A DNA stretch of 64,000 nucleotides, taken from the NCBI GenBank assembly GCA_951799425.1, contig OX637391.1, forward strand, positions 8,690,551 to 8,754,550. The letters run 5' to 3'. Source of the stretch: Ilex aquifolium (taxonomy: Eukaryota > Streptophyta > Magnoliopsida > Aquifoliales > Aquifoliaceae). Position numbers and translations under genes: made by a program. The notes beneath the pieces were generated by a model, which did no database searches, had not been told where the DNA came from, and worked only from the letters and a program-made list of their open reading frames with translations. Shown here one piece after another: positions 1 to 64,000 of the stretch (position 1 is its first letter; each line of letters starts with the position of its first letter).

Positions 1-466
1 GCTCCCACTTCCACTCGGCTACCTCCAAAGGTTGGAGCAACCATGCTGGTCTCTGGTGCTCAGCCTTGATCTACTGACACGTGAGACATCGACTAATGAA
101 ATCTCCAACATGCCTCTTCATCTCACTCAAGTAGTACTGGCGACGAAGATCATGGTACATATTCGTGCCACCGGGATGTATAGTAAAACGGGAGCAATGG
201 AACTCCCTAAAGATCTCCTCTCTCAGATCCGCAGAACGGGAAACCACAACCCTTCCCCTAAACTGAAGACTACCATCCGCATGAATGACCTATCCCTCGT
301 CACTTGTACCTGCTTGTACCCGGTCCTTGATGGACAACATCTTCGTGTCTTGCCCCTAGGACTCGATTACTCTGCTCAGTAGGGAAGGTACAGTCACCAA
401 ATTCCCCAAAGTACCCTGAGCCTGACCCCTGTAGTGCAACCCGAACTGTCCCACAGTCTCGAGCAT

Positions 467-706
467 CTACCACTCTCGGGAAGCCATACTAGCCAAGACT
501 CCCCGTGACTTTCGGCTGAGTGCATCAGCCACCACGTTTGCCTTACCGGGGTGATAATGCAAAGTGAAGTCGTAGTCCTCCAAATACTTTATCCACATGC
601 GTTGCCTCATATTGAGGTCCTGCTGTGTAAAGATGTACTTCAGACTCTTGTGGTCCGAAAACACATCAAACTGCTTACCATACAAATAGTGGCGCCAAGC
701 CTTCAA
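467..706 (-). pseudogene. gypsy RNase H part
   Basis: Part of the gypsy fossil. The residues [16 protein letters not shown] and the following [14 protein letters not shown] are the standard RNase H and linker signature of plant Ty3/gypsy polyproteins; the DALSRK motif follows. Confidence 0.85.
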
Positions 707-965
707 GGCAAAGACAAATGGCCGCCAACTTCATGTCGTGCGTAGGGTAGTCCTACTAGTAGTTTTTTAACTACCAAGAACCATAAGCTACTACTCTCCC
801 GGACTGCATCAAAACACACTCGAGTCCGTCCTTGGAGGCATCACAATATACTGTGTACCTCTGTCCCCTTTTCGGAACTATCAAAATAGGAGCTGAAGTA
901 AGCCTCCCCTTCAACTCTTGGAATTTCCTCTCACACGAGTCATCCCACTGGAACTTGACCTCTTT

Positions 966-1535
966 CTAGGTCAATCTCATCAGAGGTGCAGCTAGTCGGG
1001 AGAAGTCTTCAATGAACCTTCTGTAATACCCCGCCAATCCTAAGAAACTGTGTATCTCAAAGACTGACTTCGGCATTTCCCAACTCATAACCGCCTCAAC
1101 CTTCTTCGGGTCAACTGACACACCCGTAGTCGACACCACGTGTCCCAAAAATTTCACCTCCATATGCCAAAATTCACACTTGCTGAACATGGCGTACAAC
1201 TGATGGTCCCTCAAGGTCTGGAAAACAACTCTCAAATGACCCTCATGCTCCTCCTCAGACTTGGAATAGATCAAAATGTCGTCAACAAAGACCACGACAA
1301 ACTGATCTAGGTAGGGTTGGAACACCTTATGCATGAGATCCATGAATGTCGCCGGGGCATTCGTCAATCCAAAAGGCATAACCGTGAACTCGAAATACCC
1401 ATACCGCGTCCTAAACGCCGTCTTAGGGATATCTACCTCCCTAATCATCAACTGATGGTACCCCGTGCGTAGATCTATCTTGGAGTAGACCCGCACCCCT
1501 CTCAGTTGATCAAACAAGTCATCAATTCTCGACAA
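966..1535 (-). pseudogene. gypsy reverse transcriptase part
   Basis: Reverse transcriptase palm of the same fossil. Motifs in order: [34 protein letters not shown], the catalytic FVDD box, [16 protein letters not shown], and [16 protein letters not shown]. The order and spacing match Ty3/gypsy RT. The piece lies downstream, in element sense, of the protease part. Confidence 0.92.
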
Positions 1536-2038
1536 AAAAAATATCTATTCTTGATAGTAATCCGATTCAACTGCCGATAGTCTATACATAGCCGAAGGAT
1601 CTTGTCCTTCTTCTTGGCAAACAACACCGAAGCCCCCTAAGGTGAGGTATTCGCTCTAATGAAGCCCTTATCAATCAATTCTTGCAATTGAATCTTGAGT
1701 TCTTACAACTCTACAGGTGTCATTTTATGTGAAGTCATAGAAATAGGTGATGTATCAGGGTGCAACTCAATGGTGAAGTCTACATTCCTATGTGGAGGTA
1801 ATCCCGGTAGTTCGTCCGAAAAAACGTCCTCATATTCATAAACCACCCAAGGTAGACCCAACTCCTGTTTGACATCGTCCTCCAGGGTAAAGCTCGCAAG
1901 CCAACCCATCAATTGCCCGTGTCAACGGGAATCATACACCACTTGGGGTAAAACGTCATGTTTCTCCCCCTGAAATTTAAACAAAACACCCTCTGGTGTG
2001 TAGGTAGTAACCCTCTTCCGATTACAATCGATGACAAC

Positions 2039-2242
2039 TCAGTGTGCTGTCAACCAGCCCATCCCAAGGATGACATCAAACTCCGACATGTCCATGACCT
2101 TAAGGTCCACGGTGAGTAGAATCCCCGAGATCTCTAACTCACAACCCCGACATATCTGATCAATACTCATCCTAGCTCCTAGGGGAGAAGTCACATGCAA
2201 TGACTCTTCCAAGGTCTCAACCTCTAAGCTCAAATCCCTCAC
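2039..2242 (-). pseudogene. gypsy aspartic protease part
   Basis: Retropepsin-like region. The end of the fragment carries the DVILGMGWLTAH motif typical of the C-terminal half of plant gypsy proteases, preceded by an SEFDVI strand. It sits between gag and RT as expected. Confidence 0.75.
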
Positions 2243-2626
2243 ACATGATGCAGAAATAAATGAATACGATGCATCAGAGTCAAATAATACCCTTGCCCAT
2301 AAGCGAGAGAGTAGAAATGTACCCTAAATAATCGACTGATCCACCGGCTCAGTTTGAGGTGTGATGGCGTAGACACGCCTCTAGGTCCCCGAAGTCCCGG
2401 CCTGTGAGCCTTGTCCTCGGCCTCGACCCATGCCCTGGCCCATCTGATCTGATTGTGGAGTCCTCGCTCTAGAAGTAGTAGGGGCCTGTGTAGCACCCTG
2501 AAACTGATACTGGCTTCCTTGGCCCATGGTAGGGTAGGGAGGAATGAAGTAAGTCTGTGCATGCCCCACCGATGACTCCAACTGAGATGCCCTATAGCTC
2601 TGGGATTCCTGCTTCTGAGGATAATC

Positions 2627-3530
2627 CTACTTCATGTGACCTGGTTGGTGGCAAATGAAACATGTCATTTGGCCTGCCTGGTAGGAAGGCCTCTGATTTC
2701 TCCTGCCTTGGGAGGATTGACCTTGGCCTTGATAGTCGCGACCTTGTTCTTGATACCCTTGTGGGGCAGAAGTCCTTTGCTTCTTCCCCGAACTAGAAAG
2801 AAGAGGATTGACCCTACTTCTTCTTGTCCTTAGCACCCGCCTCCCGGATGCTCCTTGCGTCATATACCTCCCTCTCAATGGTCATAGCCGTCTCGACCAT
2901 CGAGTCTAAATCTTATAAGCGATGACCCACAATCTTCCCCCGGATTGACAACTTCAGCCCATCCTCAAACCTCCTCACTTTGGCCATGTATGTGGCCACA
3001 TAATCATCGGCGAAACAGACTAATTCAGTGAACTTAGCCACGTATTCCATCACCATCATAGTCCCTTGCTTCAAATCCAAGAATTCCCGGGCTTTCAGAT
3101 GTCAAACAATCGATGGGAAGTACTTGCCCATGAAGAGCTCCCAGAACTCTCCCCATGTCATTGCCTCTAGGTTCTTCGAGGCCTTTGCCCAATCCCATCA
3201 CAGATGGGCCTCTCCTTCTAGCTGGAATGCAACTAGCCTTATCTTAGTGGCATTGGAGGTGATCTCCATAGCCTCTAGGATCTTCTCAACTTGCTGGAAC
3301 CAATGATCGGCCACCATCGGATCTGCCCCTCCCATAAAAGTCGGAGACTTGTGTGACTTGAACTTTTGGAGGTTAATTGAGCCTCCTTGGCCCACATTGG
3401 CGCTAGCCTGTGCAAAGGTAGCCACCATCGTGCCAATAGCCTCCATAAAGGCTTATTGGTCAAAGGACGGTGATGGTTGGTTGTTGTTCCACCCATCCCC
3501 TCGGCTGCGTCCTCTTCCTCTATTTGCCAT
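2627..3530 (-). pseudogene. gypsy gag part with CCHC zinc knuckle
   Basis: Gag of the same element. The N-terminal side (about 3198-3530) contains an SPTFMGGADPMVADHWF retrotransposon-gag motif and the C-terminal side a CFICHQPGHMK knuckle (CX2CX4H start). The upstream end starts near 3530 with an Arg/Gly-rich stretch that is common in Tekay-type gags. Confidence 0.8.
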
Positions 3531-4137
3531 TTACACACAAGTCAAATAGCAATAGAGCACTAACATAGTATCCCAAGATAGGGATCAAATTCAAAATTTG
3601 AGATTTCTCTCCTTGTCTCACTAGTAGAGCATGTGCCACCCACTAGTAGACATTCACACCCCTGAACCATCCTGCTCATTCTTTTTTCGACCCCAAGGTT
3701 ATGTTTTCTAATTCTAGTGTTTCTTTTTCATATACATTTAATCATGCATATTGTTCACATAACATATAACACATAACATGTAGCATTTAAAACACATAAC
3801 ATGAAATACACAATGGATGCAATGGTCTAAACCCATGCCCCACAAGCCTTAGGTAAATCGTAAATCTAAGCTTTGATACCAAGCTGTGACGCCCCTAAAA
3901 TCGGGGGTCCTTTATTAACCGTTGATCACACATCAACCCGCAGAAGAACTCGTGATTGTCGCACAACCCGACCTCACGTCAATAGCATCCACTTAACCGG
4001 GATCATAACTCACACGTGTAACCTTAATACACTTTCTAAATTACTAATATGTGGTCCTTTATACATCAATTTAGACTAGAGAAAACAATGCCCAAGAGCT
4101 TAGTAAAATATTTCAAAAATTTGAAGTTTTAGGAAAA

Positions 4138-4392
4138 CCTACCAGTAGAAGTTATCCAAGTCCTATCGGTAGAAGTTGTGCTCTGGACCTCTGTTTTTAG
4201 AAAATCTGAGAAAAACCTATCGGTAGAAGAAGTTTCTGTTCTATCGATAGAAAGAGCTTACTGGAATTCTTCTACCGGTAGGAACAATGACGTTCTACCG
4301 GTAGGAGAACTCTACTGGAAAAGTTCTACCCGTGAAACATGACGTTCTACCGGTAGATAATGCCTACTGGACCACATCTACCGGTAGGTGTG
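4138..4392. repeat. Array of palindromic CTACCGGTAG-type decamers in the LTR
   Basis: About nine full or degenerate copies of CTACCGGTAG (for example ctatcggtag, ctaccggtag, ctaccagtag) within 250 bp. The equivalent place in the solo LTR (12415-12510) has CGTACCGGTACG copies: the same TACCGGTA core with a different outer base pair. Confidence 0.75.
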
Positions 4393-6586
4393 CACAGTTT
4401 TGCCCATTTCATCCGTTTTCGATTTTCAATCTATTCCAAACATGTACAACTCCATTCCAGACTCAGATAACATGACATTTTAAACAAAATACAGTTTATA
4501 CGAGTTTGATATAATCCTTTACATTATTACATGTCCAAAACTCAATAACATAAAAATTTCACAAAATATGGTTTAAAAGTCACAAGTCGGCTTTTCTTCA
4601 TCAATGAGGGCCCAGGTGAGAGCCATCCACCGGTGCATATCCCGCACCTGAAATGTTGTCCCCATAAAAAGTGAATCACGCTCAATAGGATATCACTTAA
4701 AGAGGCTACTCACCAACCTAGATGCATATGAAATGTTCACATGCAAATTCAACAAGCAACAATCATCCATTCCAGAATATGCAATTTAATGATGGATCCT
4801 TTATGCCATGCCATGTTATGAGATGAGACTCACACATGCAACTCAACCCGAGTTTTACCGGCTCCGATCACCCATGCAATGACATGAGTATAAAACTGGG
4901 TGTTCCAAGCCCTTGCCATTGACGTTGCACATCCAACGACCTTTTTAAATTAAAAATAAATCACGTGTCTTTGTTGGGTAGCGGGATTTTATTGCTGGTT
5001 CCGCACACCGACACACTTTATTGGACTTTCACCGTCGAAAGTATATAAACCAGTAACTGGGTCTTGCACCCGATGGAGTATCTAGCCCTTCTTGCTATAC
5101 CCGACACAAGTTTTTCGTGCACCATGTAACTCTGTCGAACCTTGGTCTGCCTGTACAAAGCCCACTTATCAACCACCAAGAATGGTGTTTGGTCTAACAA
5201 CATGCACACACCCACACTCATGTTAATGCCAACGAATGCGATGTTTCTCATGCATATGCAAATGTATATGTACAATTACAATTCTCAACATGTTCAATAA
5301 GTCATAATGACAATATGAACAATTTAAATCTCCAATCAATATACTACATGGTCTATTACATCAATAACATATAACCACCATCAATGGCTTCAATGTCAAT
5401 ATATCACATGCATATACCAACATTTTTCAACATAAATTTTCAAGCATGTTACAACATAGTCAATGTAATTAACACACTTAATCCACATAGGCATTTAATA
5501 AAACACCTTCAAGGCACCAAATTCATGTAATCACATAATATGCCCAAATAATCACATTTCTAAAAAAATCACAAACAAGTAATTTCTACATACCCAATTC
5601 ATGCTAGAATTGACTTTTATCCATTCTTAATACCCATTTTTCACATTTCAAATACCATAGGTAAGTGCTATATATGAGACCACATCTCTAACACCCTACC
5701 CATTCCATATAACAACCCTAGGTTGAAAATAAACCTAATTAAGAAAAGAACTCTACCTCTTCAAGCGTAAAACAAAGGTAGAAAGCCTTCAAGAACACCA
5801 ATGAAGCCTTAGCCTTTAATTTCTCCAAAATCCCATTTTTAAATCTTCGGTAAAATCCATCCTTTTTAGTATGGTTTTGTAGCCTTCGACAAGTAGAACA
5901 ACTTTCGTTCTTGGCTTGAGTCGATTCGAGCAACGTAGCGGCGTAGATCGTAGAGAGAAGGTAGAGTTTCCCTATCTTCTTTCTATTTTTCGGATAATCT
6001 GATGGGTATGGGGAGAATTTTGATTTTTCTCCCTTATTTATATCCTTTAAATGCTTGATCCTCATTCCGCCACACGTTCTCCTTTTCTGGGTCCGATTTT
6101 GATCCAAAACGATTAAATTTCGTCCCGATTCAAGTTCAAAATATTTTTATATGAACTTCTTTTAAATTATTGGGCTAATCACAGTTTTCACCTTGAAAGA
6201 TTCTTAAATTTTCAATTTACACCCTGAAAGATAAGATTTTTCAATTTGCACCCTGAATGTCACAAAAACGATGCAATGTGCACCAGTCCTAAACGTCCGT
6301 TCGATTTACCGTCTGAAAATCCAGCACATGTCTTGCACGTGATTCTTGCAGGGATTGAATTGTAAAAACACATTCCTTGATCTCATATGAGTAGCATATG
6401 ATATCGGTTTATCTGAAAACCCCTTTTCTCAGTCTCGGAGAGAAACGAAGGTTCATCTCCTTTACCCCCTTTCTCAGTCTCAAAAAAGGAGAGAAACGAA
6501 GGTGCTTGTGTTGGGTGGAACACAATTGAGCTGCTAACCTTGTCTGTGGAACACAATCGAAGCTGTTGACCTTGGAGATCGATTAA

Positions 6587-7592
6587 ATGTCTTGGGTTGT
6601 AAGGGAGTATAACTGTGATATACCACTTGGACCGGAGTCGTCAATTTATGGTGAGAATTTGTTTGTTTCCATCTGGAATGGTTCCAGTTTTAATGGTGTG
6701 CTTCTCTTTTTTCTTTTTTTATGTGATTGTTTTCAAAGTCATAATATATTATATGTTTGTGTGGGCCTGAGTTATTTGGTTTTATGTGATTTATTTTGTC
6801 TGCAAGAAGCTATGTGATTTGTGTGGGTGTGGGTGTGGGCCTGAGTTATTTGGTTTTATGTGATTTGTGTGGGTTGATTTTTATATTCAAGTGTTGAATA
6901 TTAAAATATTTTTTTGTATAAGTTAATATTTGTTTATGCAGAAGCTGGCATAGATTATTTTACAATAAAAATGCATCATAGTGGTAAATTTGAGGGTTAT
7001 GGTGACAAAGTGTACACATGTTGGAGATGGAACCATTTTGATATGTGTCATGCTAACCAAATATCTTTGATAGAGTTGAACAACATGTTGAAATATGTTG
7101 GAGTAGGTTATTCTGAGATTACAAATTACTATCATAGACTATGTGGCTGAATGATGCAAAGTGGAAGCCTTTATGAATTGTTGTAGCCACCTGTTGAGTC
7201 CTATTAATGGAAGGGACATGTGGCCTAAGACAAGTTAATCACCTTTAATCCCTCATGCTGTGAGCAGGATGCCTGGAAGGCCTAAGAAGGCTAGGAGAAG
7301 AGAAAGAGATGAACCATCCAATGGTAACAAATTAAAGAGAAAATATAAGCAGACTGAGTGTTCAAGTTGTGGTCAAATTGGCCATAACAAGAGGAAGTGC
7401 AAGAAGGTAGTAGCTACATCACCACTACTTGAAACAACACCATTTGCAACACCATCAACAGCATCATCTACAACACCGCCATCTGCAGCACCAACTGCAA
7501 CACCATTTGCAGTAGCATCACCTGCAGCAACACCACCTGCAACACCATTTGCAACACCAAGAGTGAAGTTACCTGTGTGTAATTTTGTTTGA
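6587..7592 (+). pseudogene. mudrA-like transposase remnant lacking the catalytic core
   Basis: Three pieces look like the outer parts of a plant MULE transposase. A start at 6587 (MSWVVREYN) is followed by a segment at about 6950-7146 with AGIDYFTIKMHHSGKF and a LIELNNMLKYVGVGY stretch, which resembles the PB1-like N-terminal domain of plant mudrA proteins. The segment at 7260-7592 has a basic GRPKKARRRER stretch, then CSSCGQIGHNKRKC, the CCHC knuckle normally found at the C terminus, then a Thr/Pro/Ala-rich tail. The DDE and SWIM regions that should lie between are absent, consistent with internal deletion. Splice junctions between the pieces are plausible but not proven. Confidence 0.72.
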
Positions 7593-8336
7593 AATTGATT
7601 TTATTTTTATGTTTGGTGCCAATACACTATTGCATTCCATACTTACACTTATGCATTCCATCAGGTTAGGAGGAAAAAGATACATCCCCATTTGCTACAC
7701 AGTCAACACCAAGTGTACCACTTAGGCTAGAAACATTATCTTCAACTACACCAGTTGGACCAACTAGACCACGCACAATGTGGAGACTAATTGCACCAGC
7801 TGGACCACACACAATGTGGAGGCCATCATCTTCAACTACAGCAGCTAGACCACGCACAATGTGGATACCACTAACAAGGTGGAGGCCACAAAAAACATCA
7901 TCATCAGCTGAATCATCAATACGTTAGAAGCCATCTGTGGAATGTTGACTTTTTTTGTGGATGACACATTTTTTGTTGAGATTAGTTGTACTCTTTTTTG
8001 GCTGATCTCATTTTCGGAAGCACGTGTCACCATTTTTTGCAAGCTCCATTTCTGGATTAATGATGATGTGAAACTTGTTTTTAGTATTGAATGGAATTAT
8101 TGGGCATTTTTTGTTATTGATGTTTATTTCCATTTCATATCCAATTGGACTTTTGAATTCAAACAAAAGAGATTCAGTCATAATCCATTACAATCCATCT
8201 TCATTACAACATAATATCATTGCAATACTTAAACAATACAGAACTATGTCATAAAGTTTCATTACATCCATCTACTTAGACAACCATTAAATCCATCTTC
8301 ATCAGCTTCACTACTCAGTGACCAGTTGGAAGCTCT

Positions 8337-8585
8337 CCATCAATACCATCTTCAGAGGGGTTACTCTTATAGCAACAAATTAGGATCATAGCAGCCAAGA
8401 AACAACCAAACAGACCCACAACATTCTTGCCCTTCCTCTGTGTCTCTCCACCTGTGTCTCCAAGTTTGTTACACGATGTAATAAGCCGGGTATTATCTGT
8501 CGTGCTCATATACACATAGGTGGATCAACCCAAGCAAAATAACCACATGAACCACCTTCCTACAAGTGCAAAATACAAATATTTC
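8337..8585 (-). pseudogene. GRF-type zinc-finger protein remnant
   Basis: In one minus-strand frame the translation reads GGSCGYFAWVDPPMCI, then an in-frame stop, then ARQIIPGLLHRV and a coiled stretch followed by a hydrophobic end. This matches the second half of plant GRF-type zinc-finger proteins (usual pattern CG.F.WVDPPMC.RAR.IIPGLLRR...). The N-terminal half with the first zinc ligands was not found; a possible upstream exon in 8590-9000 could not be confirmed. The stop and the missing exon make it a pseudogene carried inside the MULE. Confidence 0.55.
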
Positions 8586-9329
8586 TTTACTCTGCGCAAA
8601 AAAAATTACATAAAAGACTTTTTTCAAATAAAAAAAATCAGATGAAATAGAACAAATATAATCCATAATGTGTGAAAAATCGGTGAGAAAAAATGGTCTG
8701 AATGCACATATTAGTTCATCAATTGCAAGAATATTGCTAAATTTCTAATGGGATGTGAAGTTATACAGTATAATTATCGCAACCCCTAAACCTCCTCTCA
8801 GGGTTTAGGTATGTCCATGAGGTCTTCATTGCTGTCCTTCGACCACAGTAGCAGATCCCTTCCATTTTCTGCTCTGTTTGTTATCTTTTTCTTCCTCGTT
8901 TTTCTTCCAGCTTTTCCTTCCTTTTCTTCCCTTGCACAACTGACTTTCTCTGACCAGTCTTATACGAAGACGAAGACGAAGGTAAGTCAACTTTGATTTG
9001 GCGCCAAAGGAATGTTTTAAGAATCTTTCAGGGTGCAAACTACGATTAGCCCTAAATTATTTTTTAACTTTCAAAATTTTATTCCATACCTCGTTTTTAG
9101 GTCATGCAACACTCGATCGCCTCGTAAAACGTGAAAAATCCGAATGTCTCAAAATTTAACGAAAATTGACTCAGTAACTAGATTTCACGAGACGAATCCA
9201 ACAGTGAGGTCCTTTCGTCATCTGAGCTCTAGAAAAATTTGGATTTTTAACCCGTGCCGAGGTGACATTACTGTTTTGCCTTTTTTCACAAAAATTCAAA
9301 TTTACCTGGGTTTTACACCATCAGTCTGC

Positions 9330-11130
9330 TAAGGGTCATTTGCAACTTTAAATCCACACAAGAAAGATTCAATGTCATGCTGGATTTTCAAGGGCTCAAC
9401 TGGCTTGTTTTGGAAATGAACTTGGTTTCTCCACTACCATAATTTAAAAACAGTGATTGCTGCAAAGAGAATTAGATGAGAGAAATATGGTGATTAGGGG
9501 ACAAAAAGTGATGTGGGATGAAGGAGATGATGAATCCAGTCGTTGGAAGCTCAAGTCTAGGAAGTGATCAGTGTCTCGTTCCCACTTACTAAACTAAATG
9601 CCCCGAGCAATAGGACATAAGAAGAATAGATGTAACTCTATTTTTGTATGTTGGTGACATAAGGGGCATTGAGTGTTTTCGATTGGGAATTTTGCAGCCA
9701 GTGAGCTCTTTGTTGGAAGCCCCTCAGCTATAGCTCTCCAGAGGTTTATCTTGTATCTCTCTTGGATCTTTGTCTTCCAAAATTTTTTCTAATCAGTTTG
9801 ATCAAGATAATGGCTTTCATGATCTTGTGGTCCTCAGAGCGTTTGATAGGCAGATCAAGAAGTGAAGCATCTATTACTTGAGGGGATCCATGTCATCTGA
9901 TCTTGTCTTAAGTACTATGGCAACTGGATTTGTTTTATAGCTTGTATGGTTTGGTCATTGAAGAGGGTGGAGAGGATATCAAGATTCCATTCTTTGTTAC
10001 CTTGCTTGAGAAGTTCTAACACTTTGGTTGGTGGATTTTCGTATTCTTGACTTAACTGGACTCTAAAGCCAGGAAGATTGGGTACCCACGGTTCTATCCA
10101 GATATTGATGGACTCCCTATTCCTAACCAAAAAGCATGCACCTTCTTCAATTATTGGCCTGCAGTCAAGTATTTGCTAATGGGAGAATCTTGGGGTTGCT
10201 TTTGGGGATAAAAAAATGAATTCTTACTGCAATATTTCCTTTGGAATTGTGATGTCCAAGGCTTGTGGTAGTCAGATAACATTTTTCATCCCAACTTGGC
10301 CATTAGGGATTGGTTTATGTCATGTACTTTCCTGAAGCCTAGGCCTCTTACAGATTTTGGCCTACAGATTGAGTCCCAGGATTTTGTAGCCATTGTACGA
10401 TGAGGATCATCGTGTCCCCACCAAAATCCTCTAATCTTCCTATCAATTTTGGAGCATACTGTTCTTGGTAGCATGAAAGATTGCATTGCATATGTGGGCA
10501 TTGTAAGTGTTCTGGACTTTACATGGATGGCTCTCCCAGCATATGACAAACATCTTTGCTTTCCACCCTTGAAGCTTCCTTTCAAGTTTATCCAGCATAG
10601 GCTAGAATGCTTATGTTCTGTGTCTTCCAATCCATAGTGGCGAACCCAGATAGGTAGCATCTTTTGATCCTTTCTTGAGCCCTAGCGTGAAGCCACCCAA
10701 CATATGACAACATCTTTGCTTTCCACCCTTGAAGCTTCCTTTCAAGTTTATCCATAATAGGTTGGAATGATTTTGTTCTGTGTCTTCCAATCCATAATGG
10801 CAAACCCATATAGGTAGCATCTCTTGATCCCTTCTTGAGCCCCGACGTGTGCTTGACTGCTATAATAACTGTTCTGAGTGTATTTGGGCTATAAAATATC
10901 TTGGAATTTTCCTTGTTAATTGTTTGACCACACCATTCCTCAAAGGTATTGATGCACCCCGAGATTACTTCTGCCTTCTGTCTACTTACTTTGCCAAGAA
11001 TTAACATGTTATCTGCAAAGAGAAGATGATTGATTGCACTGTAGTTTCTAGCAATTTTGATTCCTTTAAGCTTTCCAGAATTTTTGGATTCCGTCAATAA
11101 CTCCCATGATCTCTCTGTTCGACCCATCTC
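9330..11130 (-). mobile_element. LINE (non-LTR retrotransposon) fragment, 3' half, copy 1
   Basis: Minus-strand LINE pieces. 10588-11127 contains a HLLFADNMLILGK palm motif: the usual FADD has become FADN, so a catalytic Asp is lost. A GLPLWIGRHRTKSF and KLQGWKAKMLSYVG thumb region follows. 10286-10660 has RAIHVKSRTLTMPTYAMQSF and RKIRGFWWGH, the standard RT-to-zf-RVT linker. 9915-10130 begins VRNRESINIWIEPWVPN. About 9540-9790 gives a zf-RVT domain (ENTQCPLCHQHTKIELHLFF). Frames are broken in several places. Endonuclease, ORF1 and poly(A) tail are not visible: it ends on the gypsy LTR side at 9317 and on the CT-rich block at about 11130. Confidence 0.85.
10541..10850. repeat. 162-bp internal tandem duplication in the LINE
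   Basis: The stretch starting atatgacaaacatctttgct at 10541 restarts at 10703 (atatgacaacatctttgct). Both units encode the KLQGWKAKM and LPIWVCHYGLEDTE region, so the LINE protein contains this block twice. The same duplication is present in LINE copy 2 (32959-33130 and 38938-39085), so it is older than the separation of the two copies. Confidence 0.85.
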
Positions 11131-11578
11131 TTGCCCTAACTCTCCCCCCTAATTTTGCTGCCCCTCTCTCTGTTTCTGTCTAGCTCTCTTTCTCCTTCTT
11201 TCTTTCTCTCGGATGCCAAACCAACGACGACAGCCACTGCCACCCTCCCTCGAGCGACTGTGAACAACGACTTCAGCAGGTAACTCCTTCTCCCTATTTT
11301 TCCCTTTCCCCGTCTCTCTTCTCCATCTCCTCTCCTATCTCTTCCTTTTTCTTTTCCTTCCCTTTCCCCCTCTTTCTTTAGCGCACACCACCCAACGACA
11401 CAGGCGCAGCAACACCAACGGTAGCAACAACACCATCACCGCTGATATCCCTTTTCTCTCTAGGTATCTGTCTCTCCCCCTCTCTCGACTGTCTCCCTCT
11501 TTCCCTCTATTGTATCTCTCTCTCTCTGTTGTGCACACACATAGCTCACTCCCCTCCCCAGTCTACCATCATTGAACG
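11131..11578 (+). other. CT-rich leader-like block, copy 1
   Basis: Pyrimidine-rich DNA with tctctctc runs, a short exon-like patch (ggatgccaaaccaacgacga) and possible splice donors (cagcag/gtaact near 11280; ctctag/gtatct near 11463). This resembles a plant promoter or 5' UTR but no coding exon follows. It is repeated at 39341-39831 at roughly 93 % identity by eye, and the similarity stops abruptly at 11578 where the MULE begins. Confidence 0.5.
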
Positions 11579-11692
11579 TATTTCCCAAACCCAAGCAATT
11601 TTAAAAACTTCAGTTGAACAGACATTTTTAGGCCAAAAGACGTCAGTTAGACTAACGTTTTTAGCTTAAAAACGTCAGACCAACTGGCATTT
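11579..11692 (+). repeat. MULE left terminal inverted repeat, outer part
   Basis: Inverted match to 32650-32788: tatttcccaaaccc, then alternating acgtcag and ctgacg words. The repeat continues on the far side of the inserted LTR element at 20738-20850. Confidence 0.72.
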
Positions 11693-14600
11693 TGATGAGT
11701 CGGTTTTATACCTACGAATTGAGTACTTTCGGCTTGAGGAATTTGCAAGTTTTCAATTATTTTATGTTCTTTTTTATTTTTTTTGTGTGTTTTGATGTTA
11801 TTTGATAGGAATCATCATTTGGAAGCAAACAAGATCATTTGGAAGGAAACAAGGTCAATTTGGAGCCTAAAAGTTGGATTTTTGAAGGCAAAACAACAAA
11901 GGGAGCTGAAGGAAAAAAAGGGCCAGCACTGTTCCAGCGCCCCTGCGCCCACTTACTGCCCATTAAGCGCTGTCCCAGCGTTGCTGCGCTTGTGATGGAA
12001 GTTGGACGCGAATTATGACTTGTTTTGACCCGAAATTGGACTCTAATGCCTCTTATGTGCTAGGGTTTGAGGGTAATATAAATAGACTGAATTTGGGGGC
12101 TTGAAAACATGAAGAGAAGACTAAAGATTTGTGACGCCCCAAAATCCGGGGGTCCTGTATTAACCGTTGACAACCCGTCAACCCGCGGAAATACCCGTGG
12201 ATGTCGCTTAACCCGACACCGCGGCACCACATTTCCTTTGCCGAGATAAAAGAAAATACAAGTCCAATTTCTTTCGGTTGGTTGACCCATCTGAGACCCA
12301 ATATACTACCATTGGTATCCCCTTATTATCCATTTGTAACATTATGAGGGAGGAAAACATAGCCCAAGAACTTGGCAAAAGAAAAAGAAAATAAAAAAAA
12401 ATTCTGAAGTTTGGTGAGCGTACCGGTACGCTACGACCTCTGGACCTGATCGTACCGGTATGCTACACCTTCTGGACCTGATCGTACCGGTACGCGTACC
12501 GGTACGCCTGGCCCCGAATTCCTTTTTTTTACCTGTTTTTCGTTTCCAAGCCACTCCAAACCTCCCAAAACTCATCCAACACATGTTTAATGAGATTTTC
12601 CATATAATACATAACTTATACAAGTTCCATTACAATTAATTCCATAATTTACACATCAAAATGGAATTTATACAAAAGTTTTTACAAAAACTCTAACTAA
12701 GGCCACAAGCCGGCCCCCTTCATGCTTGATGCTCTCCAAGTGAGCCATCCGTCGGTGCAAACCCCACACCTGAAATGTTTCCCGTATAGGGTGAGCCAAC
12801 GCCCAGTAGAGTAAATCCTACAAGGGTTACTCTCCCCCTAAATGCTCATGCTCATGCAACATTCATTTCTCATAAGAACATGCATTCTAAGTTGGAATGC
12901 AATACTACCATGCCATGAAATGAGATGACACCCACTCATGCAATTCAACCCGAGTCCTCTCCGACTCCTACTACACGATGCAATGTCAAAGTGTTTCATT
13001 CCGTCATTTATGTTTACATCAAATGACATTTTCAAACTAGGGTCATTCTTGGGATCAGACTTCTTTATGGACTTAACCAATGGTCTTCCACACCCGTACA
13101 CTTTATGGACTCTTATACCAACGGAGTGCACCCTCCAAATCACCGGGTCTTTCACCCGAGAGGTCGTCATGCCTCTTCTTGCTCATCCCGACCCAATTTA
13201 TCATGCAATCAAGCGGCTTAGCTAGGTCTTCGACCCAACTTTTTCCAAGCCATACCGTCAATCACCAAGTGTGGTGTTGACATCAACCATGCACACACCC
13301 ATGTAATGCAATGCTTCCGTGCACATGCAATGCTATGTCCCATTGCATACCACATGATGTTCAATATGTCAAGAACAACCCATGCACAACCTCAACACAT
13401 CCATGGTAAATTTATATCCTAAGCATATAATTGCCATATTCATTTCAATGTTAATATATCAACATATGCATATATCAACAAACACATCCAACCATATCAA
13501 TAGCATATGATTTCACAAGTTGAACTTAACATGTTATTTCAATTAAATCAAAACAACCATTCCATTCAAGCAAAGCAATTAATCAAACACCTTCTAGGCA
13601 CAATTTATAAAAACACAAAGCATGCCTCAAATTTTCCCTAAGTTACATAATAAATCATATGTAACTTCATACACCAAAGTCAAACTAGAAAATAGATTAA
13701 ACCATTTCTATGCTCACTTTTCCATTTCTATAACCATAAACCTATATATGAAGGTCTATCCCTATACATAACATATCAAGCCTTGAAACTACCAACATCT
13801 AAGGGAAGATTACACCAAAGTAGGGAGAACCCTACCTCTTGAAGCGTAATTCACCCGAAGGAAGCTTCAAGAACTGTTTTCTAGCCCAAGAATTGATTTC
13901 CCCCAATTCTCCTCTTTTGGATCTTCGGTGAAATCCCCCGTTCTTGGTGTGGTTGCGTAGCCCTCGTCGAGAGGATCGACTTTGACTCTTGGTTCGACGG
14001 ATTCCGAGCGACGGAAGTCCGGGAATCGACGGAGGAAGCTTGGAGTTTTAGGTTTTCTCTCTTTTCTCTCTCTTGGCCGGCCAAACAAGAACACAAGGGG
14101 AAAGAAAATCTGATTTTCTAGATATTTACCCCTATTTATAGTTTTAAATACTCGGCCCACGTCGCGCCACGTGTCCCTCGCTTAATCTGGTCCGATTTCG
14201 TCCCGAAACGATTCGTTTGATCCCAGTTTAAGTTCAAATTAATTTTATTTGAACTTTAACTTAATTTTAAGGAAATTTTATAAAACTTATTTATGGGGAC
14301 GTTCGTAGGGTGAATCGCCACGCAGTCGCCTCGAACGACATGCAAAATCCGACTACTTCGGAATTCGACGAAATTTGACAAGGTGACTAAATTTCGCAAT
14401 ACGAATTCAACAGCGAACTCCGTTTCCTCATCCGAGGTCTAGAACATGAGTATTTTAAATATGCATTATAGTGGCAAATTACTATTTTGCCCTTTTTGGA
14501 AAATTTTTTTCAAATTCCCTGGGTTTTACAAGATTGATAGAAAATTGAAGGCAAGAATCGAAGGAACCGACACGAAGAAAATCGGGATTGAAGGCTAGAG

Positions 14601-15425
14601 AGAGATTGAAGATTGCAACTAAGTTTTCATTCTTTTCTCTTACTTTTACTTCTTGATTTTCTGAGATGTTGTTTAATTTGAGAAGGATGTTTTTCAATTA
14701 CATTATGAATTAAATTTTTATTAAGATTGCAACGGAACCTAATGTCTAGTTAAATTGATCTACTCTCGTTTCTAGTTTTTGTTGATCTTATATGAGTTGT
14801 TTGTCATATTTTGTGTTTAATATATGATTGTGTGGCCAACAATTAATTTGATAACTTAGATGAAATTGGAAGATGAATTCTAGGTTTAGATCTGAATATG
14901 ATGACATGCGTCTGGTTAATTCTTCTTAGGATTGAATTGCTAGGTTTGTGTATAGGATATGAATATACCTATATGCCGTGTGTAACTTTTATGAGAGTTT
15001 GAACTTAATGAATCTTTTTCAACTTATTTTGCATAGGAATATAGTAATTTAATTGGGAGATATATTTTTATCTAACTATCGGAAGAGGTTTGATAAATAG
15101 TTTTGAGTTCTCAGTTAACAACTTATTTTGATCAATTAACTGGAAAGAGAGTGAAGAGATTTATACGAAGCATTAGGGGAAGTTGTAATCTTAACTTCTT
15201 CTATCCGTTAAATTCAATCTTTGATTATTAAATTTAGGTTTAGTCTTAAATTAGTAAATTCATAGTTCAATTCTAGTTGTTTAAATAAAATTGAATTGAT
15301 ATAAAGTTAGTACTTGAAAGTTATTAGCAATAATTTTCCGTGGGAACGATACTCTACTTATCACTTTATTACTTGTTGATAGTGTATACTTGCACGTAAA
15401 TTGTCAATACCAAATTCGGACAACA
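11693..15425 (+). repeat. 5' LTR of the gag-protease element (split by a solo LTR)
   Basis: About 1.33 kb after removing the inserted gypsy solo LTR and its duplicated 5 bp. Aligns over its whole length with 19400-20737. The shared part includes a gaatataaatagaatgaat TATA-like stretch (atataaatag near 12076 and 19794). Confidence 0.9.
12130..14530 (-). repeat. Solo LTR of a Tekay/Del-like gypsy element
   Basis: Complete 2401-bp LTR, tgtgacgccc...gggttttaca, with no internal region. It is flanked by a perfect 5-bp target duplication, agatt (12125-12129 and 14531-14535); the sister LTR at 19838 shows the empty site (ccaaagattgatag). It is related to the LTR at 3885-9317 but clearly diverged. 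A solo LTR with intact duplication implies recombination between the two LTRs of a former full element. Confidence 0.95.
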
Positions 15426-15557
15426 AGTTTTTGGCGCCGTTGCCGGGGAATTATTCTAGTAATTATTTCAATATTAGTTTCAATCAATTTGATCTTAGTT
15501 TAAACTTATTTAATTTTTTCTGTTTTAATTGTTTTCGCAAGCATTCTTGAATTTTGT

Positions 15558-16436
15558 ATGCAAACACGATCTACAGGTCAGGAGCTACTGCCGTACGAAG
15601 AAGAAATCGAAAGAAGGCTCCGAAACTTGCGAAAACAGTGTCAAGAAGAAAACAACCAAGAAGCTATGGCTGAAGAAGAACAGAAATCGCTAAGGGATTA
15701 TGCTATGTCGCTTGTGACGAAAATACAATCGAGCATTCGAAGGCCCGCAATTGAAGCAAACAATTTCGAGATCAAGCCGGGTACCATTCAAATGATTCAG
15801 AATTCAGTGCAGTTTGGGGGTTTGCTTACCGCTGACCCAAATGATCATTTGATGAGTTTGCTGGAGATATGCGACACATTCCGATACAATGGGGTTTTTG
15901 AAGATGCGATTAGACTCCGACTTTTCCCGTTCTCACTTCGTGATAAGGCGAAGAGTTGGTTGCATTCTTTGTCTTCGGATTCTATTACTACGTGGTCAGA
16001 GTTAGCTCAAAAATTCTTAGCTAAATTCTTTCCACCAGCTAAAACTGCAAGGATGAGGAACGACGTCACTTCATTCGCACAACATGATTCGGAGACTCTC
16101 TATGAAGCTTGGGAGCGATTCAAAGACTTACTCCGAAAATGCCCTCACCATGGTATTCCTAATTGGTTGCAAGTTCAAACGTTCTACAACGGGTTGTTTA
16201 GTGCTACCCGAACTAGTATCGACGCAGCTGCAGGAGGGGCATTGATGGGGAAGAATTTCGATGAAGCCTATGAGTTATTGGAGACGATGGCTGCCAACAA
16301 TTATCAGTGGCCCTCTACAAGGATCAATCAACCAAAGGTAGCAGGAATTTATGAAGTTGATGCAGTTACTGCATTGGCTGCACAAGTTGCTACGTTATCA
16401 AAGAAAATTGATGCTCTAGGGGTACAGCCTATTTAG
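15558..16436 (+). pseudogene. gag part of the gag-protease element
   Basis: A 292-residue open stretch with the retrotransposon-gag fold signature: DPNDHLMSLLEICDTFRYNG, then LRDKAKSWLHSL, FLAKFFPPAKTA, and ETLYEAWERFKDLLRKCPHHG, as in plant Athila/Tat gags. A CELCAGNHPSNQC knuckle lies just downstream at about 16452-16490, followed by an Asn/Tyr/Gln-rich stretch. Part of a broken LTR fossil. Confidence 0.85.
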
Positions 16437-16985
16437 AGTGTGGCAGTTGTCTGTGAATTGTGTGCAGGGAACCATCCGAGTAATCAATGTGCAATTAATC
16501 CTGAGTCTGTACAATACATTGGTAACCACAACAGGCAGCAATATAGCAATAATTCCAACAATTATAACCCTGGTTGGAGGAATCATCCGGGCTTTTCATG
16601 GAATAATAATCAAGCCCAAACTTCTGCTCCAACACAATCATACCCACCAGGCTTTCAGAATCAAGCTCCACCACGGCAGGAAAAGAAGTCAAATTTGGAG
16701 GAGCTGCTTTCCAGGTACATTTCACAAAGTGAGACAAGGATGAATAATATGGAAGTATCAGTCCGAAACCTGGGAAATCAAATGGGTTAGCTCGCTAATG
16801 CCATTAACAACCGACCTCAAGGCACTCTACCTAGTGATACAGAGATTAATCCTAAGAGGGAAGGTAAGGAGTACTGCAATGCTATTACATTACGAAGCGG
16901 AAAAGAGTTACTTGAGGTTGTTGGTGGAACTCCAAGACAATCACATGGAGATGATAGTGAAGGTGAAGAAAAAAATAGCAAGAAT

Positions 16986-17960
16986 GTGGAACATGAAAAG
17001 AAAGAAGAGGAACTAGTTGCATGTTTTAATGGAGGTAATCCGAGACCTATTGTGCCTCCCGTGCCATTTTCACAACGTTTGCAAAAACAGAAGTGGGATA
17101 AACAGTTCTCTAAATTCATGGAAGTGTTTAAGAAACTCCAAATAAATATCCCTTTCGCAGAAGCAGTTGAAAACATGTCTAACTATGTGAAATTTTTGAA
17201 GGAAATTCTGTCAAGGAAGAGAAAACTAGGTGATTTTGAGATAGTGGCACTTACGGAGGAGTGCAGTGCTATTCTTCAAAAGAAGCTACCACCAAAGTTC
17301 AAAGATCCGGGTAGCTTTACAATTCCATGCACAATAGGCAACCAGTTTTTCGGGAAAGCATTGTGTGACTTGGGAGCTAGTATCAACTTGATGCCACTCT
17401 CAATTTATCAGCAATTAGGTTTGAAGGAAACGAAGCCGACTAATGTTACATTGCAGCTGGCGGATAGATCACTCACTTATCCAAGGGGCATAGTTGAGGA
17501 CGTTCTAGTGAAAGTGGATAAATTCATTTTTCCAGCTGATGTCATAGTCTTAGATTGTGAGGAAGATAGAGAAATACCTATTATTCTTGGGCGACCATTC
17601 TTAGCAACGGGGAGAACACTTATCGATGTACAAAAAGGTGAGCTAACTATGCGATTCCAAGATCAAGATGTTACATTCAGTGTATTTTCAGCTATGAAAT
17701 TTCCAAAGGAACCGGAAGAATGTTTTAGGGTTGATATGGTTGACAAGGCAGTGAATGAGGTATTCGTAGGAAGTTGTATTTCAGATCCATTTGAGAACGG
17801 CAAGCTATGTAAAGATGAGGTATTCATACATGGAGCGATTGAATTCAAGGAAGCCAAAATGAAAAGAACTTTCAAGGTGAATGGGCCGAGACTGAAGCAC
17901 TATTGGGGTGGCGACATTGATCCTCAAAAGACCTCAATTACCCTTGCCGACCCGGGATGA
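16986..17960 (+). pseudogene. aspartic protease part of the gag-protease element
   Basis: Retropepsin-like domain: FTIPCTIGNQFFGKALCDLGAS contains a DLGAS form of the active-site D-S/T-G triad region, and PIILGRPFLATGRTLIDV is the flap-distal motif typical of plant Athila/Tat proteases. The frame ends shortly after, at 17960, and no RT follows before the 3' LTR. It belongs to a broken LTR fossil. Confidence 0.85.
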
Positions 17961-19399
17961 AACAGGGAGTAGTCAGGCTGAAGACTATAAAACAAGCGCT
18001 AATTGGGAGGCAACCCAAATTTTAGTTTCTAAGTTTTATTTCATTTCATTTTAATTTAGTTAGTTTTTTTTTTTTTTTAGAAATAATGTAGTTAGTTAGT
18101 TAGTGCATTTTAATTGGTATGTCAATTGCTTGCAGGTCCCAAGGATTGAACATAAAGTTGGAGCACACACAAAGCCTTACAAGGAGCCAAGAACAACCCA
18201 CCTTTGTTTCCCGAATACACTCCTGACTCCGCGGACGACGAGGACGCTGACGATGATGTGAACTAGCGAAGTCTCAGGGAAGTCCTCTGTCTTAATTTTT
18301 TCTACTTTATACATTGAGGACAATGTTTAGTTTAAGTTTGGGGGTGTTTTCTTGTTTGCATTTGCATTATTGGGTATGCATTTAGATTGCATGTTTTAGT
18401 ACAATTTGAGCAATGGGTTGAGTGAATTTGATCATGGCCAATGATGAAATGGATTAATTGTTAATTCAAGGGAAATTGATGAACATGTTGAGTTTGAAGT
18501 TTTACATACTAGTTGGTTTTACACTATTTATGATCTTTTCATTCATGAGCACATATCAATCTGTTTGGTTAGTTATCAGTTAGAGAATTTATTTGGTTAA
18601 GTGCTTGTGAGAGATATCAGTGAAACTCTAGAAAATTTATTTAAGCATCATTCAAAGCAAGTTTAGGCATTCATATAAGTTTGGGGGAAATATTGGTTAT
18701 GATGGGTTAGTAAGAAAAAAAAAAAGGAGTTGTTTGAAAAATTATTTTGATTTGATCCTTCATGAGTTAGAAAGAAAAAAAAAATAGGAAGACAAGAAAC
18801 AAGAAAGGGGCATATGGTGAGTAGAGATGGAGCATAAAACGCACTCACTCATAAACACATGTTGAGAATGAGATGGAGCGTAAAACGCACTCGTTCAAGA
18901 AAAGGCGAGATGGAGCGTAAAACGCACTCGCTCAATAGGAGGTGAGATGGAGCATAAAATGCACTCACCAAATGAACGAAAAAGAAGAAAAGAGATAGAG
19001 AGAGAGAAAAAAAAAATTCTTTGTACCTTTTAATTATATGTTTTGCCTTTATTAGCAGAGGTTGATGTGAAACGTAAGTTCATAGAGTTGATATTGAGTA
19101 TCTCTTATGGAGCGCTTGACTACGTAAATTTACCTGGGTGATGGCTAGTTTAAACAGTTTGAATATGCACATGTATTTAAAGGGTCATGAGCAGAGGTAA
19201 AATTAAGGAGTATGTTTAATTGATAGACTTTACATTGTTTTGAAGTTTCCCGTGAATTATTATTTGTAGTAACTTTTGAGGCTATTATTCAAATTCATAT
19301 TGATCCATTGTTTGAGTAGTTGTTAGGATTAATTTTTATAGTTTTTTTTTTCTTAGTATTTTGCTTGAGGACAAGCAAAGGTTTAAGTTTGGGGGTATT
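17961..19399 (+). other. Non-coding 3' internal region of the gag-protease element
   Basis: About 1.4 kb without a convincing gene. It contains T- and A-runs, two copies of an agtttgggggt word (18335 and 19388), and the 38-bp tandem array. In full elements of this lineage this interval would carry pol or an extra ORF. Confidence 0.6.
18815..18980 (+). repeat. Tandem array of a ~38-bp unit near the 3' LTR
   Basis: Four copies of gagatggagc(g/a)taaaacgcactc(g/a)ctca with short variable spacers, each containing the near-palindromic gcgtaaaacgc. It lies in the non-coding space between protease and polypurine tract. Confidence 0.85.
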
Positions 19400-20737
19400 T
19401 GATGAGTCGGTTTTATACCTACGAATTGAGTACTTTCGGCTTGAGGAATTTACAAGTTTTCAATTATTTTATGTTCTTTTTTATTTTTTTTGTGTGTTTT
19501 GATGTTATTTGATAGGAATCATCATTTGGAAGCAAACAAGATCATTTGGAAGGAAACAATGTCAATTTGGAGCCTAAAAGTTGGATTTTTGAAGGCAAAA
19601 CAACAAAGGGAGCTGAAGGAAAAAAAAGGCCAGCACTGTTCCAGAGCTGTTTCAGCGCCCCTGCGCCCACTTACTGCCCATTAAGCGCTGTCCCAGCGCA
19701 ACTGCGCTTGTGATGGAAGTTGGACGCGAATTATGACTTGTTTTGACCCGAAATTGGACTCTAATGCCTCTTATGTGATACGGTTTGAGGGGAATATAAA
19801 TAGAATGAATTTGGGGGCAGAAAAACATGAAGAGAAGACCAAAGATTGATAGAAAATTGAAGGCAAGAATCGAAGGAACCGACACGAAGAAAATTGAGTT
19901 TGAAGGCTAGAGAGAGATTGAAGATTGCAATTAAGTTTTCATTCTTTTCTCTTACTTTTACTTCTTGATTTTATGAGATGTTTTTTAATTTGAGAAGGAT
20001 GTTTTTCAATTAAATTATGAACTAAATTTTTATTAAGATTGCAACGGAACCTAATGTCTAGTTAAATTGATCTACTCTTGTTTCTAGTTTTTGTTGATCT
20101 TATATGAGTTGTTTGTCATATTTTGTGTTTAATATATGATTATGTGGCCAACAATTAATTTGATAACTTAGATGAAATTGGAAGATGAATTCTAGGTTTA
20201 GATCTGAATATGATAACATGCGTCTGGTTAATTCTTCTTAGGATTGAATTGCTGTGTTTGTGTATGGGATAAGAATATACCTATATGTCGTGTGTAACTT
20301 TTATAAGAGTTTGAACTTAATGAATCTTTTCCAACTTATTGTGCATAGGAATATAGTAATTTAATTGGGAGAGATATTTTTATCTAACTATCGGAAGGGG
20401 TTTGATAAATAGTTTTGAGTTCTCAGTTAACAACTTATTTTGATCAATTAACTGGAAAGAGAGTGGAGAGATTTATACGAAGCATTAGAGGAAGTTGTAA
20501 TCTTAACTTCTTCTATCCATTAAATTCAATCTTTGATTATTAAATTTAGGTTTAGTCTTAAATTAGTAAATTCATAGTTCAATTCCAGTTGTTTAAATAA
20601 AATTGAATTGATATAAAGTTAGTACTTGAAAGTTATTAGCAATAATTCTCCGTGGGAACGATACTCTACTTATCACTTTATTACTTGTTGATCGTGTATA
20701 CTTGCACGTAAATTGTCAATATCAAATTCGGACAACA
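19400..20737 (+). repeat. 3' LTR of the gag-protease element
   Basis: 1338 bp, tgatgagtcgg...ggacaaca, uninterrupted. It is preceded by a polypurine-type tract and followed by the cattt target duplication. Confidence 0.93.
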
Positions 20738-20850
20738 CATTTTTAAGACAACACTGTTGGCGATTTACAGGACCTAAAAACGTTAGTACAACTGACGTTT
20801 TCAATTAAACGTCAGTATTGTACTGACGTTTTTAGGCAGATCAATTTTCT
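20738..20850 (+). repeat. MULE left terminal inverted repeat, inner part
   Basis: After the cattt duplication the MULE arm resumes: aagacaacactgttgg, then aaacgttagtacaactgacgtttt and aaacgtcagtattgtactgacgttttt split by short spacers. It pairs with the 32520-32650 arm. Confidence 0.65.
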
Positions 20851-21059
20851 GATTTCCTTTTTCCCTCTTCTTTCTTTCTCTCTTATTTTCTTTCCTTCTC
20901 TCTTATTTTGAGTTTCTTCCTTTTTCCCCCAAATCGATCGAGCCCTAAACTCCTTTAGAACCACCAGCCAGCAGCACCACGCACCACCAGCCCAGACATA
21001 TTTCGTTATCTCATTTTCCCTTTCCCCCCAAAATTCTGCCATAATTGTTTCCAATTGAA

Positions 21060-21310
21060 CTACCCCCATCCCTAGCCACTACCAACAACATAACCACCAT
21101 TGAAGCAAGCATCTGAAACCACCATCCCACAACCCCACAACAGCGCCACCATCTGAAACCTTCATCCCCAGCCAACACCACCACCATCGAAGCAACTCCA
21201 CCATCAAAATCCCACAACCCCACTAGCAGCGCCACTATCCCACAACTCTACCAGCAGCGCCACCATCCCACAACCACACAGCAGCGCCACCGCCATCGAA
21301 GCCACCAACA
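21060..21310 (+). repeat. Degenerate CCACAACCCCA / CAGCGCCACCATC minisatellite
   Basis: About six imperfect repeats of a unit containing cagcgccaccatcccacaac. On the minus strand it translates as Gly/Trp/Val-rich nonsense, so it is not a gene. Confidence 0.75.
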
Positions 21311-21928
21311 GTGTCTGTCATCTACTTGCATTTATGTTCAAATCGACTTGTACCGTTGAATTGGAACAAAGCTCTAGTTTTGTGACCCTTCCCAAGGTAT
21401 GTATGTGTATGTATATCTATCAGTAGTTTTTTTGCTTCTGTTTTGTTTTGAAGTGTCTGAGTTTTTTTTTTTTTTGAATTTGGGATGGGAACATTGTATT
21501 TCTGAGTTTGACAAAGATGGGTTGGTTGGTTGTTCGTGTGGCATTGAAGTGGGTGATGAAGCATTTGATGTGTGTAATCGATTCACCGTGAGAAGTCGAT
21601 GATTTCCTTGCAAGTAAATGTTTGATTTGATTTGGTTCTTGGCAGTGCCTGACCTTCATTCACTTCCACTGGTCCAGAACTCAGACCAAAAAATTATAGA
21701 TTACAGAAACTCACTCACCACTAAGAAAAAGCAATGATCCATGGATCCATACAAACAGGTCATATATAATAAGTAAGAGTGAAACTAAATCAGCATTAGA
21801 GTTTTTTGCTTAGGAGCATGATTTCATTAATTTTCGGGGGATAAAAATCATGAACAAGAAGATGAAATAGCAAAGATGGAAGACAATTTCCTTACAATTA
21901 GACGCTGTGTGAAATTGCATTTCTTTGA

Positions 21929-21985
21929 ATGCGACGGTTTCCTTGCAATGCGACGGTTTCCTTGCAATGCGACGGTTTTTTCACC
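21929..21985 (+). repeat. 19-bp tandem repeat, three copies
   Basis: Unit atgcgacggtttccttgca repeated three times, the last degenerate. Confidence 0.85.
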
Positions 21986-22084
21986 AAAATTGAGTCATGG
22001 AGAAAAATTCCACTTCATTGCGCAATTCAAGTACATATACAAGCCATGGAACCCCCGAATATGGGGATAACCATATGGGAGGGG

Positions 22085-22185
22085 TTGATTATTGAGTTAT
22101 TGAGTTGAGTTGAAATATTAAATTATTGAGTTATTGAGTTGAGTTGAAATATTGAATTATTGAGTTGATTATTATTGAGTTTTGG
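22085..22185 (+). repeat. TTGAGTTATTGAGTTGAGTTGAAATAT tandem repeat
   Basis: Two long copies and partial copies of a ttattgagttgagttgaaat unit, grading into AT-rich sequence. Confidence 0.75.
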
Positions 22186-23184
22186 GATTAAAATTGAATC
22201 AAATATTAATATGTTAATATTTTTATTTGTAAAAAATGATATAATAAATTTATATTCAGATAATTAATCAAAAAATATTTTTATTGTCAACTCATCTAAT
22301 TCTAATGCTCTGTTTGTTGGTTGAAAAATTTATTAGTTGGTAATTAATCAAAACATTTTCTATCTTTTCAACTTATGTTAAAAACTCATTCATTCCTTTG
22401 TAATTCAACTTTTGTACGAAGTTGAATCAACTCATTGAAAAAAAATATAATAATAATTAAGATTACCTTTAAATTAAAATTGCATAACCTAAAATTTTCA
22501 TAAATTGTTTGAGAATTGGTTCATTGTTTTGTGTTAACTTAATTTGCTTCAATCTCACTTCTCTTACGTACTCATTCATTCATTCCTCATTCAGTCCTTT
22601 CTAATTCAACATTTTTACGAAATTGAAATTTTACTTTAAAAGAATATAATAATTCATATTAAGCATATTCTATGTCTCTCAATCTCAATCGAAGCAGTGT
22701 AGTTATGTCTCTTACTTATCAAGCAACACATTTTTTCTCAAAATAAGCATGTTGATTAATGCTATAAAGTTACTCCAGTATTGTCATTCTTCAGTTGGAT
22801 AGTCTTCATAATTGTAATAGAGTTGTAAATGTACGTCAATTACTGCCTTGTTAGCCAAAAAAATAGGTTACAATGTTTGCCTTCTTGATAACGTGTTTGA
22901 CTTCTGATTCAATACATGATAACATGTTACGAGATAACCTCATTTGGGGATTATTTTTTTCAAACTTCCATATAAAGGTTGGATCTCCATCTTTCTTAGT
23001 TTCTTACCAGTATACTTCATCCTTGTAGGTTTCTTAATTGATCAATTCTTCTAGGTCGCATGCAGTAGATTCACATGGGACTTTGATTAACTATTGATAT
23101 ATTATTCCTCAAGTATTAATCGTTTCTATCTATTCCCAGGTTCTTCTGAATTCAGAACTTATTCCACAATGGAAACAAATTGAA

Positions 23185-25891
23185 ATGGCGGGAAAACAAG
23201 TTACCGTTTTGCTATATTGGGGTGGACGAATGAAATATGGATCGGAGGGTTTATCATACAGTTGTCCTCCCAAAGGTGGAATTGTTATCAATAGTGGTAC
23301 ACAACTGCCGGAGTTGTTGAGTAAAATTTACACTGTAATGGGGTTGGACAAGGCACATAACAAGTTGAAGTTGACTTGTAGATATCCTTTTACACTTGGA
23401 ACTGGACCAAACATGAATACATATGTCGGTCTGGAAATTGTGAACAATGAAGTAATGACTTTTGTGGTTAATGTGGTACCTGACAACCCCAGCATTGCTA
23501 GTGTTGCTTTGTACGTGAAGACGGAGGACATCAATGCTGGCATAGGCAGTAGTTAGACCGGAGGGTGCATAACAACCACTGCCATGTCTTACACTGAGTT
23601 GCTTAGGCGAGAGATGGGTACCTTGACATTTCCAACTTCCAGGGTGATGGGTGAATGTTCAACTCCCGTGGGGATGCAGGTAATGGATGAGTATGGGTAG
23701 TACTTTGACACCCAACAAAGAACTGGCTCCGGAACATACGGTGGGTACTCAACCAACAATTCACTAAGTCAGAATTTTCAAATGAGTGAGGCGGGAATTG
23801 AGTTGGGTGAACAAGATGATGTCCATCAACCAATAATGCAACAAAGTCCAATCCGAGAATATAAAGAAATGTGTGACAATGATCATACATATGTCTCCAA
23901 TGATGACGAAGAAGAAGAAGAATTTGAGGAAACAATGATTGCTGAGCCGGATGACGAAGATAGGAATGGTGAAGACAATGAGGCTGCCCAGGAGGTTCGG
24001 ATGCATAAGCCTTACTCCACCTCATTCACAAGCACTGAATTTGGTCAGTATTGTGAATCAGATAGCTTAGTATCGTTATCTGAAATGAATTTGTGGGATC
24101 CGGTGAAGATGGAGTTGGCGAAAGACATGGTTTTTCAAGATAAAGTTTCATTGATTAGGGCTGTTAAATGGTATTCCATCAAGCTGAATCAGGATTATGT
24201 CGTGGTCGAGACGAACACAATGATGTGGGTTGTACAGTGCATCATGTACATGCAGCCTAGCTGCACATGGAGACTACGTGCTTGTTTTTGGAAAAAACTG
24301 AAAATATTTCAGATCACGAAATATGATGGACCCCATACCTGCTTTTACCCTAGAATGAGTCGTGACCATTGGCAGTTAGACTCTGACTTCATATGTCATA
24401 ATATACTGGGACTTGTGGGTGATACACCACAAACAAAAATGTCGACAATTCAGAAGAATATAAAGGAGAAGTTTAAATATGATATTTCATACAAGAAAGC
24501 ATGGATTGCGAGGAACAAGGCAATTGCTAAGATTTTCGGTGATTGGGACTCGTCATATGACATGTTGCCAAAGTTTTTGGGTGCCATCAAGAAATATAAA
24601 CCTGAGTCGATTGTGCAGTGGCAGTACAACTATGAATCTCCTGAATATAATATTTTTTTACGAGTATTTTGGGAATTCAAGGCCAGCATTAAAGGGTTTA
24701 AATATTATTGACCTATTGTCAGTATCGATGGGACATTTCTGCGTGGGAAGTACAAGGGAAAGTTGTTAGTGGCGACAAGTTTTGATTCTAATAAGCAGTT
24801 GTTTCCCATTGCGTTTGCTATTGTGGAAGAGGAGAATCAGTCAAGTTGGACTTTTTTCCTACGTTACCTTTAGCGGATAGTTCTTAGACATCGAGAAAGG
24901 ATATGTTTAATTTCTGATAGGCACGCGTGGATCCTTTCTGCTGTGAACATGGAAGATTCTGGGTGGCATCCACCACATGCTTATCATCGCTTTTGTCTTC
25001 GGCATGTTCGTAGTAATTTTAATACGCAGTATAAAGATAGGCATTTGTACGATCTTATATGGAGGGCTGGCAAGACAAGACATATTCACAAGTTTGATGA
25101 GTTGATGACTCAGATACGCAACGTCAAAGAGAAAGTGTATAAATACTTGACTGATATACCATTGGAGAAGTGAACGTTAGCCTATGATGTTGGACGACAA
25201 TATGGCATCATGACAACCAACATTTTCAGAGGTTTTTAATAGTGTTCTCCAAGGTGCTAGGTATTTGCTCATAACTGCTTGTGTGCAGTCGATATTTTAT
25301 CGGGTCACTAAGTATCATTTTGAACATCGAGACAAAGTGGCAAAATGGAAAGAAAATGGGATGGAGTTTCCTAAGACTGTTGTGGAACGATTACAACATT
25401 CACAGCAAATGATTCTTGTCCACGACGTGATGTCATTTCATAGGGAGCATGGTCATGCTGAAGTGACAACCGGCGGTGGTCATAAGCAAGTTGTGTGTCT
25501 TGAAGATCGTTCGTGCACATGCAAAAAATGGGCAATTTACAGAATTCATTGCTCTCATGTATTGGCTGTATGCTCTTATTATCAGTTGTATTTTCAGTCA
25601 TACATAGATACCATATACAATATCGACACTTTGGAGAAAATTTGGGCGCCTGAAATGTTTCCTCTAGAGGATAAACATTACTGGGATGATCCTCCACGTC
25701 CCAAATTAGTCCCTAATCGTAACCAACGTCGAGACTTGGTTGGTCAGCCACGGATGATGCGCATACGAAATGAGATGGACTTATCGCCAGAGGGTCGTAA
25801 TCAGATACATTGTGGGCTATGCGGTGAACTTGGTCACAATCGTCGAAAATGTTCATCCATAAATGCACGGGCTCCAGCATCCCTTCAGTAG
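23185..25891 (+). pseudogene. mudrA-type (MuDR) transposase of the large MULE
   Basis: DDE transposase that would cut and join the element ends. Nearly all of it lies in one frame. The N-terminal start MAGKQVTVLLYWGG opens a PB1-like domain, then an acidic linker and the MuDR DNA-binding region (SLIRAVKWYSIKLNQDYVVV). The catalytic domain has D in SIDGTFLRGKY (24727), D in LISDRHAW (24916) and E in the SEVFNSVLQGAR motif (about 25229). A SWIM zinc finger (CTCKKW...HCSHVLAVC) and a CCHC knuckle (CGLCGELGHNRRKC) end the protein. It is broken by five in-frame stops (23554, 23698, 24709, 24871, 25171) and one frameshift near 25226. All five stops are explicable by C-to-T or G-to-A transitions. 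It sits just upstream of the PMD gene, same strand. Confidence 0.93.
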
Positions 25892-26147
25892 ATTGTATTT
25901 TGTTATTTTGTGAGCTTGATAAGTTGTCGTATGTTATAATAAATTGTGTATTAGACCTTACGATGTGCTTATATTGTAATATTTTGTTGGTACACTGGCT
26001 TGTATTTACATGTTTGTTGAAATGATATCATTATGATATGTTTGATGTTGGATGTTGGAAATGTTACCTTTATCAATTAATGATGGTGGATGTTTTCATC
26101 TTATTTTCAATTGTATTTTGTTTTTACAGATTCATTTAGTTCTTCGT

Positions 26148-29130
26148 CATGGACACCGATGGATGGCGGTTAGTACATCCTGGTCCACAGGACCACTCTG
26201 TTCTTGTGCTACAGTCTGACCATCGATCAGAGTACATCTAGCAGGGCATAGATCCGCCTCCTTTGCACTACAGGCGTAGTGACCGCACCGCACGATAGTT
26301 ACATGTCACTGATGAGCGAGTGCTTCGTCATTTGGTTACAGTCGGATTTTACGGGGCGCACAAATTGCGTCCAAGCGGTTGAATAATGCTCTCATCACAG
26401 CGCTAGTTGAGAGATGGCGTGTCGAGACGCACATCTTTCATGTTCCAGTGGGTAAGGCCACTATCACCCTTCAGGACGTCGCTGTTCATATAGGCCTACC
26501 GATCAATGGTATGGCAATGTTTGGGAGAGCTAGTTGTCCTGCTGACATGACTCGGCCAGCATTATGCCAGCAGTTGCTTGGTTTTACACCTGCCGAGGGG
26601 GCTATAGAGGGGTCTTTCCTCAGGCTTTCTGCATTGCGGGGGCATTTGGATGGAGGTATCCCGGTAGATGCTGATGATGCTTTCATTACATTTTATGCCA
26701 GAGCCTACATCATGCTACTGATCATTTCATATCTGTTCATAGACAAGTCTTCTAGCAATGTCAAGTTGATGTACCTTCCTTTACTTGCCGATCTTACCAC
26801 TGTCGGTTAGTACAGCTGGGTAGCGCAGCATTGGCATGGCTATACCGCGAGATGTGCATCGCCACTAGACGCGATGCTAAGGACATCGGCAGATTGCTTG
26901 TTCTATTACAGTTACATGGAGACTTATTTTTTATGTTCGTACATTTCTTTTATTTTTAATAAGTTTTAATGTAATGTCAAACATACATGTTACATTACAA
27001 TTGTTTTGTGTTTTTATATAGTTGTGGGTATGAGAACGTTTATCACATATAAGTCTACAGAGATTACTCCCACGTGGCCCATTACCTCATGTCGTGGAGG
27101 ATGGAGAAGATGTACATCTAGAGACTGGCCCACTAGATGGTGTAGCACCTGCACCAGATGTTGTGCCACATGATGTCCTGCCAGCAGGGCCTCGTGGGTG
27201 TAGGTAAGACAATATTTGTGTCTTACGTTTCAATATTTATTAGTGTTATACAATACATCATCAACTAATGTTATCTGTAACTCTTTTTTTTTTTTTTTGG
27301 TGCTATGCAGTTGGGATGTTGCATTTTCTAAGCAACACATGCCTACCCATGTACTCAAACATTACAGAGATCAGCATGATCACATACGCGACGAGGAGGT
27401 ATACAAACAATCGCTGGTCATATTATTGTTTGTTAACTGATAGATTTACTTGTGAATGTTGTTGTTGGTTTGTTGTTTGATGCACAACAAATGATTGGTG
27501 GATGTTGTTGTTGGTTTGTTGTTTGATGCACAACAAATGATTGGTGGATGTTGTTGATGGGTTTTTGGGTGTGTTGTATGATTGGTAGTTGTTTGTATGA
27601 TGGTTGGATGGTAGTGGCATTTATTTGAGTTGTTGTTGGTGTATGTATGCAATATAAAATACAACAGGTGTTTTTGAAAAAAATTTGGGGTCATACATAT
27701 AGGGGAAGCTCTGCTGAAATTTTTAATTTTTCAGTACATACATCTAACAAAAATCATCATTCTTATACTTGCAAATGATATGACAACCTTTCACTGCTGA
27801 TGTGTTGGCGAGCCTACCTGATTATTGCTTGCGTGGTCGGGAATTATGGACTACACGGGCCCAGCTCATATGTTTTGATATGGTGGATTAACATTTTCCC
27901 GACTGTGTTCTGCGATAATTTGGATGCAGACAACCAATACCAGCGCATTGTGATACCATTCGGGAGCTGCATGCCACAAATAGGCGTGGCAGACAGGGGT
28001 ATGACTGGACGATCGCACATCAGCGGTACATCAGCATGTGGGATCAGCGGGAGGATTCTTTTATTCACGGCGAGCCTACGCACAACATGATGGATGCCAC
28101 TGATCCATACATGGAGTGATATCGACGCATTACTCGTGTACTTATCAGACCACTGATACCGCGCCCTGACGTCGATTTTCAGCCCGTCGATAGTATCATT
28201 GAGCTGTTGGTATGTGTTTTTAACTTGGTAGATAAATTAAATGTGGTACATGAATTACATAATCTTGTTTTAAATCATTATTTTATGGTGCTGCAGGAAC
28301 ATATATTGACACAGGTATATCACACAGCTCGTGATACTATTAGTGGCAAGCCTAATTTGCGGACATTTTTGGCAGCCATCAGCCAGATGGGGGATCTAAG
28401 CTACACGTGTTTGTCAGCTCTTTTTGAGCACCGAAGACTTGTGCAACCTCCGGCAGACATTCAGCAGCCATTTGTTGTAGCACCAGTGCATGCACGACAA
28501 CGTGGTGTACGCATTCCACGACGGCCAGCTGCACGTGCACATGGACAGACATCCCCACCGGTCGTGGATACTGCTGCGACATCATCAGAGGCAGGCCCAT
28601 CGGCTGCATATGTTCCCCAGACTGCTGTAGATTGTCCATCTACCCCATATATCCCACCTACTAATTACTACATTCCTACATCGATCATTCACCATGCCGC
28701 TACATCACCACTTGATCATGCTACAGTTATATCATGTGGGCCACCACTGATCTCACCACGTGTTGATGCATCGGCGACTCCATTCACACCTTCACCTGAG
28801 CGAGTTGGTACAATAGATATGTCACCTACACTAGACCAGACAGAGATATCACTTCTAGAGGCAGTGGCATGTATTCCACATATTATTCCACCAATGTCCA
28901 CATGACCTACTTCTCCTATTCTATACGAGGACTATTCCGATGATGCTGAGGTTCTAGCTGAAGGAGTTACACAAGAGCCATCACTGTCACACAAAAGTCG
29001 AGGCAGATGTGGGCATGTAGTCGATCATCCTAGCCACCATACACATGATCCAGTAGATGGTGGAGTCACTTAAGATATACCGGCTCCACCTGATGGACAG
29101 CGGTCCAAGCGACATAGGAGACCACCACCT
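26148..29130 (+). pseudogene. Plant mobile domain (PMD / aminotransferase-like) protein gene
   Basis: Multi-exon, same strand as mudrA. The start MDTDGWRLVHPGPQDHS leads into the PMD core: LITALVERWRVETHIFHVPVGKATITLQDVAVHIGLPING (about 26388-26510). Further exons fit the family. One is WDVAFSKQHMPTHVLKHYRDQ after a T-tract and cag acceptor (about 27312). Another is LPDYCLRGRELWTTRAQLICFDMV (about 27810 to a donor at 28210). The last starts at 28297 and has a Ser/Thr/Pro-rich tail and a C-terminal RRPPPCGTYS. PMD proteins such as MAIN and MAIL1 act in silencing and genome stability in Arabidopsis, and PMD genes also occur within transposons. Several stops and at least one frameshift make this copy non-functional. 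It is inside the MULE, so it is the transposon-borne form. Confidence 0.85.
27455..27550 (+). repeat. 47-bp tandem duplication in a PMD intron
   Basis: The unit atgttgttgttggtttgttg...caaatgattggtgg occurs twice with near identity, between the exon ending near 27405 and the exon starting near 27800. Confidence 0.85.
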
Positions 29131-29445
29131 TGTGGGACGTACTCCATTTTTTTCGTATTTTTTGTACAAAATTTTTGTCTATTATTGTTGTATATAAAAA
29201 CTCTTTGGGTTCATAGTTTCATATAATGTTATTTCATTACTGCCTTTAAGATTAGTTATCCAATACTCTAACCAACATTTCTTGAATAACATAACATAAA
29301 TTATAGATATTTAGATGGACAATACTAACTGAAGTAGTACACCATATTTCATAGAAACAAAATACAGGAACATATTACATAAATATACTGTAAACACAAG
29401 TACGATGACCGAAGTGTAAATGTTACAACACAGGAGTTGTATAAC
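29131..29445. other. Spacer between PMD gene and small minus-strand ORF
   Basis: AT-rich; likely the 3' UTR of the PMD gene and the 3' end of the opposing ORF. No feature recognised. Confidence 0.4.
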
Positions 29446-29451
29446 ACTTCT

Positions 29452-29946
29452 TCATGGGTCTTCATCTTCGTCAGACAGGTAATGATCAGAAATACATCCA
29501 TCTTCACCACTCAATTGGAAGCTTAAAATTGCTTCTTGCATCCTCCCTTTTGCAGTACGGTCGCTTGCAATACAGTGCAGGTTGTACCGATTAAAACGAA
29601 TTGTCATTCGATTGTTCTCAACTCGAATGCGAAACAATGCTTTCTCTAATTCTTGAGGAGTGGTAATAGGCATCGCAATGACAACTTGTCGAGGTCTTCT
29701 TATGTTGCAAGAACGTAAATGTAAGCTTAGATTTTCTCTTTCCGTCAAGTGATATTGTCATTCCGCCATCATTTTATTTCTAGCTGTTAGTGAATAGCGT
29801 AAGTGAGGATTCGTTGGGTAAAAGAACTCATCCTTTAAAGCCCAATGATAACCCAGAGCTTCAAACAGGGTTCTCGGACTAAAATTCATGGTTAAAGATG
29901 AATTATGTACATTGAACATTGTACATGGGTTCAAACTTATAGACAA
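29452..29946 (-). pseudogene. Small protein of unknown family, minus-strand member of an inverted pair
   Basis: A 164-codon frame starting MSISLNPCTMFNVHNSSL with a single in-frame TGA near 29758 after ARNKMMAE. I do not recognise the family. The C-terminal half (LSLHLRSCNIRRP, IRVENNRMTIRFNRYNLHCIASD, HYLSDEDEDP) matches the plus-strand ORF at 30631-31074 in order: ENNRM, IASD and an acidic YLSDE end are shared, as is the strand before a central MP. The two genes therefore look like divergent paralogues, transcribed away from a shared repeat-rich spacer. No zinc ligands, membrane segment or nuclear signal is obvious. A role as a MULE accessory protein is inferred only from position. Confidence 0.5.
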
Positions 29947-29989
29947 ATTATTTATGTGAGTATGCCAGTCTACAACCTAAATGAATGAC

Positions 29990-30560
29990 ATTACAACATT
30001 GTGTAGTCACACTCACTGACTGCACAATAATATTTAGTCACACTTACTAACATTGAACCAGTGTGTAGTAACACAGACTGACATTAAACCAGTGTTTAGT
30101 CACACTGACTCACATTGAACCAGTGTTTTGTCACACTAACTGACATTGAACTAGTGTTTAGTCACACTGACCCAGTGTGTAGTGACAATGACTGATAATG
30201 ATATAATTTTCAGTCATTGTAATTGTTTCTTGTTCAGCAACACATGTTAATGAAGACCCTGTACTGCACTTCAATGCATAAGTGTTTAGTCACAATCAAC
30301 ACCCTGTGACTATACAGTAGTTAACAACCAAAAACCCTAATACTGTTAAACATATCACAGACGTGAATCACTAGGAATCAGGATGAATCAGGTTTTTTTT
30401 TCCTTCAATGTAGTACACGTCTCAGTGTGCAGTCACAGTCACTGCATACTAGTGTCTGGTAAAGCTGGCAGGTAATAGTGTATAGTCACACTTACTGCAC
30501 ACTTTTTTTAAATGTTTAACCATCAACCCAAATATAGAGGTGACTACACACTACTGTAAT
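29990..30560. repeat. TAGTCACA-type repeat cluster between divergent ORFs
   Basis: About ten copies of a (gtgt)ttagtcacactgac word. Five or six lie in tandem at a spacing near 30 bp at 30000-30200, the rest more scattered and in both orientations (for example 30284, 30305, 30430, 30483, 30541). The cluster fills the shared upstream region of the two divergent small ORFs. Confidence 0.8.
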
Positions 30561-30630
30561 GCTGACAAATGCAATAACCACTATAAAAACATAATATTGG
30601 TGGTTGTGCATATCACATGTATTGCACATT

Positions 30631-31074
30631 ATGTCTACTTCAAGAGCACGAGCAGGTGATAACAGCCGTAGTCATGAACCAGTATGTTTATTACAAGAGC
30701 GAGATGATGATTACAAGAGTGAGAGATTTTCTGAACCAAATGAGTATTATGCTGGACTCTGTCGAGAGTGGACTTTTCGTGCTAATGAATCACAGTCATT
30801 ATGCATAGATCTGAGAGAACTTAGTATACCGGTGTCACATAGACTTTCAATTACTATGCCGCGAAGGAATAGAGTGAACTATGAAGTAGCAGTTAAACGT
30901 GTACGAAAGGAGAATAATAGAATGGTGTTGCCTAAGTACTGATATTATATGCTCCAAATAGCATCTGACATGGTAGCAACTACATTTAGCAGAGAATTGA
31001 CAGCTACTGAGCGATCTAATGTATTGTCTATTGAACAATACCTATCAGATGAGTATATGTCTGATGAAAATTAA
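30631..31074 (+). pseudogene. Small protein of unknown family, plus-strand member of the inverted pair
   Basis: Frame from MSTSRARAGDNSRSHEP to DEYMSDEN (stop at 31072), with one in-frame TGA at 30940. The second half is similar to the minus-strand ORF at 29452-29946: LSITMPRRN / VIAMPITTP, VRKENNRMVL / IRVENNRMTI, QIASDMVAT / CIASDRTAK, and an acidic YLSDE end. The N-terminal part is Arg/Ser/Glu-rich. I picked the second Met because similarity and charge pattern begin after it; an upstream in-frame Met lies at 30604. Function unknown. Confidence 0.5.
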
Positions 31075-31450
31075 CAAATATAATTAGTGTCCACCTTATT
31101 AAGCATATAACGTTTATGTCTATGTCCTATTTAATTTAATCAATATTGTGGTTTTATTAGTTTATTCAATGTGTTTTCATTTCTCAACTTTTTCATTGTC
31201 ACATCCTGTCATTGTCAAATCAGTTCTGAACTTTACAGTGTGATGTCCTATTTACTTTAATCAATCTCTTGGCTTTATCAGTCTATTCAGTGTGTTGTCA
31301 TATCCCAACTTTTTCATTGTCATTTTGCATCACTGTAAAATCAGTTCCAAACTTTGCAGTGTGATGTCCTTTCACTGCAATTTTAAATTGGCAAACTGAG
31401 CATATATATACTACCATTCACATTTGTGTAAATGACCACCACAAAACAAA

Positions 31451-31747
31451 ATGTATAGGAGCACATCACATGAAGGTTCTTCTTTACGCAAAGACCAAAA
31501 TAGTTCATCTTTGGTTAACAAACGTGAACGCTCAACAGATAGATCAACATTGCTAAACAAAGTTCTTTCTATTGAATCATATACTGATTCCAGTGGTGTA
31601 ACGTGGTATGGACGAAAGCGTGCATTCCGCAATGAGCCCATCGACCCTTATCACTCATTCGGTCAAGCTGGACATGTAATTGTTGGGCCTGCAACTGATT
31701 ATCCACCTCCAGGTGCTCATATCGAACCCACACTAAGATGGCGATAG
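31451..31747 (+). CDS. Hypothetical ORF, 98 residues
   Basis: Open frame MYRSTSHEGSSLRKDQNSS to PTLRWR, hydrophilic, with a central SGVTWYGRKRAFRNEPIDPYHSF. No family recognised. Further open stretches in other frames to about 32110, including an acidic LYDFSDLDDDASDTFIPSY near 32010-32060, suggest a longer decayed gene with frameshifts. It lies inside the MULE downstream of the inverted ORF pair. Confidence 0.3.
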   Translation: MYRSTSHEGSSLRKDQNSSSLVNKRERSTDRSTLLNKVLSIESYTDSSGVTWYGRKRAFRNEPIDPYHSFGQAGHVIVGPATDYPPPGAHIEPTLRWR

Positions 31748-31749
31748 TT

Positions 31750-32514
31750 ATATAACAAACGTTGTGACCTTGAAGTATTTTGTCTTTGACATGGACTTGC
31801 GGTACCAAAGACACGTTCGGTTGATATTTACAATTCACAGAATTCAAACAATCATGACAAGGTCATATCAAGGCCTGAACGTGAAAATGATGAAATGCAG
31901 GTCGTCTTGATTGTTTCCATGCACTCGATTATGCAAAAATAGAGCATTTTGATCCTGAAAATGCCGAAATTGAAATTTAGAGGATCCGTTACTTGTTTCT
32001 GATCTTGAACTTTATGATTTCTCTGATTTGGACGATGATGCGTCTGACACTTTTATCCCATCATATTTATGTGTACTCGATAATCATTTATGTTGTTTTG
32101 AATATCAACCACGTTATTGATATCCCTTTTTAACCCATCAGATTCACTGCACAGTGTTATGAAATAAAGGCTCAATTTTTTTGTTATGAATAACTTATAT
32201 TTTTACACCGCTTAATAAACATTATAGTCGACATCATCGACATTAAAAATAAAATTTTATTTTTATTTTATGTATGCATTTAAAATTGTATGATAAACTT
32301 TAAATTAATTATATGTATACATTTAATATTTTTAAAGTTTGATATGCTCAAAATTTATGTATTTTTAAATGATCATAATTTATTTATTGTATATTATTAA
32401 ATTTATAAATAAATAAAATTAAACATTTACTCATAAATAAGAGAGGGAGCAAAACGCCAATAGGATTAACGAAAATAAAAATTAAACATTTTACTAAGAG
32501 GGGGAGAAAAAACA
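31750..32514. other. MULE 3' internal region, AT-rich
   Basis: Possible remnant of the preceding ORF up to about 32120, then AT-rich DNA. No gene supported. Confidence 0.4.
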
Positions 32515-32845
32515 GTTGCTCTAAAAATGTCAGTCCAACTCACGTTTTTAGTGTTGTAAGTGGGCCACACTGTTGCATAAAAAACGTCAGTTGGTTTGAC
32601 ATTTTTAGAACGCACTAAAAACGTCAGTCCAACTGACGTTTTTAGCGTTGTAAGTGGGCCACACTGTTGCACAAAAAACATCAGTTGGTCTGACTTTTTT
32701 GTAAAAACGTCAATCCAATTGGCATCTTTTTATCTAAAAATGTCAGTTGGACTGACGTTTTTAATATAGCCTGGGTTTGGGAAATACTTTCAAACCAACT
32801 CTCTTTTGGGTATTTTTTTTGAAAACCCCTTGGGTTGGGGTAAAA
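32515..32845 (-). repeat. MULE right terminal inverted repeat
   Basis: Contains repeated aaaacgtcagtccaactgac and its inverse, two copies of gttgtaagtgggccacactg, then gcctgggtttgggaaatac (to 32788) that pairs with 11579-11597. The last 57 bp, ending gggttggggtaaaacc, have no left-arm partner. Confidence 0.72.
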
Positions 32846-33130
32846 CCTCCTAATCTTCCTATCAATTTTGGAGCATACTATTCTTGGTAGCATGAAAGAT
32901 TGCATTGCATACGTGGGCATTGTAAGTGTTGTGGACTTTACAAGGATGGCTCTCCCAGCATATGACAAACATCTTTGCTTTCCACCCTTGAAGTTTCCTT
33001 TCAAGTTTATCTCGAATAGGCTGGAATGCTTTTGTTCTGTGTCTTCCAATCCATAGTTGCAAACCCAGATAGGTAGCATCTTTTGATCATTTCCTGAGCC
33101 CTAGCGTGAAGCCACCCAACATATGACAAC
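32846..33130 (-). mobile_element. LINE fragment copy 2, first part
   Basis: Aligns with 10430-10713 of LINE copy 1 (taatcttcctatcaattttg, then the KLQGWKAKM region). Interrupted at 33130 by the copia element, whose 5-bp target duplication acaac is at 33126-33130. Confidence 0.88.
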
Positions 33131-33600
33131 TTTAAGACTTAAATGTGGCCCACATGATTTTTGGCACATGTGATATTTACTGATGACTAATTAATCGGTG
33201 AATTGGTTGGGTCAAGATAATGATAAGGTTCCCAATCCCAAACTAACTAGGTAACTGATGTTTTCTGATTGGTCAAAGAGAAGTAGTAGTTTCTGATATC
33301 CTACTTTGATGGGAAGTGGAGTTCATGTTGATCTAGAAAACCAGTCCTCTCTCTACCTATAAATGTGCACATGTCCATTGATTTGTGTATCTTACGTTAA
33401 AGGTTAGGAGAGAGAAACTGTGTTTTCAAGCTACACCAAAATACTGTTCTTCTTTTTCAAGAAACTAAAAGGTTTACATCAATGGCTTCAGGTATTTAAA
33501 TTATGATGTTTTAATTCCGCAATATGAGTATGTGAAAATCATGATTGTTCTAGATCTTGGAATTAGGATTTGATTATTATTTGATCAAATAAAGTTTACA
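33131..33600 (+). repeat. 5' LTR of the copia element
   Basis: 470 bp ending aataaagtttaca, with a TATA-like ctataaatgtgc near 33358 and the primer site two bases downstream. Confidence 0.94.
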
Positions 33601-34844
33601 TGTGGTATCAGATTCTGAGTAAAGAAATCTCGTGATTTTCCGTTAATTTTCATGTTATATCGCCTACTGTACCGAATTAATTGCGGGCTGAATTAATTGT
33701 TATTATATTGTCTCTGCCTGTTAAAAAAAATGAAACGTTCTTTCATTACGGGATGAAGCAATTCCTTCTGCCAATTTTTGTAAGAGATTCGTTCATTATG
33801 TTGGGCCGAATCTGCAAGTCTATTGATATGCAGTTACGTCACTCATAGTAGTAACGTGGAAGCATTGATTGTTTTTTATTTTTTGTCACTTGAATAAGAA
33901 AAGTTCTCTTATTTTGATCAAACCCCATGATGAAACCCATCACAGAAGGTGGAAATTCTCAGTTTGGTAGGAATTGTATGTTTTGACATTATCTGTCCTT
34001 ACTGTTTGATCATTAAATATTCGTCCAGAGAGTTACATATATATTTTGATATTGTATTTATGGACTCTTGCCAAACAGTAGCCATGCATGTTGATACATG
34101 TTATATCAAATTATGTTCATTTTATTATTGGCCACGAAAAGTGTTCTGATATATCATGATAGTTTAAATTATTTTCAGTCTAATAGCTTATGCAAAGTCA
34201 ATATCACGGTTTTGATACCTGAATTATGTTATAGTTTGGTAGTCACCAAAGTGACCCAACTAGAATGACTCATAGATATTAAATCATATAATTGATTTTA
34301 ACATCCATTATCTTGTGATATTAAAATAATTGTTTATGCAACGTCATTATTTTGATTTAATGCTTATATTATGATATAGTTTGGTAGCTGCCAAAGTGGC
34401 CTAACTAGAATGATTAATAAGTATTAAATCATATAATTGATATTTAATATCCATTACCGAGGTATTAAAATAATAACTTACAAATCGCAGTTTTTTAATC
34501 ATTTGGATATTAGGAATCGGCCCAAAGGTGCACCACTTTTCAAGTGATTAATTAACTGGAATAGGATAATTAGGCTATATTCATGATTGGTGGGTCCTGG
34601 ATACCCAAAGGTAACAGACCTACCTAATTATGGATGTATCATTAATTAGTCCTATTAGGTGAAGGGAATCACCTTAATGGTTAATATATTAGTATATTGT
34701 GATTACTACCCAAAGAAGAGTCACGATATGACTATTTATTGATTACAAGAGTATGTATTTTATTCTTACTCATGTTTGAATTGTTAGAAAACTCAAAACA
34801 CTAATGTAGTGAGCATTTAACTTATTGCAGCGTCTATTCCTGTT

Positions 34845-35627
34845 TTGTTGCATTCGCATGCTTCTTCTGTTTCGATGCTTAATGGACTAAATTTCTCTGA
34901 TTGGCGTGAACAAGTCCAGTTTCACCTAGGTGTTCTGGATCTTGATTTAGCACTACAAACTGAGAAACCTGCTGCTATTTCTGAGACAAGCAGAGCTGAT
35001 GAAGGAGCTTTCCATAAAGCTTGGGAAAGATCGAACAGATTAAGCCTTATGTTTATGCGGATGACCATGACAAGCAACATTAAGTCAACTCTTCCATATA
35101 AAGACATAACTGCAAAAGAATTTTTTGATATTGTGGAAGATCGTTTCCAAACTGCTGACAAGTCTCTTGCTGGGACATTAATGGCTGAGCTTACCACCAT
35201 GAAATTTGATGGTACACGTAGAATGCATGATCATGTCATCGAGATAACAAATGTAGCCGCTAAATTGAAGGCTCTAGGGATGGGTGTGGATGATTTCTTT
35301 CTGACACAGTTTATTCTAAACTCCTTGCCTCCTCAGTATGGTCCTTTTCAGATTCACTATAACACTATTAAGGATAAGTGGAATGTGAATGAATTGACCA
35401 ACATGCTTGTTCAAGAGGAGACGAGGCTTAATAAATTGGGAAATCATTCAGTTCATCTCGTTAGTCAAGGAGCAAAAAGAAAATGGAAGAAGCCTAAAGG
35501 TAAGAAGCATGGTCCACCCAAGAGTAATGATTCTACTCAAGTTACTCAGGCTTATAAGAAGGAAAAGGGTGATAGGTTTCACTTCTGTAAGAAGTTGGGG
35601 CACTTTCAGAAAGATTGCCATAAGTGA
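34845..35627 (+). pseudogene. copia gag part
   Basis: UBN2-type gag: LNGLNFSDWREQVQFHLGVLDLD near the start, a LAGTLMAELTTMKFDGTRRM helix region, and a C-terminal basic stretch followed by a degenerate knuckle (CKKLGHFQKDC). Typical length and order for copia gag. Part of a broken fossil. Confidence 0.9.
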
Positions 35628-36099
35628 AGGGCATGGTTCGAAAAGAAAGGTAAACATTTAGCTTTTGTATGTTTCGAATCAAATCTTACTGAAGTTCCTT
35701 CAAATACTTGGTGGATTGATTCTGGTGCTACTATTCATGTTTAAAATACGATGCAGGAATTCCTTACAATCTAGACCATAAATCCAAATGAGAAATTCAT
35801 ATTCATGGGTAACCGGGTCAAAGCTCCAGTTGAAGCTATTAGGAATTTTCGTTTATTTCTAGATATTGGTTATCATTTGGATTTATTTCAGACACTTTAT
35901 GTTCCTTCTATTTCTCGAAAATTAGTTTCTTTATCTAGACTTGATGTTGATGGATATTCCTTTAAATTTGGTAATAAGTGTGTTAGTTTGTTTAAGAATA
36001 CCTCTTTCATTGGTTATGGTATTCTACATGATGGTTTATACAAATTGAAACTTGATGACCTATTTGCTAAGTCTCTTCTAACCCTGCATCATAATGTTG

Positions 36100-37330
36100 G
36101 AACCAAACGTAGCTTGATGAATGAAAATTCTTCCAACTTGTGGCACAAACAAATGGGTCATATATCCAAAGAAAGGTTAGAGAGATTGGTGATGGATGGG
36201 ATTCTTCCGAATCTAGATTTCACTGATCTCGGAGTGTGTGTGGATTGTATTAAGGGAAAACAAACCAAACACACCAAGAAAGGTGCCACAAGAAGTAATG
36301 AACTCCTTGAAATTATCTATACATACATTTGTGGACCTTTTGACACTCCATCAATTGGTGGAGAAAAATATTTTATTACCTTTATAGATGATTTTTCACG
36401 TTTTGGTTATATCTATTTATTGCATGAAAATTCTCAGTCAGTGGATGCCCTTGAGGTGTACATTACTGAGATTGAAAGACAGCTAGATAGAAAGGTGAAA
36501 GTTATCAGATCAGATAGAGGTGGTGAATATTATGGAAGATATGATGGTTTAGGACAATGTCCTGGTCCGTTTGCTAAACTCCTTGAAAGTATGGCATTTG
36601 TGCACAATACATTATGCCTGGTACGCCACAGCAGAATGATGTAGCTAAAAAGCGTAACCGTACTTTAATGGATATGGTTAGGAGCATGTTAAGTAATTCC
36701 TCATTACCCTTATCTTTGTGGATGGAAGCTCTTAAGACCTCTGTCTATTTATTAAACCGGGTTCCTAGTAAGGCAGTTCCAAAGACTCCTTTTGAAATGT
36801 GGATAGGAAGGAAACCGAGTTTAAGACACCTTCATGTTTGGGGTTGTCCAGTAGAGGTTAGGATTTATAATCCGCATGAAAATAAATTGGATTTTAGAAC
36901 GATTAGCTGTTACTTTATTGGTTACCCAGAAAAATCCAAAGGACATAGGTTTTATTGTCCTACCCATAGTACAAGAATTGTTGAAACCGGCAATGCCAGA
37001 TTCATTGAGGATGGTGAAACCAGTGGGAGTGATAAATCACGAAATGTGATTATTGAAGAAGTTAGCGAAAAAGTTCCATCACCCATAACTTCTAATGATA
37101 TTGTTGTTCCTACAGTTGTTGTACAATATGACAACGTTGAACAACAATTAAATAATCAACCACTCCATAATGAGGTTGTTACCATTGAACTGATAGTAGA
37201 AGAATCACAAGGAGTAGCATTAATACGGTCTCAAAGAGAAAGAAGACTAGCTATTCCGGATAATTATGTGATATATCTACAAGAATCTGACTTTGATATA
37301 GGGACAAGTAAAGATCCGGTTTCATTTTAA
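36100..37330 (+). pseudogene. copia GAG-pre-integrase and integrase part
   Basis: LWHKQMGHISKERLERL and a CVDCIKGKQTKHTKKG zinc region precede the integrase core (FITFIDDFSRFGYIYLL, VIRSDRGGEYYG). They are followed by a RTLMDMVRSMLSNSSLPLSLW stretch and the HLHVWGCPVEVRIYNPHENKLD C-terminal part. Order and motifs are those of copia. Broken. Confidence 0.88.
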
Positions 37331-37569
37331 CAAGCCATAGAAAGTGATGATTATGCTACATGGATTGATGCTATGAATGATGAATTGAAATCAGTGGAAC
37401 AGAATGAAGTCTAGGATCTAGTTGAATTGCCTGAAGGATTTAAGAGAGTCGGTGTAAATAGGTCTTTAAGACCAAACGCGACTCCAATGGCAATATCGAG
37501 CAACATAAAGCTAGACTTGTGGCCAAAGTTTTCACTCATAAAGGAGACATTGATTACAAAGGAATATAT

Positions 37570-37960
37570 GCTCACATTTAGGAGGTCTTATCATCTAGAG
37601 GTTATTGGATACTCAGATTCGGATTTTGCCGGATGTATAGATAGTAGAAAGTCCACTTTTGGTTATTTGTTCCTTCTAGCTGGAGGGGCAATCTCATGGA
37701 AAAGTGCAAAGAAAAATGTCATAGCTTCATCTACAATGGAAGCTGAATTTGTGGCATGCTTTGAGGCTACAGTTCATGGATTGTGGTTGCGGAATTTTAT
37801 CTCAGGACTTGGAATTGTCGACACTATTGCCAAGCCATTGAGAATTTATTGTGATAACTCCATAGCAGTGTTTTTCTCCAAGAACAAAAAGTATTCTAAA
37901 GGTGCCAAACACATGGAATTGAAATACTTTGCCGTCAAGGAGGAAGTTCAAAAGAAATGA
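37570..37960 (+). pseudogene. copia RNase H part
   Basis: Contains GYSDSDFAGCIDSRKSTFGY, AISWKSAKKNVIASSTMEAEF and IYCDNSIAVFFSKN, the standard copia RNase H motifs. Part of the broken fossil. Confidence 0.9.
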
Positions 37961-38464
37961 GTGTCCATAGAGCACATTAGCACAGAGCTCATGTTTGCAG
38001 ATCTATTAAAAAAAGGATTATCACCAAAGATATTTAAGGAACATGTTAACAGAATGAGTCTTGAATATAACCCATGATGTTGGATTATTTGTTACATTTA
38101 TTTACTAGACACTTTTAAATTTAGATGTGTTTTATGATATTTCATGTTTTCATTATGTATGTACATATGTTAGAATTGGATGAATGATAACAGGAGTAGC
38201 CTTTGGCATAAGGCATTATTGTTGGACCTCTTTTATATACACTTCTCACTTATAGATCATGTTAGACAAGTTACTAGTGTTGTGGTACATGGAAGAGACT
38301 ATGTCGTGTTAATGATGTACGACCGCCATGACTCGCATCAATGATTTGTTTAATTGTGGTATTATGATGACCAAATTAAGGAGTGACGGATTGGATTTAA
38401 TGCGCGCGTATGTTAACTTTACTAGACTCAATTGTAAGATAATCATATGAGCCAAGTGGGAGAA

Positions 38465-38937
38465 TGTAAAACTTAAATGTGGCCCACATGATTTTTGGCA
38501 CATGTGATATTTACTGATGACTAATTAATCGGTGAATTGGTTGGGTCAAGATAGTGATAAGGTTCGTAATCCCAAACTAACCAAGTAACTAATGTTTTCT
38601 TATTGGTCAAAGAGAAGTAGTAGTTTCCTGATATCCTACTTTGATAGGAAGTGGAGTTCATGATGATCTAGGAAACCGGTCCTCTCTCTACCTATAAATG
38701 TGCACATGCCCCATTGATTTGTATATCTTACGTTAAAGGTTAGGAGAGAGAAACTGTGTTTTTAAGCTACACCAAAATATTGTTCTTCTTGTTCAAGAAA
38801 CTAAAAGGTTTACATCAATGGCTTTCTGGTATTTAAATTATGATGTTTTAATTCCGCAATATGAGTATGTGAAATTCATGATTGTTCTAGATCTTGGAAT
38901 TAGGATTTGATTATTATTTGATCAAATAAAGTTTACA
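38465..38937 (+). repeat. 3' LTR of the copia element
   Basis: 473 bp, tgtaaaacttaaatg...aaagtttaca, followed by the acaac target duplication. Confidence 0.94.
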
Positions 38938-39340
38938 ACAACATCTTTGCTTTCCAACCTTGAAGTTTCCTTTCAAGTTTATCCAGAATAGGTTGGAATG
39001 ATTTTGTTCTGTGTCCTCCAATCCATAGTGGCAAACCCAGATAGGTAGCATCTCTTGATCCCTTCGTGAGCCCCGACGTGTGCTTGACTGCTATGATAAC
39101 TGTTCTGAGTTTATTTGGGCTATAGAATATCTTAGACTTTTCCTTGTTAATTGTTTGACTAGATCATTCCTCAAGGGTATTGATGCACCCCGAGATTACT
39201 TCTGCCTCCTGTCTACTTACTTTGCCAAGAATTAACATGTCATCTGCAAAGAGAAGATGATTGATTGCACTGTAGTTTCTAGCAATTTTGATTCCTTTAA
39301 GCCTTCCAAAATTTTTGGATTCCTTCAATAACTCCCATGA
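38938..39340 (-). mobile_element. LINE fragment copy 2, second part
   Basis: Resumes the LINE where the copia element interrupted it (acaacatctttgctttcc) and aligns with 10708-11110 of copy 1, including the stretch coding for the degenerate HLLFAD palm region. Confidence 0.87.
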
Positions 39341-39831
39341 TCTCTCTGTCCGACCAATCTCTTGACCTAACTCTCCCCCCTAATTTTGTTGCCCCTCTCT
39401 GTTTCTGTCTAGCTCTCTTTCTCCTTCTTTCTTTCTCTCGGATGCCAAACCAACGACGATAGCCACTGCCAACCTCCCTCGAGCGACTGCGAGATACAAC
39501 TTCACCAAGTAACTGCTCCTCCCTGTTTTTCCCTTTCCCCGTCTCTCTTCTCCATCTCCTCTCATCTCTCTTCCGTTTTATTTTCCTTCCCCTTCCTCCC
39601 TCTCCCTCTAGCGCACACTACCCAAAGACACCGGCGTAGCAACACCGACAGTAGCAACGACACCATCACCGCTAATATACCTTTTCTCTCTAGGTATCTG
39701 TCTCTCTCCCTCTCTCGCCTTTCGCCCTCTTTCCCTCTACTGTATCTCTCTCTCTCTCTCTCTCTCTATTTCTCTCTATTGTGCACACACACACCTCACT
39801 CCCCTCCTCAATCTACCATCGTTGAACAGAA
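39341..39831 (+). other. CT-rich leader-like block, copy 2
   Basis: Same block as 11131-11578: ggatgccaaaccaacgacga, tctctctc runs, and the same putative splice donors near 39509 and 39692. Here the sequence runs on past the point where copy 1 is cut (ttgaac/agaactacgtc). It looks like a transcription leader that lost its gene, but this is not proven. Confidence 0.5.
39743..39773. repeat. (CT)n microsatellite
   Basis: Tandem tc repeats in the CT-rich block. A second tract is at 39950-39972. Confidence 0.9.
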
Positions 39832-41134
39832 CTACGTCATAGAACTCTGAATCTATTCACGCACACTCGCATACACCCAAGTTCTCTCCTTCTCTCTGAT
39901 ATTCTCCCAGTAGCTTGCACACACAGACACACACTCTCTTATCTCTTATCCCTCTCTCTCTCTCTCTCTCTTCACGTTGATTATCCAACAGTGATAGTTA
40001 AGGGCGTGGTGGATTAATAAAATTGGGTGTCTCTTGGATTTCCTTTTTGTCGCGGTCTTCTTTTGTCAAATTTTCGCTACAAATGAATGGTAGATATGTG
40101 GTGTATTTCATGGTGATTGGGTTATGGTATGGTTGATTTCTTATTGTTTTCCATCCTTTTTGTGCAATCAAAAATTAGAAATCTGAAATCCTTGATCTCA
40201 CTGTTGCCAGATATCATCAATGGATTTGGCATTGCAGCACTTATATGGGATCATTGACTGATAAGTTTTTCAGAGAGACCTCGATCAATGTGTTGGACTT
40301 TACTGGTAAAATTCATTGGATGATCATTTATTTTGTTGGAGATGACTATGTTTAGTGGAGAAATAGTAATGATTTTCAGGTAAATTTTCTCTTACTTTCG
40401 CACCAGACTCAATTAATTTCGCTTAGATAGAATTTGGAATATATATGATTTGAGTGTTATCTACTTTGGTGGATGCATGTCGAATTTGAGTATGAATTTA
40501 CTGGAAAGGAAACAAAAATAGTGCCAAGGTTGAGAGCATCAGTGGGTTTGTCGTCCAAGAGCGCAAGATTCTGTTGTGTTTTCTCTGTTTTTTCTTTGAA
40601 TAATAATTTATATTGTGATTCTTGGTTTTATTTCAAATTAGGGATCTAGAGGTCGAAGGTGGCAACTGACTCTATGGTTTAAATCAAGTTATTTAATTTA
40701 ACATAGATTATGTGAATCGATTCTCACAAATTCAAGGGTAGTGAAGTTCGCGTAGTAAACTTTTTTATATTCTCCTTCATTTGATATTATTTGATAGTGA
40801 ATTTTACTGTATAGTTTTCATTATTAGATACTATTTGTTCAAGTGATATACTAAAAGGGTCCGTTAAGCAACCTAGAAAATGGGTTTTTGAATTTCTTTC
40901 AATTCTTATGTTTGACTGAATATTTTCATATGCCTTGGGATTTTCAAGGGTACCAGTGGATGTTAAACAGAGAAATAATAGTGGTGGTGGCACTGGTGGT
41001 GTTATTAAGATAAGGTCTACTGATCATGTTTTTATTTAGTTTTGACTATATCATTGGGCTCCTCTCTTGTAAGGTAAACCTATAAGTCTCTATCTCTTCA
41101 CTTGGTTTTTTTTTTTTGGCACATAAAAAATTAG
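39832..41134. other. Interval without a gene between LINE copy 2 and the second MULE
   Basis: CT-rich then AT-rich DNA that looks like spliced leader and intron sequence, with no ORF longer than chance. An agtggtggtggcactggtgg patch lies near 40980. No feature supported beyond the microsatellites. Confidence 0.4.
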
Positions 41135-41205
41135 GAAATTTGGAGGTCGGTCCCCATAGATGGACTTATTTGGAGATAAGTCCGGAAATGAATCTTATTT
41201 GGTTT
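41135..41205 (+). repeat. Left terminal inverted repeat of the second MULE
   Basis: Inverted match to 50053-50123: gaaa(t/a)ttgg(a/g)ggt, tcccc, gacttattt, gaga, aagtccgg and a following ctta. Confidence 0.8.
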
Positions 41206-42551
41206 TAAGTCCACTTTTTGCTATGTTTACCGTTGTACCCCTACCCTATCAAAAAATACTTAACGTCGTTTGCCTCTCCATCTTCTTCACAGACTTACAC
41301 ACAGAGACATCGATTCCTTCGAAGGCGCCTTCAAATTCGGCGATTTTCTTCCATTCCAACTGCTTTCCTTCTCCGATATCCAGTAACCGGTGTTTCAAAA
41401 CCCCAACCGACTCCATTGATATTCAAAATTCAAAACCCATTACATACTAAAACAAAAGCGAATCGGTTTTACCATTCAAGTTCCCTGTGGACACCATTGG
41501 CGTATTTTCAGATAACTCTTGGCATTCTCTCGGATTCTTGACAAAGGGTTAAGGTATGTGATTTGTAGGGTTTCTAAACAAAGTTCTACATAATATAATG
41601 CCCAAACTCACTATTGATGTTACAGTAGATTTAATGTTCGTAGATTTTTACAGTAAATTTGTTTTTACATATCTTTGATGTTTATTGATTTTACAGTAAC
41701 TTTGATGTTCATAGATTTTATAGTAAAATTTTAATTTCATTGAGTTTTTAGTAAATCTTCAGCATTGATTTTATAGTAAGTTTGATGTTCTTAGTTTTGG
41801 ATTCCTAAAGTAAAAAATGAGATTCATTATCACGAATTAAAAGTGGGATTGATTTCTATTTTGTTGATTTCTTTGTTGCTACAGACAATCGATTAGTAAT
41901 TGATTTTGGGGATGTGAAAATACATCATGTTACTGTGTGTTAACTACAATATGGGTTTCATAACTTCAATGTTTTGCTATTTGTGCTATTGGTTGAGATT
42001 CCTAATTCAAGTGTCAGTCACTGGTAGCTAATTGATGCGTTAGTAGTGCAAATCTTTGAAGCTTTGAAAAGTGTCGTAGTTTCTCTGTGTGTTTTTTGGG
42101 AAAAATTGATGATATTGTGGATTTTAATATGAATTGATGTTACTGTGAATTGATGTTACTGTGTATGTGTTAGTGATCACAACCCTTTGATTTTTCTTGG
42201 AAAATTAGAGGTATATGTTAAATCATATATCTCTTAAGCTTTGCATTTGGTAGTGTAAGCGAAAATTGATGTTACTTGTGTGTTACTATTTGAAATGCTT
42301 GCAATCTTCATTTTGCAATCTTCAATTTAGCATATTTCCTTCTAACTAAGATTCAGTTAATAGATTAATGTTACTATGATCATGTTACTAAGATCTTGTT
42401 ACTGTGTTTACATCAGCCATTTTGGTGTTACTGTTCATGTTACAATGAGCACATTTTTTTTGTTAATTGTTGTATATCCATTAAGTTAAGCGAATTTGTG
42501 TCATGTTATTATATGCTATATGGAGAAGATAATTTACTGTAATGTTACAGG
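41206..42551 (+). other. Leader region of the second MULE, rich in ATGTTACT words
   Basis: No convincing exon (the short frames at 41218-41541 are Ser/Pro/Thr-rich and unrecognised). From 41600 to the start codon at 42552 there are about a dozen atgttac(t) or tgttact words, plus related tttacagtaa words. Probably promoter or leader. Confidence 0.6.
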
Positions 42552-43494
42552 TTGATGGCTCCAAAAACATCTTCATTTCACCAGTTTAGGTCTAACTTGC
42601 TGCCAGTTGTGAATGTTATTAGTGACATAAACATCAAGGATGTTCACAAAGAACAGTTGAAGAGAACATCATTTTGGTATTTGTATCACACAATATCAAC
42701 ATCTGAAGTGGATAAGGAATGGTTCAAGAAGAACGAAAAATGTATTGTGGACATAATTACCACGTTTCATGTTGAAACATCCAGATTTAGAATTGGTGGA
42801 AAACATTTAAAGATACGGAAGACTGATGTATCCCTCATTTTTGGTATAGAAGATGGTGTGGATCCAATTGTTTCCCCCCAAAGTGCAAAGAAAATGTCAC
42901 CATTTGTAAGGAGGAGATTCAATAACACCCAAAGATTGAATGCACCAATTATTAAAAGTAGATTGGAGGATGCTGCAATGGGTGATGGTAAGGAAGATTG
43001 TGAAGATTTTGCTAGGTTATTCTCTTTATATGTCTTAGTGACATTACTGATTACAAATATGGGGCAAACAATTGGATGAGGGTATGTCTCATACATTGAA
43101 AATTTGGATGAAATCAAAAGATATTACTGGTGTCAAGCAACAATTGATGCAGTGATTAATTCTATACGGTTGAAGGTTGATACACCGAGTGCAGTAACCG
43201 GTTGTGTACTACTGTTACCTGTAAGTTTTTTATTGCTAATTTTTATGAATTATTTTTTATAATTATTAAACATTAACTGTTCTAACTAATGTAACTAAAT
43301 CTAATTTGCAGTATTGGATATGTGAACACACATATCTTGTTGTGGCCGACAATGCGGATGCATTCCTAAGGTGGATGAAATGGAACTTAAGAAAACTTTG
43401 GGCGGCTCTCTCACAAAACACACTGTCCGACATAGCATCTGATCAGGTGTTATTAAAAAAATTTGTTTTTTCGTATTTCTATTAATTTTGACAA

Positions 43495-43695
43495 TTGGTA
43501 AATTGCATGACGATGTTACTATATCAAATTGATGTTACTATCGATGATATTAGTAGGAAAATGAATGTTACCTATGAATGTTACTGTAGTATAAATGGAT
43601 GTTACTATGGCTGTTACTGTGTAATTCACAGTCATTTGATTCAATTAAAAGGTGAACAATTATTAGATACATTTTTTAACGTTACTAATGATGTT
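43495..43695 (+). repeat. ATGTTACT word cluster in an intron
   Basis: Seven gttact words in 200 bp (for example 43513, 43532, 43565, 43578, 43599), between the exon donor at 43447 and the next open stretch at about 43701. Confidence 0.85.
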
Positions 43696-45164
43696 GTCAG
43701 GTTGTCCGAATGAGACTTAAGAAAACACTTGCTGAGAAGAGGTTAATGAAAGGAAATCGAAAAAATTCCAAGAATGTACAACATTGTGTGGAGGTTCCAC
43801 AATAAAGCACTCTTGCCAGCAAGAGTGCTTTAAATTCAGACTTGGAATATGGAGGTGATCTAGCTGTTGATGATCATATTGTGGTTAATGAAGATGTCTA
43901 TGAAAGTGATGATGCAGTACATGTTCCTACAAATGATTATCCTGTCTAAAAGGAGACTCAAAACGTCCAACCATTTGATGTGTTTGTTGATGTGGTCATC
44001 CGAGAATTTGCATTCATGGAACCAGATGAAGTGGTAACTCAAGAGAAAAGTCACAATAGCCTTCCCATGACAATGAATGTGAGTTCGGATTGATTGTTGA
44101 AAATGAGGTGCAAAAATTTACTATCCAATGCTGACTATTGAGAATGAAGCACTTCGAACGGTCATCAAGAATATTGGGGGCAACCAAAGGGAGGAAGATT
44201 TAAAAGGGATTGAAGAATATGCGATGAAACTAGTTGACAGGGACAACCAAATTTCAGAATTGAAAGTTTTAGTTGATCTCTTGGAGAAAAACAAAGAAAC
44301 ACAAGAAGATCAAATTAAAACACTAACATCAAGGGTGTCCAAGTTAGAAGAAGAGAACAATTCCCTGCATGATGTTGTTGTTGATATGGTTGTTCATGCC
44401 GTTACTCAAAGGTACCCACGAACTCCACCAAAACCACAGCCCACCAAAGGTGCAGAACAAACATCGATAGTGAGAAAAATCAAAAGGAAAGAAAGAAAAA
44501 GAAAGAGAGATGAAGATTTTGAGTATAGTAGGAAAAAACAGGGAGAAAAGAATAAATTGAAACAAATTGAAATCCATGATCAAGTTGACAAAATTAAAGG
44601 GAAGGAAAAGATATCAGATAGCTACATTGATGTTGATGATTTGGATATTAAAATGTCAAGTGAAAAGCCAGAAAGTAAAAGAGTTGAAGCTCGAAAATGG
44701 AAAGCCTGCAAGAAATTACAAGAAATTATCACCGGATGTGTATGATAAATTGGTTCAAATGCATAAGGCTGAGGGAAAAAAGTAAGTAACTTAATGCCCC
44801 ATTATGAAACACCTTATATATTATTGTTTATTCTCTATTTTATTAACATCTATTGTTTTTAATTAAAAGGGCAACTTTATGGAGTGAAAAAAAATATGGA
44901 AATATCATTGATGTTGATGGTGTTTTGAAGTTCATGGATGGTGAAAAGCTGCACAACAATGTAATGTACCATGCGTCTTGACAATTTAAACAAATTATGG
45001 AATACTTGAATATTTTTTATTTAACAGAATCGTGTTATCACTCAGGTGATTGATTGTTGGGGAGAAATACTGATGGAGGAAGCAAATTGCAGATGTTTCT
45101 TTTTCAACAATCTGTGTTGGGTGAGTTTGTTTAATCTATGTTGAATTCTCGATTGCTGGATTTT

Positions 45165-45495
45165 TGAAATAGTAAGATGAGTATAGTAACTTGCATGTTA
45201 CTATAGTACCACACATACAGTAACATTCGTGTTACTATGAATGACACTATTGTAACATTGTTGTGTTTGTGTTACTATAGTAACATGAATGTCAATAGTC
45301 TGTGCTGGGTGAGATTGTGTAATATACATTGAATTCTTGATTACTAGAATATTGAATCAGTAACATTGGGTATAGTAACATGCATGTTACTATAGTAACA
45401 CAAAAACAGTAATAGTCGTGTTACTATGAATATAATTATTGTAACAATGTTGTGTCTGTGTTAATATAGTAACATGAATGTTACTGTATAACAAA
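45165..45495 (+). repeat. ATGTTACT/AGTAACAT cluster in the intron between Ulp1 exons
   Basis: About 15 words in 330 bp in both orientations, three of them joined head to head as gttactatagtaaca (near 45193, 45270, 45384). Bounded by the donor after AACAATCTGTGTTGG (45120) and the acceptor near 45570. The block itself is an imperfect tandem duplication of about 180 bp. Confidence 0.88.
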
Positions 45496-46306
45496 ACAGT
45501 TGTGTAATTGTTCTATATTGGCATTGTTCAATCTCTAAAATTTATGGGTTACTACTGATTAACATGTAGACATTCGTAACGGTTGGGGGACAAGAACACT
45601 CACGGCAGGTTGAGATAGACAACAATTTGAACATGGGGTAGGCTTGGCCATTCCTAGTGTTTCCAATGAATTCAGATGCACAGCGCACCCAGCCCATGCC
45701 ATTCCACTGGACCTTACTTGTACTAGATACAGAAGCAGGGGAATGGATCCACTACAACTCTTTGAAACCGCGAAGTGGAATTATGGACAAGTTTTTTGAG
45801 GATGCAAAAATATTGGTAAGTTAATATAATATGAACAACTCATATTGTTTGATGTATTTTCATTGTACAACATTAACAACATTTTATTATGGCAGAAAGA
45901 CTACATGGAGTCGGCATCCAAAGAAGGACAAAGGAAGTCATTGAAGACAAAGGATGAAATTGTTGTCAACACACAAGACATCAAATGTCCAATATCTTCA
46001 TATGAGAAATGCCCTCAACAACGAGCTGACACGTATGTAAATAATAGAAATAGTGTACATTTAAGTACATTAAATTAAATATCATTAACGAAAGTACATG
46101 AATGTAGGATCGACTGTGGATTGTACGTGTGTTACTTAATGCAGCAGCTTACTCGTGGACAGCAAATAGAAGAGAAATTGAAACCACCGCAACTTAATGC
46201 TCTACGGATCGATATGATGTCTAACTTCATAAACCATAGGAATGCATGGACTGTTGAAGACTACAAGACAAGATCAAGATTGAGAAAGAGATACCAAGAC
46301 AAATAG

Positions 46307-47014
46307 GCAGTACTAATGTGTGGGGTAACTATTCATTGTTAGGGAAATTGCAGGATTTGTTAGGCTAATTGGTGGATAGGTTATAAATTGGTTGTAATTG
46401 TTGGGTGGCTGATATTTGGTTAGAAATTGGTTGTAATTGTTGAGTGGTTGATATTTGGTTAGAAATCGATTGTAATTGTTGGCAAATTGAGATTTGATTG
46501 TAATGGAATGTTTGTGGAACAAAAGGAAACTCTGTCCACATTGTTATTGAAATAGTAATCCAAACAGTAACATGTACAAACATTGTTCCAGAATACAAAT
46601 TCTATATGATTCAAGAATGCTGAAATGAAGTTGTTAGTGGAATGTGAATGTTGTTATCCACATGGCTGGGTATGGTTTGTATAATTTCTTTGTAAAACAG
46701 TTGAAAACTATTCATGCTTGATTATCCAAACAAAGTAACATGTGTAGCAAATTGATTTAAATTCCTCCAAATTAAGCAATCACACAAAATCCTTGTTAAA
46801 AAGTAACATTGGTTCATCGTCACATGAACATTAAATAGTAACATTGGAGTCACATTAACAGTAACATGAAACTTATATTGACCATGCAATGATAATATTA
46901 CACTATTAACTTATCATACTGTATAACCCATGATATTCCCAATGTGTGACATGATATACACAAATAGCTGAAAAAAATAAAGTAACATCTTATTCCAAAA
47001 AAACATACGGAATA
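46307..47014. repeat. Convergent intergenic spacer with AGTAACAT words and a 39-bp tandem repeat
   Basis: Three copies of an aaattggttgtaattgttg...gatatttggttag unit at 46386-46482. From 46560 to 46995 there are seven agtaacat-type words. The spacer separates the 3' ends of the Ulp1-like gene and the transposase. Confidence 0.8.
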
Positions 47015-49232
47015 TTACAATGGCTCGTTACAAGTCTTCTTATTATGACTACCTAAACGGCCACAACGGCCACAATGAATTTTCCTAACAGGCTCACCTT
47101 TAGAACTAAATCTACGCTTCCTTGGACGGTCTGGTTGTTTTTTTGACAATGGTGGCAACATATCAATGTCAACCGCAGAAAAGTCAGGACGACCGAGTGT
47201 TGGAATAGGGTGTATAGGCTCAGAATAACACAGTCTGTAAGTAGTAACCTGATAAAAGTAATCAACAAACTCATCGATGTCCTTCCACTCTTTTGAATTG
47301 CAGCCACAGCATGGGCACATGGTAAACCGTTGATCTGCCATTGGTGGCATGAGCACGTGCAACTCTCAATGTCAACAGTCACTGAAGGATGTGAATTAAC
47401 TTTGAAAACATGACTTGATGACACCCTAACAAACTAGGAACGACACTCAGTGAAAGCAGCTTGAAGTTTGGTTTCAATATTTTGACAATTAATGTCGTTC
47501 CACTGTGACGATGCATTCAAGCGGCACCCCATTTGGTTCATGATCTGCCCCCTTATTGTGTCAATCATGCTGGTGACAGGTAGGTGACGTGACTTTGTGA
47601 TCCAAGCATTGAATGACTCCGCCGCATTTGAAGACATCTCCCTATAACGTTTCCCCTCAAACGGAAGGTTTTCCAAGAACTTATCAGCAACGGCTCCTCC
47701 TTCACGTCGAAACGCATCAAGCTTTTCATTGAAAAATGCATCTGTCGGAGCATAAGCACACAATGTAAACAAAAAAATCATACACATGGGTAAAGCGACC
47801 CCCACTATACTTATCTCTCAGATTTGCTTTTAGGTATTGTAGGCAGAAAGAATGGTGCACCGTTGGGAACACCTTAGGCATTGCTTCCATCAAACCAACG
47901 TTGCAATCGGACATAATGGTTAGGTCCCTAGTATTATCAACAATCTCATCTAATTGTTTTAAAAACCAACGCCAATTGCACTCATTTTCCGAATCAACAA
48001 CAGCAAAAGCCACGGGGAACAAACCTGCAATACATATACCAACACCAACAGTAACATCAAAAAATAGTAACATACAAGCAAAATATTAAAATGTAACAGC
48101 AAAATAAAGTTAGTATCACCAAATTAACCCAACAAAAAAAATCACCTTGGTTGCCATCTTTTGCAGTTGCAGGCAAAATAATGCATTTATACATTCCCTT
48201 TAAAAATGTACCATCAATGAACAATATGAGTCGACAATAGTTAAATCCATGTATACATGCCTTAAATGACATGAACAACCTACTAAAACGCTGCATGTCC
48301 GAATCACCTTCCAACACAAAATGACAACCGGGATTGCTTTCATTAGCAGCCTGTACATACCACGTAATTGTTGGTATAACAACGAATGATCCCCAAACAG
48401 TATATCCCTTACTTTTTCGACACCCATCCAAGCTTGATCATACGATATAGTCAACCCATAATCTGTATGAAACATACTTTTCACATCAACTAGTCGTGTG
48501 TCAGGTTTTTGTCTGATGTTGTCAACAATAAGACCTCCAACCAAATTAGAAGTTAATCTTTTGTTCTTTATCGTACGTGAAGCCACACCACATGTGTGCT
48601 CATTGTTTAATTTCTTAATATAAAACCATCCATTTATCCGCTGGAGTGTAGCAACAACAAACCACTCACACCCAGCAGAATATTTCATGGCACATTCAAC
48701 CTTCACCTTTGTTTTTTTCATTCTTCACATAATTAAACTGAAAATCAACCTCGATTGCATATTTGCATAAAGCATTCCGAAAATCAGCTACTCCTCCCTC
48801 AAACTTCTGACCAACCTCTACTATTCCATTCGACCATCCATCAGTCAACAAAACCTTCTCGCTGTGAGAACAAAAACGAGGGAGAAGATCATCCTCGCGA
48901 CCAAAAGGGTCAAGAGTTAATTCAGAGCTTTCCACTACTTCCCCACCCTCAAAATCACAAACCTCATTCCCTTTAAGACCAACAGTAACATCAACAAAAT
49001 TCAGTTGAACAGATCGTGCAATTAAAAACATGTTTCTCACATCATGATCATTATGCAAAGCACAATTTAGATGTCCGGGAATAGTGTACGACAAGGCAAC
49101 ACAATTGACACTCAAACCATTCCAATAGTCACAAACACCATGTAACACATCATCAATTGTGAAATTCATTGAAATTCTTAGCACAACAGTCTTAGAAGAA
49201 TACTTGCAACAAACCAATATGTTATCCTCCAT
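47015..49232 (-). pseudogene. mudrA-type transposase of the second MULE
   Basis: Start MEDNILVCCKYSSKTVVLR (PB1-like N terminus) at 49232, then an acidic region, and a MuDR zinc/DNA-binding segment (KVKVECAMKYSAGCEWFV and NEHTCGVASRTIKNKRLTS). The DDE domain follows with D in LFIDGTFLKGMYKC, D in IMSDCNVGL and E in SSNAAESFNAW. The SWIM finger (CTCSCHQWQINGLPCAHAV) and C-terminal knuckle (CGRCGRLGSHNKKTC) end the protein. An intron at about 48028-48146 contains AGTAACAT words; a second short one is likely at about 47745-47805. Three frameshifts (about 48710 in an A-run, 48360, 47290) and one in-frame stop (about 47410) break it, but the three catalytic residues are kept. It differs strongly from the transposase at 23185, so the two MULEs are separate families. 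Confidence 0.88.
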
Positions 49233-50052
49233 CTATTATAACAAAAAAAAAAAAAAAGGAAAACCTATAAAAAAAACAAACATAATCAATTCTAATTCCA
49301 AAAAATCACTACCAGTAACATGAAAAAAAAAAACTTAGAACCTAATTACAAAAAAAAAAACATCGGTAAAGAACGTTGCAATACAAGTTCCGGATAGTGA
49401 CATTGAATTTCGGCAATAACAAAGGAAAATAACGAAAAATAATCAATTCTAACTCCAATAAAATCACGAACATTAACATTAAAAAAAAAAACTCCAGTGA
49501 AAAATTGTTGCAATACGAATTTCAGGTAAGGAATATAGAATTTCTGGCGAATGACTATCAATTAACGCTAAAAATGTTCAAACCATCACTGTTTTCCATA
49601 ATTATGTAAAGCAGCAAATTACAATGAAAAAACCTCAGAATATAATAATGTTTCGGCACATACAGGAATGAAGAACCAGCAGGTTGCAGTAGAATCACAC
49701 AAAAAATCGGAACTCCAGATGCTGCTTGTATCGCATTCGGTCGTCCCCCTGAACAGAAAAGTATGTTGCTCAAACGCTATACCAGACAATGTAATTATGC
49801 TTGATTCATAATTTGAATTTGAATTTGATTTTTTTAAAGGAATATTCTGATCTGATTTTATCGTAATTCAAGCAAAAAATTATAATATATACTATTTCCA
49901 TAAAAAACTGATCAGTTGGTTACCATATATATCTCAAACCTCTAACTTATGGCTTTCCATAATTGACCAAATTTAACACCGTTAGGGGTATTTTTGAGAT
50001 TAAAATAAAAAGATGGACTTAAGTCAGTATATATAATTTTAAACATGGACTT
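49233..50052 (-). other. Transposase upstream region
   Basis: A-rich DNA with an agtaacatg word at 49315 and two near-repeats of an aaaacatcggtaaagaacgttgcaat-like unit (about 49330-49400 and 49480-49530). No gene recognised. Presumably the promoter side of the minus-strand transposase. Confidence 0.4.
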
Positions 50053-50123
50053 AGTCCCTTATAAGTTTTCTTACCGGACTCATCTCTAAATAAGTATATC
50101 TAGGGGGACTCACCCCCAATTTT
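50053..50123 (-). repeat. Right terminal inverted repeat of the second MULE
   Basis: Inverse partner of 41135-41205, ending cacccccaattttc at 50123. Confidence 0.8.
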
Positions 50124-50559
50124 CACTAAAAAAAATTCGCTTTTGATACAGTACATCTTCATTAGCGGCAAAACGAGGACCTATTGTGGGAACCCAGGGA
50201 AAGAAACAAAAGTCGGTAAGTTCAAAATTTTGAACTGGGTAGTGTATTGTCAATAAAAATATTCTTTTTGATATGATTATTAAAAAAGAATATTAGTGGG
50301 TTTCTTTTTGACAGATCTTTCTTAATTATTATTTTCGTGGGTTTTTTATGTTTGGTCTATTTGTTACACTGATGTTTGTTCCCAACTACACCACTATTGT
50401 CTAACAGTCATTCTGGATAAGGGCTTATTGAGTTAGATATTGAAAGCATTCTCAAAGTTACTAATTGTTTTCCCTTCCCGATATATCAAGCGGTGGCCTT
50501 TCTTCTTCTTTTTATTTTTTAAGCTCACCAACCAAGGAATGAACAATTGCCATAATTAA
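50124..50559. other. Interval without a recognised feature
   Basis: AT-rich DNA between the MULE and the Tourist-like element. No gene or repeat seen. Confidence 0.4.
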
Positions 50560-51668
50560 GGTAGTGTTTGGTAACCAACTGTTTGTATTTTTTTTTGTAT
50601 TTGTTTTCATTTTTTGCAAAAAAAAAAAAATAATAACACGTTTGGAATGTGTTTCTGTTTTTTTTTAGCCAATCTGTTTTGTAAACAACCCCAAATTTTA
50701 AAAACATCAAAATAGGTGTTTTTAAAAACACGGAAAAACGGAAACACGCGCGTCCCTTGTAACCATTTAATGAGGTCTAGCCCTCGAACTCCACTAGCAG
50801 CAAAAAAAAGTTTTTTTCTTTCCCAATATAAAAGCATTGTTTACCCTTTTTGCCTCTTCTCTCTCTTGTTCATCTCTGTCACTCGTTCATCTCTCTCACG
50901 AAGCCAGCGACAAACAAGCAACAAAGGAGCTCTCAAATCTCAAGCCAGCACTCCATCTCCATTAATATCTATTTCAAGGTCAGATTTCGATGGTGGGTTT
51001 TGATGGTGGGGGTTAGATTGGGGGTGGGTTTCGGTGGTTGTGGTGGTGGGGGTGGGTTTCCATGGTGGGGGTTGGATTGGGGTTGGGTTTCGGTGGCTGG
51101 ATTGGGGTTGGATTTCAATGGTTATTGTGGTGGGTTCTGGTGGTTATGGTGATGGGTTTCAATGGTGGGGATTTTTTAGCTTCTTATGCTGTCCAAGTGG
51201 AAGCCTGTGCCGAGTTCTCTACCTCTGGATCACTGCCTGTGGCTGGGAAGGTGGTTCTGCACCAGGATCAGATTTCGCTGCCTACTTTGAGGAAGAAGAA
51301 GGTTTTGGTTGTAATGAAGTAGATAGTAAACTGCTAATACAATTTTGTCTATAACATGGCTTTTTGAAGGATTAAAGCCATGAGCTTAAAGGTGTATTTG
51401 TTGATTCTTTGATTCGTGTAATGCTTACTTTCATCAATAAAATTCTTTCTTTCTTTAAAAAAAAAAAAAAAAAAGTGGTGGGGTTTGGTGGTGGTGAATT
51501 TTTGGTATAATACCAAACAAGTTTTTTATTTTTGCTTTCATAACTTTTTAAATATAAATGACTACCAAACATGTTTTATATTTTTAATTTTTATCACAAA
51601 AAAAATAAAACTTAGTTCTTTTTTTTTATAAAAAAAACATAAAAACGAAAACGTTACCAAACGCACCC
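50560..51668. mobile_element. Tourist/PIF-Harbinger-like non-autonomous element
   Basis: Termini ggtagtgtttggtaacc and, inverted, gggtgcgtttggtaacg, flanked by TAA on both sides (50557-50559 and 51669-51671), the target duplication of PIF/Harbinger elements. The sub-terminal parts are A/T-run-rich. No transposase. A hAT origin is an alternative because the 8-bp flanks were not conserved. Confidence 0.6.
50826..51474 (+). pseudogene. Polyadenylated transcript-like insert inside the Tourist-like element
   Basis: A TATA-like caatataaaagc at 50825 and a CT-rich leader lead into a GGTGG/GGTTTCGATGG minisatellite (50990-51160). An open stretch FLASYAVQVEACAEFSTSGSL to KKKVLVVMK follows (stop near 51322), then a caataaaattc polyadenylation signal at 51436 and a run of 18 A (51457-51474). 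The signal-plus-A-run order indicates a copied mRNA 3' end. I do not recognise the protein; the Gly/Val/Trp-rich part comes from the minisatellite. Confidence 0.45.
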
Positions 51669-51674
51669 TAAATT

Positions 51675-52624
51675 TTTGTTGTTTGGGTATACTGGAAAAA
51701 GTTTTGTTATTATGATGTCTCTAAGAAAATGATAGATACAAAAGCAAGATGAGGAGGTCAAGGCATATGGTGCTAATGTTTGGTCTAGAAAATATTCAAT
51801 GCTTATAGATTACCACCTCAGGGGTAGAGGGGCATCCAGCATAGGGACCAGGTGGTACAAGCCCACCCTTAAAATAAAAATAAAAAATTTGATTTTTTCT
51901 TAGTAGTTGGAATTAGGCTCACCCAGAAGAACAAAAACCAAATAAGTTTGGACAAACTAAATTTTGTACAAAAAAAAAAATTTTTTGGGCCCACTTTTCA
52001 CTAAAAGAAAGGAAAAAATATGCTAAAAAGTTGGACAAAAAAAATTGGACCCACTGTCCACTCATGCTACACACAAGCAAAGGCAGAAAACAAATATGAC
52101 TCATAAAGAGTCACACTTTTTTTAACTTTCTGGAGAGAGAGAAAGATGTACACACGAGAAAGAACTCTTGTGATTTTTGTGCTTATTAAATTATATTGGG
52201 TTATAATTGTTGTGGAGATTTTATTGGGGTTTTTTTTGATTATTTGCACAAATTAATCCTAACCATTTTGACCTTTTGAATTCAGGATAAGTGCAACAAC
52301 TAGTAAGTGCACGTTCCTTTTCAGTAATTTCGACGACCTGCTACTAGTGACAATTTTAAAAAAAAAAAATTGACAACTCTATCAGTAGTAACAATTCATT
52401 AAGAATGTAAAATACTCTATGAATGATTTATACTATATAGCACTGTCATGTAATAATTGATGAGCATTGAATACTTGTTTGGTCTACCTTCCCGTGTGGT
52501 TATGGATGTGCAGCTACTCAACGTACAATGTCGAGGACATAAATTAGATAGCCCAATCAAAGCAAAAGGCGAAAAAGAAACAATTAGAAAACTTTGCTTC
52601 CTATTCAATATATACACTTACAAA
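51675..52624. other. Interval without a recognised feature
   Basis: AT-rich, with gagagagaaag near 52134 and A-runs. No supported gene or element. Confidence 0.4.
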
Positions 52625-53095
52625 CACTACAAGAAAAAATGATTTTTTCTGCGGTAAAGTGCTGTCATAAAAGATCTATTTGCCGTTATAAATATATTTT
52701 GTGGCGGCATTGCGTCACCATAATAAGTGTGGTCTCAAAAGATTTTTACGGCAGCAACGGTCTGTCTCAAATAGTATTTATGGCAGCAAGACTCTGTCGT
52801 AAATAAGTTGTCACAAAAAATTCGACACTTTTGCTTTTATCACGGCGACAAAAGTGCTGCCTCAAATACCACATTTGGTTGTCGTAAAAAATAGAAGATT
52901 TTGTTGTGGCGGTTAATATACTGTCGCAAAAAATATGAAATTTTTTCTATGTTAAATGAAATATATTTATGACGGTAACGATGCCGCCACAAAAAAAAAA
53001 CAATTTTTTTTTAATTATTATGGACCATTGGTAACTAATGTTATATACTATGTGCATATATACACTTCCATCACATGAATTTAATTTATTTATTT

Positions 53096-53150
53096 TTGGG
53101 AGGGGGAGGAGGAGGAAGAGGGGGAGGGGGAGGGGAGGGGAGGGGGTAAG
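53096..53150 (+). repeat. Polypurine GGGGAGGAGG tract
   Basis: About 55 bases of G and A almost without interruption, inside the CACTA element. Confidence 0.9.
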
Positions 53151-53493
53151 GAGGCTTAAACCCTGGACCTCAAGAAGACAAAGTCTTCACAAGATAAGGA
53201 GTATCATTGGACCAAACACTCATTTGTATCCATACAACTACTCAATTCAATATATAGATAAATAAAAAAGTAAAAAATGACCAACATTTCCAAAAATATA
53301 GTAATATTTTTATATAAAAAAAAAAAAAAACAATCACATGAGTTAAACAAAATGTAAAATATGCACTTTTACAAAACATAACGATCCATGAGTACAATAA
53401 ATTAATGCAAAAAAGTTGAACATCATTCCCGAACCATCTACTCTCTAAGTGACATCTGAAAAAAAACATAAAATTATTGTTACTATACTGAAA

Positions 53494-53497
<4 letters not shown>

Positions 53498-53562
<65 letters not shown>
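53498..53562. repeat. (TA)n microsatellite
   Basis: About 32 uninterrupted ta units inside the CACTA element. Confidence 0.95.
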
Positions 53563-53567
<5 letters not shown>

Positions 53568-54334
53568 TAAAGAAGAAAAAGAAGTTAGAATATACATGAA
53601 CAGATGGCCACGCAATATTTCTCTAAACGGCTTGTTCAATTATATAAATGGTGTATAAACGAGTCATATCGTATACATTTCTTCTAATTGGTTTCACCAA
53701 TTCCTGATTCGTTTATAATCGTATCATGTCGAATCCACTCGTTTAGTAAACAGGTGGCTTAAAAAAGACTCAAATTCACTAATTTTATGTCATGTTAACG
53801 GATTGTGCCATATTTTGACACTCCTAGTTTTGATATAAAAAATTGACTTTATAGAGTTTAATTTTTTTTTCTTTGAACTAGAAATTGTCTTTTAATGTAA
53901 AACTACGTAATTTTATAAAATATTACTTATAACATGAAAAATAGTTGTGACCAATACAAATTTCTTTTAGAGTTTTTCTTCTTTAAACTATAAACTATTT
54001 TTTAATCTAAAACAACATTTTAATGTTTTATGAAATATTATATATGACGGGAAAAATAGCTGCCATAAATATAAAAAATTCTTAAGTTTATGAAATATTA
54101 TTTGCGGCAAGAAAAAACAGCTGTCTCAAATACAAATTTTTTTTTTTTGAGTTTATGACACTATTTACAACAGGAAAAATAGTCGCCACAAATATTAACA
54201 AAATATTAATACAAACACTCTTTTTGTGACGACAAACACAACTGTCTCAAAAAATTGTCTCAAACACGCCTTTTGTGACAGCGAACACAGCCGCCGTAAA
54301 AAATTTGTCACAAAAAACCCTTATTCTTGTAGTG

Positions 54335-54767
54335 AAACTTACATTATGCATCGGACTTTTGAGGCAGAAAAATTAATGACACTAATATTTATCAAACAGA
54401 AACCTCATTATGGTCACCTAAACAAGACATTCAAGTCATTTGGTATATCGAACAAATAATTATATATGCTTATCCATCCTTTTCAAGCTAATTGTACAAT
54501 ATATATATATATATACTAGCAATACCCTTCACTAAAATTACTGTACACTTAGTTATGACATTGTGTGTGTACAACTGGGGTATATATATATAGTAAGTGT
54601 GTGTGTGTGTGTTACAGTGTGCGTATGTGTGTGCAGCTATGTATTGTGGAATGTATGTATTGGGTTTGTGAAATTTGGGGGCGAAAGTGTGTGCTGGATG
54701 TGTGAAATTTGGGAGAGAATAAACCTCCATAAGTTCAAGAACTTAGCTATCTTATTTTATATATATA
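54335..54767. repeat. Interval with TA and TG microsatellites
   Basis: (at)n at 54499-54515 and (gt)n patches at 54562-54640; no gene. A tatatatactag at 54507-54519 could be a second Helitron-type 3' end on the minus strand. Confidence 0.6.
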
Positions 54768-56853
54768 CTAGTAAATACCTCTGCTTGAAAGCACTACGTT
54801 ACCCGTAAAAAAATGTAAATATTTTTTTATAAATAAAGGTAATGTATAATACAATTTCAACAATACAACGATCAAATTGATATTATTCAACCTGTATGTT
54901 GTATGCAGAACATATATAATCAAACTTTTATATAACGAAAGTCACGCTACAATTACTGTAACATATTAATTCAAAAATCTGAAAAATATAATTATTATTG
55001 ATCAAATATTCACAATTTTAACATTTTTAATAAATTTTATCTCAAATTTCAAAAAAATATAACTATTTGTTTTTCTATAGGTTTCTACCTAAAGTTCATA
55101 ACATTTTCTCTGCATCATTTTTCCAATGTGAGTTCGTGTAACTTTTGTAAGGAAAACATCCAAAAGTTTCTTGTGAATTCTCGTAAATGTAAGAAATTTT
55201 GTTGAGAAATTAAAATCAGTGTTCGTTTGAATTCAACTTAAATATTTGTAAAATTCAATCGAATTTAAATTTGGGTGGGGCTATTCCCACCCCACAAATC
55301 TCCATTCTCACTCCATTTAATTTATTATTATCAAACTACTAAGTTCACCTCTTCTATACCCACCCCATTAGTAACTAAGTTCACCCCATGTTACATACAC
55401 CCTGTTTAATAAGTAAATTCACCTTATATTTTGTCATAATTAGGGTTTCATTCTCTATTTCATCTCATGCACTCATAAAAGTACTTTTTAATATGAATTT
55501 TTCTAATGAGATACATGTTAGTATTACTTCTCAATTTAATTCTATGTTTGATTCCATGTTTGTTGTACAGATTTTTATTATTTTCGATATGTTTTGATAA
55601 CTCTGTCTAGTTTAATAATTTTTATTTATAATTTATGTGTGTGTGCATATATATATGTTTTCAGATTATTTATTATTTTTTTTATCTTGTTTAGGTTTTG
55701 CATCTATACTTGTTTTGTTTTTTTATTCGATTTTGTGTTTGTGCTTGATACTTTTTTTTTCATTTCCGGTTTTGCGTCTTGTGGTTTTGCGTTTTTTTAG
55801 TTTTGCTTTGTTCCTTTAATCTTTGCTTGGTTTTTTTTTTCCATCTTGTTTCGGTTTGCTTCTTTCTTTCTTTCTTTTCGTTATTTCGTTCTTTTCTTTT
55901 TAAAATAGGTGTATGTAGCATGGGATAGGTATAGAAATGGTGGACTTAGTAGTTTGATAATAAGAAATTAAATGTGGTGGGAATGAAGATTTGGGAGTGA
56001 AAATAACCCCCACCCCTTTAAGTTTAAGTAATAATTTATACTTTATACTCGACAGTCTAATTCAAGTCAATTCAAGTCTTAATCATAATTACATCAAACC
56101 AAGAATTGAATTTAAGTTCGACTCAATTAACACTTCTATCTTAAACCTACAAACTAATTCTTATTTATTCTCATTCACTGTAATGCCAAAACTTTTTTTT
56201 TTTTTTTAATTTGGTTATTCTTTATTACTTTTACAATCAATTTCAATTTGACTTCAACATGAATATTCGTAAAATTCAAGCAAAGTTAAGTTTAAGTAAG
56301 AATATATATTTTATACTCGACAATTAAATTCAGCCCAATTCGAATTCTAATCATAATCACTTCGAACCGATAATCGAGTAAAATGAAATTTAGATGAGGA
56401 ATTTCGATCATTTGATCAATAATCTTAAAACAATCTGAGCCGTGAAAAGTTCAAGACAAATAATGCTAGCTTCCTTAGTATATAGGTATATCCCATTACA
56501 TATATATTATTCGCCTATTATACCATTTGAATATTATAGTATTTTTATTTCAATACAAAATATGATTTATATTATAGTCATTCGACTCGTTTTGACGCAA
56601 AGAATCTGTATTTAAGGTCCATTTATTTATTTAAAATTTTTAAAAATAATCTTTAATTATAATCATAATTAATGTGTAGTATGAGATAGAGAGAGATAAA
56701 GAGTTATAAGAAAGATAAGAGTCTTAAAATTGTGGAAGGAATGAAAGTCTTGCTCAAAAAATTGGGGGGAGAGGACCGTCGGATCAATATTTCTTCAAGC
56801 GATCTGAGCCACGAAAAGTTAAAGACAGAAATCTAGCTACTTTAATATATAGA
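54768..56853 (-). mobile_element. Candidate Helitron (minus strand)
   Basis: On the minus strand the 5' end reads A/TCTATATATTAAAGTAGC (56853) and the 3' end GGTATTTACTAG/T (54768). A short hairpin TGCTT-TC-AAGCA ends about ten bases before CTAG, which fits Helitron rules (TC start, hairpin, CTRR end, insertion between A and T). A second, similar 5' end (CTATATACTAAGGAAGCTAGC) lies near 56488 and shares about 60 bases with the first, so there may be two related copies. No Rep/helicase gene. Boundaries are inferred from short motifs. Confidence 0.45.
55273..56016. mobile_element. Long-TIR MITE, probably MULE-derived
   Basis: Inverted repeats of about 110 bp: 55273-55385 (gggtggggctattcccaccc ... 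ttatcaaactactaagttca) and its inverse ending ataacccccacccc at 56016. The flanks tttaaattt (55264-55272) and tttaagttt (56017-56025) form a 9-bp duplication with one mismatch. T-rich interior without a gene. Confidence 0.78.
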
Positions 56854-58066
56854 TATATAAGCAAAATATTATTTGCAAAATATTGAATTAGGCCCTAAAA
56901 TAAGCAAAATATTATTTGGACCTAATCTGATACAATCATTGGATTAAAAGTGACCTCCTTCTAACATTCAAACTCACAACTGATCGAATGACTATATTGA
57001 ATTAGATCCCTAATTAAGTCTCTCTATAGAATCGCTCCTAAAATATTTTGATTAATGCTACTAGAATTTAATTTATTGATTTAATTCACTATAACTCTTG
57101 AATTGACTGTGTGTCACATCAAATATTAGAATTTAGTGTTAATTCAATGGTTATAATAAAGTCACACTATTATGTTAATAAATTATATCAAATTTTTAAG
57201 TTCCAATAACATTACTCAAATATTTTACAACCACAATCAATCTAAGATTAAGAAATGGAAAACCATATGTATGACCAAGTTCCTCAAGGTTTCATCCCTT
57301 TTCTTCGCATTTACTATTGCCATAGGATCAATTTTCAATCAAAAGCATAATAGACCTCAGTTAAAATTTAGGGAAAAGTTTACGGCCGGTACCCAAAAAA
57401 TTAGAATTCAGTATCATACTAAAAATTACTATTTTTATGGGTAATGTTACACAAGTGAAGGAACAATTGGTTGAGAGAAGTTCATGATTTGTATACCATA
57501 ATCGATCATAAGATTCCCTTGAACAATTGTAGCTCTTTTTTAAGAGTTGTAACTTAATTTTTGAAAGTTATAATTTCCATAATCAATCACAATATTTTAA
57601 GATTGATCGTACCCTTTGAAAATTTTAATTTACGCCTCAAATAATTTTAACTTGACCTTAAAAAAGTTATAAGTTTCGGTATAGTACTAATTACGGTATT
57701 GTAGTCTTTCCCTAAAATTTAATAACACAATCGTCAATATGAATTCAAGACTAGTTTTTTTTTTTTTATTACAGAGTGTTCAGATTTGTACTGACTATTC
57801 TCTCAAATTCGAATATTAATCATAAGAGTTTGAGCGAATTTAAAACATGTCAATTAAGAAACAAGGGAGACTAATTTTTAAAATATATAAAAATTGTTGA
57901 ACCTAAAATTTCTAAATTATTAAAATTGAGTGTAAGTCACTTAACACTGGTTTCAATCACATGCCAAAGAAGGTAAACATGAAGAATATAAAATGTACAA
58001 TAACTGTTGAATAAACTCAATAAACTTTAAGTGGACAAAAAAAAAAAACTCAAAAAACTTTACACT
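56854..58066. other. AT-rich interval
   Basis: No supported gene. The short frame at 57172-57444 is unrecognised and AT-driven. Confidence 0.4.
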
Positions 58067-58074
58067 AGCACATG

Positions 58075-58814
58075 TAGGGGTGTTCATGGGCCAGACCGGG
58101 TTAGGCCGGCAAAATTTTTTTTGGGCGGGGCTTGAGTAGTGTAAACTCAAACCCTTATCCAAGTGAGTTATGGGACGGGCCGAACCAGGCTTCAAGTAGG
58201 GGTAGGCTACCCGCAACCCAACTCGCGAGCCTATTGGGCGGGCTTGCTGGACAGGCCTGCTTGTGGGCTTTTTTTATATATAACTTCATTTAAAAATAAT
58301 GAATATTTTTTTAACTTAATATTTGTGTAAATTATATTTTTGAATCAAAAATAGAGTCAAAATAGATAAAAATAAAATAATGAATAATTTTATTTTTAAT
58401 TAGGGGGTGAACTATATCAAATAGAATGAATACATCTCAACTAGGTTGACATCTACTCACTTATCTATCATTTGCATTACTCTACACTTTAAAACTTGTA
58501 TGCTTAATACATGAAAAATAAAATAATATATTATGTATAGTATCTAAATTTTTAAAATTTTAAATTCTGATATTGGAAAACTTATTTCAAAATTTTAAAT
58601 TTAATGGTCTAAAAGTATAACTTTTTTTCAAAAGAAGGGTGGGCAAGCTATGTGGGCAGGTTGGGATTGGCAGGCAGGCTTCGGGCTGGATAATGAATTT
58701 GAGGACAAATTCAAGCCCTCTTTTTAAAGATATGGGGCTCGGGCTCCGACAAACGTATCAGATTTTGGGCCGAATAACAGAATCTTTGGATAATCTGGTC
58801 TATGGACACCCCTA
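58075..58814. mobile_element. hAT-like MITE
   Basis: Ends taggggtgttcatgggcca and, inverted, taggggtgtccatagacca. The flanks agcacatg (58067-58074) and acgacatg (58815-58822) match at six of eight bases, as expected for an old hAT-type 8-bp duplication. Internal gggc/gcccg-rich sub-terminal parts and an AT-rich middle; no transposase. Confidence 0.72.
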
Positions 58815-58984
58815 ACGACATGGATCCCAACGGGCAGTGAGCATTGGCAAAGGTGCAACAAACCTCGGAAGCTCAGCTGCGGTTGATTCTTCGTAACAAA
58901 TGACCTAAAATTCCCAAATCAAAACCAAATTGTACGAAAAGTAATAAATTAAACCCTCAAAACAATCAAGTTTTAGTGTTCAAA

Positions 58985-60321
58985 TCAGATGGTTACAGTC
59001 TCCATGAACTCTGAATCATCCCCCAAAGCTCTCAATGTTTCCGGCAGAAGACAAACCTCAATGTCTATACTCCCTTCTTCCACAGCCGGAAAAATTGTTA
59101 TCTTCCCGTCGGACTTGTTCGCGCTACCGCTTCGTACGGCCACCGGTTTGCCCCAACCGAAGTCATTCCCGTACACGTTGTGCCGAGGCGAGCTACTCGC
59201 GACCAATGAAGTATTCAGCTGAGTACCTATCTTCACCAGCATAGGGTTCTTCACCCAATTCTCGTAAAAATTCATTACTTCTTCATGGGTTTGCAGAGCA
59301 ATCATATTGTTCATTTGCAGAGCCGCCCTTCCCAGTCCTTGTTCGATCAGCTCGCCGGCGGTAGTGGCCACGACCCCAGAGTGAATGGCGTTCCCGAAAT
59401 ACCCCTCCGGCAGAGGCGGAAGCAACCGTTGTCTTGTTCCTATTAGAAATATAAATATAGCTTCTCGGTCTCCGGCGACATTGCGACAGCGTGTGACAGA
59501 TCGCCAAACGTGAGCCAAAAGGGCTTGAAGAGAGGAGATTCGATCGGTACCCATTTCGGCGTTGGCTTGTGCTTTGAGTTTGCCGATAATCTGTTTGCTA
59601 AAATGAAAAACCCGTTCTTGGGTTGGTGGTCGAACGAATGTGTCAACCAGTTTTTCGTCACAAAAAGGAGTAGGAATGGGAAAATCGATACCATCAGGAA
59701 ACCAACGTTCAAGAACAGGAGGTTTTGACAGATGACGATTCTGACCACGAGAGATCTCAGACCATGAATTAAAGAACAGCCAGAAAGATGTCCCATCTGC
59801 TACGGAGTGGTTCATGGTGCACCCAATGAAGAAGCCATCAATGAGCTCTGTTACCTGGACTGCTACCAAAGGATTCGTAACGCCTTCATGGTTGAGAACT
59901 CCATTCATGGTGAAGAAGGAATGAACTATACCAGGAACGTACAATGGCTTGAGGATATCGGAGACAGTAAGGTCGTTCGCAGTGGCGTGAGTGAACTGAA
60001 CTCCCGCGTCGTTGCAGTCGATGAAGAAGGAAGTAGTGTTGTCGGTGTGTTTAGTGACGGCGAGGCGGCCGGCGAGGGGTGGGAAGTAGTCTAGGGTGCG
60101 AGAGAGTGAGGCTTTCAGATGATCAATGAGAGTCATGTCTTCTGTTAGTTCTTTTTCGTTTTGAGGTTGGGGTTTGGGGAGGAAGAGACCCTTTTGGATT
60201 GGGCCAAGTGCAAGGGGCTGGAGGTCCCATGGTGTCAACTCAATCCTCTGAGTTGAGTCGTCACGACCTTCTGATCTCGCCGGTCGAATTGTACATGTAG
60301 AGATGACGCGAACTTCTTCCA

Positions 60322-60322
<1 letters not shown>
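58985..60322 (-). CDS. BAHD (HXXXD-type) acyltransferase, At3g50280-like
   Basis: Single-exon, intact 445-residue protein that would transfer an acyl group from acyl-CoA to an alcohol or amine in the cytosol; the substrate cannot be told from sequence. The start MEEVRVISTCTIRPA at 60322 matches family N termini. An upstream in-frame ATG at 60370 would add 16 residues (VCVCV, RERER) coded by a microsatellite and is rejected. Motifs: LTPWDLQPLALGPIQKGLLF-type substrate region, PLAGRL (about 82-87), the catalytic HSVAD (His172, Asp176), LQALLAHVWRS, EGYFGNAI, and the structural DFGWGKP (387-393). Length and motif order are typical of BAHD enzymes, closest in memory to Arabidopsis At3g50280/EPS1-type genes. 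A hAT-like MITE ends 170 bp beyond the stop codon. No breaks seen; probably functional. Confidence 0.95.

Positions 60323-60366
<44 letters not shown>
60323..60366 (-). repeat. (TC)n(AC)n compound microsatellite in the BAHD 5' UTR
   Basis: About 13 tc units followed by ten ac units immediately upstream of the start codon. On the gene strand this is (GT)n(GA)n in the leader. Pyrimidine/purine repeats in leaders are common in plants. Confidence 0.93.
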
Positions 60367-60370
60367 GCAA

Positions 60371-61316
60371 AGTTCTACGCTTGGAGAAATGATGGCTGCC
60401 TGGTTGTGAAGTGAAATAGAACTTACAAATGAATAGAAATCGGATTTGCTAAAACAAATTAATTATATATTATCTTTTATTAAAAAAAAAAAAAAAGAAT
60501 TGAAGCAAACCATCACTACCCTTGAATCCTTTGAATTTACAGCAACAGCAGATGATTTTCTTGAAGCAACAATCGATACAACCTCTCAGTGATATATGGT
60601 GGAGAAAAGAGACAGAAGAGAGAGAATAAAAGAACAAGAGATGTATAAGATGGTGGAGAACATAAATAGAATAGATAGAATAAAATACAAGAGAAAATGG
60701 ATTGAAAAAGAGTAATTGAAAAAATCAGAGAAAATAGAAATAATTGGATGAAAGAGATAGGATAGACTATCAAAATTTAAATAATATATAAGAGAGAGAA
60801 ATCTAAATAAGAGATGAGAGAGAAAGAGAGGGAGGGGAATCTAAATAAGAGACGGAAAAGATATGAACAGAAAAGAGATGAAAGAAAAGAAAAGAAAAGA
60901 AAAGAGATGAAAGAAAAGAAAATATAGAAAAATAATTGGATAGAAGAGAGAGTAGAGGGAGAAAAGAATCGAAGAAGGAGAGGTGAGACAGATAGAAGGA
61001 TGAAAAATAGTGGAAAGAGAGAGACGAAGAATAAATAAAGTAATAGAAATAAGAGTCTTCTTGTCGTTAAAAATATAATATAAAAAATAATTATTGTGGA
61101 CCACCCAACTCATATGATTCAAGCACACAACCCAATTCTTCATTTTAACTATTTAAAATATATTTAAATATTATAACGTTCAAGACCCAACCAGGAAAAA
61201 CATAGGAAAAGCATCTTAAAAGAACTAGTAATGACATATATAAATGAACAAAAAAAATGGCATATATTAAATGGCATTACTTTAACGTATATATATAATA
61301 GTAAAAGTGGAATCCT

Positions 61317-61347
<31 letters not shown>

Positions 61348-61376
61348 TACCATGGAATCCTAGGGGATATATATAT
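60371..61376. other. Upstream region of the BAHD gene, GA-rich
   Basis: Purine-rich plus strand (agagaaa, aagaaaagaaaag tandem at 60880-60915), then AT-rich DNA with (ta)n at 61322-61347. Contains the BAHD promoter but I cannot point to a certain TATA box. Long minus-strand frames here are low-complexity and not genes. Confidence 0.5.
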
Positions 61377-61559
61377 GAGTAATGCTACACTGACTAAATT
61401 TTGAGACCAAATTTAGAGCCAAAATGACATGACAGCATCTCATTTGGAGTCTTTATTGGGGCCTAAATGACATGGCATCAATTAAAAAAGCCCAAGTCAG
61501 TTGTCATGTCATTTGAGCTCTAAATTTGATTCCAAAATTTAGTCAATGTAACATTATTC
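61377..61559. mobile_element. 183-bp MITE with 57-bp inverted repeats
   Basis: gagtaatgctacactgacta ... atgacatgac at the left pairs with the inverse of 61503-61559 (gaataatgttacattgacta when reversed). Sits in (ta)n sequence, so the target duplication is ambiguous. No coding capacity. Confidence 0.85.
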
Positions 61560-61568
61560 TATATATAT

Positions 61569-61683
61569 TACCATTTCGTAAGAATACTAGGAGAGAATAG
61601 GAGATTAATAATCATCTATACTATATACTACCATTTCGTAAGAATACTAGGAGAGAATAGGAGATTAATAATCATCTATACTA
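61569..61683 (+). repeat. Perfect 60-bp tandem duplication
   Basis: The stretch taccatttcgtaagaatact ... aatcatctatacta (61569-61623) repeats without a mismatch at 61629-61683. Both units end in tctatacta, the Helitron-type 5' terminus. Confidence 0.92.
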
Positions 61684-61799
61684 CTTTAAAAAGCCAGGAT
61701 ATGTGAGAAACATTTTATTTTCAATTTTATCCTCTAACATTTTTATTATGTCGTCCATATCCTCCTTCCTAGGCGTTAATCACTCTGTTCCTATTTTCT

Positions 61800-62112
61800 C
61801 TCTCCCTTCTCTCTCTTTCTCTCCCTATTTCCTCTATCACATTCACATAGCACTATAGCAGTTACAATCTCTCCCTCTCTCCTACTTTCTCTCCCTTTTT
61901 TTTTTCTCTCTCTCTCCGGCAAATTAACAGCCCCTTCTCTTCAGCTTCCTTCTCCTCCGTGTCTCTATCTCTTTCTCCCTATTTCCTTTCTCAAATTCAC
62001 TGCCCTGGGATTTACTTCTCAGCGGTTACACCCTCTTCCTCTCTCCTACTTTGTCTCCCTTTTTTCTCTCTCTGTCTCCTGCAAATTCACAGCCCCACCT
62101 CTTCATCTTCCC
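61800..62112 (+). repeat. CT-rich imperfect tandem duplication (~165 bp)
   Basis: The unit ttctccctatttcct ... gcagttacaatctctccctc ... ggcaaattaacagcccctt (about 61815-61945) recurs diverged at about 61973-62110. Leader-like sequence. Confidence 0.7.
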
Positions 62113-62605
62113 TATCCGTCTCTCCACCCCCCTTCACCGATCAGAGAAGATCACACCACCCCCTTCACCATCCCCCTCCCACTCTCTCTCTCACACCGTC
62201 ATGGACCCCTCTTCACCGTCCCCTTCTCAGTCTCTCTCTCCCCAAATGTATTTAATTACATGTATTCAATTACCAAAGTCAGTTACTCATTATAGATTTC
62301 AATTAAGCATCCATTTTCTTTGGTTGTGGCTATACACATCCCAACAATTAATTTGTTTAATTAACAAGACTGATGAGCTTCTTCGTAATCCTATTTACAA
62401 TCGCCCTTTCCTGTCCGAAAATTTCTTCGAAATCCTATTTGCCAGCGCTTGTGTCTTGGCATTTTACTTTACGCAGCCAAACTGCTTCGTATTCAAGCTT
62501 TCCACCGCTAGAGGAGCTCTACCCTCTCCCTCTTACCAGGTAACTACTGTGTTAAAATTATTAGTTCTGAATTTTTGGTTTATTTCTGGTTTGAATTATT
62601 ACTGA
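62051..62605 (+). CDS. Hypothetical gene fragment with a splice donor
   Basis: A Ser/Pro-rich open frame runs through the CT-rich leader into an exon-like part, NPIYNRPFLSENFFEILF then ARGALPSPSYQ, ending at a good donor (ttaccag/gtaact, 62538). An alternative frame from the ATG at about 62383 (MSFFVILFTIALSCPKISS) could encode a short signal-like N terminus over the same exon. I recognise neither. A later open stretch (63065-63292: NNPFLRNLLMIPQKFLGPKY) could be another exon. It could be a host gene start or captured sequence. Confidence 0.3.
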   Translation: MSPFFLSLSPANSQPHLFIFPIRLSTPLHRSEKITPPPSPSPSHSLSHTVMDPSSPSPSQSLSPQMYLITCIQLPKSVTHYRFQLSIHFLWLWLYTSQQLICLINKTDELLRNPIYNRPFLSENFFEILFASACVLAFYFTQPNCFVFKLSTARGALPSPSYQVTTVLKLLVLNFWFISGLNYY

Positions 62606-64000
62606 ATTAGATATGATTTATGCTGGTGTTTTCTTCTTTGAGAATTCGTTTTTGATTCAGTTTATTATTCTATTCAGCTGCTGGTCGAGAACATTAGTTT
62701 ATGTCTTTTCATGGTGTTTGGTTTCTTTTTTGTTCCTGCTTAAAGAATATGTGACTTCGGAGTGTTGTTGATAATTCTTTTCTTCTATAGAATTCTTTTG
62801 TACTCATCTTTTTGTAATTTTGTGGCTTACAATTATTTATGAGAGGATGGGTACCTTTTTGGTTTTGAATGCATGCTTAGCATACAATAACTTACAGTGG
62901 GTTATGCAAATTTATTGCTAAAATTCGAATTCCTTTGTTGTTAAGGATGTTATAGTTTGCCAAATGATGTTAATATTAATGCTTATGATTCCCTGCACTA
63001 TGCTCCACATTAATCTTTCCTGATTTTTTTTTGATTAAATCCATAATTCGGTGTTTGGAATTCCTTGAGTTCTACCAGACCTGCTTTGTGGTTTTTGCTT
63101 TTATACCAGTGTTTTGCAGAAATTGGTTGCGTAAACAATCCCTTTTTGAGGAATTTATTGATGATTCCCCAAAAATTTCTAGGGCCAAAGTATGAGGCTT
63201 ATACACCTGGCTTCCAAATCTATAAAGGTGAACCTGAGACTTGCCAATTTTCTGTTGGTTTAGATCTTGGGGCAAAATCAACATTAGATTAACTACAAAT
63301 AGATTTGTGTAGTTGCTACTTTCTTCAATTTTGGGCCACATGTGAGCCTCAGATGTTTTTAGTTGAAGAATGTAGGACCAAATTTTATTGTCTATTTGGA
63401 GTTGATTAACTCTCTATTAGGTTTTCACTTTTCACAGATGACCCATTTCGAGTATATCCATGACAAAAGTTCTTGCCAATTTGTTCTAATTCAATTTGTT
63501 TTGAATATATCCAGTGACCAAAGTTGCCATGGTATCATGGTAGTAACACTTTGATAAGTTCACATAGAGCTTTCTTCAACAACAACTATCATTTTCCTAT
63601 CGAATTGCTTCATTGACAATCATGGTAGTTATTGATGTGAGTAAGCTTCAAAATGTTCAAGTGAAGTTGAATAACCCATTTCCTGGTGGACTTTTTGGTA
63701 ACTTGGATATATATTGGTAAAAGAGCAATATTTAGACTCGGTTAGAGCATTGGGTTTTTGGGCAAGTTTTGTGAAATATGAATGCTTTTTTTTTTTTTAA
63801 TGAGTGCAAACATATTATCATAAAATACTTGCATTGATTGAGATAGGCTTGAATGACCTAACTAATAGTTTAATATTGAAGCACAATAGCTGATATAATA
63901 TAGCATTAGCTATAGAAAATTTTAATTGATGCTCTTGGACATACAAAGATTACACTTTCTTAAATGCAGTCAATCCCAATACACCTCTTGAATGCAGTCA
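62606..64000 (+). other. Intron-like AT-rich region to the window end
   Basis: T-rich DNA as expected for introns of the preceding gene fragment. No repeats or clear exons apart from the open stretch at 63065-63292. Confidence 0.35.

Follow-up and report, generated by a model that had tools for sequence, protein, structure and literature searches.

What leads a transposon to repeat one short word throughout its non-coding DNA, and could that word be an address that a protein of the same element family reads? The question arises from an element of about 9 kb (41135-50123) in a window of 64,000 nt of Ilex aquifolium DNA (assembly GCA_951799425.1, contig OX637391.1, positions 8,690,551-8,754,550, forward strand; all coordinates below are those of the window), the rest of which amounts to 55 kb. 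We give a probability of roughly 0.6 to the following answer: the non-coding DNA of this Mu-like element (MULE) is a candidate target-site array, with AYAGTAACAY as its unit, for a sequence-specific DNA-binding protein of the same element family, most likely its accessory (PMD-like)/Ulp1 protein.

The element and its two genes

By its sequence the element belongs to the Mu-like transposons; its terminal inverted repeats are imperfect, and its accessory gene is convergent with the transposase gene. Its features are given below, where "core" stands for TGTTACT/AGTAACA and "sense" for TGTTACT on the sense strand of the gene concerned.

41131-41270, + strand: left terminal inverted repeat, imperfect (local alignment against the reverse complement of 49975-50129; 0 copies of ATGTTAC)
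41555-42550, + strand: accessory-gene leader, probably a single 5'-UTR intron (AAG/GTATGT ... TTACAG/G; splice-like ends, read from the sequence); 9 cores, 9/9 sense
42555-46306, + strand: accessory gene, broken (profile matches, stops and frame breaks; exon limits are our own reading)
43447-43700, + strand: accessory-gene intron; 5 cores, 5/5 sense; partly within 33-34-bp tandem repeats
45104-45481, + strand: tandem duplication, mostly intronic (45104-45292 against 45292-45481, 84% identical)
46307-47017, - strand: spacer between the convergent genes; 6 cores, 6/6 in the sense direction of the transposase
47018-49232, - strand: MULE transposase gene, broken (DBD_Tnp_Mut, MULE domain, SWIM zinc finger)
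48029-48144, - strand: transposase intron; 2 cores, both sense
49314-49321, + strand: one copy of AGTAACAT, upstream of where the transposase begins; it reads TGTTACT in the sense direction of that gene
49975-50129, - strand: right terminal inverted repeat, imperfect (local alignment with the left repeat)

By eye, no clear target-site duplication could be made out at the element ends, because both flanks are A-rich. A second MULE, with a clear plant mobile domain (PMD), lies elsewhere in the window.

The first-pass annotation had called the element a MULE, and the transposase bears this out. Its pieces matched DBD_Tnp_Mut (PF03108, E 4.7e-7), the MULE domain (PF10551, E 2.8e-11) and SWIM (PF04434, E 4.9e-10), and when the pieces were joined the first two reached 3.2e-12 and 1.4e-18, respectively; all three domains score above their Pfam cut-offs, as expected of a Mu-like transposase (VANA).

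The accessory gene encodes a weakly PMD-like N-terminus (42555-43220 and 43312-43446), a basic, coiled-coil-like middle (about 43701-44742) and a Ulp1 (Peptidase_C48) C-terminus (about 45573-46306). The same annotation had proposed a DUF1985/Ulp1-type protein, and of this the Ulp1 half stands: Peptidase_C48 was matched with E 1e-7 and 32.5 bits (cut-off 20.7) in the joined pieces, read through, while one piece alone stayed under the cut-off (E 0.071). DUF1985 (PF09331, present in the profile library) gave no match in a query that was a broken gene, passed through the HMMER filters and run without a positive control; this domain has reportedly been both gained and lost among VANC proteins. The PMD likeness, in the N-terminal part with its pieces read through, has E 2.8e-4 and 20.6 bits, below the cut-off of 34.9. 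With exon 1 alone, or with the 611-aa query of the accessory protein, PMD was absent from the matches listed, and blastp against the clear PMD in the second MULE of the window gave E 0.11. Neither exon 1 nor the joined N-terminal part matched a solved structure, and the AlphaFold model of exon 1 alone has a mean pLDDT of 35.5. In the non-plant collections searched for relatives, exon 1 found none in viral_contigs, an Ulp1 piece found none in viral_contigs or genome_contigs, and the MULE domain found one locus in viral_contigs, with 14 residues matched, which we judged to be chance. Both genes are broken, so that this copy would now do no more than respond to a protein supplied from elsewhere.

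A ten-letter word concentrated in introns, leader and spacer

All word counts come from this single element copy. The first-pass annotation had reported at least 30 copies of ATGTTAC/GTAACAT, and the observation proved stronger than claimed, with 33 in the element against 12 in the other 55 kb. The core is present 37 times against 5, YAGTAACAY 30 times against 2, and AGTAACAT/ATGTTACT 28 times against 0. This 8-mer ranks first when the element is compared with the rest of the window, but it understates the word, the full form of which is the 10-letter AYAGTAACAY (27 copies against 0). Of the 37 cores, 32 have A at position -2, 32 have C or T at position -1, and 35 are followed directly by T or C. 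A literature search for the exact words listed a single paper, on a coronavirus. The edges are sharp: among the 25 sites outside the duplicated intron each position carries 0.50-2.28 bits inside the 10-mer and at most 0.43 bits outside it.

Could a host transcription factor be what reads the word and gives the element its expression? The word is short and sharp with degenerate edges, as a transcription-factor site would be, and we take its TAAC core to resemble MYB sites. The 10-mer is, however, missing from the surrounding 55 kb, and the sites are spread over introns and spacer with one upstream of the transposase, which makes a host factor an improbable reader.

At Markov orders 1 to 4 no control sequence reached the observed count. 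In Markov sequences trained on the element itself (200 per order), the 8-mer had means of 0.70 (maximum 3), 0.78 (4), 2.42 (7) and 7.07 (14) for orders 1 to 4, against the 28 observed; the mean of 18.2 (maximum 32) at order 5 is high because that model had learned the word itself. Among 23 sliding 9-kb segments the best-word score reached 48.0 in segment 40001-48989, for ACAGTAAC, which is part of the 10-mer (AGTAACAT scored 32.4 there), whereas the 15 segments that lie wholly off the element, some of them over the second MULE, reached at most 15.7.

By our gene models the element divides into 4,750 bp of coding and 4,239 bp of non-coding DNA, and the sites had rightly been placed almost only in the latter. 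Non-coding DNA holds 27/28 of the 8-mers (6.37 per kb, against 0.21 per kb of coding DNA), 26/27 of the 10-mers (6.13 against 0.21 per kb) and 35/37 of the cores, the last spread across about 7.4 kb. The word positions listed earlier were all right, and we add one further copy of the 8-mer, at 48984, inside a transposase exon.

That tandem duplication and slippage simply multiplied a functionless word is very unlikely. Tandem repeats do exist, at 41659-41790, 42130-42163, 42368-42403, 43512-43620 and in the duplication at 45104-45481. The flanks of the sites are nevertheless mostly unrelated (29 clusters for 37 sites at 55% flank identity), from which it follows that the word itself recurs, and not a longer repeat. 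A separate 39-bp array at 46379-46482 has no copy of the word, and a mere by-product would also have to account for the almost exclusively non-coding placement over so long a stretch. One-mismatch forms are enriched as well, at 4.72 per kb in the non-coding DNA of the element against 0.38 per kb outside, the pattern expected of a decaying array.

Direction and spacing of the sites

Proteins of plant transposons are known to bind repeated short words, TnpA of En/Spm being an example, and the transposase of this element has a DNA-binding domain profile. Are the sites, then, those of the transposase or of a subterminal-repeat protein? We consider this quite unlikely. Neither terminal inverted repeat contains a copy of the word, the nearest ATGTTAC/GTAACAT is set back from the left repeat by about 350 bp and from the right repeat by about 650 bp, and the densest cluster (45195-45485; 12 cores, 6 per strand) is near the middle of the element.

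The remaining sites have a direction. Leaving the duplicated intron aside, every one of the 23 non-coding cores has TGTTACT on the sense strand of the gene to which it was assigned, and so do both exonic cores (2/37). Given base composition, such agreement among the 23 has a probability of about 7e-7; that test left out the 2 exonic cores and the 12 in the duplicated intron, and both the rule for direction and the choice of gene for the spacer cores were made post hoc. Base composition as the sole source of the bias is rejected at that value.

A direction of this kind is what a word acting in RNA would show, for instance as a sense-strand intron or UTR signal for splicing, stability or export of the element's transcripts, and most of the 23 cores do lie in introns or in the probable 5'-UTR intron. 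Such a signal sits poorly with the 6/6 strand split of the 12 cores in the duplicated intron and with their inverted neighbours 10 bp apart; the 6 spacer cores were given to the transposase only after the fact, and the other genes and elements in the 55 kb, which also need splicing, lack the 10-mer. We therefore regard an RNA signal as unlikely.

Opposite-strand core neighbours exactly 10 bp apart number five, all within that one duplicated intron, where a palindromic site occupies 45371-45394. Helical phasing over all sites was not significant (p 0.33, 0.25 and 0.18 at three distance limits); VANC words are reported to have a helical periodicity.

A proposed VANC-like reading and its relation to known systems

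Returning to the target-site array, we think it best read as serving an anti-silencing protein that is sequence-specific like VANC but has a word of its own, a prediction by analogy. The accessory protein of an intact family member would bind the word and would remove silencing marks from word-carrying copies, as VANC21 does in Arabidopsis. Against it we count the missing DUF1985 match, the lack of significant helical phasing, and the strand bias, which does not appear as a trait of VANC targets in the available text of the sources and may point to a role in the transcript. Because DUF1985 was not found and neither of the two Arabidopsis words is enriched, we do not assign the element to the VANC system.

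The VANC comparison drawn by the first-pass annotation thus survives in its sites and not in DUF1985: a sharp word fills the non-coding DNA as in VANC21 targets, at least in the excerpted account of PMC5735166. According to that account, the sites of VANC21 are found within introns, between genes and in terminal non-coding DNA, often in tandem repeats, and VANC21 (word YAGTATTAY) and VANC6 (word AGTTGTMC) follow the same logic. VANDAL21 (Hiun) and the holly element share a Mu-like structure and one short word that is abundant in non-coding DNA and scarce in exons; both have words partly in tandem repeats (here 45104-45481 and short arrays), although many sites here are outside any repeat. The words YAGTATTAY and YAGTAACAY agree at 7/9 positions, begin with YAGTA, end with AY and have their C/T ambiguity at the same two ends. 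As 3.0-4.5% of random 10-mers reach this likeness, and 8-9% when VANC6 words are allowed, it is no more than a hint. YAGTATTAY itself occurs only once in the element and once outside, and the VANC6 word, AGTTGTCC/AGTTGTAC, 0 times in the element and 8 times outside. The holly element further differs in its strand bias, in having a word that is a putative target, and in the Ulp1 domain of its accessory protein, which is not described for VANC21 in the same excerpts.

Other MULEs resemble the element in layout. In the part of PMC2528002 at hand, the Arabidopsis KI-MULEs (Kaonashi) carry a Ulp1 gene that runs in the opposite direction to mudrA; they lack the inverted repeats present here. Ulp1 is also recorded in inverted-repeat MULEs of melon and grapevine, with no target word described there. 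A review citing Sasaki 2022 (PMC13317346, in excerpt) has Ulp1-carrying VANC genes acting on their own elements. The inverted repeats of about 140-155 bp are unlike the first VANDALs, in which such repeats are absent or short and degenerate, yet the sections of PMC6446971 available list 46-174 bp for the VANDAL clade of Dupeyron 2019, with 'PMD and/or DUF in half the members'; for several MULE groups they also give a PMD on the strand opposite to the transposase. Such traits would fit the element. It differs from PMD-MULEs in that its PMD match is under the Pfam cut-off and fused to Ulp1. The excerpted PMC5418596 describes the capture of PMD-C by MULEs of grasses and Amborella and speculates on anti-silencing by the captured domain, as does PMC8616336 (also in part) for transposon-borne PMD proteins in general, and the portions of these two papers and of PMC6446971 at hand name no target sequence for PMD MULEs.

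The holly MULE combines a sharp word that lends itself to testing with an accessory protein that has Ulp1 but no recognisable DUF1985. It is possible, and we put it forward tentatively, that sequence-specific anti-silencing extends beyond DUF1985 VANC proteins to a MULE with inverted repeats whose own word, AYAGTAACAY, is read by a PMD-like/Ulp1 protein and whose sites keep a fixed orientation with respect to its genes. If the protein binds the word, a further sequence-addressed demethylation tool would be on offer, and self-recognition by repeated words would reach further among Mu-like transposons than is known from the two words of Arabidopsis.

A repeated word in the non-coding DNA of the element

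The 8-mer ATGTTACT/AGTAACAT occurs 28 times within 41135-50123, a decayed Mu-like transposon (MULE), and not once in the other 55 kb, and it ranks first among 8-mers for enrichment in this element over the remainder of the window, which bears out the enrichment claimed in the first-pass annotation. The count also stood up to random controls: Markov sequences simulated from the element (200 per order) gave maxima of 3, 4, 7 and 14 at orders 1, 2, 3 and 4, and order-5 sequences reached the observed value (mean 18.2, maximum 32) because a model of that order has learned the word. As a wider control, we scored the best non-trivial 8-mer in each of 23 overlapping 9-kb segments of the window. The top segment, 40001-48989, yielded ACAGTAAC (score 48.0), which is part of a longer word, AYAGTAACAY, while the 15 segments clear of the element scored at most 15.7 and those partly overlapping it 11.6-15.8, because word copies beyond a segment's edge count against the word.

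When 37 AGTAACA cores were aligned, position -2 was A in 32, position -1 was C or T in 32, and the base 3′ of the core was T or C in 35. Information per position ranged from 0.50 to 2.28 bits within the 10-mer and was at most 0.43 outside it (25 sites not in the tandemly duplicated accessory-gene intron, 45104-45481), and by their flanks the 37 sites formed 29 clusters (single linkage, 55% flank identity); the recurring unit is therefore the word itself and not a longer repeat. The full word has 27 copies in the element and none in the rest of the window, and its exact density is 6.13 per kb in element non-coding DNA vs. 0.21 in element coding DNA and 0 in the rest of the window, in agreement with the concentration in non-coding DNA noted earlier. 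One-mismatch forms are enriched in element non-coding DNA as well (4.72 per kb vs. 0.38 outside), consistent with the word decaying slowly or with some variants of it being tolerated.

Genes, ends and site arrangement

That the element is a MULE, as previously proposed, is confirmed by its minus-strand gene, which encodes a Mu-like transposase.

41131-41270 and 49975-50129: imperfect inverted repeats, at both element ends

No target-site duplication was readable with confidence at these ends. The plus-strand accessory gene had been called DUF1985/Ulp1-type, and only the latter half held: an Ulp1 protease domain lies at its C-terminal end (E 1e-7 from joined pieces, 0.071 from one piece alone), whereas a profile search that included the DUF1985 model gave no match to it, in a check that gave no positive control. 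The N-terminal part matched the plant mobile domain (PMD) alone, under the curated cut-off, and this match was missing both for exon 1 queried by itself and for a longer accessory query. With stops or frame breaks in each of the two genes, neither protein is likely to be produced from this copy. The HW-to-HYNSL segment of Ulp1 (45705-45764) has Asn at what we take to be the position of the catalytic Asp, so that the protease is possibly inactive; alternatively, the substitution may reflect decay.

Distribution of the cores in the element
Probable 5′-UTR intron of the accessory gene: 9
Further accessory-gene intron: 5
Duplicated intron: 12
Spacer separating the convergent genes: 6
Transposase intron: 2
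Upstream of the transposase: 1
Exons: 2 (46130 and 48984)

The duplicated intron comprises two 190-bp copies (84% identity), and five opposite-strand core neighbours within it are spaced exactly 10 bp; helical phasing over all sites of the element was not significant. All 23 non-coding cores outside this intron read TGTTACT in the sense of their assigned gene (p ~7e-7 given local composition, with the direction rule and the assignment of spacer cores to the transposase both set post hoc), and the two exonic cores agree. Given this strand bias, the word may conceivably act in RNA, although we regard that as quite improbable. Two tandem repeats were also seen: a degenerate 27-bp array of five copies (41659-41790), whose unit contains a near-miss of the word, ACAGTAACTT, and which may represent an array of sites that has decayed or is only emerging, and a 39-bp repeat of 2.7 copies without the word (46379-46482), shortly past the accessory gene.

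A second MULE and other features of the window

A broken plus-strand MULE at about 23098-29223 encodes transposase pieces of its own (DBD_Tnp_Mut, SWIM) together with a clear PMD (E 3.5e-30) oriented as the transposase. Judged by the best 8-mers of the 9-kb segments, it holds no repeated word comparable to AYAGTAACAY (the three best words of segments 20001-28989 and 22501-31489, which lie over it, have 4 or 5 copies each), and such a word is therefore not universal among PMD-bearing MULEs.

14530-20744, plus strand: retrotransposon pieces (gag 15504-16433, protease 16791-17957)
33133-38937, plus strand: retrotransposon pieces (gag_pre-integrs and integrase core, 35775-36641)
58991-60448, minus strand: long open frame, Transferase family (PF02458, E 3.6e-81)

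The first retrotransposon is flanked by a 903-bp direct repeat pair (96.7% identity), probably LTRs, and the second by a pair of 95% identity; we infer that they are Gypsy-like and Copia-like, respectively. The Transferase-family frame, presumably of BAHD acyltransferase type, is probably a host gene.

Comparison with VANC systems

According to PMC5735166, VANC21, an anti-silencing protein of Arabidopsis VANDAL MULEs, binds YAGTATTAY in VANDAL21, at sites within introns, between genes and in the terminal non-coding regions; these sites evolve via tandem repeats, and the VANC6 word is different. A review (PMC13317346, citing Sasaki 2022) states that VANC genes which carry Ulp1 exert their effect on the elements they belong to. 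A VANC-like system acting on the element would leave the observed site pattern in its DNA, and a VANC-like target array is, at a probability of roughly 0.6, the most likely reading of the AYAGTAACAY sites. The word agrees with YAGTATTAY in 7 of the 9 positions, a likeness that 3.0-4.5% of random 10-mers also reach and that is hence no more than a hint. Our literature search, within the portions of sources it covered, found no description of AYAGTAACAY; Sasaki 2022, which possibly lists related words, was outside its scope. Anti-silencing by transposon-borne PMD proteins figures as speculation only in the accessible portions of PMC5418596 and PMC8616336. Because the VANDAL clade, as outlined in PMC6446971, has repeats of 46-174 bp and a PMD and/or DUF in half of its members, the inverted repeats and PMD-like domain of the element would not exclude it from that clade. 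The anti-silencing logic of repeated target words is already known and is not new; relative to the Arabidopsis VANC21 and VANC6 systems, the element differs in being without a recognisable DUF1985, in the direction of its sites and in having a word of its own.
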